The notes under the pieces were generated by a model. It ran no database searches. It had not been told where the DNA came from and was given only the letters and a program-made list of their open reading frames with translations. Shown here piece by piece: positions 1 to 64,000 of a stretch of 64,000 bases of DNA. Source of the stretch: Henriciella sp. (lineage in GTDB: Bacteria; Pseudomonadota; Alphaproteobacteria; Caulobacterales; Hyphomonadaceae). Position numbers and translations under genes: made by a program. The stretch lies in NCBI GenBank assembly GCA_013214545.1, contig JABSQB010000018.1:1-64000 (forward strand). The letters run 5' to 3'. Position 1 is the stretch's first letter. Each line of letters begins with the position of its first letter.

Positions 1-107
1 CCCGAAAAAATTAGCCTGTTCTTCACTCTGGTCACGCTATAGCCGCGGCGGGAACAGCTGAAATCATTTACGCTCGGACTGCGTCGGGCCGGAGACCCTG
101 ACGCGCC

Positions 108-1355
108 ATGCCCCATCCGACTTTGCCGACTGGCCCCACCCGACAAGGCGATCGCTACGAAATCCTTGATGTCCTGCGCGGCTTTGCCTTGCTTGGGGTC
201 CTGATTGCCAATCTGGTTGAACTGGGCGGCGAGGGGGTTCTTGCCACGGCCGATCAACTCGCGGCGCTCCCGTCTGCGGCCATGGACGAGCAAACCAATT
301 GGCTTTTGAACCTGTTCATTTTCGACAAGGCCAATACGCTGTTTGCGATCCTGTTCGGGGCCGGGTTCTGGATCATGCTGGAGCGGTTGTCAGCGCGCGG
401 CGCGGCGTTTGAACAAATCTATCTGCGCCGGATCGCGCTTTTGACGGCGTTCGGGTTTTTGCATCTGCTCGGCTGGTTCGCCTGGGACATTCTGCACGTC
501 TATGGGCTGATGGCCTTTGTCCTGTTGCTCTCCCGCAAAATGCCGGTCCGCACGATGTTCTGGGCCGGGCTCCTGCTCATGATCTTCGCGCGGCCGATGA
601 TTGAAGGGTTCATAGGCCAGAACGCATATCTGTCGGCTCAAATGGATCTCGCCTACACCGACGCCGCGGTCCTTGGCCGCTAATCTGCGGTGCTTTCAGG
701 CGATTTCTTCGCCTGGGTCGGGGCGATGAACAAGATGACGGTCCAGGACTGGTTCCTCAGCGGCACCATGGTCGCCTGGTTCACTTATGCGCTTGGGCGT
801 TTCTATATCGGCGCCTGGATCGTGCGGCAGGGCTGGATCCGGACGGTGGAAGACCGCCTGAGCTTTGCTGGGGCGCTGATTATCCCGCTCCTAATCTTCG
901 GCTTCGGTCTGGAAGGCACGGCGCTGCTGCAAGATGGACCTGCCGGGACGTGGGGTGCGTCATCATCGCTCCTGGTCGAGGTGATGCACGCGGTGGCGAC
1001 ACCGCTCATCGCGGCGGGCTATGTCTGCGGTTTGATGCTTTTGTTCTTCGGGCGCGGCACGTCATGGCTGGTGCGGCCGTTTGCACCGGTCGGGCAGATG
1101 GCACTGACCAATTATCTGCTGCAGAGCCCGTTCATCATCCTGACGCTTGGCAGTTTCGGCCCCAGTCTGGGGCTCGCAGGCCATGCCGGGAGCACAACAT
1201 ATACGCTGTTTGCACTCGGTTTTTTCGCCGCGCAGATCGTTTTTAGCCACATCTGGCTGCAGATCTTCCGCTATGGTCCAGCCGAATGGGTCTGGCGCGC
1301 GCTGACCTATGGCAGCTGGCCGGCCCTGCGCCGAAGCATGCCGCAACCGGTCTAG
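108..1355 (+). pseudogene. DUF418 (YeiB-like) membrane protein, interrupted by one in-frame stop
   Basis: The open frame from 108 and the one from 690 lie in the same reading frame and are separated only by a TAA at 681-683. Joined, they give about 415 residues, the usual size of DUF418 proteins, with the N-terminal ILDVLRGFALLGVLIANL helix, a FGAGFW loop and a C-terminal half with further membrane helices (PVGQMALTNYLLQSPF). TAA differs from a Gln codon (CAA) by one base and Gln would fit between the flanking residues. So a single nonsense change, or a base-call error, breaks an otherwise intact gene. The second half could begin at GTG 690 but would lack the N-terminal helices. DUF418 proteins are predicted inner-membrane proteins of unknown, possibly transport, role. 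The rest of the frame is well preserved, which argues for recent inactivation. Confidence 0.8.
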
Positions 1356-1436
1356 GGACTGCTTAGCTCCCGCCACGGCACCCTTGGAAAATTGCCCCGC
1401 GCACGTTACCTCTAACGTGAACGTCAGGAGTACCGC

Positions 1437-2618
1437 ATGTTCCTCAATTTCTTCAATGAGCTTCGCGCCGCCAAAGTGCCGGTCACTTTGAAAGAATATC
1501 TGTCGCTGATGGAAGCGATGGATAAGGGCGTGATCGACCGCGATGTTGAGGATTTCTACTATCTCGCCCGCGCCGCGTTGGTGAAGGATGAGCGCAATAT
1601 CGACAAGTTCGACAAAGTCTTCGGCCATGTCTTCAAAGGCCTGGACAGCTTGGGCGAGGCGATTGAAGCGCAGGACCTACCCGAAGAATGGCTGCGCAAG
1701 ATGACGGAAAAATTCCTCAGCCCGGAAGAAATGGCTGAGATCGAAGCCATGGGCGGCTTTGAAAAGCTGATGGAAACGCTGAAACAGCGCCTCGAAGAGC
1801 AGAAGAAGCGCCACGAAGGCGGCAATAAGTGGATCGGCACCGGCGGCACCTCTCCGTTTGGCGCGAATGGCTATAATCCCGAAGGCATCCGCATTGGTCA
1901 GGACAAGTCCCGTCATCGCCGCGCCACCAAGGTCTGGGACAAGCGCGAGTTCAAGAATTATGATGACAGCGTCGAGCTCGGCACGCGCAACATCAAAGTC
2001 GCGCTGAAACGCCTGCGCAAATGGGCCCGTACTGGCAGCCCGGATGAACTCGATCTCGACGCAACCATCCGCAACACAGCCCGCCAGGGTTATCTCGACA
2101 TTGAAATGCGCCCGGAACGCCGCAACTCGGTCTCTGTTCTGCTGTTGATGGATGTTGGCGGTTCCATGGACCCGCACGTGAAAGTGATGGAGGAGCTGTT
2201 CTCCGCCGCGCGATCTGAGATCAAGAATCTCGAATATTACTACTTCCACAATTGCCCTTATGAGGGCCTGTGGAAAGACAATCGCCGTCGCCGCGCCGAT
2301 GTCATCCCGACCTGGGATGTGCTGCACAAATATCCGAGCGAGTACAAAGTCATCATTGTCGGCGACGCGACGATGAGCCCGTATGAGATCACGTATGCCG
2401 GCGGCTCAGTCGAGCACTGGAACGAAGAACCCGGCGGCCTGTGGATTCAGCGCCTGGTCGAGCAATATCCAAATCTCGCCTGGCTCAACCCGGTCAAATC
2501 CGGCGCTTGGGAATACACCGGATCGATCCAGCTGATCCGCGAGCTGATCGGTCCGGACCGGATGTTCGAAATGACTCTGGAAGGCCTCGACGGCGCGATG
2601 AAAGAGCTCGGGCGCTAA
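1437..2618 (+). CDS. VWA domain-containing CoxE-like protein
   Basis: This 393-residue soluble protein has a charged helical N-terminal half and a C-terminal von Willebrand A-like fold. The metal-site motif reads DVGGSMDP at about residues 239-246, where a canonical MIDAS has DxSxS, so the first serine is replaced by glycine. A later VIIVGDATMSPYE segment fits the second metal-site loop. Related CoxE-like proteins usually work with MoxR-type AAA ATPases in cofactor insertion or complex assembly, but no MoxR gene is visible in this window. ATG 1437 is preceded by a CAGGAG ribosome site at good spacing. The family call is firm; the client is unknown. Confidence 0.85.
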   Translation: MFLNFFNELRAAKVPVTLKEYLSLMEAMDKGVIDRDVEDFYYLARAALVKDERNIDKFDKVFGHVFKGLDSLGEAIEAQDLPEEWLRKMTEKFLSPEEMAEIEAMGGFEKLMETLKQRLEEQKKRHEGGNKWIGTGGTSPFGANGYNPEGIRIGQDKSRHRRATKVWDKREFKNYDDSVELGTRNIKVALKRLRKWARTGSPDELDLDATIRNTARQGYLDIEMRPERRNSVSVLLLMDVGGSMDPHVKVMEELFSAARSEIKNLEYYYFHNCPYEGLWKDNRRRRADVIPTWDVLHKYPSEYKVIIVGDATMSPYEITYAGGSVEHWNEEPGGLWIQRLVEQYPNLAWLNPVKSGAWEYTGSIQLIRELIGPDRMFEMTLEGLDGAMKELGR

Positions 2619-2624
2619 GGCTCG

Positions 2625-4616
2625 TTACTCCGGCAGTGCGAAGGCTACGACATGGTCGCCGATCCGCGTGCCGGATTTGCCATGACCGCCGGCTGCGATG
2701 ACGACATATTGCTTGCTGTCCCAGACATAGGTCATTGGCGTTGCTTGTCCGCCAGCTGGCAGGCGGCCCTTCCATAGCTCTTTGCCGGTCTCGACATCGA
2801 GGGCGCGAAGATAGTCGTCCATGGCCGCGCCGATGAAGATCAGACCGCCTTTGGTCACCACCGGTCCGCCAAAATTGGGCGTGCCGAGATTGAGCGCAAG
2901 GCCGCCGGGTGCAAGATCGCGGGTGCTACCAAACGGACGGCGCCAGACGATCTCGCCGCGGGCAATATCAACTCCCGCAATCACGCCCCAGGGCGGGGAC
3001 GAGTAGGGCAGACCCAGCGGCGATAGGATCGGCTTGCGGCTCATCGCATAAGGCGCGCCTTCCATCGGCGCGAATTCGGCATCATGGTCGATCTCAGTGG
3101 CTTCGCGGGATTCGGTGTTCGGATGCAGATGCACGGACTGGGCGACATTGTTCATATTGATAACAACCAGATTGCGCGACGGATCAAAGGCCGCACTGCC
3201 CCAATTTGCGCCGCCGCCCGTAAACGGGTAGGCGAGCGTCCCTTCGACCGTCGGCGGCGTGTACAGCCCGTCCTGTCGGAGCTGTTTCAGCTTGCGGCCG
3301 CAGGCCATCTTGTCCCAAAGCGTAATGCCGAAGGCCTTGCCCGGATCAAGCCGATCCGGCACCACAGGCTCCAGGCGAACCGGGAAGGGTTGTGTCGGTG
3401 AGAGCAGCTCGCCCTCGACGCCGTCCTGCGGTACCGGGCGTTCTTCGACCGGGATAACCGGCTCACCCGTGTCGCGGTCGAGCACGAAGATCAGCCCCAT
3501 CTTCGTGACCTGAACGACGACGTCGCGAGTCTCACCGTTATCGACGATCTGATACAGCCCAGGTTGGGCCGGCAGATCATAGTCCCAGACATCGTGGTGC
3601 ACGATCTGATATGCCCAAACCACTTCGCCCGTGCGGGCATCAAGCGCCACGACCGAATTGGCATTCTCATTATTGCCTGGTCGTTCACCGCCATAATAAT
3701 CCGGGCTAGCGGTTGAAGTGGGCAGAAAGACCAGTCCACGCTCTGAGTCCACAGACATGGTCGACCAGACATTGGCATGGCCGATTCGGGTGGCGCCATC
3801 GTCGTTCCAGGGGATCGGATTGTACTTCCACATCTGCTCGCCCGTCCGCGCATCAAAGGCATGTACGGTTCCGAGCGGCGCGTCCGTGCGGAGATTATCG
3901 CTGATCGACGTGCCGGTAATGACCACGTCTTCGAACACAACGGGCGCCGAGGTAATCTGAAACTCGCCGGGCCAGCGCAGCGCCAGGCTTGGTTCAATCT
4001 GTACGCGGCCGTCGCCGCCAAATTCCGTGCAGGCCTCTCCGGTATTGGTGTCGACAGCAATCAATTCCGCTTCAACCGTGCCCATGAAAACGCGCGCGCC
4101 ACACGCGCCGTCCGAGGTCGGGGCTGGAGCAAAGTGCGCAACGCCGCGGCAGGTAAATTCATTGCCCGGCCGACCATCGATTGGCACTTGCGGATCATAT
4201 TCCCATTTTATCTCGCCGGTGCCCGGATCGAGGGCGATGACTTCGTTGAATTGCGTACAGAAGATCAGCGCATCATCGACCAGGATGGGCGTGGTCTGGA
4301 ACGAAGCCCGTCGACGCGCTGCCTCGCGGCCGTCAAACGCTCCGGTCTGATGGACCCAGGCGGTCTCCAATTGGCGGACATTGTCACGATCGATCTGATT
4401 GGCGGCTGAATAGCGGTTGCCGCCCTCGTCACCGCCATAGGATGGCCAGCCTTGGCCCATCGCGCCGGGCACCTCGCGGACCGCTTCCGCATTGCCGTCG
4501 ATCGACAGGTCATCCCCAATCCCGAGCGCCCGCCAGACCGCCGTGCCGCCCAGAAAGCTGATCGCGATCAGGGCGAGAAGAACCAACAGGATAAGTCTAA
4601 GCGGCGTCAGTTTCAT
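2625..4616 (-). CDS. membrane-anchored PQQ-dependent dehydrogenase (glucose/quinate type)
   Basis: About 663 residues from the MKLTPLRLI start at 4616; an extension to 4646 is possible but adds only ten charged residues. One N-terminal membrane helix (LRLILLVLLALIAISFL) is followed by a periplasmic beta-propeller with repeated W-motifs such as ALDPGTGEIKWEYD, FDARTGEQMWKYN and LDARTGEVVWAY. TCRGVAHF and the active-site WDYDLPAQP are typical of the quinoprotein glucose/quinate/shikimate dehydrogenase group. These enzymes oxidise a sugar or polyol in the periplasm and pass electrons to ubiquinone. The usual four- or five-helix N-terminal anchor is reduced to one helix. The substrate cannot be read from the sequence. 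It is convergent with the VWA gene, with a gap of only 6 nt. Confidence 0.88.
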   Translation of the reverse strand: MKLTPLRLILLVLLALIAISFLGGTAVWRALGIGDDLSIDGNAEAVREVPGAMGQGWPSYGGDEGGNRYSAANQIDRDNVRQLETAWVHQTGAFDGREAARRRASFQTTPILVDDALIFCTQFNEVIALDPGTGEIKWEYDPQVPIDGRPGNEFTCRGVAHFAPAPTSDGACGARVFMGTVEAELIAVDTNTGEACTEFGGDGRVQIEPSLALRWPGEFQITSAPVVFEDVVITGTSISDNLRTDAPLGTVHAFDARTGEQMWKYNPIPWNDDGATRIGHANVWSTMSVDSERGLVFLPTSTASPDYYGGERPGNNENANSVVALDARTGEVVWAYQIVHHDVWDYDLPAQPGLYQIVDNGETRDVVVQVTKMGLIFVLDRDTGEPVIPVEERPVPQDGVEGELLSPTQPFPVRLEPVVPDRLDPGKAFGITLWDKMACGRKLKQLRQDGLYTPPTVEGTLAYPFTGGGANWGSAAFDPSRNLVVINMNNVAQSVHLHPNTESREATEIDHDAEFAPMEGAPYAMSRKPILSPLGLPYSSPPWGVIAGVDIARGEIVWRRPFGSTRDLAPGGLALNLGTPNFGGPVVTKGGLIFIGAAMDDYLRALDVETGKELWKGRLPAGGQATPMTYVWDSKQYVVIAAGGHGKSGTRIGDHVVAFALPE

Positions 4617-4675
4617 GGTGCGGGTCCGGTGCGTCCTGAACCGCATGTTGACGGGTCTCCGCCCGCCTGTCCATC

Positions 4676-5923
4676 TCAGCGTGTGGAGGCGGCCTCCAAT
4701 ACGCGCAGAAAGTTTCCACCCCAGATCTTGTTGATCTCATCCGCGCTATAGCCGCGCCGCACAAGTTCAGCTGTTACATTCAGAGCGGAATCTGCTTCCT
4801 CAAAACCAACAACACCGCCGCCATGATTGAAGTCGGTGCCAATGCCGACATGATCAATGCCGATCCGGTCCACGACATAATCGATGTGATCGACCATTCG
4901 GCTGACATCCTCGCGACCGACCAGCGCGCGCATATTGGTCAGGAAGGTGATTTTCTCGGCATCATCCTTCAGCTCCCAATAGAGCTCGTAGGGATAGGAA
5001 TAGGTCTCCGGTAGCCCCGCTGCCAGACGGACGTCACGGATCTTCGCTTTCAGCTCGGGGTCAGACAAATCCACCAGATAAGCGCTGAAGGCCGCGATAT
5101 GGATAACCCCTCCGGTTTCGCCGATCCGATCGATCTCTTCGTCCGACAGGTTGCGGGTCACATCAGACAGCGTCTTAGCATTGGAGTGGCTGGCAATCAC
5201 CGGCAGGGTGGCGACTTCAATTGCCTGCAAAGTCGCGGCTTTCGACATTTGCGAAACGTCAATCAGTCCCCCCAGAGTATCAATTCGCTCGACTGTCGCA
5301 ATGCCGAGCGCAGACAAGCCACCATGTTCTTCAGTCGCTTCGTAAGTGCCGGTCGCCCCGTCGAACTTAGGGCGCGAGGAATCGGCAAAGTCATTATGCC
5401 CGAGATGTGTCAGGCCAAACACGCGAACACCGGCGTTATAGAGTTCGTCAATGCGATCGACATCGCCTTCAAGGGCCTGCGCATTCTGAAATCCGAGCAG
5501 GACAGATACGAGACCCGCTTCGGTGTTCGCGCGGACTTCGTCTGCAGAGGTGGCGAGCGCGATTGTGGCAGGCATGGAGTCGGCGAGCGCCAGCGCCGCC
5601 GCGAGCTTCTCAGCGCTTTCTGCACTGGCGAGGGCGTCGCCCTCTGGCGTGCGCGCTTGAGGACTGGCCGCAACCGACATCACAACCGCATCAAAGCCGC
5701 CTTGAAGCAGTTTGTCCGGCGCGACTTTGGAGCGTCCATCTGCGCCGAGATAAAGCGGCGAAGTGCTTTCAATCTGAATATCTGCATGCGCATCCAGAAC
5801 AATCGCATTGGCGTGGATTTCAGCAACGTCCAGTTCCGAGATCGGTGCGCCGATTTGGCAAGCTCCAATGCTGAATGCGAGGGCGCCGGTAAGCGCAATT
5901 TGCCTGAACCTATGCATCGCCAT
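4676..5923 (-). CDS. membrane dipeptidase (peptidase M19), lipoprotein
   Basis: A 415-residue protein with a signal peptide ending in a lipobox (FSIGAC), so probably lipid-anchored in the envelope. The HADI motif near the mature N-terminus (VLDAHADIQ) supplies the HxD zinc ligands. Later come THLGHNDFAD, VIASHSNAKTL and GIGTDFNHGG, all M19 landmarks. The segment that holds the bridging glutamate in renal dipeptidase (EGGH) reads LGFQNAQAL here, so glutamine seems to sit there; from memory, some bacterial M19 subfamilies share this. M19 enzymes cleave dipeptides, often with a D-residue at the second position. I chose ATG 5923 over 5935 because GAGGAG lies 5 nt upstream of it. Confidence 0.88.
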   Translation of the reverse strand: MAMHRFRQIALTGALAFSIGACQIGAPISELDVAEIHANAIVLDAHADIQIESTSPLYLGADGRSKVAPDKLLQGGFDAVVMSVAASPQARTPEGDALASAESAEKLAAALALADSMPATIALATSADEVRANTEAGLVSVLLGFQNAQALEGDVDRIDELYNAGVRVFGLTHLGHNDFADSSRPKFDGATGTYEATEEHGGLSALGIATVERIDTLGGLIDVSQMSKAATLQAIEVATLPVIASHSNAKTLSDVTRNLSDEEIDRIGETGGVIHIAAFSAYLVDLSDPELKAKIRDVRLAAGLPETYSYPYELYWELKDDAEKITFLTNMRALVGREDVSRMVDHIDYVVDRIGIDHVGIGTDFNHGGGVVGFEEADSALNVTAELVRRGYSADEINKIWGGNFLRVLEAASTR

Positions 5924-6104
5924 GTCTCTCCTCACGCTGTTTATTGACCGTACTTTCGACAGCCCTCCCCTGCGAGAAGCAAGTGAATTTGAGGCGATGG
6001 TTAACTTACCGCCAGCGGCGTCCCAAAAAAGTCGGTCAATTTCGGCGAATCTGGCAAAAGAGTTGCATCGTATTTGCAGCGATTAGTCTTTATCAGGAAC
6101 GACG

Positions 6105-6587
6105 ATGCCGATTTCGGAAAATGTGACGCTGAGAGGCGCCGTGAAAATTCCGCATCCAGACCTTGTGAACCTTTACGGGTGCACAGTCGGAGACGGCACG
6201 ATGATTGGTACGTTCGTCGAAATCCAGAAGAACGCCGCTGTCGGTGAGCGCTGCAAGATCTCGTCCCACAGCTTTATCTGCGAAGGCGTTGAGATCGAGG
6301 ATGAGGTTTTTGTCGGTCATGGCGTCATGTTCACCAATGACCGCTTTCCGCGCGCGACCAATGCGGATGGGACGCCCCAAACAGACGCGGACTGGACGCT
6401 GGAAAAAACGCTGGTGAAGCGCCGCGCATCGATTGGTTCCAACGTGACTGTTCTGTGCGGTGTGACGATTGGCGAAGGCGCCCTGATCGCGGCAGGCGCC
6501 GTCATCACCAAAAATGTACCAGACTTCGCGATCGTGGCGGGCGTTCCCGCGACGGTGCGCGGCGATATGCGGGACGTAGAGCAATGA
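6105..6587 (+). CDS. hexapeptide-repeat acetyltransferase, WlbB/WbpD-like sugar N-acetyltransferase
   Basis: A 160-residue left-handed beta-helix protein with hexapeptide repeats ([33 protein letters not shown]) and the FTNDRFPRA stretch typical of WlbB/WbpD. These enzymes acetylate the 3-amino group of a UDP-diamino-uronate during synthesis of diacetamido sugars. It opens a tightly packed operon with a Gfo/Idh/MocA oxidoreductase and a DegT aminotransferase, the same trio used for UDP-GlcNAc(3NAc)A. AGGAA lies six bases before the ATG, and the last codons overlap the next start (ATGA). The family is firm; the exact sugar is inferred from the neighbours. Confidence 0.88.
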
Positions 6588-7627
6588 CCCTGAGCGATGA
6601 GAAACTGAACATTGCCGTGATCGGCTATGGCTATTGGGGCCCGAACCTTGTGCGGAATTTTGCCGAGCTCGAAGGCGCGCGCATGCATTCCGTCGCCGAC
6701 CTGGACGAAGCCGCGCTCGCCAAGGTGGAAAAGCGATACCCGACGATACAGACCACCACAGACGCGATGGCGGTCATCCACAATCCGAAGATCCAGGCCG
6801 TCGCCATCGCGACCCCTGTCGCCACGCATTTTGACCTCGCCATGGCTGCCCTGAAAGCTGGTAAGCATGTCTGGCTCGAAAAGCCGATGGCGGAAACGGC
6901 TGAGCAGGCGCGCGCGCTCGTCGCCGAAGCGAAAGCGCGGGGGCTGACCCTGCACGTGGACCATACATATCTTTACACCGGCCCGGTTCAGAAGATGCGG
7001 GAGCTGGTTCAGACGGGCGCGCTGGGTGACGCGCTCTATTATGACAGCACGCGAGTCAACCTTGGCCTGTTTCAGCGCGATGTGAACGTCGTCTCAGATC
7101 TTGCCGTGCACGATTTTTCGATCCTCGATTACGTCTTCGACATGCGTCCGACAGCAGTTTCAGCTTCGGGCGTGAACCACTATCCGGGCACGCCAGAAAA
7201 CCTCGCCTTCATCACACTGTTCTACGAGACGGGCTTCATCGCGCACGTGAATGTGTCCTGGCTGGCGCCTGTAAAAGTGCGCAAGATCCTGATCGGCGGG
7301 TCTGAAAAGATGATCACGTTCGACGAGCTGGAACCGTCAGAGAAACTCAAGATCTATGACAAAGGCGTTTCCTTTACCGACGATCCAGAGCAAATCCACG
7401 AAATGCGGGTCGGTTACCGGGTCGGGGATATGTGGGCGCCCAAAGTCGCTAATGTGGAAGCCCTGCGCAACGGCGCTGAGCACTTTCGTGACTGCATCCT
7501 GACCAAAACGCCCTCCATCTCTGATGGGCGCTTCGGCTTGCGCATGGTCGAAGCCATTGAAGCTGCAACTCAATCCATGCAGTCACGCGGCGCGACTGTG
7601 CAATTGCCTGTATTCGAGGAGGCCTGA
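6584..7627 (+). CDS. Gfo/Idh/MocA-family nucleotide-sugar oxidoreductase (WlbA/WbpB-like)
   Basis: A 347-residue oxidoreductase with an N-terminal Rossmann dinucleotide-binding motif ([10 protein letters not shown]), the conserved EKP motif (VWLEKPMA) and a C-terminal substrate domain containing [11 protein letters not shown] with the catalytic His. In diacetamido-uronate pathways this enzyme oxidises C3 of the UDP-sugar so that the next gene product can transaminate it. The start at 6584 overlaps the acetyltransferase stop by 4 nt (ATGA), so translation is probably coupled. A longer frame upstream only shadows the acetyltransferase. The aminotransferase follows after 1 nt. Confidence 0.9.
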
Positions 7628-7628
7628 T

Positions 7629-8744
7629 ATGGTTCCGTTCGTTGACCTGAAAGCGCAATATCAATCGATCAAGCCAGAATTTGATGCGGCGGTGATGAAG
7701 ACGCTTGAGAATTGCGCCTTTGTCCTCGGTCCTGAAGTCGCTGCGTTCGAACAGCGCTTCGCTGCCTATTGCGACAATGAGTTCGGCGTTGGCGTGAATT
7801 GCGGCACCAATGCGCTGTTCCTGAGCCTGCTGGCCGCTGGTATCGGCGAAGGCGACGAAGTCATCACTGTGCCGCACACCTTTATCGCAACAGCCTCAGC
7901 CATCCATTATACCGGGGCCAAAGTCGTGTTTTGCGATATTGATCCAGTGACCTTCACGATGGATCCAGATGCGCTGGAAGCGGCGATCACACCGCGTACC
8001 AAAGCCATCCTGCCTGTCCACCTTTATGGACAAATGGCAGACATGGATCCGATCATGGCGATTGCCAAAAAGCATGGGCTTATCGTGATTGAAGACGCGG
8101 CTCAGTCGCATGGCGCAGAATATCGTGGTCGTCGTGCCGGATCGATTGGCGACCTGGCAGGTTTCTCATTCTATCCGGGCAAGAATCTCGGCGCGGCTGG
8201 CGAGGCGGGCATCGCCGTCACCGCCAATGCGGACTGGAACCGCAAGCTGCGCATGTTGCGCGACTGGGGCGCTGAAGAGAAATATCACCATGAGATCATC
8301 GGCTACAATATGCGGATGGAAGGCCTGCAGGGCGCTGTCCTAGATGTGAAGATGAACCATCTTGAAAAATGGACCGGAGGGCGCCGCGCCGCAGCTGCAC
8401 GCTACAATGCGCTGTTTGCCGGATCAGGGGTTCAGGTTCCGGTTGAGCTGGATGACCGACGCCATGTTTATCATGTCTACGCGATCCGCACGCCTGATCG
8501 CCAGCGCTGGATCGATGAACTGAAAGATGCAGGCGTCGCCACAGGCATCCATTATCCATTCCCGCTGCACCGCCTGAAAGCGTTCGATTTCCTCGGCTAT
8601 CGCGAGGGCGAATTCCCGCATGCCGAAAAAGCTGCTGCGGAAGTCCTGTCCTTGCCGATGTTCGCGGAGATCACGCTCGAACAGCAAGAAATCGTAGCCG
8701 ACGCCGTGCTTCGGCTGCAGTCGGAAACCGAAATCACCGCTTAG
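7629..8744 (+). CDS. DegT/DnrJ/EryC1 sugar aminotransferase (WlbC/WbpE-like)
   Basis: A 371-residue PLP enzyme beginning MVPFVDLKAQYQSIKPEF, a typical family N-terminus, one base after the dehydrogenase stop. Family landmarks are NCGTNALFLSLLAAGIGEGDEV, VIEDAAQSHGAEY and the PLP lysine in FYPGKNLGAAGE. It should transaminate a 3-keto nucleotide sugar made by the preceding oxidoreductase, giving the amine acetylated by the first gene product. The three genes therefore form one metabolic unit. It is distinct from the second DegT gene at 9757, whose lysine region reads FHPRKILSTGDGG. Confidence 0.9.
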   Translation: MVPFVDLKAQYQSIKPEFDAAVMKTLENCAFVLGPEVAAFEQRFAAYCDNEFGVGVNCGTNALFLSLLAAGIGEGDEVITVPHTFIATASAIHYTGAKVVFCDIDPVTFTMDPDALEAAITPRTKAILPVHLYGQMADMDPIMAIAKKHGLIVIEDAAQSHGAEYRGRRAGSIGDLAGFSFYPGKNLGAAGEAGIAVTANADWNRKLRMLRDWGAEEKYHHEIIGYNMRMEGLQGAVLDVKMNHLEKWTGGRRAAAARYNALFAGSGVQVPVELDDRRHVYHVYAIRTPDRQRWIDELKDAGVATGIHYPFPLHRLKAFDFLGYREGEFPHAEKAAAEVLSLPMFAEITLEQQEIVADAVLRLQSETEITA

Positions 8745-8782
8745 CGCGAACCCTGATCAGACCTGACTGAAAGTCGCCGAAC

Positions 8783-9760
8783 ATGAATCTTGATGGAGCA
8801 AAAATTCTGGTGACCGGTGGATGCGGTCTGATCGGGTCTACGACCATCGACCAAATCCTGGCCCATGAGCAACCAGAAGAGATTGTCATCTTCGACAATC
8901 TCGTGCGCGGTTCCATGCGCAACGTCGAAGAGATTCTGCAAGACCCGCGCGTGCGCCTCGTCAAAGGCGATATTCGTGACCAAAGCGCCATCGAAACCGT
9001 GACCGAAGGTATGGACGCCGTCATCCATATGGCTGCAATCCGCATCACCGCCTGCGCGGCTGAGCCTCGCGAGGCGATGGAAGTCATGAATGATGGCACC
9101 TACAATGTCATCGAAGCAGCGCACAAAGCCAAAGTGCAACGTGTGCTCGCCGCTTCGTCTGCGTCGATCTACGGCATGGCCGATACGTTTCCCACCGATG
9201 AGCGCCATCACCCCTATAATAATGATACCTGGTATGGCGCGTCCAAGGTCATGCTCGAAGGGTTGTTCCGCTCATTTCATGCGATGTACGGGCTTGATTA
9301 TGTCGCGATGCGCTACTTCAACGTCTACGGACCGCGCATGGATATCCATGGCAAATATACTGAAGTGCTGGTGCGCTGGATGCAGCGGATCGAAGAAGGC
9401 GTGCCGCCATTGATCCTCGGCGACGGCCTCACTTCAATGGATTTCATCTATATTGAAGAACTCGCCCGCGCGAACGTTTTGGCGCTCAAATCCGGTGTCA
9501 CGGATGAGGTGTTCAATGTTGCCTCGGGCGTCGAGACGAACCTGAAGGAATTGGCCGCGACCCTGATGAAAGTGATGGGCGCTGATCCGTCCATGATCCC
9601 GGAATACGGCCCCGAGCGAAAAGTGAACGCCGTGCCCCGCCGTTTGGCTGACACAAGCAAAGCCCGCGAGCTGCTTGGTTTTGAAGCCGAGGTGGACCTC
9701 GAGGAAGGTCTTAGCCGTCTGGTCGAATGGTGGCGTGCCAACAAGGATCAGGTCGCATGA
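8783..9760 (+). CDS. NAD-dependent nucleotide-sugar epimerase/dehydratase (extended SDR)
   Basis: A 325-residue extended short-chain dehydrogenase with the N-terminal GGCGLIG nucleotide loop, ASSASIYG, and the catalytic YxxxK in WYGASKVML. MRYFNVYGPRMD is typical of UDP-glucose 4-epimerase and related sugar epimerases or dehydratases. It converts a nucleotide sugar for use by the glycosyltransferases; whether it epimerises or dehydrates cannot be told. The stop overlaps the next aminotransferase by 4 nt (ATGA), which suggests the two act in sequence, for example ketosugar formation followed by amination. Confidence 0.88.
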   Translation: MNLDGAKILVTGGCGLIGSTTIDQILAHEQPEEIVIFDNLVRGSMRNVEEILQDPRVRLVKGDIRDQSAIETVTEGMDAVIHMAAIRITACAAEPREAMEVMNDGTYNVIEAAHKAKVQRVLAASSASIYGMADTFPTDERHHPYNNDTWYGASKVMLEGLFRSFHAMYGLDYVAMRYFNVYGPRMDIHGKYTEVLVRWMQRIEEGVPPLILGDGLTSMDFIYIEELARANVLALKSGVTDEVFNVASGVETNLKELAATLMKVMGADPSMIPEYGPERKVNAVPRRLADTSKARELLGFEAEVDLEEGLSRLVEWWRANKDQVA

Positions 9761-10905
9761 TCCCTATCATCAAACCGCTTATGGGCGAGGAAGAAGCCGC
9801 GGCTGCCTCCCGCGTGATCTTGTCCGGCTGGGTGACACAAGGCCCGGAAGTCGCTGCCTTTGAAACCGAATTTGCCGCCTATATGGGCGCCGAGCATGCG
9901 GTTGCCGTGTCCAATTGCACGACGGGGTTACACCTTGCGCTCCTTGCCGCTGGCGTTGGCGAGGGCGATGAAGTGATCACGGTCAGCCACTCTTATATCG
10001 CGACGGCCAATGCCATTCGGTACTGCAGCGCGGAGCCGGTTTTCGTCGACATCGATCCGCGGACCTGCAACCTCGACCCAAGCCTCATCGAGGCCGCGAT
10101 GACACCACGCACCAAGGCGGTTCTGCTTGTTCACCAGATGGGCATGCCGGCGGACCTCGCTGCGATTGTCAAAATCGCCCGCGCTAACAACCTGTTTGTG
10201 ATCGAGGACGCTGCCTGCGCTGCCGGATCAGAAATCCTCTGGGACGGCGCGTGGGAGAAAGTCGGACGCGTGCGCGGCGACGCCGCAGTGTTCTCGTTCC
10301 ATCCGCGCAAGATCCTCTCGACCGGGGATGGCGGCATGATCACCACGCCGCATGCGGATTGGGCTGCAAAGTTTAAACGCCTGCGCCAACATGGAATGAC
10401 TGTGCCTGACACGGTCCGTCATAAGTCCAAGCAGGTGGTGTTCGAGACCCATCCCGAGCTTGGCTACAATTATCGCATGACCGACATTCAGGCTGCCGTT
10501 GGCAGAGAGCAGCTCAAGCGCCTTCCGGGTGTGGTCGCACGGCGCCGCGAACTGGTCGATCTCTATCGCGCTGAACTGGCAGACGCACCTGGGATCGAAG
10601 TTCCGGAAGAACCGAGTTGGGCGCGCAGCAATTGGCAGAGTTTCAGCGTGCGCTTGTCAGAAGCCCTCGATCAGAAAGCCGTGATGCAAGCCATGCTCGA
10701 TGCGGGTGTCGCTACCCGGCGCGGCATCATGTGTGCGCACCGGGAAGAGCATTATCAAGGCAGCAAACTGCCCGCGCCTTTGCCGCATTCGGAAGCTCAG
10801 CAGGACCGGCGCATCATTCTGCCGCTCTATGTCCAGATGAGTGATGAAGACGTGCGGACCGTCGTCGCAGCGCTCAAAACCGCGACCGCAGCTCGGGGGC
10901 GTTGA
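9757..10905 (+). CDS. DegT/DnrJ/EryC1 family aminotransferase (second copy)
   Basis: A 382-residue PLP-dependent sugar aminotransferase of the perosamine-synthetase-like branch. It starts MIPIIKPLMGEEE at the ATGA overlap with the epimerase gene. Seen are SGWVTQGPEVAAFE, NCTTGLHLALLAAGVGEGDEV, VIEDAACAAGSE and the PLP lysine in HPRKILSTGDGG. Together with the upstream epimerase/dehydratase it probably makes a second amino-sugar nucleotide, separate from the product of the first three genes. Its stop overlaps the following GT2 start by one base (TGATG), so the five sugar genes and the GT form one operon. Confidence 0.9.
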   Translation: MIPIIKPLMGEEEAAAASRVILSGWVTQGPEVAAFETEFAAYMGAEHAVAVSNCTTGLHLALLAAGVGEGDEVITVSHSYIATANAIRYCSAEPVFVDIDPRTCNLDPSLIEAAMTPRTKAVLLVHQMGMPADLAAIVKIARANNLFVIEDAACAAGSEILWDGAWEKVGRVRGDAAVFSFHPRKILSTGDGGMITTPHADWAAKFKRLRQHGMTVPDTVRHKSKQVVFETHPELGYNYRMTDIQAAVGREQLKRLPGVVARRRELVDLYRAELADAPGIEVPEEPSWARSNWQSFSVRLSEALDQKAVMQAMLDAGVATRRGIMCAHREEHYQGSKLPAPLPHSEAQQDRRIILPLYVQMSDEDVRTVVAALKTATAARGR

Positions 10906-11930
10906 TGGCAAGCGTCGATATCGTCGTCCCGTGTTACAATTATGCGCACTTTCTGGAAGAGTGCGTGTCGAGTGTTCTTTCGCAGCGCGACGTCGAGGTT
11001 CGAGTCCTCATTCTCGACGATGCCTCACCCGATAATACACCAAAGATCGGCGAGGCCCTCGCCCAATCTGATCCACGTGTGACCTATCTTAGAAACGAAG
11101 AGAATCTCGGCCTGATCGGAACCGCAAACCGCGGTCTGCTGGACTGGGCGGAAGCTGATTATGTCCTGCTTTTATCGGCGGACGACTTGCTTACGCCTGG
11201 CAGTCTTGCCCGTGCGACTTCGATCATGGAGGCGCACGCTGACGTGCACATGGTTTTTGGCCGGGCCCTGTTGATCAGCGATGATTTTGAAGCTTCGGAA
11301 GTTCCGCCCGAAGACCAGGACGCGCAGGTTCAGCTGCTCACGGGTCACGACTTCATCCGGCGAAATTTCACGCATGGTAATCCAGTACCGTCTCCCGCAG
11401 CGGTTTTGCGGACGAGGGTGCAGAAGGAACTCGGCGGATACCTTCCGCAGTTTGCGCACACGTCGGATATGGAAATGTGGATGCGCTTTGCCGCGCATGG
11501 TTCCATTGGCGTCATCAACACGCTGCAAGCTTGTTATCGCATTCATGACACGTCGATGAGTGCGCCGCGAGTCAATCGAGCTATCTCTGACCGCGAAGAG
11601 CGCCTTGAGGCCTGCGCCTACGCCGTCGAACATCTGTGTCAGCATGTTCCGGCAGCCAAGGATTGGCTCACCGATCTCAAGCGGAGGTTTACCAAGGAAG
11701 CGTATTGGCTGGCCAATCAAACCCGCTACACCGCCAGCGAGCGCGAAACATGCGTAGCCTTCGCGCGACGCATCGAGCCGGATGGTCCATTGTCTCTTTC
11801 GTATCTGAAATTCTTGCTGAAACGTATGGTCATGGCCGCGCGCAGCGAACAGGACGCTCCGGAGACGTTTGAGCGGGCGGGCCTGAACACTTCCATCTAT
11901 GGCTGGTGGCCGGACGAGGCGCAGTCTTAA
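10905..11930 (+). CDS. GT2-family glycosyltransferase
   Basis: A 341-residue GT-A fold enzyme opening with VDIVVPCYNYAHFLEECVSSVL, the usual GT2 N-terminus, then ILDDASPDNT and the metal-binding SADD segment. No membrane helices are evident, so it acts at the cytoplasmic face on lipid-linked repeat units. ATG 10905 overlaps the aminotransferase stop; an upstream TTG at 10902 is possible but adds only one residue. The sugar donor is likely a product of the upstream operon genes, which is inference from position. Its 3' end overlaps the convergent pyruvyl-transferase gene by 4 nt. Confidence 0.88.
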   Translation: MASVDIVVPCYNYAHFLEECVSSVLSQRDVEVRVLILDDASPDNTPKIGEALAQSDPRVTYLRNEENLGLIGTANRGLLDWAEADYVLLLSADDLLTPGSLARATSIMEAHADVHMVFGRALLISDDFEASEVPPEDQDAQVQLLTGHDFIRRNFTHGNPVPSPAAVLRTRVQKELGGYLPQFAHTSDMEMWMRFAAHGSIGVINTLQACYRIHDTSMSAPRVNRAISDREERLEACAYAVEHLCQHVPAAKDWLTDLKRRFTKEAYWLANQTRYTASERETCVAFARRIEPDGPLSLSYLKFLLKRMVMAARSEQDAPETFERAGLNTSIYGWWPDEAQS

Positions 11931-12973
11931 TCCAGATCAGCATCGGCCTTGGCGAGTGCGCGCGCGAGCTCCAAAGCCTCGTCGGGTGTATCGGCCCAGT
12001 GAATGGTACTCAACTTCTCGCTGCTATAGTCCCAGACGGCGCGGTTCTTTCCGTATAGGTCTGGCAGCATTACACAGGGCTGCCCGCGCAGTGCAGCCAG
12101 AACGTGAGGGTGCAGGCGGTCGGTGACCAATACACGTCCGCGATCCATGGCCTGATTGCCACGCTTCAACATGGCACGCGAAACCGACAGAAAGGCGCGA
12201 TTGAGCATCGGACTGGTCAGCGGGCTTGAGGCTGGAACAAGCTCGCGCAGCTTCCAGCAGATCCGGCTCGCCAGGACACTCGGGTCGTGCTTATCGAGGA
12301 AACTTGGCCAGTCGAAAACCATGATGTCTTCAGGCTGTGAGAAGCCGGCACCTTCATGATCATTACGGGCCAGCCAAATCACGTCCATTTCAACCGCGCT
12401 TCGATCTCTGGCTTGCGGGGACAGCATGAACGCCGTGTCGTGCACTGTGTCCACATTGACGCTGTCGGGAAACGCCGCTCGCGCTGCCCTGGCGCTCACT
12501 TCATCACGCGCGAGCAAGTGAACATCTTGATGATCGCCAAACATCGCCCCCGCGGCTGCACGATCTTCATCGTCGATCAAGATCATCGTCGAGGGCAGCG
12601 ACACCAAGCGGTTGTCTGGACACGCCGCCGCGACTTTGCGTTTGATCTCCGCATGCCAGGGCCAAAGCCGAGAGATCGAGACGCCGCCCAGGAAAACGAT
12701 CGTGCCATCGCCAACCGCGCGTTTCATCGCCTGCAGATCAATCTTGGCGGGCTGCGCTGTATAGGCAACGCGAATGCCGCGTGAGCGGAAATAGGCGTGC
12801 AGCGCGATCCACATCATGTGATTGCCGACATTGCCATCGAACGGAAAGGGAATGAGCGCGATGGGTTTGCCCGCCGGGATATACTGGTCCAGGGACTCAA
12901 GGATTTGCGAGGTGTGATCCGCAAACAGCGCCTGGTCAGCTTGAGGCAGGTTGATCGAAGCCAAGCGATTCAC
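11927..12973 (-). CDS. polysaccharide pyruvyl transferase family protein (ExoV-like)
   Basis: About 348 residues with the family opening ALIPFPFDGNVGNHMMWIAL and later LVTDRLHPHVLAALRGQPCV, which resembles PF04230 enzymes that add ketal pyruvate to polysaccharide sugars. It acts in the cytoplasm on lipid-linked repeat units using phosphoenolpyruvate. The start is uncertain. GTG 12973 abuts an AGGAG sequence with no spacing, while TTG at 12964 sits 8 nt after the same AGGAG and is probably the true start. It is the last gene of the minus-strand block that also holds a flippase and a deacetylase. Confidence 0.82.
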   Translation of the reverse strand: MNRLASINLPQADQALFADHTSQILESLDQYIPAGKPIALIPFPFDGNVGNHMMWIALHAYFRSRGIRVAYTAQPAKIDLQAMKRAVGDGTIVFLGGVSISRLWPWHAEIKRKVAAACPDNRLVSLPSTMILIDDEDRAAAGAMFGDHQDVHLLARDEVSARAARAAFPDSVNVDTVHDTAFMLSPQARDRSAVEMDVIWLARNDHEGAGFSQPEDIMVFDWPSFLDKHDPSVLASRICWKLRELVPASSPLTSPMLNRAFLSVSRAMLKRGNQAMDRGRVLVTDRLHPHVLAALRGQPCVMLPDLYGKNRAVWDYSSEKLSTIHWADTPDEALELARALAKADADLD

Positions 12974-12987
12974 TCCTAATCCGAGGT

Positions 12988-14457
12988 CTAGACCCGTTGG
13001 GTCCCAGCGCGAAACACGTCCAGCATGTTCACGATTTCTTGCTCAGGGCCTGCGGGTTTACCGGACAGGACCCATAGCAACAGGGTCGAAGCAAGATAGG
13101 TTACGACCCCGACCGCAATCAGGATCGAAATGTCGATGAGCGCAGGCTGATAAAACCCGAACAATTGCATCGCCCAGACAGCGAGTGCCATAAGGCCAGC
13201 TGAAACACCGACGCGCCAGCTCGCAAAAACTTGCTGTTGAACGGAGACGCCAATTAAGCGACGCGAGAGCACTAGGTCGAGCAACAGAATAAACGTGCCG
13301 GTAATGCAGCGGGCGAGCAGCAAGCCGATCAGCCCGCCCCAAAGCAGGCCAACAATAATGATCGGGTAACGCACGATTAGGTTGATAATATCACGCACGA
13401 AGATCAGACGCGTCTGACCGAGCCCCATCGCCATGGGCAGGAAGGGACTGGCGAGCACTTGAATTGCAAAGATCGCACTCAGCACCTGGATGACGAGCCC
13501 CGCCGCGACCCATTGCGGGCCCAGCACGAACGCCACTACAGGCTCAGCGACGAGCGCGAAGCCAACGCCCACTGGTACCGCGATCATGGCGAGCAGGCGC
13601 TGCGATCGCAGGAAGGCATCACGCAGCCGGTCAGTTTCGTTCTGCAGTTTGGCGAAGGCCGGAAACAAGACATGCACCAATGGCGCAATCGATTCCTGCA
13701 CCGGCAATGATGCGAGGCGGCCGCCGACATTATACTGTCCCAGCATAGGGGTTCCGAGCAGCGCTCCGACTAGGAGCTGATCGGCCCGCCAGTTGACTTC
13801 CCGCACGCCCGATCCGAGCGCGATCCATCCGGAGAATGACAACAGGCTACGCCATTCATGCAAGGAAAACCGCGGCAGGTATGGGATCAGGGCATAGGAT
13901 AGGATCAGCGAAACCAACTGCGATGCCAGCGCCCCGATCACGATGGCCCAGAAACTCTGATAGATCACCGCAATCGTAATCGCCGCTATGAGCCCGATGA
14001 GCTTTTCAGCCAGCTGAATCAGCAATTCCTGATGGAAGGACAACCGTCTGCGAAACTCAATAATCCGAGGGTTCTGCAACCCGTTCATCAGGGCCGCAAA
14101 GCCGAACGCACCCATAATGAAAGCAATGCGTGGATCACCAAAGGTGGCGAACCCCGACGCGATGACGAGCAAAATGAAGCTTACACCGAGGCCGCGCAGC
14201 ACGCCCATCGTCCAGGCGGAGTCAAAATGCTCCCGTTTTGGTTCGGCATGCTGGATCAATGCCTCGGCAAGCGACAATTGCGAGAAGGCGCTGATGATCG
14301 CAAAAACGACCGCCGCGACGGCGACCAATCCGAAATCTTCGGGGGTCAGAAGACGCGCCAGCACAACGGTGCTGATCAAGCCCATCAGGCTCACCGCGGC
14401 GCGAACCCCGGCGGTCCAGATGGACCCGATCGCGAGACGTTTTCGCATCTCGGTCAT
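12988..14457 (-). CDS. Wzx-type oligosaccharide flippase (MOP superfamily)
   Basis: A 489-residue integral membrane protein with roughly 12-14 hydrophobic helices and the family start RKRLAIGSIWTAGVRAAVSLMGLISTVVLARLLTPEDFG, seen in PST-type exporters. It should flip undecaprenyl-linked repeat units across the inner membrane. I chose ATG 14457, which overlaps the deacetylase stop by one base (TGATG), over the longer frame from 14475. This is one of two such flippases in the window; the other is at 17985. Confidence 0.9.
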   Translation of the reverse strand: MTEMRKRLAIGSIWTAGVRAAVSLMGLISTVVLARLLTPEDFGLVAVAAVVFAIISAFSQLSLAEALIQHAEPKREHFDSAWTMGVLRGLGVSFILLVIASGFATFGDPRIAFIMGAFGFAALMNGLQNPRIIEFRRRLSFHQELLIQLAEKLIGLIAAITIAVIYQSFWAIVIGALASQLVSLILSYALIPYLPRFSLHEWRSLLSFSGWIALGSGVREVNWRADQLLVGALLGTPMLGQYNVGGRLASLPVQESIAPLVHVLFPAFAKLQNETDRLRDAFLRSQRLLAMIAVPVGVGFALVAEPVVAFVLGPQWVAAGLVIQVLSAIFAIQVLASPFLPMAMGLGQTRLIFVRDIINLIVRYPIIIVGLLWGGLIGLLLARCITGTFILLLDLVLSRRLIGVSVQQQVFASWRVGVSAGLMALAVWAMQLFGFYQPALIDISILIAVGVVTYLASTLLLWVLSGKPAGPEQEIVNMLDVFRAGTQRV

Positions 14458-15263
14458 CAGACCCACTCTTCCCAATTGTCGAATGCGCCATTCAACAGCG
14501 CGCGGAAAATTCGGTCATTGTCGAACTTGGTGACGAACGTTCGACCAATTGTCGCCGGGTGGCGGGTATTCTCTGCCTGGGCATAGATCACGTCATACCC
14601 GGTCTGACGCGCTATCGCCTGCGCCTCATCGGTCCAGTTCATTGACTGTCCAAACGGGATCGCGAAGCTTGTCGGCGCAAATCCCAGGCAGGCTTCAATG
14701 CGGGCGCGCGAGGCCTGCAGCTCATGCTCGATTTCGGACCGGGCGAGCTTCGCAAAGTCTGGATGGGTGACGGAATGACTGCCAATCTCCAGGTCTTCGC
14801 CCTGCAGGCGTTTCAGCGCGTCCCAATTCAAAATCGTGTCGCGTGTCCATTCATCAGTGTGATCACTCCACTGGCTGACGACAAACAAGGACCAAGGCAG
14901 ATCGCGCTTGCGAAGAACCGGCGCGATGATTTCGGCAGCGCTCGTCCAGGCGTCATCAACGGTGATCGCAACCTGATTGGGCTGCCCGCCATCGGCGGCA
15001 ATCGTAGACGCTGGCACAATCTCAAAGCCAAGGTCGGTCAGCAAATCCAGTTGCCGCTCGAACCGCTCAAGCGAGACATCGTTCACGCCGGTTTGTGGTT
15101 GTGAGACCGAGTGATAGGCGAGAATCCGGCCGCCCGTCCGGTCACTACGGTTTGCTGACAAGGTTGCAAGGCCTGTCCGTTCTGCGGCCATGCGCGCCGC
15201 AGCGACTTGCGCCCGTTGAAGCCCGACCGCACGAAGGAGCTTTTTGGCGCCCTTTTTCAGCAT
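14457..15263 (-). CDS. polysaccharide deacetylase (NodB homology domain)
   Basis: A 268-residue protein with the NodB fold: RILAYHSVS, the catalytic AITVDDAW Asp pair, the metal-binding GSHSVTHPDF histidines and a late FAIPFGQSMNW strand. Enzymes of this group remove acetyl groups from sugars, or in some cases other acyl groups. There is no clear signal peptide, so it may act on lipid-linked or soluble precursors inside the cell. ATG 15263 has a strong GAGGAAAGAGG site directly upstream; the longer frame to 15335 has none. It is coupled to the flippase gene. Confidence 0.85.
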   Translation of the reverse strand: MLKKGAKKLLRAVGLQRAQVAAARMAAERTGLATLSANRSDRTGGRILAYHSVSQPQTGVNDVSLERFERQLDLLTDLGFEIVPASTIAADGGQPNQVAITVDDAWTSAAEIIAPVLRKRDLPWSLFVVSQWSDHTDEWTRDTILNWDALKRLQGEDLEIGSHSVTHPDFAKLARSEIEHELQASRARIEACLGFAPTSFAIPFGQSMNWTDEAQAIARQTGYDVIYAQAENTRHPATIGRTFVTKFDNDRIFRALLNGAFDNWEEWV

Positions 15264-15386
15264 TCCCTCTTTCCTCGGCACGATACGGTTTGTTGCACGG
15301 CTTCCAGCGCCTTCACACATCGTCTTGCTGACCACATTTGGTAGCCACGCGCAAAGAGCAAATTCAAGACCCCGACCACGGCGACA

Positions 15387-16334
15387 CTAGGGTTTCCAGA
15401 GCGCGCTCGGAAGGTTCCCAATCCCAAGTTTCGAGAGTGGGCGCTTGCGCAACCAGCGCAGCCAGATGTGCAGCAGCTTCGTGCGGGAAACGCCCAGAGA
15501 TTTTCGCGCGGTGCCGAAGAATGGCGTGCCAGCCAGCGCGTCCCAATAGGTCCACCACCATGGGTGATACCCCTCAAACGTCCACGGTTTTTCTGGCCCG
15601 GTGAAGTGTACAATCTTCGGGCGCTGCGCCGCTTCCATGCTTTCCAGGGAGAAATGCCGCTCGAAAATTTCGAGCAGATGGACTCGCTGGACATTCCATT
15701 CGGTTGGAATCTGGATCCAGTTATTCTGATGGATCCAATTGATAGCATCCTGGTCCTGATAGGGAAGGTCGGCGCCATGCAGTGCGATCTTTTCCAGCGC
15801 TTTTGAGAAACTCTGTGTTTGCCGCACCAGTTCCATGTCGATCAGCATGACGCCGGCATTCATATACTGGGCGTCCGCTCCGGAGATCCATTCACGCCAA
15901 TGTTGGTGGACTTCATCAATTCCGGAACTCAAATAAGCGTCCGCAACGGCGCCAATCGCAGCGCCCTTCATATCGAAATCCCAGAGTTCCTGAAGGTCAC
16001 TCAAGACGATCAGATCAGCGTCCAGATAGATCAACCGCTTACAAGCCTCAGGCGCGAGTTTTTCCAGCCCAAGGCGGAACAGGGTTGCCTGCGAGATATG
16101 ATTGCTGACCTTGTATTCCGGCAGTTCAAAATCTGCCATGTCGATCCAGGTGAACTCGGCCGCCGGGGCGACGGATTGCGTCATTTTTCTTTGGGACTCG
16201 CTGATCCCGTTATGCATGATCAGAAAATGGAGCTTATGCGCAGGTGTCCGCCGGACGATGGAGGCGATCGTCGCGCTGACATGCGGCGCGAAACAGCTAT
16301 CGCAACCAAAAGCAATCCAAATCTTGTCGGACAA
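15387..16334 (-). CDS. GT8-family glycosyltransferase
   Basis: Glycosyltransferase with the GT8 (LgtC-like) order: KIWIAFGCDSCFAPHVSATI at the N-terminus, DxD as YLDADLIVL, and KIVHFTGPEKPW near the end, which binds the nucleotide-sugar phosphates. It should be a retaining enzyme adding a hexose to a polysaccharide or core intermediate. The open frame extends to ATG 16559, but those extra 75 residues look unlike the family. A TTG at 16334 sits 7 nt after GAAGG and gives exactly the conserved SDKIWIAFGCD start, so I place the start there. The 16335-16602 stretch upstream is then a 268-nt leader. Confidence 0.82.
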   Translation of the reverse strand: MSDKIWIAFGCDSCFAPHVSATIASIVRRTPAHKLHFLIMHNGISESQRKMTQSVAPAAEFTWIDMADFELPEYKVSNHISQATLFRLGLEKLAPEACKRLIYLDADLIVLSDLQELWDFDMKGAAIGAVADAYLSSGIDEVHQHWREWISGADAQYMNAGVMLIDMELVRQTQSFSKALEKIALHGADLPYQDQDAINWIHQNNWIQIPTEWNVQRVHLLEIFERHFSLESMEAAQRPKIVHFTGPEKPWTFEGYHPWWWTYWDALAGTPFFGTARKSLGVSRTKLLHIWLRWLRKRPLSKLGIGNLPSALWKP

Positions 16335-16602
16335 TTCAGCGCCTTCACTAGATAGCAGTCGGGTCTCTCGAACAGCCTGAGGTCTCGCCCGCAATTTGGT
16401 TCGGGGATTTACGCCAGTTCGCGATCGAAATTGATATAGGTCGCTTTGAATACGCAGCAAAACTGAAACACCCGACTCTAGATTCTCATTTATCAGCCTA
16501 ACGGAGCAAGAACCGTGCAAATTTAGGCGATTCGGGCCGGTAATGCGCTCGATCGGCATGAAATCCTGAATTTGGGGGTATTTGGGCTGATTATGCGGTC
16601 AG

Positions 16603-17676
16603 TCAGGTGCGTCCAAATGCCCTCAGAAATCGGCGCATTGGCTGTTCATAGAACTGGCTCGCCAGCCACGCAGCAAGTGCGGATAGGACGACCACGAGCG
16701 GGAAGTCTATGACCTCAAACGGCTGAGCCAGTCCGAGAAATCCGAAGACACTTCGCATCCAGAAATAGATCGGTTCATGCAGGACATAAACACCATAGGA
16801 GACGAGCCCCAACCATGTCGCGATGGCGGCGATCCGCCCTGACGCTTGCGCGTTTTGCACGAAGAATATGATCGCTGGCATCAGGATCAGGCAGGCCAGC
16901 GCGTCAAAACCCCGCCGGTATGGCTCCGGTACTGGGCAGCACAGAATTGCCGCCAACAAGCCCACCGCAAGCCAGACCGGAACAGATGGCATGTTAAAGG
17001 CAGAGCGGGCGCGATAAATCGCAATGCCTGCAAAGACCCCAAACATCGCGCGGGCGATCCCAATATGCACATCCGAGAGCAGCCAACCTGCGCCAAGGTC
17101 CGGCTCATTTGGCACCAGATGGAAGACGGCCAACCCGGACACAATCAGCACAGCAATCAAGACCCTCAGCGATAACCAGGGCGCGAGCACTGCGTAAGCG
17201 AGATTGGCGATGAGTTCGGCAATCAAGGACCAGGACGGCGGATTGAGCGGGTAAAGCACCTCAACTCCGGATATGTTGGAGGGCACGGGAAGGAACATCA
17301 AAGAGAGCGCCGCCATCGGGACGAAACTGCTGAGAGCCGTCTCAGAATATCCGAAGAGGCTGAGATAGATCAGATGAAGCGCGCCGAGCATGATGCCCAG
17401 CAAATATAGAGGATACAGGCGAACCAGGCGCAGTTTCAGAAAAGAGAGACTGCGAATCTCGCTCTTCAGGCGCTCACCATAGGCATGGCAAAGCACAAAT
17501 CCGCTCAAGACGAAAAAGAAATCGACCGCAAGATAACGCCCTGGGATCAACGCACGGATGAGGTCTGACGGCACGTGATCTGCGATTACCGCAAATGCTG
17601 CAACACCTCGCAATCCATCTAGCACCACGAAGCGTTCCGGTCGCGCCGCATGAGAGGTTACGTCTGTGTCGGTCAA
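16603..17676 (-). CDS. acyltransferase 3 family protein (OafA/YrhL-like O-acetyltransferase)
   Basis: About 357 residues with around ten membrane helices and the family signatures VVLDGLRGVAAFAVIADHV and DFFFVLSGFVLCHAYG. Such proteins move acyl groups, usually acetyl, onto envelope polysaccharides at the inner membrane. There is no C-terminal SGNH domain. Two TTG codons lie in tandem (17679 and 17676); the second has GAGGG seven bases upstream and is preferred. It sits just upstream of the GT8 gene on the same strand, so it may decorate the same repeat unit. Confidence 0.88.
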   Translation of the reverse strand: MTDTDVTSHAARPERFVVLDGLRGVAAFAVIADHVPSDLIRALIPGRYLAVDFFFVLSGFVLCHAYGERLKSEIRSLSFLKLRLVRLYPLYLLGIMLGALHLIYLSLFGYSETALSSFVPMAALSLMFLPVPSNISGVEVLYPLNPPSWSLIAELIANLAYAVLAPWLSLRVLIAVLIVSGLAVFHLVPNEPDLGAGWLLSDVHIGIARAMFGVFAGIAIYRARSAFNMPSVPVWLAVGLLAAILCCPVPEPYRRGFDALACLILMPAIIFFVQNAQASGRIAAIATWLGLVSYGVYVLHEPIYFWMRSVFGFLGLAQPFEVIDFPLVVVLSALAAWLASQFYEQPMRRFLRAFGRT

Positions 17677-17984
17677 CAAAAAGCCCTCGTGAACATCGAA
17701 ATCTCGACCTTAGTCGGCTTGCCTTGCAACCCCGAGCCAGTTTCCAATAGGCGACTTTATGCCCGCAATTCAACCAACTGCGACCGCGTTGTCCGCAGTG
17801 TGCGCATTCACCAATAACTGCGTTGGAAATCTGAAGCTTTATCTGGCATCTGAGAGCGGACTGATGCACGCTGTGAACATGGGGCCGATTGGCACGCGCA
17901 CTGCATGAGACGCGTATCGTTCGACATTGGTTCATACTGAGTCGCTAGATCGGCGATCAACGAAGTGGATGACAGAGATCGCTG
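17677..17984. other. divergent intergenic region between acyltransferase and second flippase
   Basis: About 308 nt without a credible gene. It must carry the promoters for the two divergent operons. I see one short inverted repeat, ACTGCG 17777-17782 with CGCAGT 17794-17799, but no convincing -35/-10 pair and no T-tract terminator. Confidence 0.4.
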
Positions 17985-19472
17985 ATGAACCAGCTGGCCA
18001 AAAAAACTGCGACTGGCGCGATCATCAATATCTCGGTCACGCTATTCAAGAATCTGGCTCAGTTCCTGATCATCATCCCAATTCTGGCGCGAATTCTGAC
18101 CCCGGAGCAATTCGGCCTGATCGCCATGGCGATGACGCTGGTTGGGTTCCTCACAACATTTCATGATCTTGGCATCTCTGCGGCCCTGGTTCGGGCTGAA
18201 AAACCGACTGCAGCTTTTTGGTCGAGCGGGTTCTGGCTAAACTTCGGGTTCGGTACGCTGATGACGGTGCTCGCCTACTTCTCGGCGCCCTGGGTTGCCG
18301 CCTTCTTCGGCGAGCCTCTGGTCGAAGAGCTGGTGCGCCTGATGTCATGCGTCCTGTTTCTGCATTGTATTTTCCTGGTGCCGATGGCCTGGTTGCAACG
18401 CAACCTCAAATTCCAGACCATCGCCGTGATCGATCTCGCCGCGATCTTGATCTCGTCGACAGTCGCCATCGTTCTCGCACTGAACGGCTGCGGCGTGTGG
18501 GCCTTGGCCTGGCAGCAAATCCTGCTCTATGCGGTGAAAGCGATTGCCGGAATGCTTCTGCATAAGGCTCCTATTCGGTTCGTGTTTGAGTGGGCGCCAA
18601 TCAAAGCAGTTCTTCCTTTTTCGCTCGGTCTGACCGGGACCGCTTTTGTTGGCTTTCTCAATCGCAATACGGATAATGTTCTCATCGGCCGCTTCCTCGG
18701 CGCCGACGCATTGGGCTTCTATGATCGCGCTTACCTGATGATGCGTATGCCGATGAAGACTTTGTCGAGTGGCCTGAACTTCGCGCTGTATCCGGCCCTG
18801 TCCGCAGTGCAATCGGACAAAGGCAAACTCGGCACTGCCTATCTCAAAACAGTCTCCGTCCTGAGCGTACTGGTTTTCCCGATGATGACGGGCCTCGCAG
18901 TCGTCGTCGTGCCATTTGTTGATCTTTTGTTTGGCTCTCAATGGGGCCCGGTCGCACCGGTCCTCGGAATTCTTGCCTTTGTCGGATTGCTGCAATCCGT
19001 GGGCTCGATCGCCAATGAGGTCTGGAAGGCGCGCGGCCGGTCAGGCCTACTGCTTCGATGGTCTCTGATCCGGTCAGCTGTGTTCATCATCGCGTTTTCA
19101 ATTGGCGTCTATATCGGCACATTAGAGGCCATCGCGATGGCTTACCTGATTGCCAATGTCATATTGCTCGTCCCGTTCCAATATGAGTTGATCAAAGAGC
19201 TGAACATCTCCGTATCTGCCATGTTGGCAGCTGTGCGGGCGCAGTTCTTATCGTCCTTGGCGATGGCTGCCGCGGTGCTGGTGGTGAAAGGGATGTTCCC
19301 AGGAATCGAGAGCTTGAACAGCACGCTGCAATTGCTGATCCTCGTACCGGTTGGCGTGATGGCTTACGGTGGCGCCATGGTGGTGTTCTTCAAGAGCTTC
19401 ATCAGGAGCACGTTTGAGGATTACAAAATGCTGCGCCGTAGCGGAGATTCAAGCGCCCCGGCAGTGGCCTGA
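17985..19472 (+). CDS. Wzx-type lipopolysaccharide/EPS flippase (WzxC-like)
   Basis: A 495-residue polytopic protein starting NQLAKKTATGAIINISVTLF and continuing RILTPEQFGLIAMAMTLVGF, the PST/WzxC pattern, with about 12-14 helices. It should export a lipid-linked repeat unit. It stands alone on the plus strand between two minus-strand blocks, converges on the hydrolase gene at 19489, and is the second flippase in the locus. It belongs to a different branch from the 12988 gene; WzxC-type proteins handle colanic-acid-like polymers. Confidence 0.9.
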   Translation: MNQLAKKTATGAIINISVTLFKNLAQFLIIIPILARILTPEQFGLIAMAMTLVGFLTTFHDLGISAALVRAEKPTAAFWSSGFWLNFGFGTLMTVLAYFSAPWVAAFFGEPLVEELVRLMSCVLFLHCIFLVPMAWLQRNLKFQTIAVIDLAAILISSTVAIVLALNGCGVWALAWQQILLYAVKAIAGMLLHKAPIRFVFEWAPIKAVLPFSLGLTGTAFVGFLNRNTDNVLIGRFLGADALGFYDRAYLMMRMPMKTLSSGLNFALYPALSAVQSDKGKLGTAYLKTVSVLSVLVFPMMTGLAVVVVPFVDLLFGSQWGPVAPVLGILAFVGLLQSVGSIANEVWKARGRSGLLLRWSLIRSAVFIIAFSIGVYIGTLEAIAMAYLIANVILLVPFQYELIKELNISVSAMLAAVRAQFLSSLAMAAAVLVVKGMFPGIESLNSTLQLLILVPVGVMAYGGAMVVFFKSFIRSTFEDYKMLRRSGDSSAPAVA

Positions 19473-19488
19473 ACCTAGCCTCAACCAA

Positions 19489-20433
19489 TCAATCGACAAT
19501 CACGCTTTCATAGACCGGCGCGGGCGCATCATCCTTGAGATGAGCATCCAGGAAATTCAGCGTCAGCTCGAGCAGTCTGAGGCCATTCACAGCCTGGCTC
19601 CAGTCATAGATGCGAATGCCAGAATAGCCATGCCCGGCGCCCTCAATGATATACATCGCGGCGCCCACGCCTTTGGCGTCAGCCTCTGCCTTCAGATCGT
19701 AGGCGCCTTGTGTGGCCACCCGCTGATCTTCACTGCCATGCAGGATGAAGAGCGGTGCATCCTGCGCATCCATCATGCCGTCTTTAAACATCATGCCCCA
19801 ATAATCGATGACGACGTCAGGCTGGGGAATGCTGATGCCATATTCGTCCAGGCCATAAGCGACATGCATCGCTGCGACGCCGCCAGCGGAACCGCCCCAC
19901 AGGCCAATTTTGGACGTGTCGATACAACGCTGCTCAGGCGCATCTGAGGTCAGGAAACGCAGCGCAGCCGCGGTGTCCTCAATCGAGGCTGTAATGCCAT
20001 TCGCGTAGTTCTTTCGCGAGGTGCCTCTGGATGGCAGGTCGGCCTTTGCTTCTATCAAACCAGCTCGCACCGGCAAAAACTCGTCAGAGATCACCGGCCG
20101 ATCCGGGATCAGGCGGTAATTGATCGCCGCCGCGACATAGCCGCGCCGGGCCGCGTCTTTTGCGCGGATATCCCATTGGCTCTGCGTCTTCGAGCCTCGG
20201 ACCCAGGCGCCGCCATGAATGATCACCACAAGCGGTTTCAGCGTGTCGCAAGGCTCACGCAACTGATAGATATCCATCAGGAGCGGCTTCGAGCCTCGCC
20301 GCGTTTTTCCCTGCGCATAGACCACGTTCTGCTCAACTGAGAGGCGTTCGTCCGCCATCAAGGGTTCGGCAGCGTTACAGGCGGCTGTGACCATCAAGGC
20401 CACTGAAGTGGCGATCTTTCCGGCAGTTTTCAT
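19489..20433 (-). CDS. secreted alpha/beta hydrolase (esterase/lipase-like), copy 1
   Basis: A 314-residue hydrolase with an N-terminal signal sequence (SVALMVTAAC), possibly a lipoprotein. The oxyanion HGGAW motif, the nucleophile elbow GGSAGG, an Asp in HGSEDQ and a His in GAGHGYSG give a full BD-FAE/lipase-type triad. It is paralogous along its whole length to the gene at 20537, 103 nt upstream on the same strand. Both follow the PKS gene, so they may hydrolyse or cyclise its product, but they could equally be stand-alone envelope esterases. The substrate is unknown. Confidence 0.85.
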   Translation of the reverse strand: MKTAGKIATSVALMVTAACNAAEPLMADERLSVEQNVVYAQGKTRRGSKPLLMDIYQLREPCDTLKPLVVIIHGGAWVRGSKTQSQWDIRAKDAARRGYVAAAINYRLIPDRPVISDEFLPVRAGLIEAKADLPSRGTSRKNYANGITASIEDTAAALRFLTSDAPEQRCIDTSKIGLWGGSAGGVAAMHVAYGLDEYGISIPQPDVVIDYWGMMFKDGMMDAQDAPLFILHGSEDQRVATQGAYDLKAEADAKGVGAAMYIIEGAGHGYSGIRIYDWSQAVNGLRLLELTLNFLDAHLKDDAPAPVYESVIVD

Positions 20434-20536
20434 AACTCATCTACTCGCACTAATGGCCTGAAACTTGGGACCGAGACCCGACTGGCGTCAAGCTCGAAAG
20501 CAACTGGAACACCCCTCCACCGAGCCTGAGACGCGC

Positions 20537-21562
20537 CTAATTGACGGTCACATCCTCATAGACTGGCGCGGGCGCTCCGGTTTTCAGATGCGCGTCAAGA
20601 AAATTCAGGGTCAGATCCAGCAAGGTCACGCCATTGACGGCCTGGGCCTGACTTTCAATCGAAATGCCCGAATAGCCGTGCCCGGCCCCTGCGATCATGT
20701 AGATCGAAGCTCCCACGCCGATCGAGTCTGCCTCAGCCTTGAGATCGCGCGCTTCTTGCGGATCAATCAGATCATCGGCGCCGCCATGAAGTATGAATAA
20801 AGGCGCTTCGGTTGGTCCGATGATCCCGTCCAGGAAGGCCATCCCCCAATAATCGATCACCACATCCGGTTTAGGATAGGTGATCGAAAACGTGTCGAGG
20901 TTGTAGGCGACGTGAATGGCTGTAATGGCCCCGGCTGAGCCACCCCAAATCCCGATCCGGGACATGTCGATACAGCGGTCTGCCGGGGAATTGCTGTCGA
21001 GATATCGTAGCGCCGTGACCGTATCTTCAATCGCCGCCGTGATGCCGCCAGCGAAGTCGGCGACGGTGTTATCGTCCCAGTCCTGATCGACATTGGCGGC
21101 GATCAGCTCGTTCAGCACGGGCGTAAACTCAGCTGAAATCACCGGGTCATCGGGGATCAGGCGGTAATTGATGGCGGCGGCAACATAACCGCGCGAAACC
21201 GCGTCGCGCGCACGATCATCCCAGCCCGTGCTGGTCTTTGAGCCTTGCCGAAAACCGCCGCCATGAATGATCAAGACCAATGGGCGAAGCTCAGTACACT
21301 CTTGCCCGGTTTGATAGATGTCCATCAACAAGTTTTCCGAACCACCATCTGTCAGGCCTGTGCCATACACGACATTGGTTTCATTCGTCGGGGTCACCGA
21401 AGATGGTGGTGGGGGAGGCGGCGGAGGAGGAGGTGGTGGTGGTGGTGGTGGTGGCGAAACCCCCATGGACGGGGGGGCAGTTCCACCGCCGCCACCGCCA
21501 GAACAGGCGACCAATAAACCGACGGACAAAAGAGCCGACGCTACGCAGTAAGTTGGTTTCAT
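20537..21562 (-). CDS. lipoprotein alpha/beta hydrolase with polyproline linker, copy 2
   Basis: A 341-residue paralog of the 19489 product with the same HGGGF, GGSAGA, HGGADD and GAGHGYSG motifs. A clear lipoprotein signal (LSVGLLVAC) is followed by six glycines and then 17 consecutive prolines before the catalytic domain, a rigid spacer holding the enzyme off the membrane. The proline codons form a GGT/GGA-type triplet tract on the plus strand that could vary in length. The gene lies 147 nt after the PKS stop on the same strand, with only a weak hairpin between them, so read-through from the biosynthetic operon is possible. Confidence 0.86.
   Translation of the reverse strand: MKPTYCVASALLSVGLLVACSGGGGGGTAPPSMGVSPPPPPPPPPPPPPPPPPSSVTPTNETNVVYGTGLTDGGSENLLMDIYQTGQECTELRPLVLIIHGGGFRQGSKTSTGWDDRARDAVSRGYVAAAINYRLIPDDPVISAEFTPVLNELIAANVDQDWDDNTVADFAGGITAAIEDTVTALRYLDSNSPADRCIDMSRIGIWGGSAGAITAIHVAYNLDTFSITYPKPDVVIDYWGMAFLDGIIGPTEAPLFILHGGADDLIDPQEARDLKAEADSIGVGASIYMIAGAGHGYSGISIESQAQAVNGVTLLDLTLNFLDAHLKTGAPAPVYEDVTVN
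21404..21454. repeat. triplet repeat encoding 17 prolines
   Basis: Fifty-one bases of near-perfect GGN triplets on the plus strand, read as 17 Pro codons in the lipoprotein hydrolase. Pure GGT runs make up the right part, with GGA/GGC variants in the left. Such tracts can slip during replication and change linker length without breaking the frame. Confidence 0.9.
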
Positions 21563-21709
21563 TCTGAATCCATTGACTTGTTGACCCCGACCTAAACGGC
21601 TTGCAGGCCAGTAAGGTCAAGATTTTTTGCATTAATTGATCGACACACAATCGGTTGAGAACACCGATCCACGTCTATCTATTCCGCCTAAGCAACCCCA
21701 CGTGCCCGG

Positions 21710-24700
21710 TTAGTTTTCAGTTTCAGCCGAGAAATCCATCAGCAGTCGGCGGACCTGTTCTGCCATGTCGTCAATCGCCGGTTCGTCAAAGATCGTTGCG
21801 TGATTGGCATCCACGGTCATCGGAATGAACGACCGCGTCAAATGCTGGTCCCAGCCGAGAGAAGGCCCGAGATTGAGGTAGCGCAAATTGGTTCGCGCTG
21901 CGCGCACAATGACGACTTGCCCCTCATAGGGCTGAGGGCGATAGGCGTTGGCGGCAACGTGGAACGCGTCAAAGACACGCCAACTTGCCGCAACCAGTTC
22001 TGCGTCCTGATAGAGATCGCCTTTGAAGTTGGGCATCAGCTTCCCGACGACCGGCACTTTGCGTATCGCTGTACCAATCGTTTCGGCTGCAACGCTCGGG
22101 TGGAGTCGCGGCAAGTTTCTGACCCGGTCAATCATCCGGTTCTCGACTTCACCAGCATGCGGATGGATGGTGTCGAACATGATCAGCAGATCGACGGTTT
22201 CACCAATCTCTTTCAGCTGCTGAGCCATTTCGTAAGCCACGATGCCGCCGCCCGAATAGCCCGCCAATGTGTAAGGACCTCGAGGTTGGACCGAGCGCAT
22301 CACCTCGATATAGCGGCGCGCCATCTCAGGGATTGATTCAAGCGGGGTGAGCTTTGCGTCAGACCCGTAGGCCTGGAACCCGTAAATCGGACGCGTATCT
22401 GGCAATCGGTCCGCCAAGGACTTGAACTTCATGACATTGCCCTGCGCGCCATGGATCGCATAAATCCCGCGCAAGCCGGGTAGGCCATTCGTCAATTGCA
22501 CCAGGGGTGACCATTCCGCGATTTCGGTTTCGACTGTCGCGCCTTTCTCCGCCTGAACGGCACCGCTGACACCATGCTTGGCCAGGACAGCGGCAAGCTC
22601 AGCGATCGTTGGCGCTTCGAACAGCGTCGCAAGCGGCAGGGAAACCCCGTGCTTTTTGCGGATCGATGCAAACAATCTCACGCCAATCAGCGAATTACCG
22701 CCAAGGTCAAAGAAATCATCGCCGGTCCCGACTTTTTTGACTCCGAGAAGATCTGACCACGTCGCCGCAAGATCCAGCTCTACAGGGGTCTCTGGCTGCA
22801 AGTAATCGGAAGCAAGCTGGGGACGCTCGAAATTGCTGTCGTCGTTTTCGTCATCGCTTTCAGCGGACGAGTCTTGATCAAGCTGGCTGAGCCACACATC
22901 CGGGTCGACTGAAGATACAATGGTCTGGACCAGGCCGCTTTGCGACATGACACGACCGAATGCTTCGACGCCTTCATTTGGACGGATGCCTTGCAGGAGC
23001 AAGGCCTCCAGCGCTTCATTTTGCGCTGTATTTGTCCCGGCCGTTATCTTCGCTCCGCCGCTTGCAAAGGCTTCATCTGCCGCCAGGCGTTTCATGGTGA
23101 AGCGAAAGATCTCGGCAAAGACGTTGCCCGAAGCATCCGCCAAAGTGACATCAAAATAAGCGAGGCCGTCGCCGCTGCCCGGCAGGCAACGCACATGACT
23201 GAACACATGGGCCGGCATGTCGTCATAGACATGGACCCGGTCATAGCTGAGCGGGACATAGAATTCGCGGCTGAGATCGACGCCAGGAATAAGCTGCTGC
23301 ACGCCGCCCGTGGCCATATCCAGAATGGCCGGATGAAGACCGCCGCTTTCGAGGTCGGCTTGGAACTCATCGGCCAGTTGCAATTCGACCAGCGCTTCAC
23401 GCTCGCCATAGGCAACTTGCTTCATGTTCGCCCAACGTTGTCCGAAGCTCATGAAGTCCTGATCCAGGAAGCCGTCTTGCGATACCCAAGTCCGCACTTT
23501 GCAACGCTCAGCAAGTTTGTGCAGGTCGATCGCATCAGGCTGCGCAGTTTTCAGCTTTGCTGCATCACAGACCACCAGAGGCATATCATCGAGGTTGCTG
23601 CCATCACGGATTGAGAGTTCGGCGTGGCCGTTTCCGTCCCGAACGGCGTGCAGGCTCAGTCGCCGCGTCTCGCCATCCGGCACGACAAATGGCGCCAGGA
23701 AGGTCAGATTGGAGAGCTTGATCTTTTCGCCTGGGTAAAGATCCGCCGCCGCCGCGCGCGCCAGTTCCAGCATGGTCGTGCCAGAGAGCAGCGTGTTGCC
23801 ATCCTTGACGCGGTGCTCGCTGAGGATCCAGTCGCTTGCTTCAGACAGATCGCGAATAAACAGGCGTCCATTAGCAACATCCGTATAGCCGTCCCAAGCT
23901 GGGCTACGGCTCGGCAGATAGGGCAGTGTGCCACCTGATTGGACCTGTTGAGCGGCCTCTGCCATGCCGACGTCACGCCACGCATTCCAGTTTATGACCG
24001 CCGTTCGCCCCGCGGCGCGTTTGGTGCGCTGGCGCGCAAAGGCATCCAGAAAGGCGTTCGCGGCCGTGTAGTCGACTTGCCCGGGCAGTCCGAGAAAGGA
24101 TGCGACGGAGGAGAACATGACGAACAGGTCGAGATCTTCTGTGATCGCTTTGTCGAGATTGATGCTGCCCGCGACTTTCGGGGCGAGCAGGCGGCGCATC
24201 GAGACGGCATCCTTCACCATCAAGGGTGCATCATCCATGCTGCCCGCGGCGTGAATGACGCCGTTCAAAGCGCCCAGCTCGGTTCGAATGCTGTCGATCG
24301 CGTCCGAGAGCCCGTCAGCCTTCGTCACGTCACCTGCGACGACCATGACGTCAGCGCCTCGTTCACGCAGCTTGCGGACATGGCGGATGCGCTGCGCGAC
24401 TTGGCTGTCGATCGGATCGGAGAGGATCGACTCCCATTCTGATTCAGGTGGCAGGCCTTTGCGGGCCATCAAAGCAAGTTTGACCGGTTTAAGCGCACTC
24501 ATATGCTGCGCCACTTCCATGCCGATTCCGCTCAGGCCGCCGGTGATGAGATAGACGCCGTTTTCGCGCAGCCAGTCGGTGGATGGCACGTCTGCAGCTT
24601 CAATCGGGCTCGGCGATAGTGTTCGCACCCATCGCCCAGTGGTTCGCAAAGCGACCACGGACTCGCGCGGTTCGCTACGCAGTTCATCGCGCAAGCGTCC

Positions 24701-27700
24701 AAGCAACTCAGGCGTCCAGCGCTTGAGCAGTGTCTGACGCGGCAGGTCGATACAACGCGTTTTGATATGCGTGAGCTCACGCGGCGTGGTCAGGACCGGA
24801 CCCAGAGCCAGGGACTGGTACGGATCGCAGACTTCATTGTCGAGCTGCGCAAGGCGAGAGGTCAGGACTGAAAGCTGTACGGGCTCAGACCGGCTCGCCA
24901 GTGCTTGCACCAAGTAAGTTGGCTGAAGGAACAGGCGGTCCTGCTTCTTCTCATGCGTGCGCGACGACCGCCGGGCATCCTGGGTCGCGAAGATGATATG
25001 ATCTGGCGCGCCAGACGCCTCCTCAATCTCCTCAAGCACTTGAGCGAATTGTTCGCTGTCGGAAAAATTGATCGTCCAGGCTTGGTCGCTGGTTTGGTGC
25101 AAAGCGTCACCTGGCAGCACCGTATGCACGGTCTCGTCGCCTAACTGATTTTGCAGCTCAGCCACCAGTTTCGGCGCATGTCCGAAGATCACCCAGTTCC
25201 GCGCAAGGTCGGCCCGAGGCGTGCGCACCAGAGGAGCTTCGCGGAACGATAATTGCGCGAACCAGTCTTTAATCTCCGGGCGTTTCACCAAGGCGTCCGA
25301 CGTCGTCGCCGCCGTCTTGCGAGGCTCGACCCAATAGGAGTCGCGGGCGAACGGATAAGTTGGCAGAGGAATACGGTTGCGCAATTGGGTGCTGTAAAAC
25401 TCATCCCAGTCGACATCAGCGCCCGCCGCCCAGATCTTGCCGAAGCTCAGCAGTGCGAAATCCAGATCGCTCGCAGATTCCTGCGGGTGGCGCACCGTAT
25501 TGAACGCATAGCGAAACGGCGTTTCCTGCGCCTTGGCGAGCATAGAGAGCGTGCGCCCTGGGCCAATCTCAACCAGAACCGGCTCGCCGAGCGAGCGCAA
25601 AGTCTGCAAACCATCCGCGAAGCGAACTGTAGAGCGCAGATGATTGACCCAGTATTCCGGATCGCAGGCCTCATCAGGCGAAATCCATTTACCCGTCAGG
25701 TTCGAAACGAATGGCATGGCCGGGGCTTTGAAGGCGATCTTGCGGCACGCCGTCCGGAAGCGTTCCAGGATCGGATCAAGCATGCGCGAATGCGCGGCGA
25801 CATCGATGCGGATCGGTGTTGAGTCGATGTCTTGCTGGGTCAGCTTGGCTTGGAACGCGTCAATCTGATCTCGTGGCCCGGAAGCGACGCAAAGGTCCGG
25901 CGCATTCACCGCGGCGATATCAAGGCTCTCAGGGGCTAGCGCCCGGACATCCCCTTCAGACATCGGCACGCTGAGCATACCGCCCTGATCAATGCATTCG
26001 AACAGTTCGCCGCGCAGCATGACCAATGTCAGCGCGTCTTCCAGCGAGAACACGCCGGCTTTGCAGGCGGCGACATACTCGCCCATGCTGTGCCCGATAA
26101 AGGCATCCGGCTGCAGACCCCAGGATTCGTAAAGCTCGGCCAGAGCATAGGTCGTGGTGAACAGCGCCGGTAAAGTGAGTGAGGGTTGTTCAAGGGTGCG
26201 CGTCGCCGCTTCAACCTGATCAGCTGGCGGATACATCAGCGGTTTGAGATCCCGGCCCAGCTTCGGCGTGATAATGGCGAGGCATTCATCCACGGCCTCG
26301 CGATAAACTTCGTCCTGCTCGTAGAGCTCTCGTCCCATGTCGGCATATTGAGCGCCGCCACCGGGGAACATGAACACCGTCTTGGCGCGGTCTTTTCCGG
26401 CTTCGAGCGTCGCTGCCATCTTGTCAGATGGATCGCGCAGCCGCGCCGACGCTTCTTTAGCATTTGCGGCCACCACAACGCGGCGATGCGGCATCGGACG
26501 GCGTCCGAGCGCGAGCGTATAGGCGGTATCGGCAAGATCGGTGTCTGCATCGGCATCCAGAAAATCAGCCAGCTGGAGTGATGCGTCGTTCAGGGCTTCG
26601 GCCGTCTTTGCCGACAGGACGAGCAATTGCTTGTCGCGGGCATCTTCGCCCGGCAGCGCTTCCGGCGCTTCTTCAAGAATGACGTGGCAGTTCGTGCCGC
26701 CAGCGCCGAGTGCGGTGACACCGCAACGCAGCGGACCCTCAGCGGTCCAGTCTTTCAGACGGTCGTTTACGTAGAACGGACTGTCTTCCAAATTCATGGC
26801 CGGGTTCGGGGTTTCAAAGCCCAGACTTGGCGGCATTTGGCGATGCTTGAGCGCCATAACCGCTTTGATCAGCGAGGCGGCAGCTGCCGTTTCACCCAAA
26901 TGTCCGATATTCGATTTTACCGAGCCAATGCCGCAATAACCGGTTTTCTCCGTGTGCTGACCATAGGCTTCGTTGAGCGCTTCGACCTCAATCGGATCGC
27001 CAACCAGCGTGCCCGTGCCGTGCGTTTCAATGTATGTGATGCTTTCGCCCGGAACGTCCGCCGCTTTGAGAGCGTCAGCAATGACATTGGCCTGACCGTC
27101 GACACCTGGGGCAAGATAACCGACTTTCAGGGCGCCATCATTATTGATCGCAGAGCCTTTAACGACCGCGTGAATCGTATCGCCATCATCCAGGGCATCA
27201 TCGAGACGCTTGACGATCAGCGCGCCCGCGCCGCTGCCAAACACCGTGCCGGCGCTTTTGGCATCGAACGGACGGCAATGACCATCTGGCGAAAGGATTT
27301 CGCCGTCGCGATACATATAGCCCTGACCTTGTGGGAACAGGATCGTTGCGCCGCCGATCAGCGCCATATCGCACTCGCCCTGGCGCAGGCTTTGCGCTGC
27401 CATGTGCAAGGCGACGAGCGCTGAGGAACAGGCCGTCTGGACGTTCATGCTCGGCCCGCGAAGATCCATTTCATAGGAAACGCGCGTGGCCAGGAAGTTC
27501 ATGTCATTGCCAGTATGGCGGACCAGAAAGTCGCCCATGGAGCGCATGATTTCCGGGTGTGTGCGAACATTCTCGACATAATAGTCAGGCGCGCCCGCGG
27601 TCGCGAACACACCGACTTTGCCATCTTCTGGCAGGGCCTTGTAGCCGGCATTCTCAAACGCAGCCCAGGCAATCTCGAGGAAGACCCGATGCGCCGGATC

Positions 27701-27982
27701 CATGACCGAGGCTTCGCGCGGATTGAAGCCGAAGAAACTAGCATCAAACTTGTCGACATCGCTGAGCAAAGGGCAGACTTTGACATAGTCAGGATCATTG
27801 AGATCGGCTTCGCTCACACCTGCCGCGCGCAGCGCGTCGTCATCGAGCGGGACGATCGACTCGACTCCGTCACGAACATTGTTCCAGAACGTGTCGACAT
27901 TCGGCGCACCTGGAAAGCGCGCCGCCATGCCGATAATGGCGATATCTGTCGACTGAACTGGATGATCCCCGGTATCTGCCAT
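21710..27982 (-). CDS. type I polyketide synthase module, KS-AT-KR-DH-ACP-TE
   Basis: A 2090-residue single-module PKS. KS at about 12-440 has the TACSSA Cys185, His321 (ETHGTGT) and His361 (NIGHLG). AT at about 535-850 has FPGGGAQY and GHSMGEY (Ser632); the specificity motif reads VAAH, which does not decide between malonyl and methylmalonyl. A KR at about 1140-1340 follows (TGGLSGIG, Ser1291, Tyr1305). A DH-like domain at about 1375-1635 has His1390 and Asp1555, then come ACP Ser1764 (DLGGNSL) and a type I TE at about 1835-2085 (GYSGG Ser1910, Asp1937, His2061). KR before DH is unusual, and the DH motif has one extra residue and Ser in place of Pro. It starts 1 nt after the NRPS stop, so it should extend the NRPS product by one C2 unit and release it. 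Confidence 0.93.
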   Translation of the reverse strand: MADTGDHPVQSTDIAIIGMAARFPGAPNVDTFWNNVRDGVESIVPLDDDALRAAGVSEADLNDPDYVKVCPLLSDVDKFDASFFGFNPREASVMDPAHRVFLEIAWAAFENAGYKALPEDGKVGVFATAGAPDYYVENVRTHPEIMRSMGDFLVRHTGNDMNFLATRVSYEMDLRGPSMNVQTACSSALVALHMAAQSLRQGECDMALIGGATILFPQGQGYMYRDGEILSPDGHCRPFDAKSAGTVFGSGAGALIVKRLDDALDDGDTIHAVVKGSAINNDGALKVGYLAPGVDGQANVIADALKAADVPGESITYIETHGTGTLVGDPIEVEALNEAYGQHTEKTGYCGIGSVKSNIGHLGETAAAASLIKAVMALKHRQMPPSLGFETPNPAMNLEDSPFYVNDRLKDWTAEGPLRCGVTALGAGGTNCHVILEEAPEALPGEDARDKQLLVLSAKTAEALNDASLQLADFLDADADTDLADTAYTLALGRRPMPHRRVVVAANAKEASARLRDPSDKMAATLEAGKDRAKTVFMFPGGGAQYADMGRELYEQDEVYREAVDECLAIITPKLGRDLKPLMYPPADQVEAATRTLEQPSLTLPALFTTTYALAELYESWGLQPDAFIGHSMGEYVAACKAGVFSLEDALTLVMLRGELFECIDQGGMLSVPMSEGDVRALAPESLDIAAVNAPDLCVASGPRDQIDAFQAKLTQQDIDSTPIRIDVAAHSRMLDPILERFRTACRKIAFKAPAMPFVSNLTGKWISPDEACDPEYWVNHLRSTVRFADGLQTLRSLGEPVLVEIGPGRTLSMLAKAQETPFRYAFNTVRHPQESASDLDFALLSFGKIWAAGADVDWDEFYSTQLRNRIPLPTYPFARDSYWVEPRKTAATTSDALVKRPEIKDWFAQLSFREAPLVRTPRADLARNWVIFGHAPKLVAELQNQLGDETVHTVLPGDALHQTSDQAWTINFSDSEQFAQVLEEIEEASGAPDHIIFATQDARRSSRTHEKKQDRLFLQPTYLVQALASRSEPVQLSVLTSRLAQLDNEVCDPYQSLALGPVLTTPRELTHIKTRCIDLPRQTLLKRWTPELLGRLRDELRSEPRESVVALRTTGRWVRTLSPSPIEAADVPSTDWLRENGVYLITGGLSGIGMEVAQHMSALKPVKLALMARKGLPPESEWESILSDPIDSQVAQRIRHVRKLRERGADVMVVAGDVTKADGLSDAIDSIRTELGALNGVIHAAGSMDDAPLMVKDAVSMRRLLAPKVAGSINLDKAITEDLDLFVMFSSVASFLGLPGQVDYTAANAFLDAFARQRTKRAAGRTAVINWNAWRDVGMAEAAQQVQSGGTLPYLPSRSPAWDGYTDVANGRLFIRDLSEASDWILSEHRVKDGNTLLSGTTMLELARAAAADLYPGEKIKLSNLTFLAPFVVPDGETRRLSLHAVRDGNGHAELSIRDGSNLDDMPLVVCDAAKLKTAQPDAIDLHKLAERCKVRTWVSQDGFLDQDFMSFGQRWANMKQVAYGEREALVELQLADEFQADLESGGLHPAILDMATGGVQQLIPGVDLSREFYVPLSYDRVHVYDDMPAHVFSHVRCLPGSGDGLAYFDVTLADASGNVFAEIFRFTMKRLAADEAFASGGAKITAGTNTAQNEALEALLLQGIRPNEGVEAFGRVMSQSGLVQTIVSSVDPDVWLSQLDQDSSAESDDENDDSNFERPQLASDYLQPETPVELDLAATWSDLLGVKKVGTGDDFFDLGGNSLIGVRLFASIRKKHGVSLPLATLFEAPTIAELAAVLAKHGVSGAVQAEKGATVETEIAEWSPLVQLTNGLPGLRGIYAIHGAQGNVMKFKSLADRLPDTRPIYGFQAYGSDAKLTPLESIPEMARRYIEVMRSVQPRGPYTLAGYSGGGIVAYEMAQQLKEIGETVDLLIMFDTIHPHAGEVENRMIDRVRNLPRLHPSVAAETIGTAIRKVPVVGKLMPNFKGDLYQDAELVAASWRVFDAFHVAANAYRPQPYEGQVVIVRAARTNLRYLNLGPSLGWDQHLTRSFIPMTVDANHATIFDEPAIDDMAEQVRRLLMDFSAETEN

Positions 27983-27983
27983 A

Positions 27984-30900
27984 CTACGCTACGCGGCCTT
28001 CTCGCTTCGCCCGGCGCTTGGCAGCAGCCTCTTCGCGGCGGTTTCGTTTCTTGTCATCATTTGCCGGCTTGGCACCTGGTCCGGTCGTCTCCTCGCTCAA
28101 GTGCGCGGCAAGCGTCTCGATTGTTGGATAACGGAACATCGAGACCAGAGAAACCCGTCGCCCAAGCTTCTTGGACAGGCGCTGATTGGCCTGTGCGGTC
28201 ATGATCGAGTTGGCACCGAAATCGAAGATATTGTCGCTTCGGCCGACTTGCGTCAGGCCAAGCAGCTCCATCCAGGTTTCGGCAATCATGGTCTCAAGCT
28301 CGTTCGACGGTGCCACATATTCGGTTTGAACCGGCGTGGATTCTACTGTCGGAGCCGGCAGCGCTTTACGATCAATCTTGCCGTTCGGCGTCAGCGGGAG
28401 GGTCTCCATAGCGACGAAAGCCGAGGGGATCATATAGTCCGGTAGGTGCTCCTTAAGATGCGCGCGCAATTGATCGATCAGTTGGTTCTGATCATTCGAC
28501 TGGGTCGCCGGTTGATTGGCATAGGCGCCTGGTTGATCGAGCTCTAGAACTTCAGCGTCGTATGATACGGCTTTGCCGCTTTGCGAGCTGTGTCGCAGAA
28601 CCACATCGAAGAGAGACGGATCATCGCGATTGAAGCGCGCCCAGGCAATTTCATAATCCGGGTGAAGCTCAAACAGAGCGCCTGGATCGATGCCAAGGCT
28701 GCGATCTTTGGCTAATGCATCACGCATTGCATCCGCGGTGACATCCTCGCCGGTTTCGAGTGACTGACGGGCCCCGTAGACCGGTGCGAGCCGCGCGTTC
28801 TGGAGGCCCTGCAGGAATAGGACGGGTTCGCCCGCAGCGAGCAAATCCTGAATGCCTGCTTCTGAGCTCGCGCTTTGCGGCGCTGGCAAATCCAGAGTGT
28901 CGCCCGTGGCCGCCCCAACGTGCAGTACGACGTCATATCTGAAATCTGTCATCTCATTGGCTTCAGCGCCGCGCTTCAAAGTGAGTGTCACCCCCGCCAG
29001 ACGCGGGATGTCGCGAACCAGGGCGTGGAAGAAATTCTCACCCAGCACGAGTTCGCTTTCGCGCGCCATTCGGGTCTCGATGCGAGCGCTTAGGGCTTTG
29101 GGATCGAGTTGCGCCGGTGCCTGATTCAGCTCAACCACTGTGTGGAAGGCGGCCAGCTGCTCGAGGCTTCGTACATCGCCGATGAAAATCTGACCGCCAT
29201 CTGACACGAGGTCACTCGCGCGGGTGATCACATCGGTGAGGTAATCGGCACTCGGGAAGTATTGCGCAACGGAGTTGATGACCACCGTGTCGAAAGACTC
29301 CTGCTCGAACTGTCCAATCGCGTGCGCGGGCAGTTTGCGCAGATCCGTCCTGGCCTGCTCCTCAGCGGTGAGTTCCTCAGAGATGCGCGTCAGAGCGTTC
29401 CCCGATAAGTCGATCCCTGTGTAGCGATCGACCGCGTCGAGAATGCCGTAGAGCACCATGCCGGTTCCGCAGCCGACTTCCAGGACACGCTTCGGGTCAA
29501 GATCGCGCACGTTTCGCGTGGTTGCGTCGCACCATTCGCGCATATGCTCGACCGGGATCGGCGCGCCAGTATAGCTGTCATTCCAGCCAGCAAAGTTGAA
29601 GCGCGCATCCGCGTCATCTTCGCTCTGCTGATAAGCGGTGTCCCACAGCGTCTGCCAATGCGTGACTGTGTCATCATTCCCCTGCTCGCTTTGCGGCGAG
29701 GTGTAATAGGCGACCAGTTGCGGTGCGCCATTATCGGTCCGGGCAGCAACAACGCTCTGCCAGATATCCGGGTGACGGCTCAGCTGAGTTTCAATCTCGC
29801 CAAGCTCGATCCGGTAGCCGTTGACTTTGACCTGCTGGTCCATGCGGCCGAGATACTCAATCTCTCCGCTCGCTTTGTAACGCGCGAGGTCGCCGGTGCG
29901 GTAGAGACGTTCACCGGGCGCATATGGGTCGTCGATGAACCGCTCCGCCGTCAGGTCGTCGCGGCCGAGATAGCCAGGCACAACGCCTTCGCCGCCAATG
30001 CACAGCTCTCCAGCCTCGCCAAGCCCGACCATTTGGCCATTGGCATCCAGCAAGCGGATCGTTGTGTTGGCGATCGGACGACCGATCGTGATCGGCTCAT
30101 TGGCTCGAACAGGCGACGTCGTAGACCAGATCGTCGTCTCGGTCGGCCCGTACATATTGGTGAATGATCCGGTCAGTGTCTTGTGCAGCGTCTCAGCGAG
30201 ATCGTTTGGCAGGGCTTCACCGCCCAGCATCAGATGCTTCAGTGATCCAAACTGCTCGAGCACCTCGGCATCATCAATCATCATACGCGCCATGGATGGC
30301 GTGCACTGCAGGTGCGTAATCTGGTGCGCCTTGAACGTCTCACCAACCGAGACGAATTGCTCAGGCTCAGCGCTCGACCCAACAGAATTGGCAAGCTCAC
30401 GCAGGCGATTGAGATGCGGCAAGTTCTTCAGAACCGTGTCAGACTCGATGCCAAAATCGACCAGGCAGGCAATCTCATTAACGCCGATATCTTTCAGTTT
30501 CTCGACCATGCCCAGGGCATGCTCAGGCGAACCAAACAGGCCAGCCGTTTCGAAATAGCGATCAAACGCGTGATCCATCAGAGCTGCGATGTCTTCGTCG
30601 GTAAACTGGGACGTATCCAGCTGCGCCTCAGGGCCTTCCAGGGATGGCCGTTTGAACGCTGGGAACATCCATGGCGCAACTTTGACCAGATCGAACGAGC
30701 TTTGCAGATAGTTGCAGAATGGCTGACGGGCGATCTCGCGGGCCTGCTCTGTATCCTCACACACGAATGTGTGCAGCATAAGCGAGACCTGGCCTGGCCC
30801 TTCGAAGCCGGAATCGGCGCGCGCTTCGCGATAGGCGGCGAGCTTCGTCCGCAAGTCTTCCAAATCCTGACCCAGCATATTGGTCAGAATGTTCGCGCCG

Positions 30901-33827
30901 AGGCGACCAGCAGATTTGAACGTCTCGATATTGCCAGCCGACGCAATCCAGATCGGCGGGCGATCCTGGATCGGGCGCGGGAAGGTTGAGACCTTGATCA
31001 TCTCACCTTCGCCATTTGCGACTTCCACCTCTTCACCAGCCCAAAGCTTGAAGACGGTGTCGATGCTCTCAACCATGATTTCGCGGCGGCGTTCATAGTT
31101 TTCCGGCATCAGGGCGAAATCATTTGCGTGCCAGCCAGACGCGAAAGACAGACCAACCCGGCCATTCGACAACTGGTCCAGGACAGACCAGTCCTCAGCC
31201 ACCCGGACCGGATTGTGCAACGGCAAAACAACACTGCCTGCGCGCAGGGCGACGTTTTCAGTAATCGTGGCAAGCGCCGCAGTGGTCACCGCTGGGTTCG
31301 GGAAAATGCCGCCAAATTCATGGAAGTGACGCTCCGGCGTCCAGACAGACTGGAAGCCGTTGGCATCGGCAAACTTCGCGCCTTCCAGCAGCAGTTTGTA
31401 AGTCTCGCCAGGCTGCGCATCGCCTTGCGATGACGAGAAATAGAACATGCCGAAATCCATCGGCGTGTCAGACACTTCTACAGTGGCTGCATTCGACAGC
31501 GTGCTGCGGTCCATCTCGCCCTGGATGACGACTTCAAATCCGCGCGCCAGAGTCCAAAAGATTTCGAGCACTGAAATGTCGAAACTGACGCTTGTGACCG
31601 CGAGCCAGACGCCTGGCTCAGTGCCAATTACATCATCCATGCCCGCAAAGAAATTTGAGACATTGCGATGTGCAACCTTCACGCCTTTCGGGCGCCCGGT
31701 GGAGCCGGATGTGAAGATCACATAGGCAAGATCATCCGCGGTCACAGATGTCTTCGGCGCAGCACACTCGGTATCGCTGGCAATCGATTCCAAAGTCACC
31801 AGATCTGCGCCTTCAAAACGAAGGTCGGGCGCTTGGGCAGCTCCTGTCAGCAGCACTTTCGCGCCAGAATCTTCCATCATGATTGCGAGGCGATCACGGG
31901 GATAGGACGGATCCATCGGAACATAGGCCGCGCCCGCTTTCATCACACCCAGCAAAGCTACGACGAGCTCAGTCGAGCGCTTTGCGCAAACAGCAACGAA
32001 ATCGCCAGGCTGGACGCCTTGTTCGATCAGCGTGTGGGCGATCTGGTTGGCGCGTTTTTCAAGCGCGTTATAGGTCAGCGAAGAGCTCTGAAACACCACA
32101 GCCGTCGCATCTGGTGTGCGAGCGACTTGTGCTTCGAATTGTTGGTGCACGCACTGATCACTGGCGAACGCCTTTGCCGGTCCGGTCGAGAGATCGAGCA
32201 GCGCCCGCTTTTCTGATTCCGGCAGCAGGCTCAGCTTCGCGACAGGCGTTTCGGGTTGCGCTTTGGCTTCGGCGAGCAAGGTGTCGATCCGCGCCGCCAT
32301 GGCTTTGACCGCTGACGCGGAAATAGCGTTCTCGTCATAGCTGAACGTGATCTGGTCTGACGTGTCATTGGCGTGAAGCGTGAGCGCGGTTCCAGGCAGG
32401 AGATCTGCCGTGCCGTCGAGTTTAACGCCGATTGGCAGTGGTTTGCGCGAACCATAGTCGGCACGCAATTGTTCATAGCGACCGTAAATGTCGCGCGCGA
32501 ATGTCCCGCGCTTATCCTGCTGCGCCAGAGCTTCGTCGACCTGTGCTTGCACGGCGCTGAAGGACGACTCCAGCGCGATATCGACACGCATTGGAGTTTG
32601 GTCCGCATAGAAACGATCGCCTGATTCCGGCAAGGTTTTAGCCAGCGCCAAGTCGAATGCTGACGCCTCTCCGGCCCGTGCAATATATGCGGCGAAGGCG
32701 CTGATATAGTCTTGCGCCGTATGCTGACGGTCGATCGAAATCTCGCCTTTGGCTGGGTTTTTTTCAGACTCGCGAACTTGCGCCAGAGCAGGGGCAATCT
32801 GCGTCGCAAGCCGGCGCATCCAGAACCGCTCGTGCTTTGTCAGCGAAGCGTCTAGATCAGCGAGGGCAGCCTCTTTAGCGCCCGGTGCGGCGATCGAGGT
32901 ATTTGCGCTCTCTGATAATGCGTCCGTTTCAATGGCCGACCCGTCAATCCGTGCCAGACCACTCAGACGTACGGCGCCATCCTTGGCAGATACAGTCAGC
33001 GTATTGGATGCCGCGGCCAGAACTTGTCCGGGGGCTGATGGCGATGCTTGCGGGACCGCATCAACATGCTCGACCAGATAGACGGCATCGCCGAGCTGGA
33101 CTTTCGGCAGGCACATCCAATTGTCTTCGCGACCGAGATTCAATCCGCGAACGAGGCGGCTGATTTCCGCAACCGTCTGATCGAAATCGATCAGGCCAAG
33201 GCCAGGGCGGTCAGAGCGAACGTGAAAACCGGTTTGCGCGCCTGGGGCACGGCTCGGCATAGGCATGCCGCTTTCGCGCTCAGCCTCCAGAGCAACAATC
33301 AGATCGGCAAATGTCTCGCGGCAGGCATTGGCGCATTTCACGCCGAGCGAAAAGGCCGTGTCTTCGTCGGAAATGGTGAACGAATTCTGGAGCAGGATAT
33401 CACCGCCATCGACGTCTGCGGTCATGGCGTGCCAGGTTACGCCATGGGTATCTGCGCCATCGATAATCGCCCATGATGTCGCATTAAAGCCGGCATAATC
33501 CGGCAGTGGCGAGTCATGATAATTAATCGCTCGCTGGGTCGGCAAGGCGACCAGATCATCCGGTAAAATCGCGTGATTGATGATCGAAAACAGATAATCA
33601 AACGGGGCGCCTGAGAGCTGCTCCACAAGATTTGACTTTGGCGAAAGCAGCGGAATATCGGCACTTGTCGCCCAAGCCTCGACTTCCGAACAATCACTGA
33701 CAATGGCATGCGCTTGATGTCCAGCAGCGATCCACTGTTGGATGCAATCGATAAGCACCTGCGTGCTCCCGATGAAAACAGCTTTATTTTGCGTCCCTGA
33801 CATTTTTTTGTCTAATCTACCCAGCAT
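27984..33827 (-). CDS. NRPS: formyltransferase, half C domain, A domain interrupted by LLM monooxygenase and methyltransferase, PCP
   Basis: A 1947-residue protein. Residues 10-300 form a formyltransferase (Asn102/His104 in INYHDSPLP, Asp140 in VDGGDIL). Residues 330-545 look like the C-terminal half of a condensation domain without the HHxxxDG half. The A domain begins near 555 (A3 FTSGSTGRPKG 705-715, A4 at 749). It is broken at about 785-1150 by a luciferase-like FMN monooxygenase of the MupA/Atu3671 type (VWTPERHFHEFGG), resumes (A5 MYGPTETT 1225-1232, A7 YRTGDL, A8 at 1327-1346), and is broken again at about 1385-1640 by an SAM methyltransferase (LEVGCGTG). A9/A10 follow (Lys1817), then PCP Ser1874 and a basic tail. 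The specificity residues suggest glycine. The start may instead be ATG at residue 9; neither has a clear ribosome site. Confidence 0.93.
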   Translation of the reverse strand: MLGRLDKKMSGTQNKAVFIGSTQVLIDCIQQWIAAGHQAHAIVSDCSEVEAWATSADIPLLSPKSNLVEQLSGAPFDYLFSIINHAILPDDLVALPTQRAINYHDSPLPDYAGFNATSWAIIDGADTHGVTWHAMTADVDGGDILLQNSFTISDEDTAFSLGVKCANACRETFADLIVALEAERESGMPMPSRAPGAQTGFHVRSDRPGLGLIDFDQTVAEISRLVRGLNLGREDNWMCLPKVQLGDAVYLVEHVDAVPQASPSAPGQVLAAASNTLTVSAKDGAVRLSGLARIDGSAIETDALSESANTSIAAPGAKEAALADLDASLTKHERFWMRRLATQIAPALAQVRESEKNPAKGEISIDRQHTAQDYISAFAAYIARAGEASAFDLALAKTLPESGDRFYADQTPMRVDIALESSFSAVQAQVDEALAQQDKRGTFARDIYGRYEQLRADYGSRKPLPIGVKLDGTADLLPGTALTLHANDTSDQITFSYDENAISASAVKAMAARIDTLLAEAKAQPETPVAKLSLLPESEKRALLDLSTGPAKAFASDQCVHQQFEAQVARTPDATAVVFQSSSLTYNALEKRANQIAHTLIEQGVQPGDFVAVCAKRSTELVVALLGVMKAGAAYVPMDPSYPRDRLAIMMEDSGAKVLLTGAAQAPDLRFEGADLVTLESIASDTECAAPKTSVTADDLAYVIFTSGSTGRPKGVKVAHRNVSNFFAGMDDVIGTEPGVWLAVTSVSFDISVLEIFWTLARGFEVVIQGEMDRSTLSNAATVEVSDTPMDFGMFYFSSSQGDAQPGETYKLLLEGAKFADANGFQSVWTPERHFHEFGGIFPNPAVTTAALATITENVALRAGSVVLPLHNPVRVAEDWSVLDQLSNGRVGLSFASGWHANDFALMPENYERRREIMVESIDTVFKLWAGEEVEVANGEGEMIKVSTFPRPIQDRPPIWIASAGNIETFKSAGRLGANILTNMLGQDLEDLRTKLAAYREARADSGFEGPGQVSLMLHTFVCEDTEQAREIARQPFCNYLQSSFDLVKVAPWMFPAFKRPSLEGPEAQLDTSQFTDEDIAALMDHAFDRYFETAGLFGSPEHALGMVEKLKDIGVNEIACLVDFGIESDTVLKNLPHLNRLRELANSVGSSAEPEQFVSVGETFKAHQITHLQCTPSMARMMIDDAEVLEQFGSLKHLMLGGEALPNDLAETLHKTLTGSFTNMYGPTETTIWSTTSPVRANEPITIGRPIANTTIRLLDANGQMVGLGEAGELCIGGEGVVPGYLGRDDLTAERFIDDPYAPGERLYRTGDLARYKASGEIEYLGRMDQQVKVNGYRIELGEIETQLSRHPDIWQSVVAARTDNGAPQLVAYYTSPQSEQGNDDTVTHWQTLWDTAYQQSEDDADARFNFAGWNDSYTGAPIPVEHMREWCDATTRNVRDLDPKRVLEVGCGTGMVLYGILDAVDRYTGIDLSGNALTRISEELTAEEQARTDLRKLPAHAIGQFEQESFDTVVINSVAQYFPSADYLTDVITRASDLVSDGGQIFIGDVRSLEQLAAFHTVVELNQAPAQLDPKALSARIETRMARESELVLGENFFHALVRDIPRLAGVTLTLKRGAEANEMTDFRYDVVLHVGAATGDTLDLPAPQSASSEAGIQDLLAAGEPVLFLQGLQNARLAPVYGARQSLETGEDVTADAMRDALAKDRSLGIDPGALFELHPDYEIAWARFNRDDPSLFDVVLRHSSQSGKAVSYDAEVLELDQPGAYANQPATQSNDQNQLIDQLRAHLKEHLPDYMIPSAFVAMETLPLTPNGKIDRKALPAPTVESTPVQTEYVAPSNELETMIAETWMELLGLTQVGRSDNIFDFGANSIMTAQANQRLSKKLGRRVSLVSMFRYPTIETLAAHLSEETTGPGAKPANDDKKRNRREEAAAKRRAKREGRVA

Positions 33828-33909
33828 TTACAATCACTCTCAACGATCCCGAAAGTCAACGAATTCAACTGTTGAGAAGCAAAATTCGTTCCAACCGATA
33901 CTCTTGCCC

Positions 33910-34611
33910 CTAAGTTTTCGCGTGATAGGCGAGTTTTAGCTCTTTACCACCCGATTTCACCCCCACCGCAAATCGCAAACCCGGTCTGATTTCGTGCGCC
34001 TCGAAAACCCAGTTTTTCGCGGCTTCAGGATCCCCATGGACACGCAACAGACCCGGCGCTTCACCGAACGGGGTCATGTCAAAATCTTCGAGGGGAAATG
34101 AGACCCCGAGGCCCAGGCCTTTGATAAAGGCTTCCTTGAGCGTCCAGTATCTGAAAAAGGCCTGCGGAATGTCTTCTGACGCCACCTCAGAGAGATGCTG
34201 ACGCTCGACCGGCGACAAGGGCCAGTCCATCTCCTCGCGGCTCAAGGGCTTAACCGCTTCCAGATCGAGCCCGATCTCTGCCTGCTCGCAAATGGCAAGC
34301 GCGGTCCAGGACCCTTCGTGGCTCAGGCTAAAGTGCAGGTTCGCGCCCGGCAAACGCAACTTGCCATACTCATTCTCTTCGAATTGCAAATCGACAGCCG
34401 TTTTTCCTGTAATCGATGCCAGCCGTTCGCGAACCCTGGCGCGGGAGATCGCCCAGAACGTGCCTTTCTGACGAGAGAACTGGCGGTCGCGTCGGGCCAG
34501 CTCTTCGTCATTTAACAGCGTGAACAGGTGATCAGCTTCACCGACATAGTCGGCATTATCCCAGAGCCAGATTTCGACCGAAACCTCAGAATTTTCAGAT
34601 GCAGGGGTCAT
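33910..34611 (-). CDS. Sfp-type 4'-phosphopantetheinyl transferase
   Basis: A 233-residue member of the Sfp/Gsp group with the two metal/CoA motifs IGLDLE and RYWTLKEAFIKGLGLG, plus the HFSLSHEG motif before them. It moves phosphopantetheine from CoA to the serine of carrier domains, here PCP Ser1874 and ACP Ser1764 of the two megasynthases. It lies 82 nt upstream of the NRPS on the same strand and is most likely the first gene of that operon, so the cluster carries its own activating enzyme. The length is normal for a Sfp-type enzyme. Confidence 0.92.
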   Translation of the reverse strand: MTPASENSEVSVEIWLWDNADYVGEADHLFTLLNDEELARRDRQFSRQKGTFWAISRARVRERLASITGKTAVDLQFEENEYGKLRLPGANLHFSLSHEGSWTALAICEQAEIGLDLEAVKPLSREEMDWPLSPVERQHLSEVASEDIPQAFFRYWTLKEAFIKGLGLGVSFPLEDFDMTPFGEAPGLLRVHGDPEAAKNWVFEAHEIRPGLRFAVGVKSGGKELKLAYHAKT

Positions 34612-34673
34612 GGCGAAACTTGGATGGAGATGGCGGTTGAATTGAGGCGACCTTACTAGGGGCGATTTATGGA

Positions 34674-34683
34674 GAACCGGTTC
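34674..34683. promoter_or_regulatory. perfect 10-bp palindrome upstream of the PPTase-NRPS-PKS operon
   Basis: GAACCGGTTC is self-complementary and lies 63 nt before the transferase start, in a 116-nt gap after the GT2 gene. It could be half of a regulator site. No clear -35/-10 boxes were found around it, so the call is weak. Confidence 0.3.
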
Positions 34684-34727
34684 ATTTCAGGTGGAAATTT
34701 CATCGATCTGCAGCGTCCATACATTGC

Positions 34728-35864
34728 TCACCTTGAAGCCAGGATGAATTTCCCAACCTGCACGAGATCGCGAATGTTGCCTTCCTTTGCCGCGGCCTTG
34801 ATCCGCCAGTACATTGACCGCCCCAGTTGCCGAACCACCTGACGTCCAAGCGAGGACGAGGTTTTCAGCTGCTGGACTTTTTGTTTGATGTCCGCCGACT
34901 CCAGCAGCGGCGCGCAGCCGAGGCCGTAGCTGGTCGAGATCCGGATCAACTGGATCTCATAATCGCTCAGCGTGTCGCCGAAAGCCGGATCGATTGCGCA
35001 CCATGCTTCCAGGGCTTCGTCCCACAGGACATGGCGCCCGAATACGGAGCCTTTGCGGATCATGGCGCTGCGCGCACGCGTCTCCGCGTGTTCAGGATCG
35101 TTCCATATTCTGGCAGGTACCAGTTCATCGTCGGAAAGGTCTGCCAAAAGCGGCATAATGATCTGGCGGTGATACTTGATCCATTTCTTGTTCGATTCCT
35201 CGATCGAAAATCGCTCTTTAGCTGAGCCGCGTGTGCCCTGGTGCTCACGATGTAGAAAGACGGTTTGTGGCAACACCCGGCCCACGCCCTGCCGCGTCAG
35301 CCTGAGCAGCATTTGATAATCCTGCGACCGCGTAAGAGATTCATCGAACGGTCCGACCTGATCATAAAGTGATTTTCGGACGATCAATCCGGGTTGGAAA
35401 ATGTGGCAGCCATCAAGCGCGTCAGAGAAAATCTCGTCTGGGCGCGAAGCTTTGGAATAACCTGGCGCCTTGCGAATGATTTCGCCTGACTTGGGATCGG
35501 TGAAGAAATCCTCGTGCAGGCCCGCGCAGAATTCGAGCTCTGGATCGGTTTCCAAAGCCTGCATCAACTGCTCGCATGCATCTGGTAGCACCAGATCATC
35601 ATCATCGCAAATCCAGACGCAATTCCCCTCGATCATTGTCAGGGCGAGATTGAGCGCCGCGGCTTTTCCGCCATTCTCCTTGCGGTGATAGCGAACCTTG
35701 TCTCCAAATGCGGCGACGCGTTGCGCCGTCGCATCGGTCGAACCGTCGTCCAGGACCAGAATTTCATCAATCGGGCGGGTTTGCTTCAGCAAGCTATCGA
35801 GCGTGTCCGAAATCAGATCGGCACGGTTATAAGTCGGCAGGATGACGCTGACGCGATCGCTCAC
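34728..35864 (-). CDS. GT2-family glycosyltransferase
   Basis: A 378-residue GT2 enzyme beginning SDRVSVILPTYNRADLISDTLDSL with VLDDGSTDATAQ and the acidic WICDDDDLVLPD metal site. The reading frame extends to 36026, but the extra 54 residues are not GT-like; GTG 35864 has an AGGGGG site seven bases upstream and is chosen. The C-terminal third is basic and helical. It lies upstream of the PPTase-NRPS-PKS genes on the same strand, so it may mark the edge of that operon or belong to the polysaccharide genes; family and context favour the latter. Confidence 0.88.
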   Translation of the reverse strand: MSDRVSVILPTYNRADLISDTLDSLLKQTRPIDEILVLDDGSTDATAQRVAAFGDKVRYHRKENGGKAAALNLALTMIEGNCVWICDDDDLVLPDACEQLMQALETDPELEFCAGLHEDFFTDPKSGEIIRKAPGYSKASRPDEIFSDALDGCHIFQPGLIVRKSLYDQVGPFDESLTRSQDYQMLLRLTRQGVGRVLPQTVFLHREHQGTRGSAKERFSIEESNKKWIKYHRQIIMPLLADLSDDELVPARIWNDPEHAETRARSAMIRKGSVFGRHVLWDEALEAWCAIDPAFGDTLSDYEIQLIRISTSYGLGCAPLLESADIKQKVQQLKTSSSLGRQVVRQLGRSMYWRIKAAAKEGNIRDLVQVGKFILASR

Positions 35865-36169
35865 AGGTTCCCCCTTCTGACCCTTTCTTGCTTCAAATCT
35901 CGCGTGCTGCAAACACATTCCAGCACGACCGATTCGAATGCTGCCAATCCCAAATTTGCCCCCCGAACGACAACATGAAACCGTTCGACATAGTGGCTGG
36001 CGCCCGCAAGATACATGCCAAGGCAACTGCCATTATGCCTTTGTTTTATTGCACTTTAATGGCCGCTCACTGACCAGTCAAAAAACGGATGAATAAGCGC
36101 CTGTCTTGGCATATGATTTGCTCAGATTTTAGCTGATTTTCCGCTCGGTGAGAAACGCCCGATTTGACG
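35865..36169. other. divergent intergenic region between two glycosyltransferase genes
   Basis: About 305 nt, relatively A+T rich towards the right, with no credible coding frame. A TTGGCA at 36106-36111 could be a -35 box for the rightward gene, but the matching -10 is poor. No hairpin terminator was seen. Confidence 0.35.
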
Positions 36170-37327
36170 ATGAAGTTCGACGCCCTGATCCTTACAGATC
36201 CCCGCTTTACCGGCGGGACCTCTGCTGCGGTCGCTGCGGACGTAAAGGCGATGTCAGCGGCAGGGCTCAATATCGGCCTCGCGCTGATCGAAGCGCAGGG
36301 GTTTTTTCTCGACACCGAGACACCAAATGCGGCCGTCTTGAGCCTTCTCGATCTGCCTGGCGTGACCGAGGTTCAGCTCGGCAGCTCGCAAAGTGCCAGA
36401 TGCGATATTGCGTTTTTCCATCATCCCTCAATGTTCGAAAATCCGGTCAAACATGGCTTGCAGATCGAAGCCATGCGCAGCGTTCTCATCGCGCACCAGC
36501 CTTTGTTTCTCGGCGATAGCGCGCTTGCCTTTGATCCCTTCAGAGTCCAGCGCAATGTCCGCAAACAGTTCGGGCAAAGCTTGCTCTGGGCACCTGTCTC
36601 CGGTCTTTGCCGCGAACAGTTTCGGTCTTTTGCGCCCATGCTTCGGATGACACAGGAAGATTGGCCAAATGCGTTCGACGTCAGCGCCTGGAGTCCACAG
36701 CGCGCCAAATTGCAAACTCCAACCCTGACAATCGGTCGTCATGGTCGCGCGCATCCCGATAAATGGCCTGCATCCGGCAAGGAAATCAGCCTCAGCCTGC
36801 CGGCTGGCCCGGAGACCAAGGTGAGTGTCATGGGCGCGGATCGCGATTTTCTTATGGCAATGGGCGTTGATATCTCGGCTTGGTCGGTTCTGGATTTCAA
36901 CGAAATCCCAGTCCCCGACTTCCTCGATGGTCTGGACGTATTTTCCTATCATCACGCGCCGAGCTGGGTGGAGTCTTTTGGCCGCACGATCGCCGAAGCG
37001 ATGCTGATGAACGTACGCTGTATTCTTTCGCCGGCACTTAAAGCCACATTTGGACCGCATGCGCTCTACGGAACGCCGGAAGAGGTCCCCGCCATTCTCG
37101 ATCATATTCGAGCCAATCTGGCTGCTGAACGCCAGGCTGCAGAAGCGGCCCGCGATTTTTGTATCAGCGCGTTTTCAACCGAAGCGATCATTAGCCGGTT
37201 CGAAACTTTGAAGTCCGATGAAGGCACCGTGTCGAGAAATCCGAAACCGAAAGTCTCGCCAATGATTGCGGCCAAGAAACTGATTGGGTTTCGACGTCGG
37301 CGTTGGCGCGAACAGAGAGGCGCTTGA
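36170..37327 (+). CDS. GT-B type glycosyltransferase (GT4-like)
   Basis: A 385-residue protein with a two-domain GT-B layout. The N-terminal domain has LILTDPRFTGGTSAAVAADV, and the C-terminal domain carries an E-x7-E motif, ESFGRTIAE, near the donor site, then GTPEEVPAIL. Sequence similarity to classical GT4 enzymes is limited, so the family is assigned on the motif. It probably adds a sugar to the lipid-linked repeat unit in the cytoplasm. It is followed after 2 nt by a sulfotransferase, which suggests that the sugar it adds, or a nearby one, is sulfated. Confidence 0.75.
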   Translation: MKFDALILTDPRFTGGTSAAVAADVKAMSAAGLNIGLALIEAQGFFLDTETPNAAVLSLLDLPGVTEVQLGSSQSARCDIAFFHHPSMFENPVKHGLQIEAMRSVLIAHQPLFLGDSALAFDPFRVQRNVRKQFGQSLLWAPVSGLCREQFRSFAPMLRMTQEDWPNAFDVSAWSPQRAKLQTPTLTIGRHGRAHPDKWPASGKEISLSLPAGPETKVSVMGADRDFLMAMGVDISAWSVLDFNEIPVPDFLDGLDVFSYHHAPSWVESFGRTIAEAMLMNVRCILSPALKATFGPHALYGTPEEVPAILDHIRANLAAERQAAEAARDFCISAFSTEAIISRFETLKSDEGTVSRNPKPKVSPMIAAKKLIGFRRRRWREQRGA

Positions 37328-37329
37328 GC

Positions 37330-38187
37330 ATGTCAAAGACTCCACCGCTTTTCATTGTCGGTGCACCGCGATCGGGTAATACGCTAACCCGCCGCGTGCT
37401 GATGGCTTCGGAACAAATCTACATTCCTCCGGAAACCTATGTGATCGGCGAAATCCTGTCGCGCTGGCGCAAATGGGGTCGCCTCGATTGGCGCGAGCGC
37501 GTTTGGCTATTCTGCGCCTATTTTGAACGCCACCCGCATTTTGAAGATCTGGAGATTGAGTCGCTCAATCCGTTCTCTGAACAAGCCTGCGCGCTCGCGC
37601 GAAGCCAGCAGACAGTGCATGCGCTGATCGATCTGTTTTACGCCTTCATGACGCACGAGCATGGCTATACCGCAGCGCGTTGGGGGGACAAAACACCGTG
37701 GAACACAGTGCACCTCAAGCACATCGTGAAGACCTATCCAGACGCCTATTATCTGTATCTGAAGCGCGATGGCCGCGATGTTGTGGCCTCGCAAATGAAG
37801 TCAGACATGCGCGATTTCGAAAACTCGGCTCAGCGCTGGATCGATGCCAACGCCTCGTGCCGACGCCATCTTAAACGCGCGCGTCGGACGCATCTCGAAA
37901 TCGCCTATGAAGATCTGGTGACAGATCCGGAAAGCGTTTTCCGGTCAATTTTCGCTTGGGCGGATCTCGAGTTTGCACCGGAGCATCTGACCAAAGTACC
38001 AGAGAAGCTCGGCGATGTTGGGCGCCATGCACACCACGCGGCTGTGACCCAGCCGATCACCGCGCGCTCGATTGGAAAATGGCAGGAAAGCCTGACCGCG
38101 GATGCATTCGACCACCTGCCGCCTGCTTTCAGCGAAATGATGCAAACACTCGGCTATGGTACAGATAGTTCTGGCACAGCCGGGTAG
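37330..38187 (+). CDS. PAPS-dependent sulfotransferase family protein
   Basis: A 285-residue sulfotransferase with the 5'-phosphosulfate loop in LFIVGAPRSGNTLTRRVL near the N-terminus and a 3'-phosphate-binding segment, YLKRDGRDVVASQMKSDM. Such enzymes transfer sulfate from PAPS to sugars or other acceptors. It lies 2 nt after the GT-B gene and is probably translationally coupled, so a sulfated polysaccharide is likely. ATG 37330 is the first start giving the conserved N-terminus. Related 'sulfotransferase family' proteins in capsule loci sometimes have unproven substrates. Confidence 0.85.
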   Translation: MSKTPPLFIVGAPRSGNTLTRRVLMASEQIYIPPETYVIGEILSRWRKWGRLDWRERVWLFCAYFERHPHFEDLEIESLNPFSEQACALARSQQTVHALIDLFYAFMTHEHGYTAARWGDKTPWNTVHLKHIVKTYPDAYYLYLKRDGRDVVASQMKSDMRDFENSAQRWIDANASCRRHLKRARRTHLEIAYEDLVTDPESVFRSIFAWADLEFAPEHLTKVPEKLGDVGRHAHHAAVTQPITARSIGKWQESLTADAFDHLPPAFSEMMQTLGYGTDSSGTAG

Positions 38188-38208
38188 CTATTCAGTTTGG
38201 CTCAGATC

Positions 38209-39135
38209 CTAGTCGGCGGCCGTCGGGCTCAAATTGCCGTAATACTCAGCCTCTTTGACTGAAAAGAACGCCGCCACGATACCGCTATGAAACATGGCTC
38301 GCACATAGTGACGTCGGCTGGTCGCTGTGGAAGCAATGGTCAGCGCGGCGAGAACCATCAGGTAGGCGACCTTCACCACAGAAGCGGCGAGTTTGAACAG
38401 GTTGCGCAGGGCACTGCCTTGATAGACCACCACCTTGCCATAGGTGATGCCCGACCGAAATTTGTTCTTCACCAGCCAGTCCAGAGACAAGCGATTGTCC
38501 GCAACAGGTTCATGCACCACCGCTGCTTTCACTTCATCAATCTTTGCACCGCCGAGGTGGCATTGATGGAAGAACTGAGTGTCCTCGCCCCCAGAACGTC
38601 CGCGATCCTCGCTGAAGCGCAGCGGCGCAATCACCGGGTGCTGCCGTTTGAAGAAGGCGTTGCTGGTATGCCCGGTCAGGATGGGTCGCCGGTCGCCAAC
38701 GCTGATTGAGTGTAGGTCGATCTCACGAATCCAGTCGGGCGCGTGATCTGGGTAGACGGAGATGACCGGTCCAAATGAGAGATCGAGATTGTCCCGCATC
38801 GCTGTGTCATAATGGTGCTGCAGCCACTGCTCGGTTGCGACTTCATCATCGTCGATAAAGGCAATCCATTCGCCGTTGGCATGATCGAGGCAGGCATTAC
38901 GGGCGATGGAAATATTTCGTGCAGGGGCGTGGACATATTTGAGGTCCAGTTGAGCGAACTTTGCCGCTGTCGCCTCGACATAGTCTTTCGCGGAAGGTTC
39001 GACATCATTGTCGACCACAATCACTTCGAGACTGATCTCTGGCCCGACCTTCTGACGCGCGATCGAAGCAATGGTTTCGCACACAGATTTGCGGCGAAAC
39101 GTGCAGATACAGACGCTGATCAGCGGGGCGGACAT
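38209..39135 (-). CDS. GT2-family glycosyltransferase with C-terminal membrane segment
   Basis: A 308-residue enzyme with LISVCICTFRRKSVCETIASI at the start, VIVVDNDVEPSAKDYV and the acidic FIDDDEVATEQWLQ site. The C-terminal region contains a hydrophobic stretch (VVKVAYLMVLAALTIAS), so it is probably anchored at the inner membrane. The start has GGAGG at good spacing. It is the last gene of the minus-strand block that includes the Wzc-like kinase. Donor and acceptor are unknown. Confidence 0.86.
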   Translation of the reverse strand: MSAPLISVCICTFRRKSVCETIASIARQKVGPEISLEVIVVDNDVEPSAKDYVEATAAKFAQLDLKYVHAPARNISIARNACLDHANGEWIAFIDDDEVATEQWLQHHYDTAMRDNLDLSFGPVISVYPDHAPDWIREIDLHSISVGDRRPILTGHTSNAFFKRQHPVIAPLRFSEDRGRSGGEDTQFFHQCHLGGAKIDEVKAAVVHEPVADNRLSLDWLVKNKFRSGITYGKVVVYQGSALRNLFKLAASVVKVAYLMVLAALTIASTATSRRHYVRAMFHSGIVAAFFSVKEAEYYGNLSPTAAD

Positions 39136-39152
39136 GATCGCTTTCCTCCGCC

Positions 39153-40346
39153 TCAGGCCTGATCCGGCTGACCAAGCGCGATCGGCTGAGTCGCCGCGGG
39201 CGCTCTGCGCTCAATGATCTGGTCCAGCAGATCGGCCATGAACCCTTCTGGCTCGACAAAAACGGTCTCCGGCAGCGTTAACAGAGTCTCGCGGCGCGAC
39301 CGGATGTCTTCCGGGCGATCGATCAGGCCCCGCAAGAGATCGATCAGCGAGGATTCTATCGGCTCTGGGACAGTGAAACCGGTCTCGGTTTCGCGTATCC
39401 AGGCTCCGGTTTGCGTGTCGGCAGGGGCAATAGCCGGCACGGCAAAATAGCCGCCTTCATAGATCCGGTTTGGCAAGAGCCATTTCGAATTCAGGCCGGC
39501 TTCCATGAAATCACCTGACCAGACGAGATCGAGCTGATTGTAGATTTCCGGCAGATCGTCAGGGGCTTTGTAGGCGCCGTGAAAAACGATGTTTTCGACC
39601 TCATCAATCGTTTCATGGAAGCGCGGAACGCTCCACAGATCTGGTTTGCCGTGAACATTGATTTCGATCGCATCGCCAAACTCTTTCGCGGCCCGCACCA
39701 TGAGATCGAGGGTGCGCTGGCAGCGGAGGATCCCCACCCAGCCGAGGCGCAACGGACCAGCACCAGATTGCGGGTCTACTTCAGACGGACGGGGAACGGC
39801 ATAGGCGAAAGCGGCCGATAATCTGTTCTCGACCAGATAAGAACGAAACGTTCCTGCATAATGGCGTTCAAAATGCTGTTTCACAAAGGCCGGAGAGCTG
39901 ACAATCACGCCCAGGCTGCGTTTCAGAAACGCGCCTTCAAACTTCCGCGCAATCCAACCGAGGACATCGTCCCGGCAGAGCAGGCGGTGAATATCGAGGC
40001 TCTCATACAGAACGGGCGTCTTCAGACCGGCCAGCTTTTTCGACAAAAAGGCGGTGGCCAGCATATCTAGATTGCGCGCCACGATCAGATCTGATGAGGC
40101 CAGGATCTGTTTATGCTTGGCCGCGCGGGAAGCGCCGCGAAACACGCTCCAGATCCGGTTGAAATAGGCGCCATTCTCGGTCTCGCCCAGCTCAACATTT
40201 TCCCATTCCGGGGCCGGCCCATCTAGCCGTTTGTTCATGAAGCCGTGGACCGTGTAACCGCACTTCTGAAAAGTGTGGACCCGTTTGCGAATAGCTGCGT
40301 CTGATGAGTCATGCCCAAAATAGGAGATGCGCATCGTCTTAGCCAT
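39153..40346 (-). CDS. GT-B glycosyltransferase (ExoL-like)
   Basis: A 397-residue glycosyltransferase opening RISYFGHDSSDAAIRKRVHTFQ, which resembles the N-terminus of ExoL-type enzymes of succinoglycan synthesis, with a C-terminal donor domain (FHGAYKAPDDLPEIYNQLDLVW). Its start overlaps the Wzc-like gene by 8 nt, so the two are translationally coupled. It acts on cytoplasmic lipid-linked intermediates. ExoL likeness rests on the N-terminus and on the neighbouring ExoA-like gene, so I give the family but no gene name. Confidence 0.8.
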   Translation of the reverse strand: MAKTMRISYFGHDSSDAAIRKRVHTFQKCGYTVHGFMNKRLDGPAPEWENVELGETENGAYFNRIWSVFRGASRAAKHKQILASSDLIVARNLDMLATAFLSKKLAGLKTPVLYESLDIHRLLCRDDVLGWIARKFEGAFLKRSLGVIVSSPAFVKQHFERHYAGTFRSYLVENRLSAAFAYAVPRPSEVDPQSGAGPLRLGWVGILRCQRTLDLMVRAAKEFGDAIEINVHGKPDLWSVPRFHETIDEVENIVFHGAYKAPDDLPEIYNQLDLVWSGDFMEAGLNSKWLLPNRIYEGGYFAVPAIAPADTQTGAWIRETETGFTVPEPIESSLIDLLRGLIDRPEDIRSRRETLLTLPETVFVEPEGFMADLLDQIIERRAPAATQPIALGQPDQA

Positions 40347-42705
40347 TGTTCAACATTGAACGAAGCTGCGTTGAAGTTTCCTCGTCTTCTCCTGGAACCG
40401 CTGGCTCATTCAGGTTTGCCGCTGGCAGTTTCGTCACGTTCCGATTGCGACGTGGATTGATCCAGCGCCAGCGTGACTCGGTCGTATAGTATTTTCTGTA
40501 CGCCGATGAGGTCGAGGCCTGCTCAGTATGGTGACGCTTCTTGGTCAGGTCGACCATGTTGAGACCGATACCCAGCACTTCGGCTTTCATACTCTTCAGC
40601 ATTTCCAGCGCGCGGCGAACAGAGGAGCGGCGCGAGCGCATCCAGCGCACGATCAGGATCGTCTTGTCAGTCTTGCTCGCAATCACGCCGGCTTCGGCGA
40701 TCAGCAGCAATGGCGCCGTATCGATCAGGATCAGGTCATACTGTTCCTTGAGACGCTCGAGCAGCGTGTCGAACGCCTTGGTGCCGAAGACATCATACAA
40801 TGTCCGCCCGTTGAGAGTCAGAGCCAGCAGGTCGAGACCCGTATGCTCTTCGCGATAGATGGCGTCTTCCAGTTCACACTCACCAGACAGATACTCGACC
40901 AGGCCGGTCTTCGGGTCGAGCCCGGCAGAGGCGGTCAGCTGGCGGCGACGGAAGTCGCCATCGATGACCAGGGTCTTGTCGCCGGACAGAGCCGACATAC
41001 GGCCGAGGCTTAGCGTCAGGCTGGTTTTCCCTTCATCCGGCAAAGAGGAAGCAATCGTGACGGTCTTGGTTTGCTCCTCCATCGCCGAGATGGCGATCGA
41101 GGCGCGGATATAGCGCATACTTTCCGCATAAGCCGATAACGGGTCTTGGACCAGGAAGTCGGCGGGGACCTTGCTGCCAAAGCCGAGGAATTTCAGCGAT
41201 TTGATCAGCGGCACCGCGCCGAGGCTTGGGAAGCCAAACTTGCGTTCGATCTCTTCGACGGAGCGAATCTGGTTGTTGAAGATCTCCAGAACGATTGCGA
41301 GACCCGCACCGGCCATGCCGCCAAGCAGCAGGCCGACAATCAGGTTCAGTCGGGTGCGCGGAGAGGAAGGTCCCCACGGAATGCCCGCTGGCGACAGAAT
41401 GCGAGAGTCTGGCTGCACCAGCTCGTCCTGTTCGCGGGTCTGGGTGAAGCGCTGCTTAAATTCCTGCAGAATCATCCGGCTGGCTTCGGCTTCACGCTCA
41501 AGCTCGTTCAGGCGAACTTGCGAGCGGTTGTTTCGGGCGAGCGTTGCGCGCGACTGATTGATGCGGCGATCAAGCGCCGCGATCTGATCGTTGGCCACAG
41601 CCAGTTCGACACGCAGGTTGTCGATGATGCGGCTCATCTCGCTATTGATCTGTTGCTCATAGTCGACGATCTCGCCTTCGACGGCGATCATCCGCGGGTG
41701 TTCTGGCCCGAGCGATGTCGAAAGCTCAGCCTTACGGCGCTGAGCGTCTGATAATTGGTTTTTCAGGCTGTTAATGACTGGCGAGCTTAGAACCTCGCCA
41801 ATCGCATCAACGCCGGCGCCCGAATTCAGCTGGCGGCGCATGCCGTCATAACGCGCGCGGATGCGAGCCACTTCACCTTCCTGCTCGACCTTTTGGCGCT
41901 GCAATTGCGCGATGCTGGCTTCCGTCAGCGTCGTACCCTGCGCGGCCAGCAGGCCAGACTCGGTCCGGTAATTCTCTACGATAAGCTCTTTGGCGGTAAC
42001 TTCTGATTCCAGCCCTTCAACACGCTCGGCCAGGAACCGGGTCGCCCGCGCCGTAGCTTCGAGTTTCACTTCCAGCTGTTCGATGCCGTATTGCTCGGCG
42101 ACGGCATTGGCGAGACGCGCCGCCATTTGCGGATCAATACTCGTGACGCGGATCTGGATGAGATAGGTCGCGCCGACGCGGTTCACTCGAACCATGCCGC
42201 CCAGGCGGCCAACAGCGCGCTTTTTCAGCTCTTCTTCAGACGGCATAACGCGCGGCTCAGCCGGCTCATCGTTGTTGCCGCCAAACACGCGCTCAATAAA
42301 GCCCGGCTCCGGCGGTGGCAGAAGCAACGGATTGAACTCGGGTTCGTTGATCAGGTTTTCCTTCTCGACGACCTTGGCAAGCAGGGCCTGCGATCCGATC
42401 ACCCGCACTTCGGTATCAAGCACAGACGTGGACAGGGACGTGCCGCTTAGAACGTCGCCCAGATCAATAACATTGGTGCGCTGACTATCGACGATAACAG
42501 TCGATGTCGCCGTATAAAGCGGTGTTTGCGAGAAAGTATGATGGGCCACGTATCCGAAGATCAGGAGCGTCACGACACTGATTAGAACGAACCGGCGCAG
42601 GGCCAGTTCCACGATCGATTTCACATCTCGAAAGATGTTGTCACTCATCGATTCGGAGTGCTCTTTGAAATCTGGAGCAAGCTCGAAACTAATCTTCTGT
42701 GACAT
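40339..42705 (-). CDS. Wzc/ExoP-type polysaccharide co-polymerase and tyrosine autokinase
   Basis: A 788-residue inner-membrane protein. The N-terminal helix lies at about 38-58, followed by a long periplasmic Wzz/coiled-coil region and a second helix near 446-470. The cytoplasmic BY-kinase has Walker A SSLPDEGKTS at about 546-556, Walker A' LVIDGDFRR and Walker B LILIDTAP at about 660. Near the C-terminus a tyrosine cluster (SAYRKYYTTES, about 735-745) is the likely autophosphorylation site. Such proteins set chain length and, through phosphorylation cycles, drive Wzy-dependent export together with an outer-membrane Wza-like channel, which is encoded here at 51361. No LMW-PTP phosphatase is nearby. 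Confidence 0.93.
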   Translation of the reverse strand: MSQKISFELAPDFKEHSESMSDNIFRDVKSIVELALRRFVLISVVTLLIFGYVAHHTFSQTPLYTATSTVIVDSQRTNVIDLGDVLSGTSLSTSVLDTEVRVIGSQALLAKVVEKENLINEPEFNPLLLPPPEPGFIERVFGGNNDEPAEPRVMPSEEELKKRAVGRLGGMVRVNRVGATYLIQIRVTSIDPQMAARLANAVAEQYGIEQLEVKLEATARATRFLAERVEGLESEVTAKELIVENYRTESGLLAAQGTTLTEASIAQLQRQKVEQEGEVARIRARYDGMRRQLNSGAGVDAIGEVLSSPVINSLKNQLSDAQRRKAELSTSLGPEHPRMIAVEGEIVDYEQQINSEMSRIIDNLRVELAVANDQIAALDRRINQSRATLARNNRSQVRLNELEREAEASRMILQEFKQRFTQTREQDELVQPDSRILSPAGIPWGPSSPRTRLNLIVGLLLGGMAGAGLAIVLEIFNNQIRSVEEIERKFGFPSLGAVPLIKSLKFLGFGSKVPADFLVQDPLSAYAESMRYIRASIAISAMEEQTKTVTIASSLPDEGKTSLTLSLGRMSALSGDKTLVIDGDFRRRQLTASAGLDPKTGLVEYLSGECELEDAIYREEHTGLDLLALTLNGRTLYDVFGTKAFDTLLERLKEQYDLILIDTAPLLLIAEAGVIASKTDKTILIVRWMRSRRSSVRRALEMLKSMKAEVLGIGLNMVDLTKKRHHTEQASTSSAYRKYYTTESRWRWINPRRNRNVTKLPAANLNEPAVPGEDEETSTQLRSMLNNG

Positions 42706-42734
42706 AATCGACCACCACGTTCTGTATCATCAAT

Positions 42735-43769
42735 TTATTTTTCTTCGGCATTCGCCGTTCTAAGGACGTCGCGCCTTGCATGTCTTGTGCCGAATTTTAT
42801 TAGCCCTGCGAGGAAGCCCCACCCCCATGACATGTGCATGGTGGCCAATGCGGGTCCTGTCCAAAAACCACATACGCTTTTCTTGGCGACCGCAAAGGCG
42901 ACTGACACGCAGGATAGCAACAGCAAATAGCTTAACGGGATTAAAGCAAGCCATGGGGTTACCGGCAATAAGGCAATCCCGAAAATCACGCCCAATAAGG
43001 CTAAAACCGGCACCATTTGTCGAATTTTCGGGCGCATGCGGTGTTTCAGCGTCGTCCGTGCACGCCCTTTTCCATAATTGTAGTATTGCCGCATCAATGC
43101 GGCCAGCGATCCGCGCGGCGTGTACTCGATCCGAATATCCGCATCCAAATAGACCTTTCCACCGGCTAGGCCGAGGCGATGGTCATACTCAGCGTCTTCA
43201 TTGTGGGTAAACGTCTCGTCATACCCGCCAATCCTGCGGAACCAATCAATATCAAAGCCCGCATGATGGCCGTGATCGACATAGCCTGAAGTCGCGCCCG
43301 CGCGATGGGCTGCGCCGCCTGACCCGAGCGGGGTATCAACGGCCCAGGCATTGGCCCGCTCAAAGCAAGTCGACCCGACTGAATCCATGACGGTGACAAC
43401 GGACGCCGCCTCAGTTTCTTGAAGCTTTGCCACAACGCGCGAGATGAAATTCTCCGGGTAGGATGAATGCGCGTCACAGCGTACGATATAGCGCGTTTCT
43501 GATGTGGCGTGGGTTGCAACCGCATGATTAATCGCGGCCGATTGCAGCCGTTTCTCGTTCTCGAGAAATTTCAGCTCAGGATAAGTGTCCTGCAGGCTCA
43601 TGACGATCTCGCGCGTTCTGTCCGTGCTCAGACCATCACAAACAACAATGGCGCAATTCTGACCGTCCTGTACCAGCAGAGAGCGAATGCAGGATTCAAT
43701 ATGCGCTTCCTCGTTCAAGGTCGGAATCACCACCAGAACTTGCGCAGGATTTGAAAGCTGATCAGCCAT
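42735..43769 (-). CDS. GT2 glycosyltransferase, ExoA-like
   Basis: A 344-residue GT2 enzyme with VLVVIPTLNEEAHIESCIRS, VVCDGLSTDRT, the GSGGAAHRAG/VDHGHHAGFD stretch and GGYDETFTHNEDAEYDHRL, which match the pattern of ExoA, the beta-1,3-glucosyltransferase of succinoglycan synthesis. A C-terminal hydrophobic region (VPVLALLGVIFGIALLPV and more) anchors it in the membrane. ATG 43769 follows a GTGGA site and is preferred over GTG 43778. It sits 29 nt upstream of the Wzc-like gene. Donor glucose is inferred from the homology. Confidence 0.88.
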   Translation of the reverse strand: MADQLSNPAQVLVVIPTLNEEAHIESCIRSLLVQDGQNCAIVVCDGLSTDRTREIVMSLQDTYPELKFLENEKRLQSAAINHAVATHATSETRYIVRCDAHSSYPENFISRVVAKLQETEAASVVTVMDSVGSTCFERANAWAVDTPLGSGGAAHRAGATSGYVDHGHHAGFDIDWFRRIGGYDETFTHNEDAEYDHRLGLAGGKVYLDADIRIEYTPRGSLAALMRQYYNYGKGRARTTLKHRMRPKIRQMVPVLALLGVIFGIALLPVTPWLALIPLSYLLLLSCVSVAFAVAKKSVCGFWTGPALATMHMSWGWGFLAGLIKFGTRHARRDVLRTANAEEK

Positions 43770-43930
43770 TGGTTCCACTTGTTAAGTCCGAGCACCCATC
43801 TCGCAGCGGCGCAAATACGCCTCACGCTCGTTGCCGCGTTGCGTACAAGTCTTATGCCAGTCTGCACGAGGTTAAAGGCCGCGCAACCGGTGCGTGCCCC
43901 ATTTTGATACAGGCGCTGCGACGTCCAGGG

Positions 43931-44893
43931 TTAGCGTTTGGCCAGACCCAGTTTCTGAGCCAGCGCTCTAAACAGAAAGTCCGGCGCTGACGGCGAAATG
44001 AACAGCGCCGAAATCAGCTTCCCCAGGTCGCGCTCTCGTCCCGCTTCAATCAATGTCCAGCTTGCCCATTCTTTGCGGGAATAGCGAAGGTGTCCCTTGA
44101 TCGCATCGCGTTCGGCGCGGCTAAGATCCGGGCGCTGCAGAAACGCCTTGTCGATCATGGCAACCCGGCGATGCTCCTCACCCGATTGCGACCGCGACGC
44201 GCTGAAATCGCGCTGGATGAAGTAATAGCCAAACCCATCTGTGAGCACGGCTTTCGCGCCGTCGAGAAGCAGGCGCGTATACAGCTCATAATCCTCCGCA
44301 AACCGAAGCTCATCCCGGTAAGGGGCGAACGGATTATCCAACCGCTTTCGGGAGATTAGCGGTTTCAAATAGCCGAGCTCAGATCGATCCTCTTCCATGT
44401 CATACGCGTGGCTTACGAAGAATTCCGCGCTGAGCGGCAAGACGCCATCTGGCTTGGTCGGCCAGAGCGGGCGAACGATTTCGAACGGTTGATCGCCATG
44501 CGTCACATACAGATTGTCAGCGACCAGATCGGCCTGCTCTTCGTGCGCAGTTTGGAGCAGCTTGCTCAGCCGCTCTGAGTCCATAGCATCGTCACTGTCG
44601 AGCGGCATGAACCAGGCAGCATCGGTTTCGGCCAGAGCGGCATTCCGTGCGCGTGAGGGCCCGCCATTCTCGGGCAACTGAAAACCGCGCGCACAAGCGA
44701 GCTCGGCGCACACCGAGGCCGCGACGTCGAAACTGTCATCTGTCGAACAATCATCAACGACAACGACGTCGATTTGGTAGCCCTCAGGAACCGTCTGCGC
44801 CGCCGCCGACCGGATGGCGCGTTCAACATTATCGCGGTCATTGTAAAGCGCGATGATGATCGCAACTTTCTGATCAATGAGCGGGCGGGACAT
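43931..44893 (-). CDS. GT2-family glycosyltransferase
   Basis: A 320-residue GT2 protein with AIIIALYNDRDNVERAIRSA, VVVDDCSTDDSFDVA and the MPLDSDDAMD metal site. The central region (RKRLDNPFAPYRDELRFAEDYELYTRL) is the usual acceptor-binding loop of EpsH/HyaD-like enzymes. No membrane segment is present. It is separated by 35 nt from the next GT2 gene and by about 160 nt from the ExoA-like gene, so it could be part of one long transcript running leftward. The sugar is unknown. Confidence 0.87.
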   Translation of the reverse strand: MSRPLIDQKVAIIIALYNDRDNVERAIRSAAAQTVPEGYQIDVVVVDDCSTDDSFDVAASVCAELACARGFQLPENGGPSRARNAALAETDAAWFMPLDSDDAMDSERLSKLLQTAHEEQADLVADNLYVTHGDQPFEIVRPLWPTKPDGVLPLSAEFFVSHAYDMEEDRSELGYLKPLISRKRLDNPFAPYRDELRFAEDYELYTRLLLDGAKAVLTDGFGYYFIQRDFSASRSQSGEEHRRVAMIDKAFLQRPDLSRAERDAIKGHLRYSRKEWASWTLIEAGRERDLGKLISALFISPSAPDFLFRALAQKLGLAKR

Positions 44894-44928
44894 GGTCTGG
44901 CGTAGCCTTGGGTTGAAGCGATTGCAGT

Positions 44929-46047
44929 CTAGCGGCGTACAAGGCGCATGGCGAACCGGCCCATGGCCTGGAACCAGCGCGGGCGAGCATCTGCGTCAAT
45001 TGCTGGTTTGATCATCGCGATCTGTAGACCCCGCGGCGCAATTTGCAGCGTCGTCCACCAGAGATATTCCCAGACCTTCTTCACCGCACCGGCCTGAGCC
45101 AGCTTGCGGGCTTTCGAACGCGCCAGCAGCTCACGCAGCGTGTCGCCTTCAATCGGGTGCTTTTCCGGTTCGATAATCATTGAAACGACGCGCTCCTGAA
45201 GGGCGAAATCATCGTCTTCGAACAGATTGGGATTGACCGCTAAGCCGAGGCGCTCTGCATGCATACGGGTCGAGTTGTGCCGATCCTTTGTGTGTTTCAG
45301 GCGCCAGCGGGCCCGCTCGGCATAGACTTTACTGAACTGCGAATGCTGGCGTGTGTGCAGGCGATAAGCTGACACCGGCGTCGAGATGGTGACGCTCTCG
45401 CCATAGAGCGGCACGGTCGAGCAGAGATAGCCGTCTGCGCCGTAATTATAAGTCTCTTCGTCCATCGGCATGACATTGGCGACCGCCTCGCGGGAGAAGA
45501 CGAGGCCAGACGTCACTGTGCCATCGTAGTGACCTGTTGTTCGCAGGCGCTCTGACACGTTTCCGCCGGCCAAAGGCTGATCCATGGGCGGATAGACTCC
45601 GAATGTGCCACCGTCCTCATCGCCATAGTTCATACGGTAATGGTAGATCGCGATCTCCGGCCGATAATTGGCGAGGATGGTCGCCGCGCCGTCGGGTAGC
45701 AGGAAATCGTCCGCATCGAGGAACATGACCAGCGTTCCTGTCGCCGCCTCAAACCCGGTATTCAGTCCGCCGCCCTGGCCGCGGTTTTCTTTAAGCAGGA
45801 TGGTCTCCACGCGGTCAGCATACTGCTTGATCACGTCGACGGAATTGTCGGTTGAGGCATCATCAACGACGATGATCTGCACATCCTCTTTTTGCGCCAG
45901 CACGCTTTCAATCGCGGCGCCGACGAATTTCTCATAATTATAGTTGGCGATGATCACCGACAGGGTGGGGGCTTCAGGCGCTGACAATTTCTCTACCTTG
46001 TGATCCTCTGAGGACTTGGTTCTGGTCGTATCGGGATTGCGTTTCAA
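44929..46047 (-). CDS. GT2-family glycosyltransferase
   Basis: About 372 residues with the GT2 opening LSVIIANYNYEKFVGAAIES, IVVDDASTDNS and the FLDADDFLLPDG metal site. The start is uncertain. TTG 46047 gives a charged 20-residue extension without a clear ribosome site. A second TTG at 45987 lies 11 bases after AGG and starts directly at the conserved domain (SAPEAPTLSVI), which I think more likely. This is the first gene of the leftward block that ends at 38209 and probably shares its promoter. Confidence 0.84.
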   Translation of the reverse strand: MKRNPDTTRTKSSEDHKVEKLSAPEAPTLSVIIANYNYEKFVGAAIESVLAQKEDVQIIVVDDASTDNSVDVIKQYADRVETILLKENRGQGGGLNTGFEAATGTLVMFLDADDFLLPDGAATILANYRPEIAIYHYRMNYGDEDGGTFGVYPPMDQPLAGGNVSERLRTTGHYDGTVTSGLVFSREAVANVMPMDEETYNYGADGYLCSTVPLYGESVTISTPVSAYRLHTRQHSQFSKVYAERARWRLKHTKDRHNSTRMHAERLGLAVNPNLFEDDDFALQERVVSMIIEPEKHPIEGDTLRELLARSKARKLAQAGAVKKVWEYLWWTTLQIAPRGLQIAMIKPAIDADARPRWFQAMGRFAMRLVRR

Positions 46048-46102
46048 TCCGGTTTAAGCGACCGCTTGCTCGTGCGCCATTCATCCCGCGTGCCAGCCGC
46101 GA

Positions 46103-46203
46103 TTAGCGACTTGGAAGACGTCGAAATTTCGCCCCCCAACCGCGCGATTCCAAGTTAGCGACCGATGGCACTATTGTTGCAATCAGCCCTTATTATCTAA
46201 GAT
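46103..46203 (+). promoter_or_regulatory. repeats and candidate promoter upstream of the GH16 gene
   Basis: TTAGCGAC occurs at 46103-46110 and again at 46155-46162, and CTTGGAA (46110-46116) pairs with TTCCAAG (46148-46154), so the two copies frame an inverted repeat. Downstream, TTGTTG (46174-46179) and TAAGAT (46198-46203) are 18 bases apart, a plausible -35/-10. The arrangement suggests a regulator site shared with the divergent GT2 operon, but it is unproven. Confidence 0.3.
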
Positions 46204-46256
46204 ACCGTCCAGATTGTGCTATCAATGCGCAATTGGAGTAGAGTGGGAACAAACCG

Positions 46257-47120
46257 ATGCATGCTACAAAGACTATTGCAATCGTAACCCTGGCCTCAGC
46301 TGCTTTGGCGGCGTGCGCCACCGTCGATCAGACCGACCCGAACGCGGCGAGCACGACGCCAGCAGAGCCCGTCAGCGAACCGGTTGTCGAGGCACCGGTC
46401 GCAACTGATCCGGCCTTCTTCGTTGACTGGACGCAGCAAGCGATGGACGGACGCTGGTTTATTTCCGAGCACAACACACCCAACGGGCATTGGGAAAGCG
46501 ACTGGCGTCGCCGCAATGTCAGAGCTCTGCCAAATGGCCTGAACATCCAGATGACCTCGAAATCGCCTGGTGCCAATGAATGGCCTTGGAGCGGCGGTGA
46601 AATCCAAACCCGGCGGGCACACAGCTATGGCGAGTATCAGGTGATTATGCGCGCCGCAGAGGGCGCCGGCTTGATTGGCGGCTTTTTTACCCATACCGGC
46701 CCGTATTATGGCAATCCGCACGATCAGATCGACGTCACGTTCACGGGCAAGGACCCTTATCAGGTTCAGTTCAATGCGCTTGCTGACAGTGTCGATGTTG
46801 GCGTCATGAATTATCCGCTGGACTTCGATGTTTCCAAGAATTTTGCTCTTTATTCGTTCATTTGGGCACCGGATCGCATCACTTGGTACGTGAATGGCGA
46901 ATTTGCCCATGAAGTCTCCAACGAGAACGTTGTCATCCCGCAAACCCCGGGTAAACTGTTCGCGAACCTGTATCAGGCGCGAAACAAAGGGTGGGCGGGA
47001 CAACCAGACTTTCTGGAAGGCGCAACGGCAACGTATCGCTGTATGTCCTATCGACCGTTGGAAGATACAAGTTCGCGTACCTGCGCCGATGCTTATGAGT
47101 CCTACGTAACGGGTGGATAG
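46257..47120 (+). CDS. GH16-fold lipoprotein with substituted catalytic residues (ExoK-like)
   Basis: A 287-residue protein with a lipoprotein signal (ASAALAAC) and a concanavalin-like GH16 domain: SGGEIQTRRAHSYGEYQVIMRA, then a strand that in active endo-glucanases reads ExDxxE. Here it is DQIDVTF: Gln157 and Thr161 replace the two catalytic glutamates, while Asp159 remains. So it looks unable to hydrolyse by the usual mechanism. It may bind the polymer, or act as a transglycosylase-like or structural protein. It is the first of a two-gene operon, 4 nt before the next gene, inside an exo-type locus where an ExoK-like GH16 would normally trim the polymer. Confidence 0.85.
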   Translation: MHATKTIAIVTLASAALAACATVDQTDPNAASTTPAEPVSEPVVEAPVATDPAFFVDWTQQAMDGRWFISEHNTPNGHWESDWRRRNVRALPNGLNIQMTSKSPGANEWPWSGGEIQTRRAHSYGEYQVIMRAAEGAGLIGGFFTHTGPYYGNPHDQIDVTFTGKDPYQVQFNALADSVDVGVMNYPLDFDVSKNFALYSFIWAPDRITWYVNGEFAHEVSNENVVIPQTPGKLFANLYQARNKGWAGQPDFLEGATATYRCMSYRPLEDTSSRTCADAYESYVTGG

Positions 47121-47124
47121 ATAA

Positions 47125-48474
47125 ATGGGATTGAAGACGCTTGTACTAGAGCTGAACGAGCTTTGCCCGCCACTGCTCGATCGATTCATTGCCGAAGGTC
47201 ACCTGCCCAATTTCAAGAAGCTTCAACAGGGCGGGGCGACCTTCGTAACCCATACCGATGATGAGAGCCTGGAACCGTGGGTCCAATGGGTATCATTCCA
47301 TACCGGCCTGACCCAAGACGCGCACCAGATCACCGAACTCGATCAGGGTCATATTCTGAAACAGCCAAGCCTATGGGACAAACTGGCTGAGGATGGTCAA
47401 ACCAGCCTGGTCTTCGGATCCATGAATGCTGGCCCGTCGAGTCATGAGAAGGTCACTATCGTTCCCGACCCGTGGTCGAAGAATGTACCGGCTTCCAAGC
47501 CTGAGTTTGAAGCCTTCCATAAGTTCATTGCCCGTCAGGTCGCTGAACATTCTAACCCGGATGACAAGATTACACTGGCGGAGCTGAGCAAATTCGGCCT
47601 GTTCTGTCTGCGCAACGGCCTCTCGGTCGAAACGGTCTACAAAGCCGTGAAGCAGATCCTGAGCGAGAAGGTCAGTTCCCGTGACGTGTATTGGAAACGC
47701 GCCTGCCTGCTGGATGACCTGTTGTGGGATGTGTTCTCGACTACTGTGAAGCGCCAGAAGCCGCAAAACGCCTTCTATTTCGGCAATTCTGTTGCCTTCC
47801 TCCAGCATCGCTATTGGCGCCACCTGATGCCGGAAGTCTACAAAGTGAAACCATCAGAACAAGAGATGTCATCTTACGGTGATGCGGTTCTGCACGGCTA
47901 TAAGCGCTTTGACCGCACCATCGGCAAAGCCCTGCAATTGCTGGGGGATGATGGCGCTCTGGTCTTGGTCACCGCGCTCAGTCAGGAACAGAATCTGCGC
48001 TATGAAGAGCAAGGCGGTAAGTTCGTTTATCGCGCCCGAAACTTCGAGAAAGTCCTCGACTTTATTGGCGCGCCAGCCGGGATCTCTGTCGAACCCGTGA
48101 TGACCCATGAGGCTTGGGCGACATGCCAAAGCGAGAGCGACGCTGAAACATTGCTGCAACGCTTTCAGGACGTCCGCCTGGATCAGTCGAATGCACCGAT
48201 GTTCGGGTATCGCGAGGCCAAAGGTAATCGGGTGATGTTCTGGTGTGATCTGGAAACGAAGATCCCGGAAGATACGGTCATTGTCGACACGAAATCCGGA
48301 CGCGAGATCGCTTTCTTTGACCTCTTCGCGAGCGTGGGTCAGGTCAACAATTCACAGCACAATCGCGATGGCGCCTTCTGGATCTATCGCAGCCCGATCG
48401 AACTCTCAGCGTCTGATCAGAAGATCGACCTCACAGATGCGACGCGCATGGTGCTGGAAGTTGCGCGCGCCTAA
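47125..48474 (+). CDS. alkaline phosphatase-superfamily-like protein of unknown function
   Basis: A 449-residue soluble protein. The N-terminus (TLVLELNELCPPLLDRFIAEGHLPNFKKL) matches the opening of alkaline-phosphatase/nucleotide pyrophosphatase superfamily proteins, including the pattern that places the first metal-site residue near LxLNEL. The remaining metal motifs are not clear; the LVTALSQEQN segment sits where DHG is expected. I therefore give no activity. It follows the GH16-fold gene by 4 nt, with the ribosome site inside the preceding gene's end, so the two are surely co-expressed. There is no signal peptide. Confidence 0.6.
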   Translation: MGLKTLVLELNELCPPLLDRFIAEGHLPNFKKLQQGGATFVTHTDDESLEPWVQWVSFHTGLTQDAHQITELDQGHILKQPSLWDKLAEDGQTSLVFGSMNAGPSSHEKVTIVPDPWSKNVPASKPEFEAFHKFIARQVAEHSNPDDKITLAELSKFGLFCLRNGLSVETVYKAVKQILSEKVSSRDVYWKRACLLDDLLWDVFSTTVKRQKPQNAFYFGNSVAFLQHRYWRHLMPEVYKVKPSEQEMSSYGDAVLHGYKRFDRTIGKALQLLGDDGALVLVTALSQEQNLRYEEQGGKFVYRARNFEKVLDFIGAPAGISVEPVMTHEAWATCQSESDAETLLQRFQDVRLDQSNAPMFGYREAKGNRVMFWCDLETKIPEDTVIVDTKSGREIAFFDLFASVGQVNNSQHNRDGAFWIYRSPIELSASDQKIDLTDATRMVLEVARA

Positions 48475-48499
48475 GGCTCTGAATAATATGAATTAAAAG

Positions 48500-48533
48500 A
48501 AAGCGAGAGCGGCTTACGCGCTCTCGCTTTTTT
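48500..48533. terminator. strong hairpin terminator, probably bidirectional
   Basis: A perfect 12-bp stem, AAAGCGAGAGCG (48500-48511) and CGCTCTCGCTTT (48519-48530), with a 7-base loop and T-run to 48533. On the minus strand an A-run on the left side supplies Ts as well. It lies between convergent genes and overlaps the last codons of the 49521 gene. Confidence 0.88.
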
Positions 48534-49521
48534 GGTGATACTGCCCATAAGGACGGAAGCGGTAGAGGTAGCTTGGCACCACCGCTTCAATCGATTCCAG
48601 GGTTGTCACGCCGAGGTCTTCGAGCGTCAGCGCGCCTTCGGAGACCACATTGTCAGACTTGAGCATTTCGACCTGATCACCGGTAATTGGCGGCGCGCCC
48701 AGAAACCCGGACGAGAGCGGCCAGATGTAACGGAATGCGGTTCCAAATGCCAAGCCGAGGGGCTTTGCGACAAAGAAGGGGAGCGGCAAGGCAAACCGCT
48801 CGCGATCGATGGTCTCACCGATAAACGCGTAGAGCTCTTTCATCGAATAGACGCTCGGACCGCCCAGTTCGTACGTGTTGCCGCTCGCATCATCCCGCTC
48901 AATCGCATTGGCGATGGCATCCGCGACATCTCCGGCATAGACCGGCTGCAGCTTTGTGTTGCCGCCGCCAATGGCGGGCAGAACAGGCACGAAGCTGGTG
49001 AGCGGGTGGGTCGACATCGCTGCAAATCGATTGAAGAAATCATCTTCAGGACCAAACACGATGGACGGCCGCAGGATGGTCGCGCTAGGGACGATGTCGC
49101 GAATCGCGGTTTCCGCTTCGCCTTTGGTTTCGGCGTAATCGGCTTTCGCTTCGGCATCCGCGCCAATCGCAGAGATATGCACGAGCTTCTCAATGCCAGC
49201 CGCCGCGCAGGCTTCGGCGACATTGATTGCGCCTTCGCGCTGCGCGCCTTCAAAGCTCTGACGTCCCTTTTCGTAAAGGATACCGACCAGATTTACGACA
49301 GCGTCAGCGCCTTCAACGGCCCGATCGACGGATTGGCGATGGCGGACATTGGCTTGAACAATATCGACCCAGCCTGGCGCCCCGGCGAGGCGTACATCGC
49401 CGGCAAGGTGAGGGCGGCGAACGGCGACGCGCACGCGATACCCGGCCTCGACCAGGCTACGGGCGGCGTATCGACCGATAAATCCGGAGCCACCAAAAAC
49501 GGTCACCAGTCCTTTAGGCAT
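48514..49521 (-). CDS. complex I NDUFA9 subunit family NAD(P)-binding protein
   Basis: A 335-residue atypical SDR with VFGGSGFIGRYAARSLVEAGYRVR, LVGILYEKGRQSFEGAQ, HISAIGAD and LRPSIVFGPEDDFFNRFA, which match the bacterial NDUFA9-like family. In mitochondria the relative is an accessory subunit of respiratory complex I; in bacteria the role is unproven, perhaps quinone or complex I maintenance. It ends inside the terminator hairpin it shares with the upstream polysaccharide operon. It looks like a housekeeping gene within the locus. Confidence 0.88.
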   Translation of the reverse strand: MPKGLVTVFGGSGFIGRYAARSLVEAGYRVRVAVRRPHLAGDVRLAGAPGWVDIVQANVRHRQSVDRAVEGADAVVNLVGILYEKGRQSFEGAQREGAINVAEACAAAGIEKLVHISAIGADAEAKADYAETKGEAETAIRDIVPSATILRPSIVFGPEDDFFNRFAAMSTHPLTSFVPVLPAIGGGNTKLQPVYAGDVADAIANAIERDDASGNTYELGGPSVYSMKELYAFIGETIDRERFALPLPFFVAKPLGLAFGTAFRYIWPLSSGFLGAPPITGDQVEMLKSDNVVSEGALTLEDLGVTTLESIEAVVPSYLYRFRPYGQYHQKSESA

Positions 49522-49720
49522 TGCAAGCCTCCCGAAAGATCAGATTCAAATCAGATTGCGGCGTTTGATCATGAGCCTTCGCAAAAGTCCATGTTCAACA
49601 GGTGTGACTTGGTGCCCAAATGCAGATTGAAAAGCAGGTGGCGGAGGAATTAATGTCCTGAAAACGGCAATTTGTTTATCATGCACTCAGAGCTGCCCGA
49701 AATAGCGAGGACACGAACAG

Positions 49721-50080
49721 ATGACAGATCAACACGACCCGCTCGAAGTGATCGACAAATTCCTCGGCGCTTTGCGTTCTGAACTCGCAGCGAATCCGGA
49801 AATGACCTACCGGATCATCAAGGCTCTACCGGTGAGTGTCACCTTTGAGGCGGCAGAGATGACGGAGATCGTCAATCCGCTGGAGATCATCTCGCAGAAC
49901 AGCAGCGAAAAAGCGCGTGAATTGTTCAGCGCATTTAAGCCCGCCGAGCTCAAAAAGATGGCCCGCCGGGTGAATCTGGCCAGCAGCACCGATATGGCGC
50001 GGCTGTCACTGGATGATTTGATCGACCTGATTATGAGCCGCGGCTCGCAAAAAATCGCTGAGCGAAGCTCGATCGGTTGA
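49721..50080 (+). CDS. hypothetical protein, 119 aa
   Basis: A short soluble, acidic and mostly helical protein (DPLEVIDKFLGALRSELAANPEM at the start). I recognise no family. The ATG is preceded by GAGGAC at good spacing and codon use matches the neighbours, so it is likely real. It stands alone on the plus strand between the NDUFA9-like gene and the phosphatase-export operon, with about 200-340 nt of non-coding sequence on each side. No helix-turn-helix or membrane segment is obvious. Confidence 0.65.
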   Translation: MTDQHDPLEVIDKFLGALRSELAANPEMTYRIIKALPVSVTFEAAEMTEIVNPLEIISQNSSEKARELFSAFKPAELKKMARRVNLASSTDMARLSLDDLIDLIMSRGSQKIAERSSIG

Positions 50081-50419
50081 ATCGAAACGCCAGGATTCGC
50101 GCATCAGGCGAATTATGATGGCGATGCACCTCCAAACACTAAGAAACAGAAGTCGTTTCTGATGATTTTACCCGCCCGCCGGACCGTTTTGCCGGGTGGT
50201 GAGTGCCTGTGGATAACAAACTGATGCAAAAAAGGCGCGCAAAAGCGGCTTAAAGATAAGCATTTGATTTTTTCTGCTTTCGACACGAACTTTGTCATCG
50301 TCTTGTCTTAGTTCGTATTGAGAAATCTGGTATATTAATTGCAGATGTAATGAAAGCAGGGGACGGTTTTCAAACCCATTCGATTGGTTTTACGCGCAAC
50401 GCGGACGCTTAGAGTTCTT
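50081..50419. other. A+T-rich intergenic region with a DnaA-box match and upstream of the export operon
   Basis: About 340 nt. It contains a short hairpin, AGAAAC 50142-50147 with GTTTCT 50155-50160, a perfect DnaA-box match at 50208-50216, and an extended -10-like TGGTATATT near 50330. A 20-codon frame from 50350 to 50412 stops 7 nt before the phosphatase start but has no ribosome site, so I do not call it. Confidence 0.4.
50208..50216 (-). promoter_or_regulatory. DnaA-box-like 9-mer
   Basis: TGTGGATAA is the reverse complement of TTATCCACA, the consensus DnaA box. Only one copy is visible in the region, so this is likely a transcription or titration site or chance, not an origin. Confidence 0.3.
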
Positions 50420-51364
50420 ATGACCTATCTATTGGACAAAATTCGCGAGTTCTTCTCAGCGCTCATCGGGTGGCTGCCATTTATTGGCAGGCGCCATGTC
50501 CGCACGCCGCTGGCCTCAACAGAACCTGCCCGAACGACCGCGAAGTTTCAGCGCCTGAGCGACGTGAACCGCGTCGATACAGCCAATCGTGCGCACCATC
50601 ATCTGGAAGGCAGCTTCGTTCATGCACCCGAGCTGCCGATCGACGCGCCGGTTTACGCGATTGGCGATGTGCATGGCCGAGCCGATTTGCTCAACGCACT
50701 GATCGAGGTCATCGTCTATGACTGCAGATCCAGCCAGGAGAAACCGCATTTGGTCTTTCTCGGCGATTACATCGATCGCGGGTTTCAGTCGCGCGAAGTG
50801 ATCAGCACGCTGATCGAGCTTGGTCGCAACAAGGACTTCGAGACCGTATTCCTGAAAGGCAATCACGAGCAGGCGATGTTGCGGTTTCTGAATGATCATC
50901 AGATCGGCCCAGACTGGGCGAATTTCGGCGGGCGTGAAACTCTGATCTCCTACGGTATCTCGCCGCCAAAATCGATCAACGCGGTCGAAGAGTGGCAGGA
51001 GATCCAGCAAGAACTGGTCAAAACCATTCCTGCCCAGCATGTCGAGTTCCTGGAAAAACTCGAAGTCAGTCACAAGATCGGCCCTTATGGATTTGTTCAT
51101 GCGGGCGTGAAACCAGGGGTGCCCTACGAACAGCAGACGGACGAAGACCGGATGTGGATTCGAGACGAGTTTTTGAATGCCAAGGACAAGGAAGATCTAT
51201 TCATCGTGCACGGCCATACGCCTGTAAACGCGCCATATTCAGACCATCGGCGGGTAAATGTGGACACGGGTGCGTACTTTACAGGCAGATTGACGGCCGT
51301 TAAAATTGAAGGCGATAAAATGTCCTTTCTAACCAACCAATTTCAGGCGCAGGAGGCCTCATGA
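50420..51364 (+). CDS. PPP-family metallophosphoesterase (Ser/Thr/Tyr phosphatase-like)
   Basis: A 314-residue phosphatase with the full metal-site series GDVHGRADLL, GDYIDRG, GNHEQ and HGHTPV, the PPP/bacterial serine-threonine phosphatase pattern. It hydrolyses phosphoesters, possibly phosphoprotein. A short basic N-terminus with a hydrophobic stretch (FFSALIGWLPFIG) may touch the membrane. ATG 50420 is chosen over TTG 50384. Its stop overlaps the start of the Wza-like export gene by 4 nt (ATGA), which ties it to polysaccharide export and makes it a candidate for dephosphorylating the Wzc-type kinase; this is inference. Confidence 0.87.
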   Translation: MTYLLDKIREFFSALIGWLPFIGRRHVRTPLASTEPARTTAKFQRLSDVNRVDTANRAHHHLEGSFVHAPELPIDAPVYAIGDVHGRADLLNALIEVIVYDCRSSQEKPHLVFLGDYIDRGFQSREVISTLIELGRNKDFETVFLKGNHEQAMLRFLNDHQIGPDWANFGGRETLISYGISPPKSINAVEEWQEIQQELVKTIPAQHVEFLEKLEVSHKIGPYGFVHAGVKPGVPYEQQTDEDRMWIRDEFLNAKDKEDLFIVHGHTPVNAPYSDHRRVNVDTGAYFTGRLTAVKIEGDKMSFLTNQFQAQEAS

Positions 51365-51957
51365 TGCGAACCGAGTTCAAGGGCATTATTCAACTGATTT
51401 TTTGTGTGCTTTGCCTCGGCCTTGCGACCGCCTGCCAATCGACGCCGGTTTCGACCGGCAACAACTCGCCAACGACGACGGCAGGTCAGACCTATGATGG
51501 CGACTATCGCCTCGGGCCTGCAGATCAGCTTCGGGTGACCGTATTTGGTCATGACGACCTCTCCAATCAGTACACCGTCGCGAGCAATGGTACGATCTCG
51601 TTTCCGCTGATCGGCGACATTGATGCGGCCGGCCTGACGGTTTCAGAGTTTCAACGCCTCACAGAACAACGTCTCAGCGAAGGCTTCCTGAAGTCGCCCC
51701 GCGTGACCGCGGAGATCATGACTTTCCGCCCATTCTATATTCTTGGCGAGGTCTCGCGTGCGGGTGAATACCAGTACACAAACCGCCTCACCGTGTTGAA
51801 CGCGATTGCGACGGCGGGCGGGTTTACACACAGGGCCAATCGCCGCGTCGTTGCGATTAAGGGTTTCGATGACACAGAAGAGCGCCGCGTAGAGCTGACA
51901 CCGACAACATTTGTCCAACCGGGCGACACCATTCGCGTTCTGGAACGGTTCTTCTAA
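51361..51957 (+). CDS. Wza/ExoF-type polysaccharide export lipoprotein
   Basis: A 198-residue protein with a lipoprotein signal (LCLGLATAC), then the Poly_export domain YRLGPADQLRVTVFGHDDLSNQY and a SLBB-like segment, PFYILGEVSRAGEYQYTNRLTVLNAIATAGGF. It probably forms the outer-membrane or periplasmic channel for the polymer, paired with the Wzc-type protein. It is shorter than Wza, as in ExoF-like proteins. Translation is coupled to the phosphatase gene. The barrel gene follows 78 nt downstream. Confidence 0.92.
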   Translation: MMRTEFKGIIQLIFCVLCLGLATACQSTPVSTGNNSPTTTAGQTYDGDYRLGPADQLRVTVFGHDDLSNQYTVASNGTISFPLIGDIDAAGLTVSEFQRLTEQRLSEGFLKSPRVTAEIMTFRPFYILGEVSRAGEYQYTNRLTVLNAIATAGGFTHRANRRVVAIKGFDDTEERRVELTPTTFVQPGDTIRVLERFF

Positions 51958-52035
51958 TAAAAAAAACACACGCATTTGGGGGTGAGCGCATGACAGGAAA
52001 TCATCCCTCAATTTGGTCAAAGGGGTAGAAAACCA

Positions 52036-53325
52036 ATGTCGAAATTTACAACCGCCGCCGTCGCGGCCTTTATGATAAGCAGTTCGACATTCGCGTACGC
52101 GCAAATGGCAGATGCGAGTTACTATGGCGGCGCATCGGTATCGTCGCCGACAGCTGGCCAGTATTTTGTGCGCAACCGATACACCGCCGCAAACTCGCGT
52201 TCTTATGCGGGTCTTGACCCTGTTCCTTTGCGTCTCGGCGCCTTTGAGGCGCGTCCGGTTCTGCTGCTCAGCGCACGTTCGCGCAGCAATATTTTCCTGA
52301 GCGAAACAAATGAGCAATCCGACACGCTGGTCGTCGCCGCGCCGTCTATCTCGATGGCGTCGACCTGGTCGCGTCACCAAATCGGCTTCGACGCCGCTGT
52401 GCGCCATGAAGAGTATATGGACCTGTCCAGCCAGAGCGCTACTCAGTATGGCCTGCGCGGTTTTGGTCGGCTCGATGTTTCGTCAAGCTTTGGCGTGGCT
52501 GGCTCGGTCTTCCAATACAACCAACGTGAAAGCAGGTTGGATGTTGGCGCCGTTCAGGGCGGTTTCGAACCGATTGAATTCGTTCGCACGGGCGCAGAGG
52601 TCAACGCTGCGTATGCGACTGATCGTATCCGTATCAACGGTAATTTCGGCGTCACCGATGTGGATTTTGAGGACGCGCAAGGCGCTGGAATGATCATACT
52701 GGATCAGGATTTCCGCGATGCAGAAATCACAACAGCCGGGATTTCCGCGCAATATGCGGTCACGCGTGACTGGGCCGTTATCGGTGAAGTCTCGACGGTC
52801 GACCGCGAATATGCCGCCACCGGGTCAAATCGTGACATTTCAGGTATCACCTATCGCGGCGGTGTGAATTTCGAGCTGCCGGTCAATCTTCGCGGACAGG
52901 TCACGGCCCAGTATCAGGATTTCGATCCGGATGATCCAGCGCTGAGTAACATCCAGCAAACTGGCCTGAGCGCCAATGTGCAATGGTTCCCGACCCAGCT
53001 CACCACTGCGAATTTCTTCGCATCGCAGAGCGTATCGGATGCCGGTAACACTGCTGATTCCAACGCCCTGGTAACACGCTATGGCGCTGGGGTAGACCAT
53101 GAATTGCTTCGCAATCTGGTCCTGTCCAGCAACGTCTATTTCGAGACGCGCGAGTTTAACCCTTCAAACCGCGAGGATGAGCAGACTGTGTTCAGCGCCT
53201 CCGCAAACTGGAAGCTAAACCCGAACGTCCATATTCGCGGCGGATATAGTTTTGCGACGCAAGACTCTCCCGTTGCGTCGTTCGACGATCAGAGGTTCAC
53301 CATTGCGCTGCGCATCTTCCCATAG
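52036..53325 (+). CDS. outer membrane beta-barrel protein (exopolysaccharide locus type)
   Basis: A 429-residue protein with a signal peptide (ending AYAQ), then alternating beta strands such as SNIFLSETNEQSDTLVVAAPSIS and ending RFTIALRIFP, the C-terminal barrel signature with an aromatic near the end. It resembles the outer-membrane beta-barrel proteins placed beside Wza-like genes in exopolysaccharide loci (VpsM-like). It may help export or anchor the polymer. A GGGG site ten bases before the ATG supports the start, and a clear terminator follows the gene. Confidence 0.85.
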   Translation: MSKFTTAAVAAFMISSSTFAYAQMADASYYGGASVSSPTAGQYFVRNRYTAANSRSYAGLDPVPLRLGAFEARPVLLLSARSRSNIFLSETNEQSDTLVVAAPSISMASTWSRHQIGFDAAVRHEEYMDLSSQSATQYGLRGFGRLDVSSSFGVAGSVFQYNQRESRLDVGAVQGGFEPIEFVRTGAEVNAAYATDRIRINGNFGVTDVDFEDAQGAGMIILDQDFRDAEITTAGISAQYAVTRDWAVIGEVSTVDREYAATGSNRDISGITYRGGVNFELPVNLRGQVTAQYQDFDPDDPALSNIQQTGLSANVQWFPTQLTTANFFASQSVSDAGNTADSNALVTRYGAGVDHELLRNLVLSSNVYFETREFNPSNREDEQTVFSASANWKLNPNVHIRGGYSFATQDSPVASFDDQRFTIALRIFP

Positions 53326-53396
53326 GGTGCGCCTGAGAGGGCGTTGAGAACAAAGCGCTCAAGCGTCCTCGCCATAGGCCCCACGGAATCAAATAT

Positions 53397-53431
53397 AGGC
53401 TCATGCGATCTCCGCATGAGCCTTTATTATT
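53397..53431. terminator. hairpin terminator after the barrel gene
   Basis: Perfect 11-bp stem, AGGCTCATGCG (53397-53407) and CGCATGAGCCT (53413-53423), 5-base loop, then a T-rich run. It lies between the convergent barrel and ligase genes and may serve both. Confidence 0.85.
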
Positions 53432-53452
53432 GTTCAGACGGGTTGTGCGATT

Positions 53453-54736
53453 CTACGCTCTAACCGCTGCAGCAAAGTCTTGTTCGCGGACCACCATATT
53501 GCCGACATGGCGCCGACGGTCACCGCGCGCATACACCGCGCCGCAGGCGAAGAACAGGAAGGCCTGGAAGTTAAATCCGGACCAGAGTGAAGACTCCACC
53601 ATGGAGGACATCAGGCTGACGGCAATGATCGCGCAAAAGGCAATCACCGGCATATCAGCGCGGGTGAACAGTCGCTTCAGCGCCATCCAGATCACGGCAG
53701 CCATGGACAGGACAAAAGCCGCATAGCCGATGATGCCAAGATGCACCATCACTTCCAGATGGACATTGTGGAAGGTCAGCTTGGTGCCCAGCGGTTTGTG
53801 GTCATTGATGTTCAGCGTCTGGGCAGAGCCGACATCATCCTGCCAGAAGCCTTCCAGTCCAACCCCGAGATATGGCCGCATGCCGATCTGATTTCCGGCC
53901 TCTTCCCACATTGCCGTGCGCCCGGTGAAGGTCGCATCCTTACCGAATGCTCCCAGGAAGGAATCGATCAAATGCTGATCCACAAAAATCAGCACCGCAT
54001 AGATGATAATCATCGCCGTCATTAATCCGAGGACGACGAGAAGGCTGGATAAGTGCTGAATCTTACGGCTGTCGAGGAAGAACACGCGCATCCCAAAAAC
54101 CAGCCCTGCACTGGCAATGAGCATAAGCAGCGCCGTGGTCGATTGGGCAGCAACCACCAGATAAACAAACGGTGCCATCATGGCCAAGCCGAACCACCGG
54201 AAATGCGTAAACTCTTTCGGGTTGAGCGCAGCTGCGGCGGCAACAATAAACCCGTTCAGCATGAACTGCGCTGCATAGTTCTTACTGCCAAAGCCCGCGC
54301 CTTGTTCGATGGTTGCGTTGCGGGTCAAAATAAAGAGCAGGATGACCGTACAGGCGATCAACATACATCGCACAATCTGAGTCGGGGTGAACCTGGACGC
54401 GACCACCACCACGACCACGGTTGATAGGATCATCAGCAACGAGCCGCGAAGGGCTTCTGACGCATAAGGCGACCAGAACATGGATAACAAGGCGATGATC
54501 TGAAACGGCCAGAGCCACCAGGCCTTAACAACGCCGGTCATGACATTGCGTGTGTCAAACAGGAAGAAGGACAGAAAGTAGAGAATGAACAGGTATCTGA
54601 ACGGTGTCATGATCCCCAATGGCAGGGCGATCACCAATAGCCAGATGACAAGCAGCGCTTGATCGTAGAGCTTTCCTCCCGAAAAGGGCTCATAGACGCG
54701 CGAGATGATCCGTCCAGGCTGCATTGAGGTCTTCAC
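53453..54736 (-). CDS. O-antigen ligase/polymerase family protein (WaaL/Wzy, ExoQ-like)
   Basis: A 427-residue membrane protein with about 10-12 helices and a periplasmic loop carrying GRTAMWEEAGNQIGMRPYLGVGLEGFW and HNVHLEVMVHLGIIG, typical of the PF04932 domain. Such enzymes polymerise repeat units (Wzy, ExoQ) or attach polymer to lipid A (WaaL); the two cannot be separated by sequence here. It is the only polymerase-like gene in the window, although there are two flippases. The start is either GTG 54736 or ATG 54724. Confidence 0.88.
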   Translation of the reverse strand: MKTSMQPGRIISRVYEPFSGGKLYDQALLVIWLLVIALPLGIMTPFRYLFILYFLSFFLFDTRNVMTGVVKAWWLWPFQIIALLSMFWSPYASEALRGSLLMILSTVVVVVVASRFTPTQIVRCMLIACTVILLFILTRNATIEQGAGFGSKNYAAQFMLNGFIVAAAAALNPKEFTHFRWFGLAMMAPFVYLVVAAQSTTALLMLIASAGLVFGMRVFFLDSRKIQHLSSLLVVLGLMTAMIIIYAVLIFVDQHLIDSFLGAFGKDATFTGRTAMWEEAGNQIGMRPYLGVGLEGFWQDDVGSAQTLNINDHKPLGTKLTFHNVHLEVMVHLGIIGYAAFVLSMAAVIWMALKRLFTRADMPVIAFCAIIAVSLMSSMVESSLWSGFNFQAFLFFACGAVYARGDRRRHVGNMVVREQDFAAAVRA

Positions 54737-54845
54737 TGTCCATCATGTTTCGTACTGATTGCTCACTGGATGCCTGAACAGGTACCCTGCGATTAACCTT
54801 GCGATCTATGACTTTATGCACTGATCATACCAATGCATAGGCGCA

Positions 54846-55034
54846 TTAGAACAGGATGGTGAAAAATGCCGTCCAGAATGTGGCGCAAAAGGCGGTAACG
54901 CCCAAAACCGTCCACCAGAGTGGCCATTTCTGACTTGAAGAGGCAATAGCTGGCGCACGCATGGTGCCCATCGAAGGCGCGGACAAGTCCATTGAGGACG
55001 TGCTTATATTTGTATGTCCGGTTGCGATCGTCAT
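54846..55034 (-). CDS. small membrane protein, 62 aa, unknown
   Basis: A 62-residue protein with a short polar N-terminus rich in Ser/Thr and a C-terminal helix (WWTVLGVTAFCATFWTAFFTILF) ending the protein. The start at ATG 55034 has a weak GAGAG site. It lies between the ligase and the sugar transferase on the same strand. No family is recognised. It may be a helper of the polysaccharide machinery or chance; the run of aromatic and hydrophobic residues supports a real membrane segment. Confidence 0.5.
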   Translation of the reverse strand: MTIATGHTNISTSSMDLSAPSMGTMRAPAIASSSQKWPLWWTVLGVTAFCATFWTAFFTILF

Positions 55035-55149
55035 GTAGCTCTCATCAGTCTTCGCTGTCGGGCAGCGGTGTACTGTCGAGACCATAGAAAGCCTTTATTG
55101 ATCAGTCCTTAAGCGGAACCGTAAGATTTGAGAATCTCGGCGCTGGAGA

Positions 55150-55836
55150 TTATCGGGCGCCGGCGCGGCGCAGAACCGCGGGGAAGGTCATCAAGATGAT
55201 CTTGATGTCCATAAAGAAAGACCGCGCTTTTACATAAGCCACGTCCAGTGCGACGCGGGTTTCGTATGTGGTTTCACTGCGGCCGCTGACTTGCCACAGG
55301 CCTGTCAAACCCGGGCGGACAGAGGTGTAATAAGAGAAAAACTCGCCATATTTCTCGATCTCGCCCTCAACAATCGGACGCGGGCCGACCACGGACATCT
55401 GACCTTTGAAGATGTTCAGAAGCTGAGGCAGCTCATCGAGCGAAGACTTACGTAGAAAATCGCCAATCGGCGTGATCCGGGGATCGTTTTCCAGCTTCCG
55501 TGTGGCCATCCACTCGGCTCGGGCAGCTGGGTCCGTTTCGAGCAGATGTTCCAGGCGCTCGCTGGCGTCGGGCACCATTGAACGGAACTTGTAGAGCATG
55601 AACTCTTTGCCGTCGCGGCCAATGCGCTTGTGACGGAACAGGATGGGGCCATTATCAGACAGCCGGATGATCAAGGCGATTGGGACCAGAACTGGTAACA
55701 GGAAAAGCGCCGCAGCCAGCACGATCAGAATATCGGCTGTTCGCTTGAAAAAATTCGAGATATACCAAGCCAGCGGCTTGTGCGCTTTTGCCACAAATTC
55801 CGCGTTCTGCAGATCACCTGTGTACGGCTGATAGCC
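55150..55836 (-). CDS. polyprenyl-phosphate sugar-1-phosphate transferase (ExoY/WbaP C-terminal type)
   Basis: A 228-residue bacterial sugar transferase with an N-terminal hairpin helix (ADILIVLAAALFLLPVLVPIALIIRL), FRHKRIGRDGKEFMLYKFRSMV, LRKSSLDELPQLLNIFKGQMSVVGPRP and the late RPGLTGLWQVSGRS, all diagnostic. It starts repeat-unit synthesis by moving a sugar-1-phosphate onto undecaprenyl phosphate. It is the short, ExoY-like form without the extra membrane domain of WbaP. ATG 55836 is preferred over TTG 55863. It is the only initiating enzyme seen, so both flippases may serve chains built on the same first sugar. Confidence 0.93.
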   Translation of the reverse strand, partial: GYQPYTGDLQNAEFVAKAHKPLAWYISNFFKRTADILIVLAAALFLLPVLVPIALIIRLSDNGPILFRHKRIGRDGKEFMLYKFRSMVPDASERLEHLLETDPAARAEWMATRKLENDPRITPIGDFLRKSSLDELPQLLNIFKGQMSVVGPRPIVEGEIEKYGEFFSYYTSVRPGLTGLWQVSGRSETTYETRVALDVAYVKARSFFMDIKIILMTFPAVLRRAGAR

Positions 55837-56174
55837 CATTTCTTGTCCCACACCGAATCTCAAACCAGAGGATTTCTAAATAGCTCTAGAAGGGCTCAGC
55901 AATTTTCTTGCCAACTTCCCCGATGGAGCCTACGTCCCTGTGAAATCTCTGGGTTTCGATCACAAAAGTACTCGTTACTTATATATGTTGCAGGAACGGA
56001 TTGATTGCAAACGAGTTCGCGCATGAAGCGAGTATTTTGTGCAGTTTGCCTGAATTTTCGCAGGGTGCCTAAGATTTGCGACTCCCGCAATCCGCGAGTG
56101 CTGCAATTCACGGATTGGGAGAGGCCGCTCAGCATAAGCCAATGCGGTTCCACCCTTTCGGGAAGGCCCCAGAT
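55837..56174. other. intergenic region between sugar transferase and parA
   Basis: About 338 nt with no convincing coding frame. Its main feature is the imperfect inverted repeat at 56082-56121, described separately. The remainder probably carries divergent promoters for the polysaccharide operon and parA. Confidence 0.4.
56082..56121. promoter_or_regulatory. imperfect hairpin upstream of the parA gene
   Basis: CTCCC-gc-AATCCG (56082-56094) pairs with CGGATTGGGAG (56111-56121), an 11-bp stem with a two-base bulge and a 16-base loop. It lies about 54 nt before the start. It could be an operator, a partition-type site or an RNA stem; there is no T-tract for a terminator. Confidence 0.35.
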
Positions 56175-57131
56175 ATGTCAAAACCCGTCTCAAGGGAGAC
56201 GGACTCAATGCCTGCTACGATTGCAGCGATCGCCAACCTGAAAGGCGGCGTCGGTAAATCTACCACAACACTTATGCTCGCCGATGGGTTGGCTTACTAT
56301 TACGGAGCCGACGTTCTGGTTGTGGATCTCGACCCACAAGCCAACTCCAGTCAGATGCTGCTCACCGATCGCGGCCTGCAACTGGCCTTTGAGCAAGGCA
56401 AAGGCGTTCACCATTTGCTGGAACAGTTCGCCGCCAATCAGCCGCCCAATATCGCAAATCTGATTTTGCCCAATGCCGTCACGCTGGAAGAGTTGCGCCG
56501 GGCCGAAGAACGCGATGAGCGTCAGGGCTGGATCTCCATTCTGCCCTCTCACACGCAGCTACGTCTGACCGAAATGGAGCTGGAAGAGAAGATCTATGCC
56601 AAAGGCATGGCGCCAAGCCGTCTTGCCAGCTATCTCGCCGACCATATCGCCAAGGCGCTGGAGCCGCTGACCAACCTTTATGATGTGATCTTGATCGACA
56701 CGCCGCCTTATCTCTCGCCCGTGGCGCGGGCCGCGCTCTCGATCGCCGATCAGTTCATCACGCCGACGCTCGCCGACTCCGTTTCAATCTGGGGCACGAA
56801 ACAGTTTTCGGACTGGATCACCGCGAATGTGACGCCGCACCTGGCGTCGCGCAATTATGTCGTCATCACCCGGTTCAAGAACACGCGCTACGCCCGCAAT
56901 GCTGAGATGGAGCTGAAGGAAATCTATCTCAAAGATCGCACGTTCGGGCCGACCATTCCGGAATCGGTTCAGGCGCTCAGCGCAATGGATCGCCCGGATC
57001 TCGACAGCTATGATTCCATGCGCGGTAAGTATGGTCGGCTCCGCGGTGATGTGAAACGTCTCACGGAAGGCTTTGCCGAATTCCTTGCCAAGCGCAGCAA
57101 TGTCGCCCCGCCCAAGCGCGTTCGCGATTAA
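56175..57131 (+). CDS. ParA-family ATPase, orphan
   Basis: A 318-residue deviant-Walker ATPase with NLKGGVGKSTTTLMLADGLAYYYG, VVDLDPQANSS and VILIDTPPYLSP. ParA proteins position plasmids, chromosomes or large cellular cargo; here no ParB is adjacent, so it is not a standard partition pair. The start may be ATG 56175 or ATG 56208, both with purine-rich sites; the family signature begins soon after. It flanks the polysaccharide locus and converges on the pseudouridine synthase gene with no gap. A role in polar placement of the polysaccharide machinery is possible but not shown. Confidence 0.88.
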   Translation: MSKPVSRETDSMPATIAAIANLKGGVGKSTTTLMLADGLAYYYGADVLVVDLDPQANSSQMLLTDRGLQLAFEQGKGVHHLLEQFAANQPPNIANLILPNAVTLEELRRAEERDERQGWISILPSHTQLRLTEMELEEKIYAKGMAPSRLASYLADHIAKALEPLTNLYDVILIDTPPYLSPVARAALSIADQFITPTLADSVSIWGTKQFSDWITANVTPHLASRNYVVITRFKNTRYARNAEMELKEIYLKDRTFGPTIPESVQALSAMDRPDLDSYDSMRGKYGRLRGDVKRLTEGFAEFLAKRSNVAPPKRVRD

Positions 57132-58142
57132 TCAGAGCTTTTGCAGCGCCGTCCTCAGCGCTTGTAAATCCGCGGGCAGAGGCGTCTCTACAAACACGCG
57201 TTCGCCGGTGACTGGATGCGCAAAGCCAAGGCTGGCCGCGTGCAGGGCCTGACGCGTGAGCTTGCGGGCAAGGCTCGTCGCCGTATCGAAAGCCTCGCCC
57301 CGGCCATGCGCCTTGATGCCGCGATGACGGCCATAGACCGGATCCCCAATCAGCGAGCAATTCCTGTGCGCCATATGCACGCGGATCTGATGCGTGCGTC
57401 CGGTTTCCAGACGGCACTCGATCAGCGCCGCGGCGGGCCGGGCCTCAACTTTGCTGATCTCGCCATAGGTTTCCAGCGTCCTGTAATGGGTCACCGCATG
57501 TCGGCCCTCGCCATCGGGAACCGCCGCCATTTTCTTGCGATCCTTCGGGCTCCGCGCAATGTCCGTCTCGACTGTTCCTGCGCCTGGCCGCGGCGCGCCG
57601 CGCGTGAAAGCCAAATAGGTGCGATCGATTGTGTGGGTCGCGAATAAGTCTGACAACCCTTTATGCGCGGCCTCGGTTTTGGCGACGACCAGAACCCCGG
57701 TTGTGTCCTTGTCGATCCGGTGGACAATGCCGGGTCGCTCAACGCCGCCAATTCCAGGCAGACTTCCTCGGCAATGATGCAGCAGCGCGTTCACCAGCGT
57801 CCCCTGCCAGCTGCCCGGCGCCGGATGCACGGCCATTCCGGCAGGTTTGTTGACCAGGATCAGGTGCTCATCTTCAAACAGGATATCGAGCGGGATATCT
57901 TCCGGCTCCGGCACGGCAGGCACCGGTGCGGGCATGTCGACCTGATAGACCACTCCAGGCTCAACCCCGCGCCGCGGATCGATCTGAACCGCAACCGCCT
58001 CGCCTCTTTTTTCGGAAACATGTCCGTCCTTAATCAGCGTTTTGGCGCGCGATCGCGACAGGGCGTCGATCTGTTCGCTCAGGAATCGATCAAGCCGGGT
58101 TCCCTTATCGGATTCGCCTGCTAAAGCTGATAATTCTGTCAT
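57132..58142 (-). CDS. RluA-family 23S rRNA pseudouridine synthase (RluD-like)
   Basis: A 336-residue enzyme with an N-terminal S4 domain (LDRFLSEQIDALSRSRAKTLIKDGHV) and the catalytic motif GIVHRIDKDTTGVLVVAKTE, in which the Asp performs the uridine attack. It isomerises uridine to pseudouridine in 23S rRNA; RluD-type enzymes modify helix 69. S4 plus the PAR-like linker favours RluD over RluC. ATG 58142 is chosen over the longer frame from 58178 because it gives the usual N-terminus. Ordinary housekeeping gene. Confidence 0.92.
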   Translation of the reverse strand: MTELSALAGESDKGTRLDRFLSEQIDALSRSRAKTLIKDGHVSEKRGEAVAVQIDPRRGVEPGVVYQVDMPAPVPAVPEPEDIPLDILFEDEHLILVNKPAGMAVHPAPGSWQGTLVNALLHHCRGSLPGIGGVERPGIVHRIDKDTTGVLVVAKTEAAHKGLSDLFATHTIDRTYLAFTRGAPRPGAGTVETDIARSPKDRKKMAAVPDGEGRHAVTHYRTLETYGEISKVEARPAAALIECRLETGRTHQIRVHMAHRNCSLIGDPVYGRHRGIKAHGRGEAFDTATSLARKLTRQALHAASLGFAHPVTGERVFVETPLPADLQALRTALQKL

Positions 58143-58219
58143 GAGACGCGTATAAACCGACACGGCAGAGAAGGACATGCTGTAATCGCAATAGCGGCGG
58201 CAAACGGAGAGTTAGGATA

Positions 58220-59950
58220 ATGACGAAACTTACGCGGCGAGGTTTGCTTGGAGCGAGTTCAAGCGTGCTCGGACTGGCAGCTTGTAATTCAGAGCCTATC
58301 CTGGAGCCTGAAACGCGTATTCTGGTCAGCGCTGATGAACGCCCTGCCTATCCAGGTACGGTCAGCTTCATTCACGGTGTCGCCTCCGGTGACCCGCTTC
58401 CCGACAGCGTCATCATCTGGACCCGCGTCACGCCGGACGCGTCCTATCCCGGCGAAGCCGTTCCGATCAGCTATGATGTGTTTGAAGATGCTGAAATGCA
58501 GCGCGCCGTGAAATATGGTCAGGGCTACGCGACGGCGGAGCGCGACTATACCGTCAAAGTCGCTTTGAACGATCTTGAGCCGGACAAAGAGTACTTTTTC
58601 CGCTTCCGCGCCAAAGTCACGTCCGGCGATGTGGTCTCACCCTCAGGGCGGACCAAGACCACGGCAGCAAGCGGCGATAAGCCGGTGAAGTTCGCCGTGA
58701 TTTCCTGCTCGAATTATCCGTTCGGCTTCTTCCATGTCTATCGTGAGATCGCCAACACGCCGGATCTGGATGCCGTCGTGCACCTCGGCGATTATCTCTA
58801 TGAGTATGGCATCGATGGCTATGGCGGCAGCACCGGACAGGAGCTTGATCGCAATCATGAGCCGCCGCTCGAAATCGTCTCTCTGGATGATTATCGCACG
58901 CGGCACGCACAGTATAAGACCGATCCTGATCTGCAGGCGGCACATGCTTCCGCGCCCTGGATCACCACCTGGGACGATCATGAGAGCACCAATAACTCCT
59001 ATCGCTCCGGCGCTGAAAACCACAATCCGGAGGCTGGCGAAGGCAATTGGACCGACCGCAAGCAAGCCGCTGTCCAGGCCTATCTGGAATGGATGCCAGT
59101 GCGCGATCCTGAAGTCGGCAAGGCCCGCGAAGCGCTATATCGTCGCTTTGATTTCGGCGATGTCGCTTCCGTCATCTGCCTGGAGACTCGCCTGACCGGG
59201 CGATCCGACGAGATCAGCTGGTTCACCGAGATTGGTGGTTTGCCCGCCGCCGAGGTTCCGCTCGCAGCTGCTGCTACTATGATGAAGGTTCAGGACCCTG
59301 AACGCACCATGCTCGGCGCGACGCAGGAAGCCTGGCTGGATGCCGAGCTCAAAGACTCGACCGCCAAGGACAAAGCCTGGCAGGTGCTGGCCAATCAGAT
59401 CGTGATGGCGCGGGTGCGCCCGCCAAATTTCACGCAGACCATGACGGACGCGCAAAAAGCGGCGCAGGATGTCGGTTACATTCAGCAACTCATCCCATTC
59501 AGTCAGCTTGGCCTGCCCTTCAATCTTGATGCGTGGGACGGTTTCCCGGCGGCGAGAGACCGGCTCTATGCAAGCGCCAAGGAAGCAGGCGCGCGCCTGG
59601 TGACGCTGACCGGTGACACGCATACGGCTTGGGCGAACACTTTGGTTGACGGCGACAATGAGCGCCGCGGCGTCGAATTTGGCTGCACATCGGTCACCTC
59701 GCCAGGGCTTGGGACCTATATCAAGGATGTGCCGGATCTCGGCCCGCAATTCGCTGATGCTAATCCAGAGGTCGATTATCATGACCCGTTCGATAGCGGC
59801 TGGGTGATGGTGACGCTTACCGCCGACGAGGCTCGCGCTGACTTCAAGAAAGTCACTGATGTGACGGCGCAAACCTATACGGCAAGTGACGTCGCCTCCT
59901 ATGCGGCTCAACGCGACGGCGACAGCCTGACAGCGCTCAGCCAAGTCTAA
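58220..59950 (+). CDS. PhoD-family alkaline phosphatase, Tat-exported
   Basis: A 576-residue metallophosphatase. The N-terminus has a twin-arginine motif (TRRGLLG) and a lipobox (LGLAAC), so it is probably exported folded by Tat and lipid-anchored. The PhoD N-terminal domain (HGVASGDPLPDSVIIWTRV) is followed by metal-site motifs HLGDYLYEYG, WDDHESTNN and TGDTHTAW. It releases phosphate from phosphodiesters and monoesters, probably using Fe/Ca. The ATG has an AGGATA-type site upstream. It lies 77 nt from the divergent pseudouridine synthase gene. Confidence 0.93.
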   Translation: MTKLTRRGLLGASSSVLGLAACNSEPILEPETRILVSADERPAYPGTVSFIHGVASGDPLPDSVIIWTRVTPDASYPGEAVPISYDVFEDAEMQRAVKYGQGYATAERDYTVKVALNDLEPDKEYFFRFRAKVTSGDVVSPSGRTKTTAASGDKPVKFAVISCSNYPFGFFHVYREIANTPDLDAVVHLGDYLYEYGIDGYGGSTGQELDRNHEPPLEIVSLDDYRTRHAQYKTDPDLQAAHASAPWITTWDDHESTNNSYRSGAENHNPEAGEGNWTDRKQAAVQAYLEWMPVRDPEVGKAREALYRRFDFGDVASVICLETRLTGRSDEISWFTEIGGLPAAEVPLAAAATMMKVQDPERTMLGATQEAWLDAELKDSTAKDKAWQVLANQIVMARVRPPNFTQTMTDAQKAAQDVGYIQQLIPFSQLGLPFNLDAWDGFPAARDRLYASAKEAGARLVTLTGDTHTAWANTLVDGDNERRGVEFGCTSVTSPGLGTYIKDVPDLGPQFADANPEVDYHDPFDSGWVMVTLTADEARADFKKVTDVTAQTYTASDVASYAAQRDGDSLTALSQV

Positions 59951-60033
59951 GCCGCTCGCCCCTGCGGCAGTCTTGCCTGCGCCCATGATCCATGCTGTCT
60001 CAGCGCCAATTGAGACAGGATATGGAGGGCGCT

Positions 60034-60957
60034 ATGGGCGTTTTGGATGGTAAGGTGATTTTGGTCTGCGGCGGCGGCAATGGCATTGGCAAGGAATGCG
60101 CTCTGCTGGCCGCGCGCGAAGGCGCGAAAGTCCTGGTCAACGATCTTGGCGGCGCTCTGACCGATGATGGGTCTTCGGCGGGTGATGCGGGTCTCGCAGA
60201 ACAGGTTGCCCAGGAGATTCGCGACGCGGGTGGCGAGGCGGCCTCAAACTCTGAAAGCGTAACTGACATGAACGCCGTGCAGGGCATGGTCGAGCAGGCC
60301 AAGGATACGTTTGGCGGCCTGCATGGCATCATCAATCCAGCCGGCATCCTGCGCGATGGCATGTTTCACAAGATGAGCGAAGATGACTGGAAATCTGTCA
60401 TCGATGTGCACCTGCACGGCTCATTCAATGTCACCCGCGCAGCGGTCGAACTGTTCCGCGAGCAGGAAGATGGCAGCTTCGTTCTGTTCACCTCAACCTC
60501 TGGTCTGATCGGGAATATTGGCCAGGCCAATTATGCCGCCGCCAAGATGGGCATTGCCGGGTTGTCCCGGATCATCGCCATGGAAGGCGTGCGCAAGAAT
60601 GTCCGCTCCAACATCATCGCCCCGTTCGCGTGGACGCGGATGATCGCCTCTATTCCAGTGAAGGATGAAGCGGGCGCTGAGCGGGTGGAGCGGATGCGGA
60701 CCGGGATGCGGGCGGATCAGGTGGCGCAGCTGGCGGTGACGCTGTGCGCTGATGATGCCAAACATGTCTCTGGTCAGATTTTCAGCGTGCGCGGCAATGA
60801 GGTTGTCCTGTTCAATCAGCCGCGGCCGGTGAAATCTGTGTCACGTCTCGAAGGCTGGACGCCAGAAACGCTTATCGAACAAGGCTTTAGTGCCATGGAG
60901 GGGAGCTTCACAGATCTCGGCGCGACGACCTCTGTGTTCCCATATCCGCCGGTCTAG
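60034..60957 (+). CDS. short-chain dehydrogenase, (3R)-hydroxyacyl-CoA dehydrogenase-like
   Basis: A 307-residue SDR with LDGKVILVCGGGNGIGKECALLA, the long loop ending VNDLGGALTDDGSSAGDAGLAEQV typical of the HSD17B4-type multifunctional-enzyme dehydrogenases, INPAGILRDGMFHKM and the catalytic YAAAKMG preceded by SSTSGLIGN. It probably oxidises 3-hydroxyacyl-CoA or a related substrate using NAD. I prefer ATG 60034, which has GGAGGG five bases before it, over the upstream starts at 59992 and 60025. No related beta-oxidation gene is adjacent. Confidence 0.87.
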   Translation: MGVLDGKVILVCGGGNGIGKECALLAAREGAKVLVNDLGGALTDDGSSAGDAGLAEQVAQEIRDAGGEAASNSESVTDMNAVQGMVEQAKDTFGGLHGIINPAGILRDGMFHKMSEDDWKSVIDVHLHGSFNVTRAAVELFREQEDGSFVLFTSTSGLIGNIGQANYAAAKMGIAGLSRIIAMEGVRKNVRSNIIAPFAWTRMIASIPVKDEAGAERVERMRTGMRADQVAQLAVTLCADDAKHVSGQIFSVRGNEVVLFNQPRPVKSVSRLEGWTPETLIEQGFSAMEGSFTDLGATTSVFPYPPV

Positions 60958-61016
60958 GCTATTCCATCCGGCGAGAGGGTCAGCAGAACGCAGGCCCGGG
61001 ACAGAGTGCGCCGTAA

Positions 61017-62480
61017 ATGGAAAACGAGAGTAAAACATCCGCCCTGATGGAGTGCTTTCCAGCGCCGGAACGTGATGTGGTGGTTTGCAAACCTGTTGTT
61101 GAATCTACGCACAGTGACGCCAGCGCGCCGCAAGCGGCTGCCGAAACACCAGCCAGTCTTTTCGCCTGGGCCGATCCGATTATCGCTGATCCTGTCGGCT
61201 GGGCGCAGGCCAATCTGCTCGATCCGGCCGTGATGGGTCCGATCCTCTGGCAAGTCGCGGCGGTCCTGGCCGCTCTGACGCTTGGCGTGCTCACGGCGCC
61301 GCAACTGCGCAAGTGGGTCAATTCTGGCCTCGCACGGATCCCGGAACGGACTCGCCGCATGGTGGATGAGACGCTACCGCGTCTGGTGCGGCCCGCGCTC
61401 TGGGCAGCGTTTTTGTATGCGGCGCAAGCGGCAATGGCGGGCAGCGGGATGGACAGCGCCTGGGTGCGGATTGCCTCCTCACTGTCGCTGGCCTGGCTGC
61501 TCATTCGTCTGGTGACGACCTTCCTGCCGGACGGGTTTCGCAAGCCGGCGGGTTGGATCATCTGGATCTTCGCCGCTTTTTACGCCTTCGGTGTGCTGGA
61601 TGAAGTGATCAACTGGCTGAGCAGCATCGGCCCGCCATTTGGCAATCGCACCATCAGTCCGGTCTTTATTGTTCAGGCCATCCTGACCGTTGCGCTCTTC
61701 ATGTTTGCCGCCCACTGGCTGGCCAAGAAGCTGAAGACCCGGGTCGACGACTTGCCTCAGGTCGAGCCGTCCTTGCGGATCCTGATGGGCAATGCGGTTC
61801 AGGTCGGGCTGTTCTTCGGAGCGGCTCTGCTCGCCATGGCCGGGCTCGGCATTCCCTTATCTGGCCTCGCCGTGCTGGGCGGCGCGATCGGCGTCGGTCT
61901 CGGCTTTGGCATGCAACAAATCGTGGCGAATTTTATCTCCGGCGTCATCCTGCTGACCGACCGCTCGATTAAGCCGGATGATGTGATCGAAGTCGACGAG
62001 ACCTATGGCGTCGTGAAATCGCTCGGCCTGCACTACGCATCGGTGATCACCCGAGACGGCAAAGAACACCTGATCCCAAACGAGATGCTGATCACGGACA
62101 AGGTGGTGAACTGGTCGTACTCGAACAAGGAAGTGCGGGTGAAACGTCGCCTGCGCGTCGAGTATGAGGCCGACCTGCGTCAGGCCGTGGACCTGGTCCA
62201 GCAAGGCGCGATGGAGACCGACCGCGTCCTCGCCCGGCCCGCACCGAAATGCCTGGTCATGGAATTTGGCGACGAGGCGATCGAAATCGAAGTCCGGTTC
62301 TGGATCAATGATCCGGAGAATGGTGTCTCGAATGTCTCATCGGCGGTAATGCTGAACATCTGGGACCGGTTCAAGGAAGCCGGGATCGATATTCCTCTGC
62401 GCCACGAAGATGTGCTGATCACACCAGGATCGACGCTCAAGGTCGAAATGGTGAAATCGTCCAAGGACGAAGACGCCTAA
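61017..62480 (+). CDS. MscS-family mechanosensitive channel
   Basis: A 487-residue membrane protein. About five or six helices precede the conserved MscS pore and beta domain (GLGIPLSGLAVLGGAIGVGLGFGMQQIVANFISGVILL, then DRSIKPDDVIEVDETYGVV and VITRDGKEHLIPNEML). It should open under membrane tension to release solutes. The extra N-terminal helices make it a larger, MscM/YnaI-like form. The N-terminus has about 40 polar residues. The gene lies 59 nt after the SDR stop. Confidence 0.92.
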   Translation: MENESKTSALMECFPAPERDVVVCKPVVESTHSDASAPQAAAETPASLFAWADPIIADPVGWAQANLLDPAVMGPILWQVAAVLAALTLGVLTAPQLRKWVNSGLARIPERTRRMVDETLPRLVRPALWAAFLYAAQAAMAGSGMDSAWVRIASSLSLAWLLIRLVTTFLPDGFRKPAGWIIWIFAAFYAFGVLDEVINWLSSIGPPFGNRTISPVFIVQAILTVALFMFAAHWLAKKLKTRVDDLPQVEPSLRILMGNAVQVGLFFGAALLAMAGLGIPLSGLAVLGGAIGVGLGFGMQQIVANFISGVILLTDRSIKPDDVIEVDETYGVVKSLGLHYASVITRDGKEHLIPNEMLITDKVVNWSYSNKEVRVKRRLRVEYEADLRQAVDLVQQGAMETDRVLARPAPKCLVMEFGDEAIEIEVRFWINDPENGVSNVSSAVMLNIWDRFKEAGIDIPLRHEDVLITPGSTLKVEMVKSSKDEDA

Positions 62481-62565
62481 GATCGCAGACCCCGGTTCAG
62501 CGACGCAAACCAATATTAATCAAGCTTTGCTAGGGGATCCGGATAGCTGCATCCGAGAGCCGACA

Positions 62566-64000
62566 TTGATCCAAGCCATTAAATCGCACCGGCGCCTGGT
62601 CGCCTTTGCCAGCCTTCTCAGCCTCGGCCTGTTGATCTTTCATGGTCTGAGCGGAACCCCGGAAGGCAATTCCTACAAGTATAATCTGCCTTGGTTTGAC
62701 GCCTTCTATAGCGCTTTCTGGCAAGGCGATCTGTACCCGCGCTTCTCGCCGGAGCTGTGGTACGGCATGGGTGCACTGGATTTCTACTTTTACGGTCCGC
62801 TGCCATTCTGGATCGCGTCAACTTTAGGCGCTGCGACTTGTCCCGGGTGTGAGACCGGTACGATCTTCTCGCTCACCGGGGCCTGGATCATCATCCTTTC
62901 CGGCATCGCTTTCTTTGCGTTTGCGCAACGCTTTTTCGCGCGGCACTGGGCCGGGTTTGGCGCCATTGTCTATGCGCTGCTGCCCTATCATTATGTCGCC
63001 GACTGGTATGATCGCCAGGCCGTGGGCGAGCTGACCGCCTACATCTTCATCCCCCTGATCGCGCTCGCTGTGACCAAGCTGATCGAGGACCGCAAAGGCG
63101 GCGTACTGTTCGCGCTCAGCGTTGCGGGCCTTGCTTTCAGCCACTTGCCGTCGACGCTGATCGTCGGCCATTTCATCGCCGCCATCATTATCTGGGCGGT
63201 GCTGCAGCAAGAGCAGTGGGCGGCGCGTCTGGAGATGCTCGTGCGTTTCGGTGTCTGGGGCTTGCTCGGCATCGCGCTGAGCGCAATGTACTGGGTGCCT
63301 GCACTCGGCCTGCTCAATACGGTTTCGCCGGACATGCTGGCGACCGACTATTATCGGGCGACGGGCTGGCTGTTGCTCGATGGCGTGCCTGAAATCTCGC
63401 CAGAGACGTCCCTTTTCGTCAAAGCTTGTCTGATCCTGATCGTTGCGACGACGCTGATCGCAGCTTTGATCCTGCGAAATGGCAAGACGCCAAGCGCGCT
63501 GTGGCTCTGGATCATTGGGCCGAGCCTGTTCGCCTTCTTCTTCATGACGGTCTTCTCCTATCCGATCTGGAAGTTCTGGATCCTGAACAAGGTCCAGTTC
63601 CCATGGCGCACGCTGATTGTTGGCGAGCTGTCTCTGGCGCTCGGCAGCATCGTGATTGCCAGATACGTCGTACAGAACTGGCGCGACTCGCAGCGCCTGC
63701 GCGCGCAGCTGTTCGCCGCGATTTCTGTCGCCTTGCTCGGCGCGGCTTATCTCGTCCAGGCGCCGCGCATGGTTCAGACCATCGAGGATAGCGCCGTCCG
63801 CGCCGGAACATTCGAGCCGGTCGGGACCCCCGAATATGTTCCGCCGAGAACGCTGGAATTGGCGCTCGAGCGATTCCGCGCCGTCGCCAACGACTCCCAC
63901 ACCAGTGAAGAGCGGTTCTATCTGTTCTTTGATGAAATGAAGCAAAGCGCCGAGACGGCCCACCAAGCGTTCCAGACCGACGCACCGGGCGGATCGCTGA
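62566..64000 (+). CDS. polytopic membrane protein, GT-C-like, partial at right edge
   Basis: An open frame of 478 codons running off the right end with no stop, so incomplete at its C-terminus. It begins at TTG 62566 (GAGAG six bases upstream); the frame is open further upstream too. The protein has about nine hydrophobic segments (VAFASLLSLGLLIFHGL, ACLILIVATTLIAALIL and others), with periplasmic loops such as LPWFDAFYSAFWQGDLYPRF that resemble GT-C glycosyltransferases or YfhO-like proteins. I see no decisive GT motif. It follows the MscS gene by 85 nt. Large opposite-strand frames here are shadows. Confidence 0.72.
   Translation, partial: MIQAIKSHRRLVAFASLLSLGLLIFHGLSGTPEGNSYKYNLPWFDAFYSAFWQGDLYPRFSPELWYGMGALDFYFYGPLPFWIASTLGAATCPGCETGTIFSLTGAWIIILSGIAFFAFAQRFFARHWAGFGAIVYALLPYHYVADWYDRQAVGELTAYIFIPLIALAVTKLIEDRKGGVLFALSVAGLAFSHLPSTLIVGHFIAAIIIWAVLQQEQWAARLEMLVRFGVWGLLGIALSAMYWVPALGLLNTVSPDMLATDYYRATGWLLLDGVPEISPETSLFVKACLILIVATTLIAALILRNGKTPSALWLWIIGPSLFAFFFMTVFSYPIWKFWILNKVQFPWRTLIVGELSLALGSIVIARYVVQNWRDSQRLRAQLFAAISVALLGAAYLVQAPRMVQTIEDSAVRAGTFEPVGTPEYVPPRTLELALERFRAVANDSHTSEERFYLFFDEMKQSAETAHQAFQTDAPGGSL

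Follow-up and report, generated by a model that had tools for sequence, protein, structure and literature searches.

A single NRPS adenylation (A) domain interrupted twice, by a monooxygenase (MO) and by a methyltransferase (MT), was found in the 64,000-nucleotide stretch of Henriciella sp. DNA analysed here (the window). The NRPS, a partner PKS and a phosphopantetheinyl transferase (PPTase) lie within a complete Wzx/Wzy exopolysaccharide locus. The preliminary description of this DNA had singled out the double insertion; the exopolysaccharide setting and the partner PKS are more informative than the double insertion itself. We place roughly even confidence in a reading in which NRPS and PKS form a two-protein line dedicated to the surrounding exopolysaccharide, for which it would make a glycine-derived C4 acyl decoration.

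Domain organization of the NRPS

The NRPS runs in the order formyltransferase (FT), C-terminal half condensation domain, A1 to A4, TIGR04020 MO, A5 to A8, MT, A9 and A10, and PCP, with the following coordinates.

27984..33827, minus strand: NRPS open reading frame, 1947 residues, ATG start
32913..33827, minus strand: FT, formyltransferase domain, residues ~1-305 (PF00551/PF02911; N-x-H...D catalytic residues)
32193..32870, minus strand: C-terminal half condensation domain, N-terminal lobe missing, residues ~320-545 (hhalign)
31512..32162, minus strand: A domain first part, A1-A4, residues ~556-772 (PF00501 at 564-774; motifs)
30378..31460, minus strand: MO, FMN-dependent luciferase-like monooxygenase at A4/A5, residues ~790-1150 (TIGR04020; PDB 6KET)
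29652..30356, minus strand: A domain second part, A5-A8, residues ~1158-1392 (TIGR01733 stretch 1160-1360; motifs)
28728..29645, minus strand: MT, SAM methyltransferase at A8/A9, residues ~1395-1700 (PF08242; PDB 5WMM)
28353..28490, minus strand: A domain C-terminal motifs A9-A10, residues ~1780-1825 (PF13193 at 1780-1817; LPDYMIP, NGKIDR)
28083..28295, minus strand: PCP carrier domain, residues ~1845-1915 (PF00550; GANSI)

A Pfam and NCBIfam scan placed Formyl_trans_N at 85-168, Formyl_trans_C at 211-300, the best AMP-binding stretch at 564-774, a match to the latter half of the TIGR01733 profile at 1160-1360, the class I methyltransferase match Methyltransf_12 at 1449-1546, AMP-binding_C at 1780-1817 and PP-binding at 1848-1910. 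The TIGR04020 match (792-1143) scored 486.3 bits, above the curated cut-off of 244.45. Core motifs were located at 706 (A3), 749 (A4), 1224 (A5), 1273 (A6), 1309 (A7), 1327 (A8), 1795 (A9) and 1815 (A10), with the GANSI of the PCP at 1871. The MO (792-1143) sits between A4 (749) and A5 (1224), in keeping with the ~785-1150 given for it in the preliminary description. The MT sits between A8 (1327) and A9 (1795), and its SAM motif LEVGCGTG is kept at 1449; the A8/A9 site assigned to it earlier stands, and the end placed at 1640 does not, since the MT-homologous part reaches ~1690-1700 when aligned with its nearest relatives.

When both inserts were removed, the A domain matched TIGR01733 from 1 to 409 of 409 in a single stretch at 443.9 bits (cut-off 317.4), and it resembled solved NRPS A domains, LgrA being the top match. 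With the core motifs, this bears out the original claim of one A domain interrupted twice and shows its core to be otherwise intact, and the Formyl_trans_N/C matches with a retained N-x-H...D agree with the N-terminal formyltransferase named there. Domain order, intact A core and active-site motifs are read directly from the sequence, as are the gene order and the locus described below.

The MO matched PDB 6KET (PuwE) with E 9.9e-109. The single PDB match of the MT at E ≤ 1e-5 was 5WMM (E 3.8e-44), an NRPS chain that we take to be TioS, with its backbone N-methyltransferase inside an A domain; the choice between N- and O-methylation by the window MT turns on an acceptor atom beyond what sequence decides. 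The reading frame is intact in G015, G024, G028, G012 and G086 too, which rules out a sequencing accident. AlphaFold models were too poor to use (mean pLDDT 30.7 for the A core with the MO, 44.9 for the FT-to-A region), and a search of the own genome for a partner flavin reductase (PF01613) gave one short partial match only.

Comparison with known interrupted A domains

Each insertion is known separately, as the preliminary description had stated. We take MtaG and MelG of the myxothiazol and melithiazol pathways to be A domains interrupted at A4/A5 by an MO; MtaG has glycine α-hydroxylation activity. The window protein resembles them in carrying an MO within the A domain. It differs in having an FT and an A8/A9 insertion, neither of which those enzymes are known to have, and in probably starting a chain, where theirs ends one. 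A 2020 survey of interrupted A domains reportedly describes, in its abstract, A domains with two MTs. In the excerpts available to us, A4/A5 is named among the known A-domain insertion sites (PMC8097286), and insertions of both monooxygenases and methyltransferases are in print (PMC8097286, PMC11355689, PMC8949500). The available part of one of these sources gives TioS, McyA and KtzH as A domains interrupted by an MT at A8/A9, and ColG (two MTs) and engineered double-MT domains as doubly modified cases (PMC11355689). The window MT lies in the same loop as those of TioS, McyA and KtzH and matches 5WMM, and the difference is that methyltransferase insertions are listed in that excerpt, to which the window adds an MO (PMC11355689). 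A literature search that covered few subscription papers found no report of an MO and an MT in one A domain, or of FT–A(MO,MT).

Distribution of the architecture

In a sample of 150 relatives, TIGR04020 was found above the cut-off in 12 genomes and in G010, where it is split over two contigs. A(MO,MT) is present in eight of the 150: the own genome, G015, G024, G028, G012, G086, G076, whose NRPS has lost its N terminus at a contig end so that an FT is unseen, and G010, with its gene split across two contigs. FT–A(MO)–PCP without the MT occurs in five (G080, G079, G085, G067 and G047). A phylum sample of 398 genomes yielded TIGR04020 in 18 other genomes, distributed as FT–A(MO)–PCP (13), A(MO) without a detected FT (one, G434), A(MO,MT)–PCP with a condensation-like N terminus in place of the FT (one, G471) and an MO outside such an A domain (three: G299, G342 and G276). 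FT–A(MO)–PCP without an MT is commoner than the double-insert form.

Among 72,556 plasmid records, the MO was matched at E ≤ 1e-40 in 80, and the MO-A2-MT query was covered to at least 80% at one place (E ≤ 1e-100) in two, both from Burkholderia glumae. In the one record fetched, A(MO,MT) occurs without an FT; both inserts belong to the second A domain of a 2751-residue NRPS, which has a thioester reductase, a fatty acyl-AMP ligase, acyl-CoA dehydrogenases, a P450 and an FMN reductase as neighbours. No further double insertion was found in samples of 385, 274 and 185 genomes, the first of which, a class sample, was searched with the MO-A2-MT query at E ≤ 1e-80 by scoring two candidates in each genome and may miss double insertions; nor was any found in the 149 genomes of the family of G471, apart from G471 itself. 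The genome samples overlap one another, and domains at the new MO loci of the further samples were read in at most 4 kb (50 kb for G836). Homologs with both inserts are few, comprising seven further family genomes, G471 and the two B. glumae plasmid records; the same architecture in those seven means that the window protein is not one of a kind.

Proposed starting module and predicted substrate

Residues ~320-545 of the NRPS, for which there was no Pfam match, align with columns 262-469 of the 471 of a condensation profile (hhalign probability 95.7, E 8.5e-9). A half condensation domain cannot condense, so the NRPS would be a starting module, and the FT stands before the first A domain with no working C domain predicted, as in F-domain starting modules of the LgrA type. 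The N-x-H...D of the FT is kept in the window and in the aligned FT-bearing relatives whose N terminus is present. The A-domain pocket, read by eye from an alignment that left the final K position outside the reading, is D I L Q M G M I W, which in PheA numbering would be a glycine-type code. The pocket residues are largely common to the aligned relatives, with Streptomyces L081 differing, and the A domain probably loads glycine. For linear gramicidin, the available part of the source describes an FT in the initiation module that formylates the amino acid held by the carrier domain that follows (PMC8949500); the window shares an FT in the initiation module and differs in the half condensation domain between FT and A and in the interruption of the A domain.

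The kept FT residues also bear on another reading of the chemistry, in which an oxime starter would be built as proposed for necroxime, the MO oxidizing the glycine nitrogen and the MT O-methylating, which would leave the FT inactive or with a task elsewhere. N-formylation is impossible on an oxime nitrogen, many relatives have FT–A(MO) without an MT, and 5WMM, the PDB relative of the MT, is taken to be an N-methyltransferase; we consider the oxime route improbable. It does have a published parallel: the available text on necroxime, lobatamide and oximidine proposes an oxygenase and an MT (with a DH, for necroxime) acting on a glycine primer, which is the likeness to the window, and by its description those systems differ in their oxime chemistry, in a trans-AT PKS and in that no FT is mentioned there (PMC7318616).

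Partner PKS and the exopolysaccharide locus

The genes around the NRPS are as follows.

6105..17679: polysaccharide locus, left part (profile matches)
17985..19472, plus strand: Wzx-type flippase 2 (PF13440)
19489..21562, minus strand: two alpha/beta-hydrolase (esterase-like) genes downstream of the PKS (PF20434)
21710..27982, minus strand: type I PKS, KS-AT-KR-DH-ACP-TE, 2090 residues (profile matches, motif alignment)
33910..34611, minus strand: Sfp-type phosphopantetheinyl transferase, PPTase (PF01648)
34728..36026, minus strand: GT2 glycosyltransferase adjoining the PPTase (PF00535)
37303..55863: polysaccharide locus, right part (profile matches)

The left part contains a hexapeptide transferase, a Gfo/Idh protein, two DegT aminotransferases, an epimerase, a GT2, a pyruvyl transferase, Wzx 1, a deacetylase, a GT8 and an acyltransferase. 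In the right part are a sulfotransferase, four GT2, a Wzz/kinase, a GH16, Wza (51361-51957) and a porin, followed at the end by Wzy (53453-54736) and the initiating sugar-phosphate transferase (55150-55863). The half condensation domain, the partner PKS and this setting had been left out of the finding in the preliminary description.

The PKS starts one base past the NRPS stop, and the PPTase and its neighbouring GT2 are upstream. Its catalytic motifs were aligned in 11 sequences (the window and ten homologs), and FT, KS, AT, KR, ACP and TE active-site motifs are present in the window proteins. Two details count against the decoration reading: in the DH, Ser replaces Pro in the first motif, and the AT motif is VAAHS, for which the extender unit is beyond its resolution. 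The PKS homolog of Deinococcus has no TE motif in the alignment.

The presence of a type I PKS among polysaccharide genes raises the alternative that NRPS and PKS make a lipid-like product that anchors or carries the polysaccharide, in the manner of the RkpA and WcbR PKSs of capsule loci. The type I PKS genes wcbR and rkpA do occur in capsular polysaccharide clusters, according to the available part of PMC3908369; the likeness is one of kind of locus only, and an NRPS partner is not mentioned in the description given there (PMC3908369). With a TE at its end, a one-amino-acid NRPS feeding it and no ER domain found by Pfam, the window PKS should give a short polar acid and not a long chain, and a lipid anchor seems to us very unlikely.

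Conservation of the locus and its setting in other genomes

The locus is common nearly gene for gene to the own genome, G015, G024 and G010 (on two contigs). G028 has most of it, including Wzx 2, PKS, NRPS, PPTase and GT2, and is without the pyruvyl transferase, deacetylase, acyltransferase and both esterases; the absence of both esterase genes there counts against the decoration reading. The PPTase adjoins the NRPS in G010, G012, G015, G024, G028 and G086 as well, and the best match to Wzx 2 adjoins the PKS in G012 and G028. G001 retains the right-hand part of the locus, from GT2b through Wzz and Wzy and onward, at 54-83% identity; over the 60 kb read there, no match to DegT2, Wzx 2, esterase, PKS, NRPS, PPTase, GT2 or sulfotransferase was found at the thresholds used, nor any match to the PKS in its whole genome. 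The assembly line therefore lies in a strain-variable part of the locus.

Other observations in the genus and family are less uniform. A match to the GT2 was found in all six PKS-bearing genomes among 29 genus members, one copy (G012) having one internal stop and lying far from the NRPS; counting against a link, GT2 is also present at 49% identity in G023 and G027 among the 23 members without the PKS, with only 32-33% in G001 and G022. The window GT2 showed no special kinship with the GT2 found between PKS and NRPS in Rhodobacterales (23% identity). Apart from the own genome, six A(MO,MT) family members have flanks that could be read. Of these, G012 has a flippase (the Wzx 2 match) beside the PKS and its other polysaccharide genes ~30-50 kb away, and G086 has no gene of the polysaccharide reference set in 50 kb, its NRPS neighbours being a superoxide dismutase, FeoB and a TonB-dependent receptor; both count against a polysaccharide role.

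Beyond the family, 14 FT–A(MO) loci were compared, namely the 13 of the phylum sample and G836 of the 385-genome class sample, which are mutually related; G471 and G434 (FT undetected) and G299, G342 and G276 (MO elsewhere) were left out of this count. In all 14, a PKS homolog adjoins the NRPS or is one labelled glycosyltransferase away. At least five polysaccharide genes lay within ~50 kb at 11 of the 14, a threshold chosen after the table had been seen; the exceptions, which count against the link, are G176 (one polysaccharide gene), G446 (none) and G836 (none). No control stretch out of 20 contained any polysaccharide gene, with controls of 20 kb against test stretches of ~50 kb (one of 41 kb). 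Fifteen genomes supplied the controls, namely 11 of the 14 in the test set together with G471, G015, G028 and G086, and the same reference proteins served for tests and controls, drawn from the window and from annotated plasmid loci already seen as polysaccharide loci.

On plasmids, annotated polysaccharide genes surrounded eight of the 11 FT–A(MO) records fetched (two Aminobacter, Shinella, two Ruegeria, two Paracoccus and Parasedimentitalea), and by the reference set the other three, which count against the link, had three (Rhizobium BG6), one (Methylobacterium bullatum) and none (Aliiroseovarius). On a tree, the polysaccharide setting needs two origins, one for all 12 rows of one clade and one for the window's own subclade; the unlabelled rows L071, L061, L065 and L079 were read over 9.5-20 kb only, and G010 is not included. 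A(MO) loci without a detected FT (G471, G434, Deinococcus, Streptomyces, Nostoc and B. glumae) had zero or one polysaccharide gene by the same method, in stretches that, except for G471, are shorter (18-38 kb) than the test stretches. Our literature search, with its small coverage of subscription papers, found no FT–A(MO) NRPS–PKS in polysaccharide loci.

The exceptions bear on whether the line might make a small molecule that stays free, such as a signal or an N-formyl-N-hydroxy chelator, with genes that do no more than travel in exopolysaccharide islands. The PKS ends in a TE, an N-formyl and an N-hydroxyl group together would give a metal-binding hydroxamate, the G086 copy lies beside iron-related FeoB, a TonB receptor and superoxide dismutase, and the G176, G446 and G836 copies are outside polysaccharide loci. 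Against this, the tree has two placements in polysaccharide loci, PKS, GT2, NRPS and PPTase are packed end to end in Ruegeria, the copy in the window's genus occupies the part of the locus missing from G001, and no TonB receptor was present among the scanned window ORFs. A free product is, in our judgement, a serious but rather unlikely alternative. For Alphaproteobacteria at large, we propose tentatively, with confidence just short of even, that a dedicated NRPS–PKS line supplies a hitherto unknown acyl decoration of secreted polysaccharides, starting from an A domain that in one polypeptide formylates, oxidizes and, in the window's family, methylates glycine, and that it was recruited into exopolysaccharide loci at least twice.

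Proposed product and function

In the dedicated decoration line that we favour, the PPTase would arm the carrier domains and the A domain would put glycine on the PCP. There, within one polypeptide, the FT would formylate the amine, the MT would methylate it and the MO would hydroxylate the residue; as formyl and methyl groups would then block the nitrogen, the MO would act on carbon. The PKS would then append one malonyl-type unit, reduce it and possibly dehydrate it, and the TE would release or transfer a short C4 amino-acyl group, approximately a 4-(N-methylformamido)-hydroxybutanoyl or -butenoyl unit. This acyl group would decorate the polysaccharide repeat on an amino or a hydroxy group, the amino sugars made by the DegT enzymes being plausible acceptors. 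In this scheme the glycine, the extender unit, the modified atoms, the order of steps and the transfer to the polysaccharide are inferred. Counting against decoration, no attaching enzyme for the product was identified; to our knowledge, none of these strains has a polysaccharide of known structure.

Were the double insertion to work as proposed, one polypeptide would carry out four reactions on one glycine (loading, formylation, oxidation and methylation), and it would offer a natural template for taking the engineering of interrupted A domains further than methyltransferases. If the link to the polysaccharide is true, assembly-line chemistry would supply cell-surface glycans, with a new class of substituent for biofilm and exopolysaccharide chemistry and a genomic marker by which to find them.

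Descent of the insertions

In a tree of the A1-MO-A2 core, the double forms of the window's family group with G471 (97/94), and B. glumae, a long branch, groups with G434 (97/93). A single origin of the double insertion that includes B. glumae was only just rejected on this core (p-AU 0.043), and the single-clade test on the MT alone gave p-AU 0.27; two origins are weakly favoured over one. The entry point of the MO is identical in the aligned Alphaproteobacteria, Deinococcus, Nostoc, Streptomyces and Burkholderia. This suggests a single ancient A(MO) chimera that gained the MT later, perhaps twice.

Copies carrying both insertions

Both a monooxygenase and a methyltransferase were found inserted in an NRPS of the Burkholderia glumae plasmid NZ_CP099586.1 (locus L112, 12670-20925). 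This is a second double insertion, in an unrelated NRPS, whose neighbours encode a thioester reductase, a fatty acyl-AMP ligase, two acyl-CoA dehydrogenases, a P450, and an FMN reductase. In the sampled genome G086 (locus L070, 330-19532), the NRPS–PKS–PPTase set with the doubly interrupted A domain is adjoined by genes for superoxide dismutase, FeoB, and a TonB-dependent receptor, and these neighbours stand in place of polysaccharide genes.

Loci with the monooxygenase alone

At locus L109 (G799:C1:2366535-2367572), a TIGR04020-family monooxygenase appears to follow the A5-A8 segment of an A domain and to precede its A9/A10 segment, giving the order A1-A2-MO-AC (first, second, and C-terminal A-domain parts around the monooxygenase); this site differs from A4/A5.

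A Wzx-type flippase gene lies near the NRPS–PKS pair in five single-insert relatives (loci L061-L065, from genomes G080, G079, G085, G067, and G047); besides this flippase, no reference polysaccharide gene was found in 20 kb. On the Deinococcus actinosclerus plasmid CP029777.1 (L114), a PKS is encoded directly beside the A(MO)–PCP protein, and a gene annotated for polysaccharide biosynthesis is located ~3 kb upstream. On a plasmid of Streptomyces sp. NBC_01343 (L081), a flavin reductase adjoins the A(MO) NRPS, and aminoadipate/LysW and methylaspartate metabolism genes are also annotated among its neighbours.

Possible sugar chemistry of the polysaccharide locus

Genes for a hexapeptide transferase, a Gfo/Idh dehydrogenase, and a DegT aminotransferase are grouped at 6105-8744 of the window. 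This trio looks like a WbpB/D/E-kind set for an amino-sugar uronic acid. Because a sulfotransferase (37303-38187; matches in genomes G010, G015, G024, G028, and G012) sits inside the polysaccharide locus, a sulfated polysaccharide is suggested.
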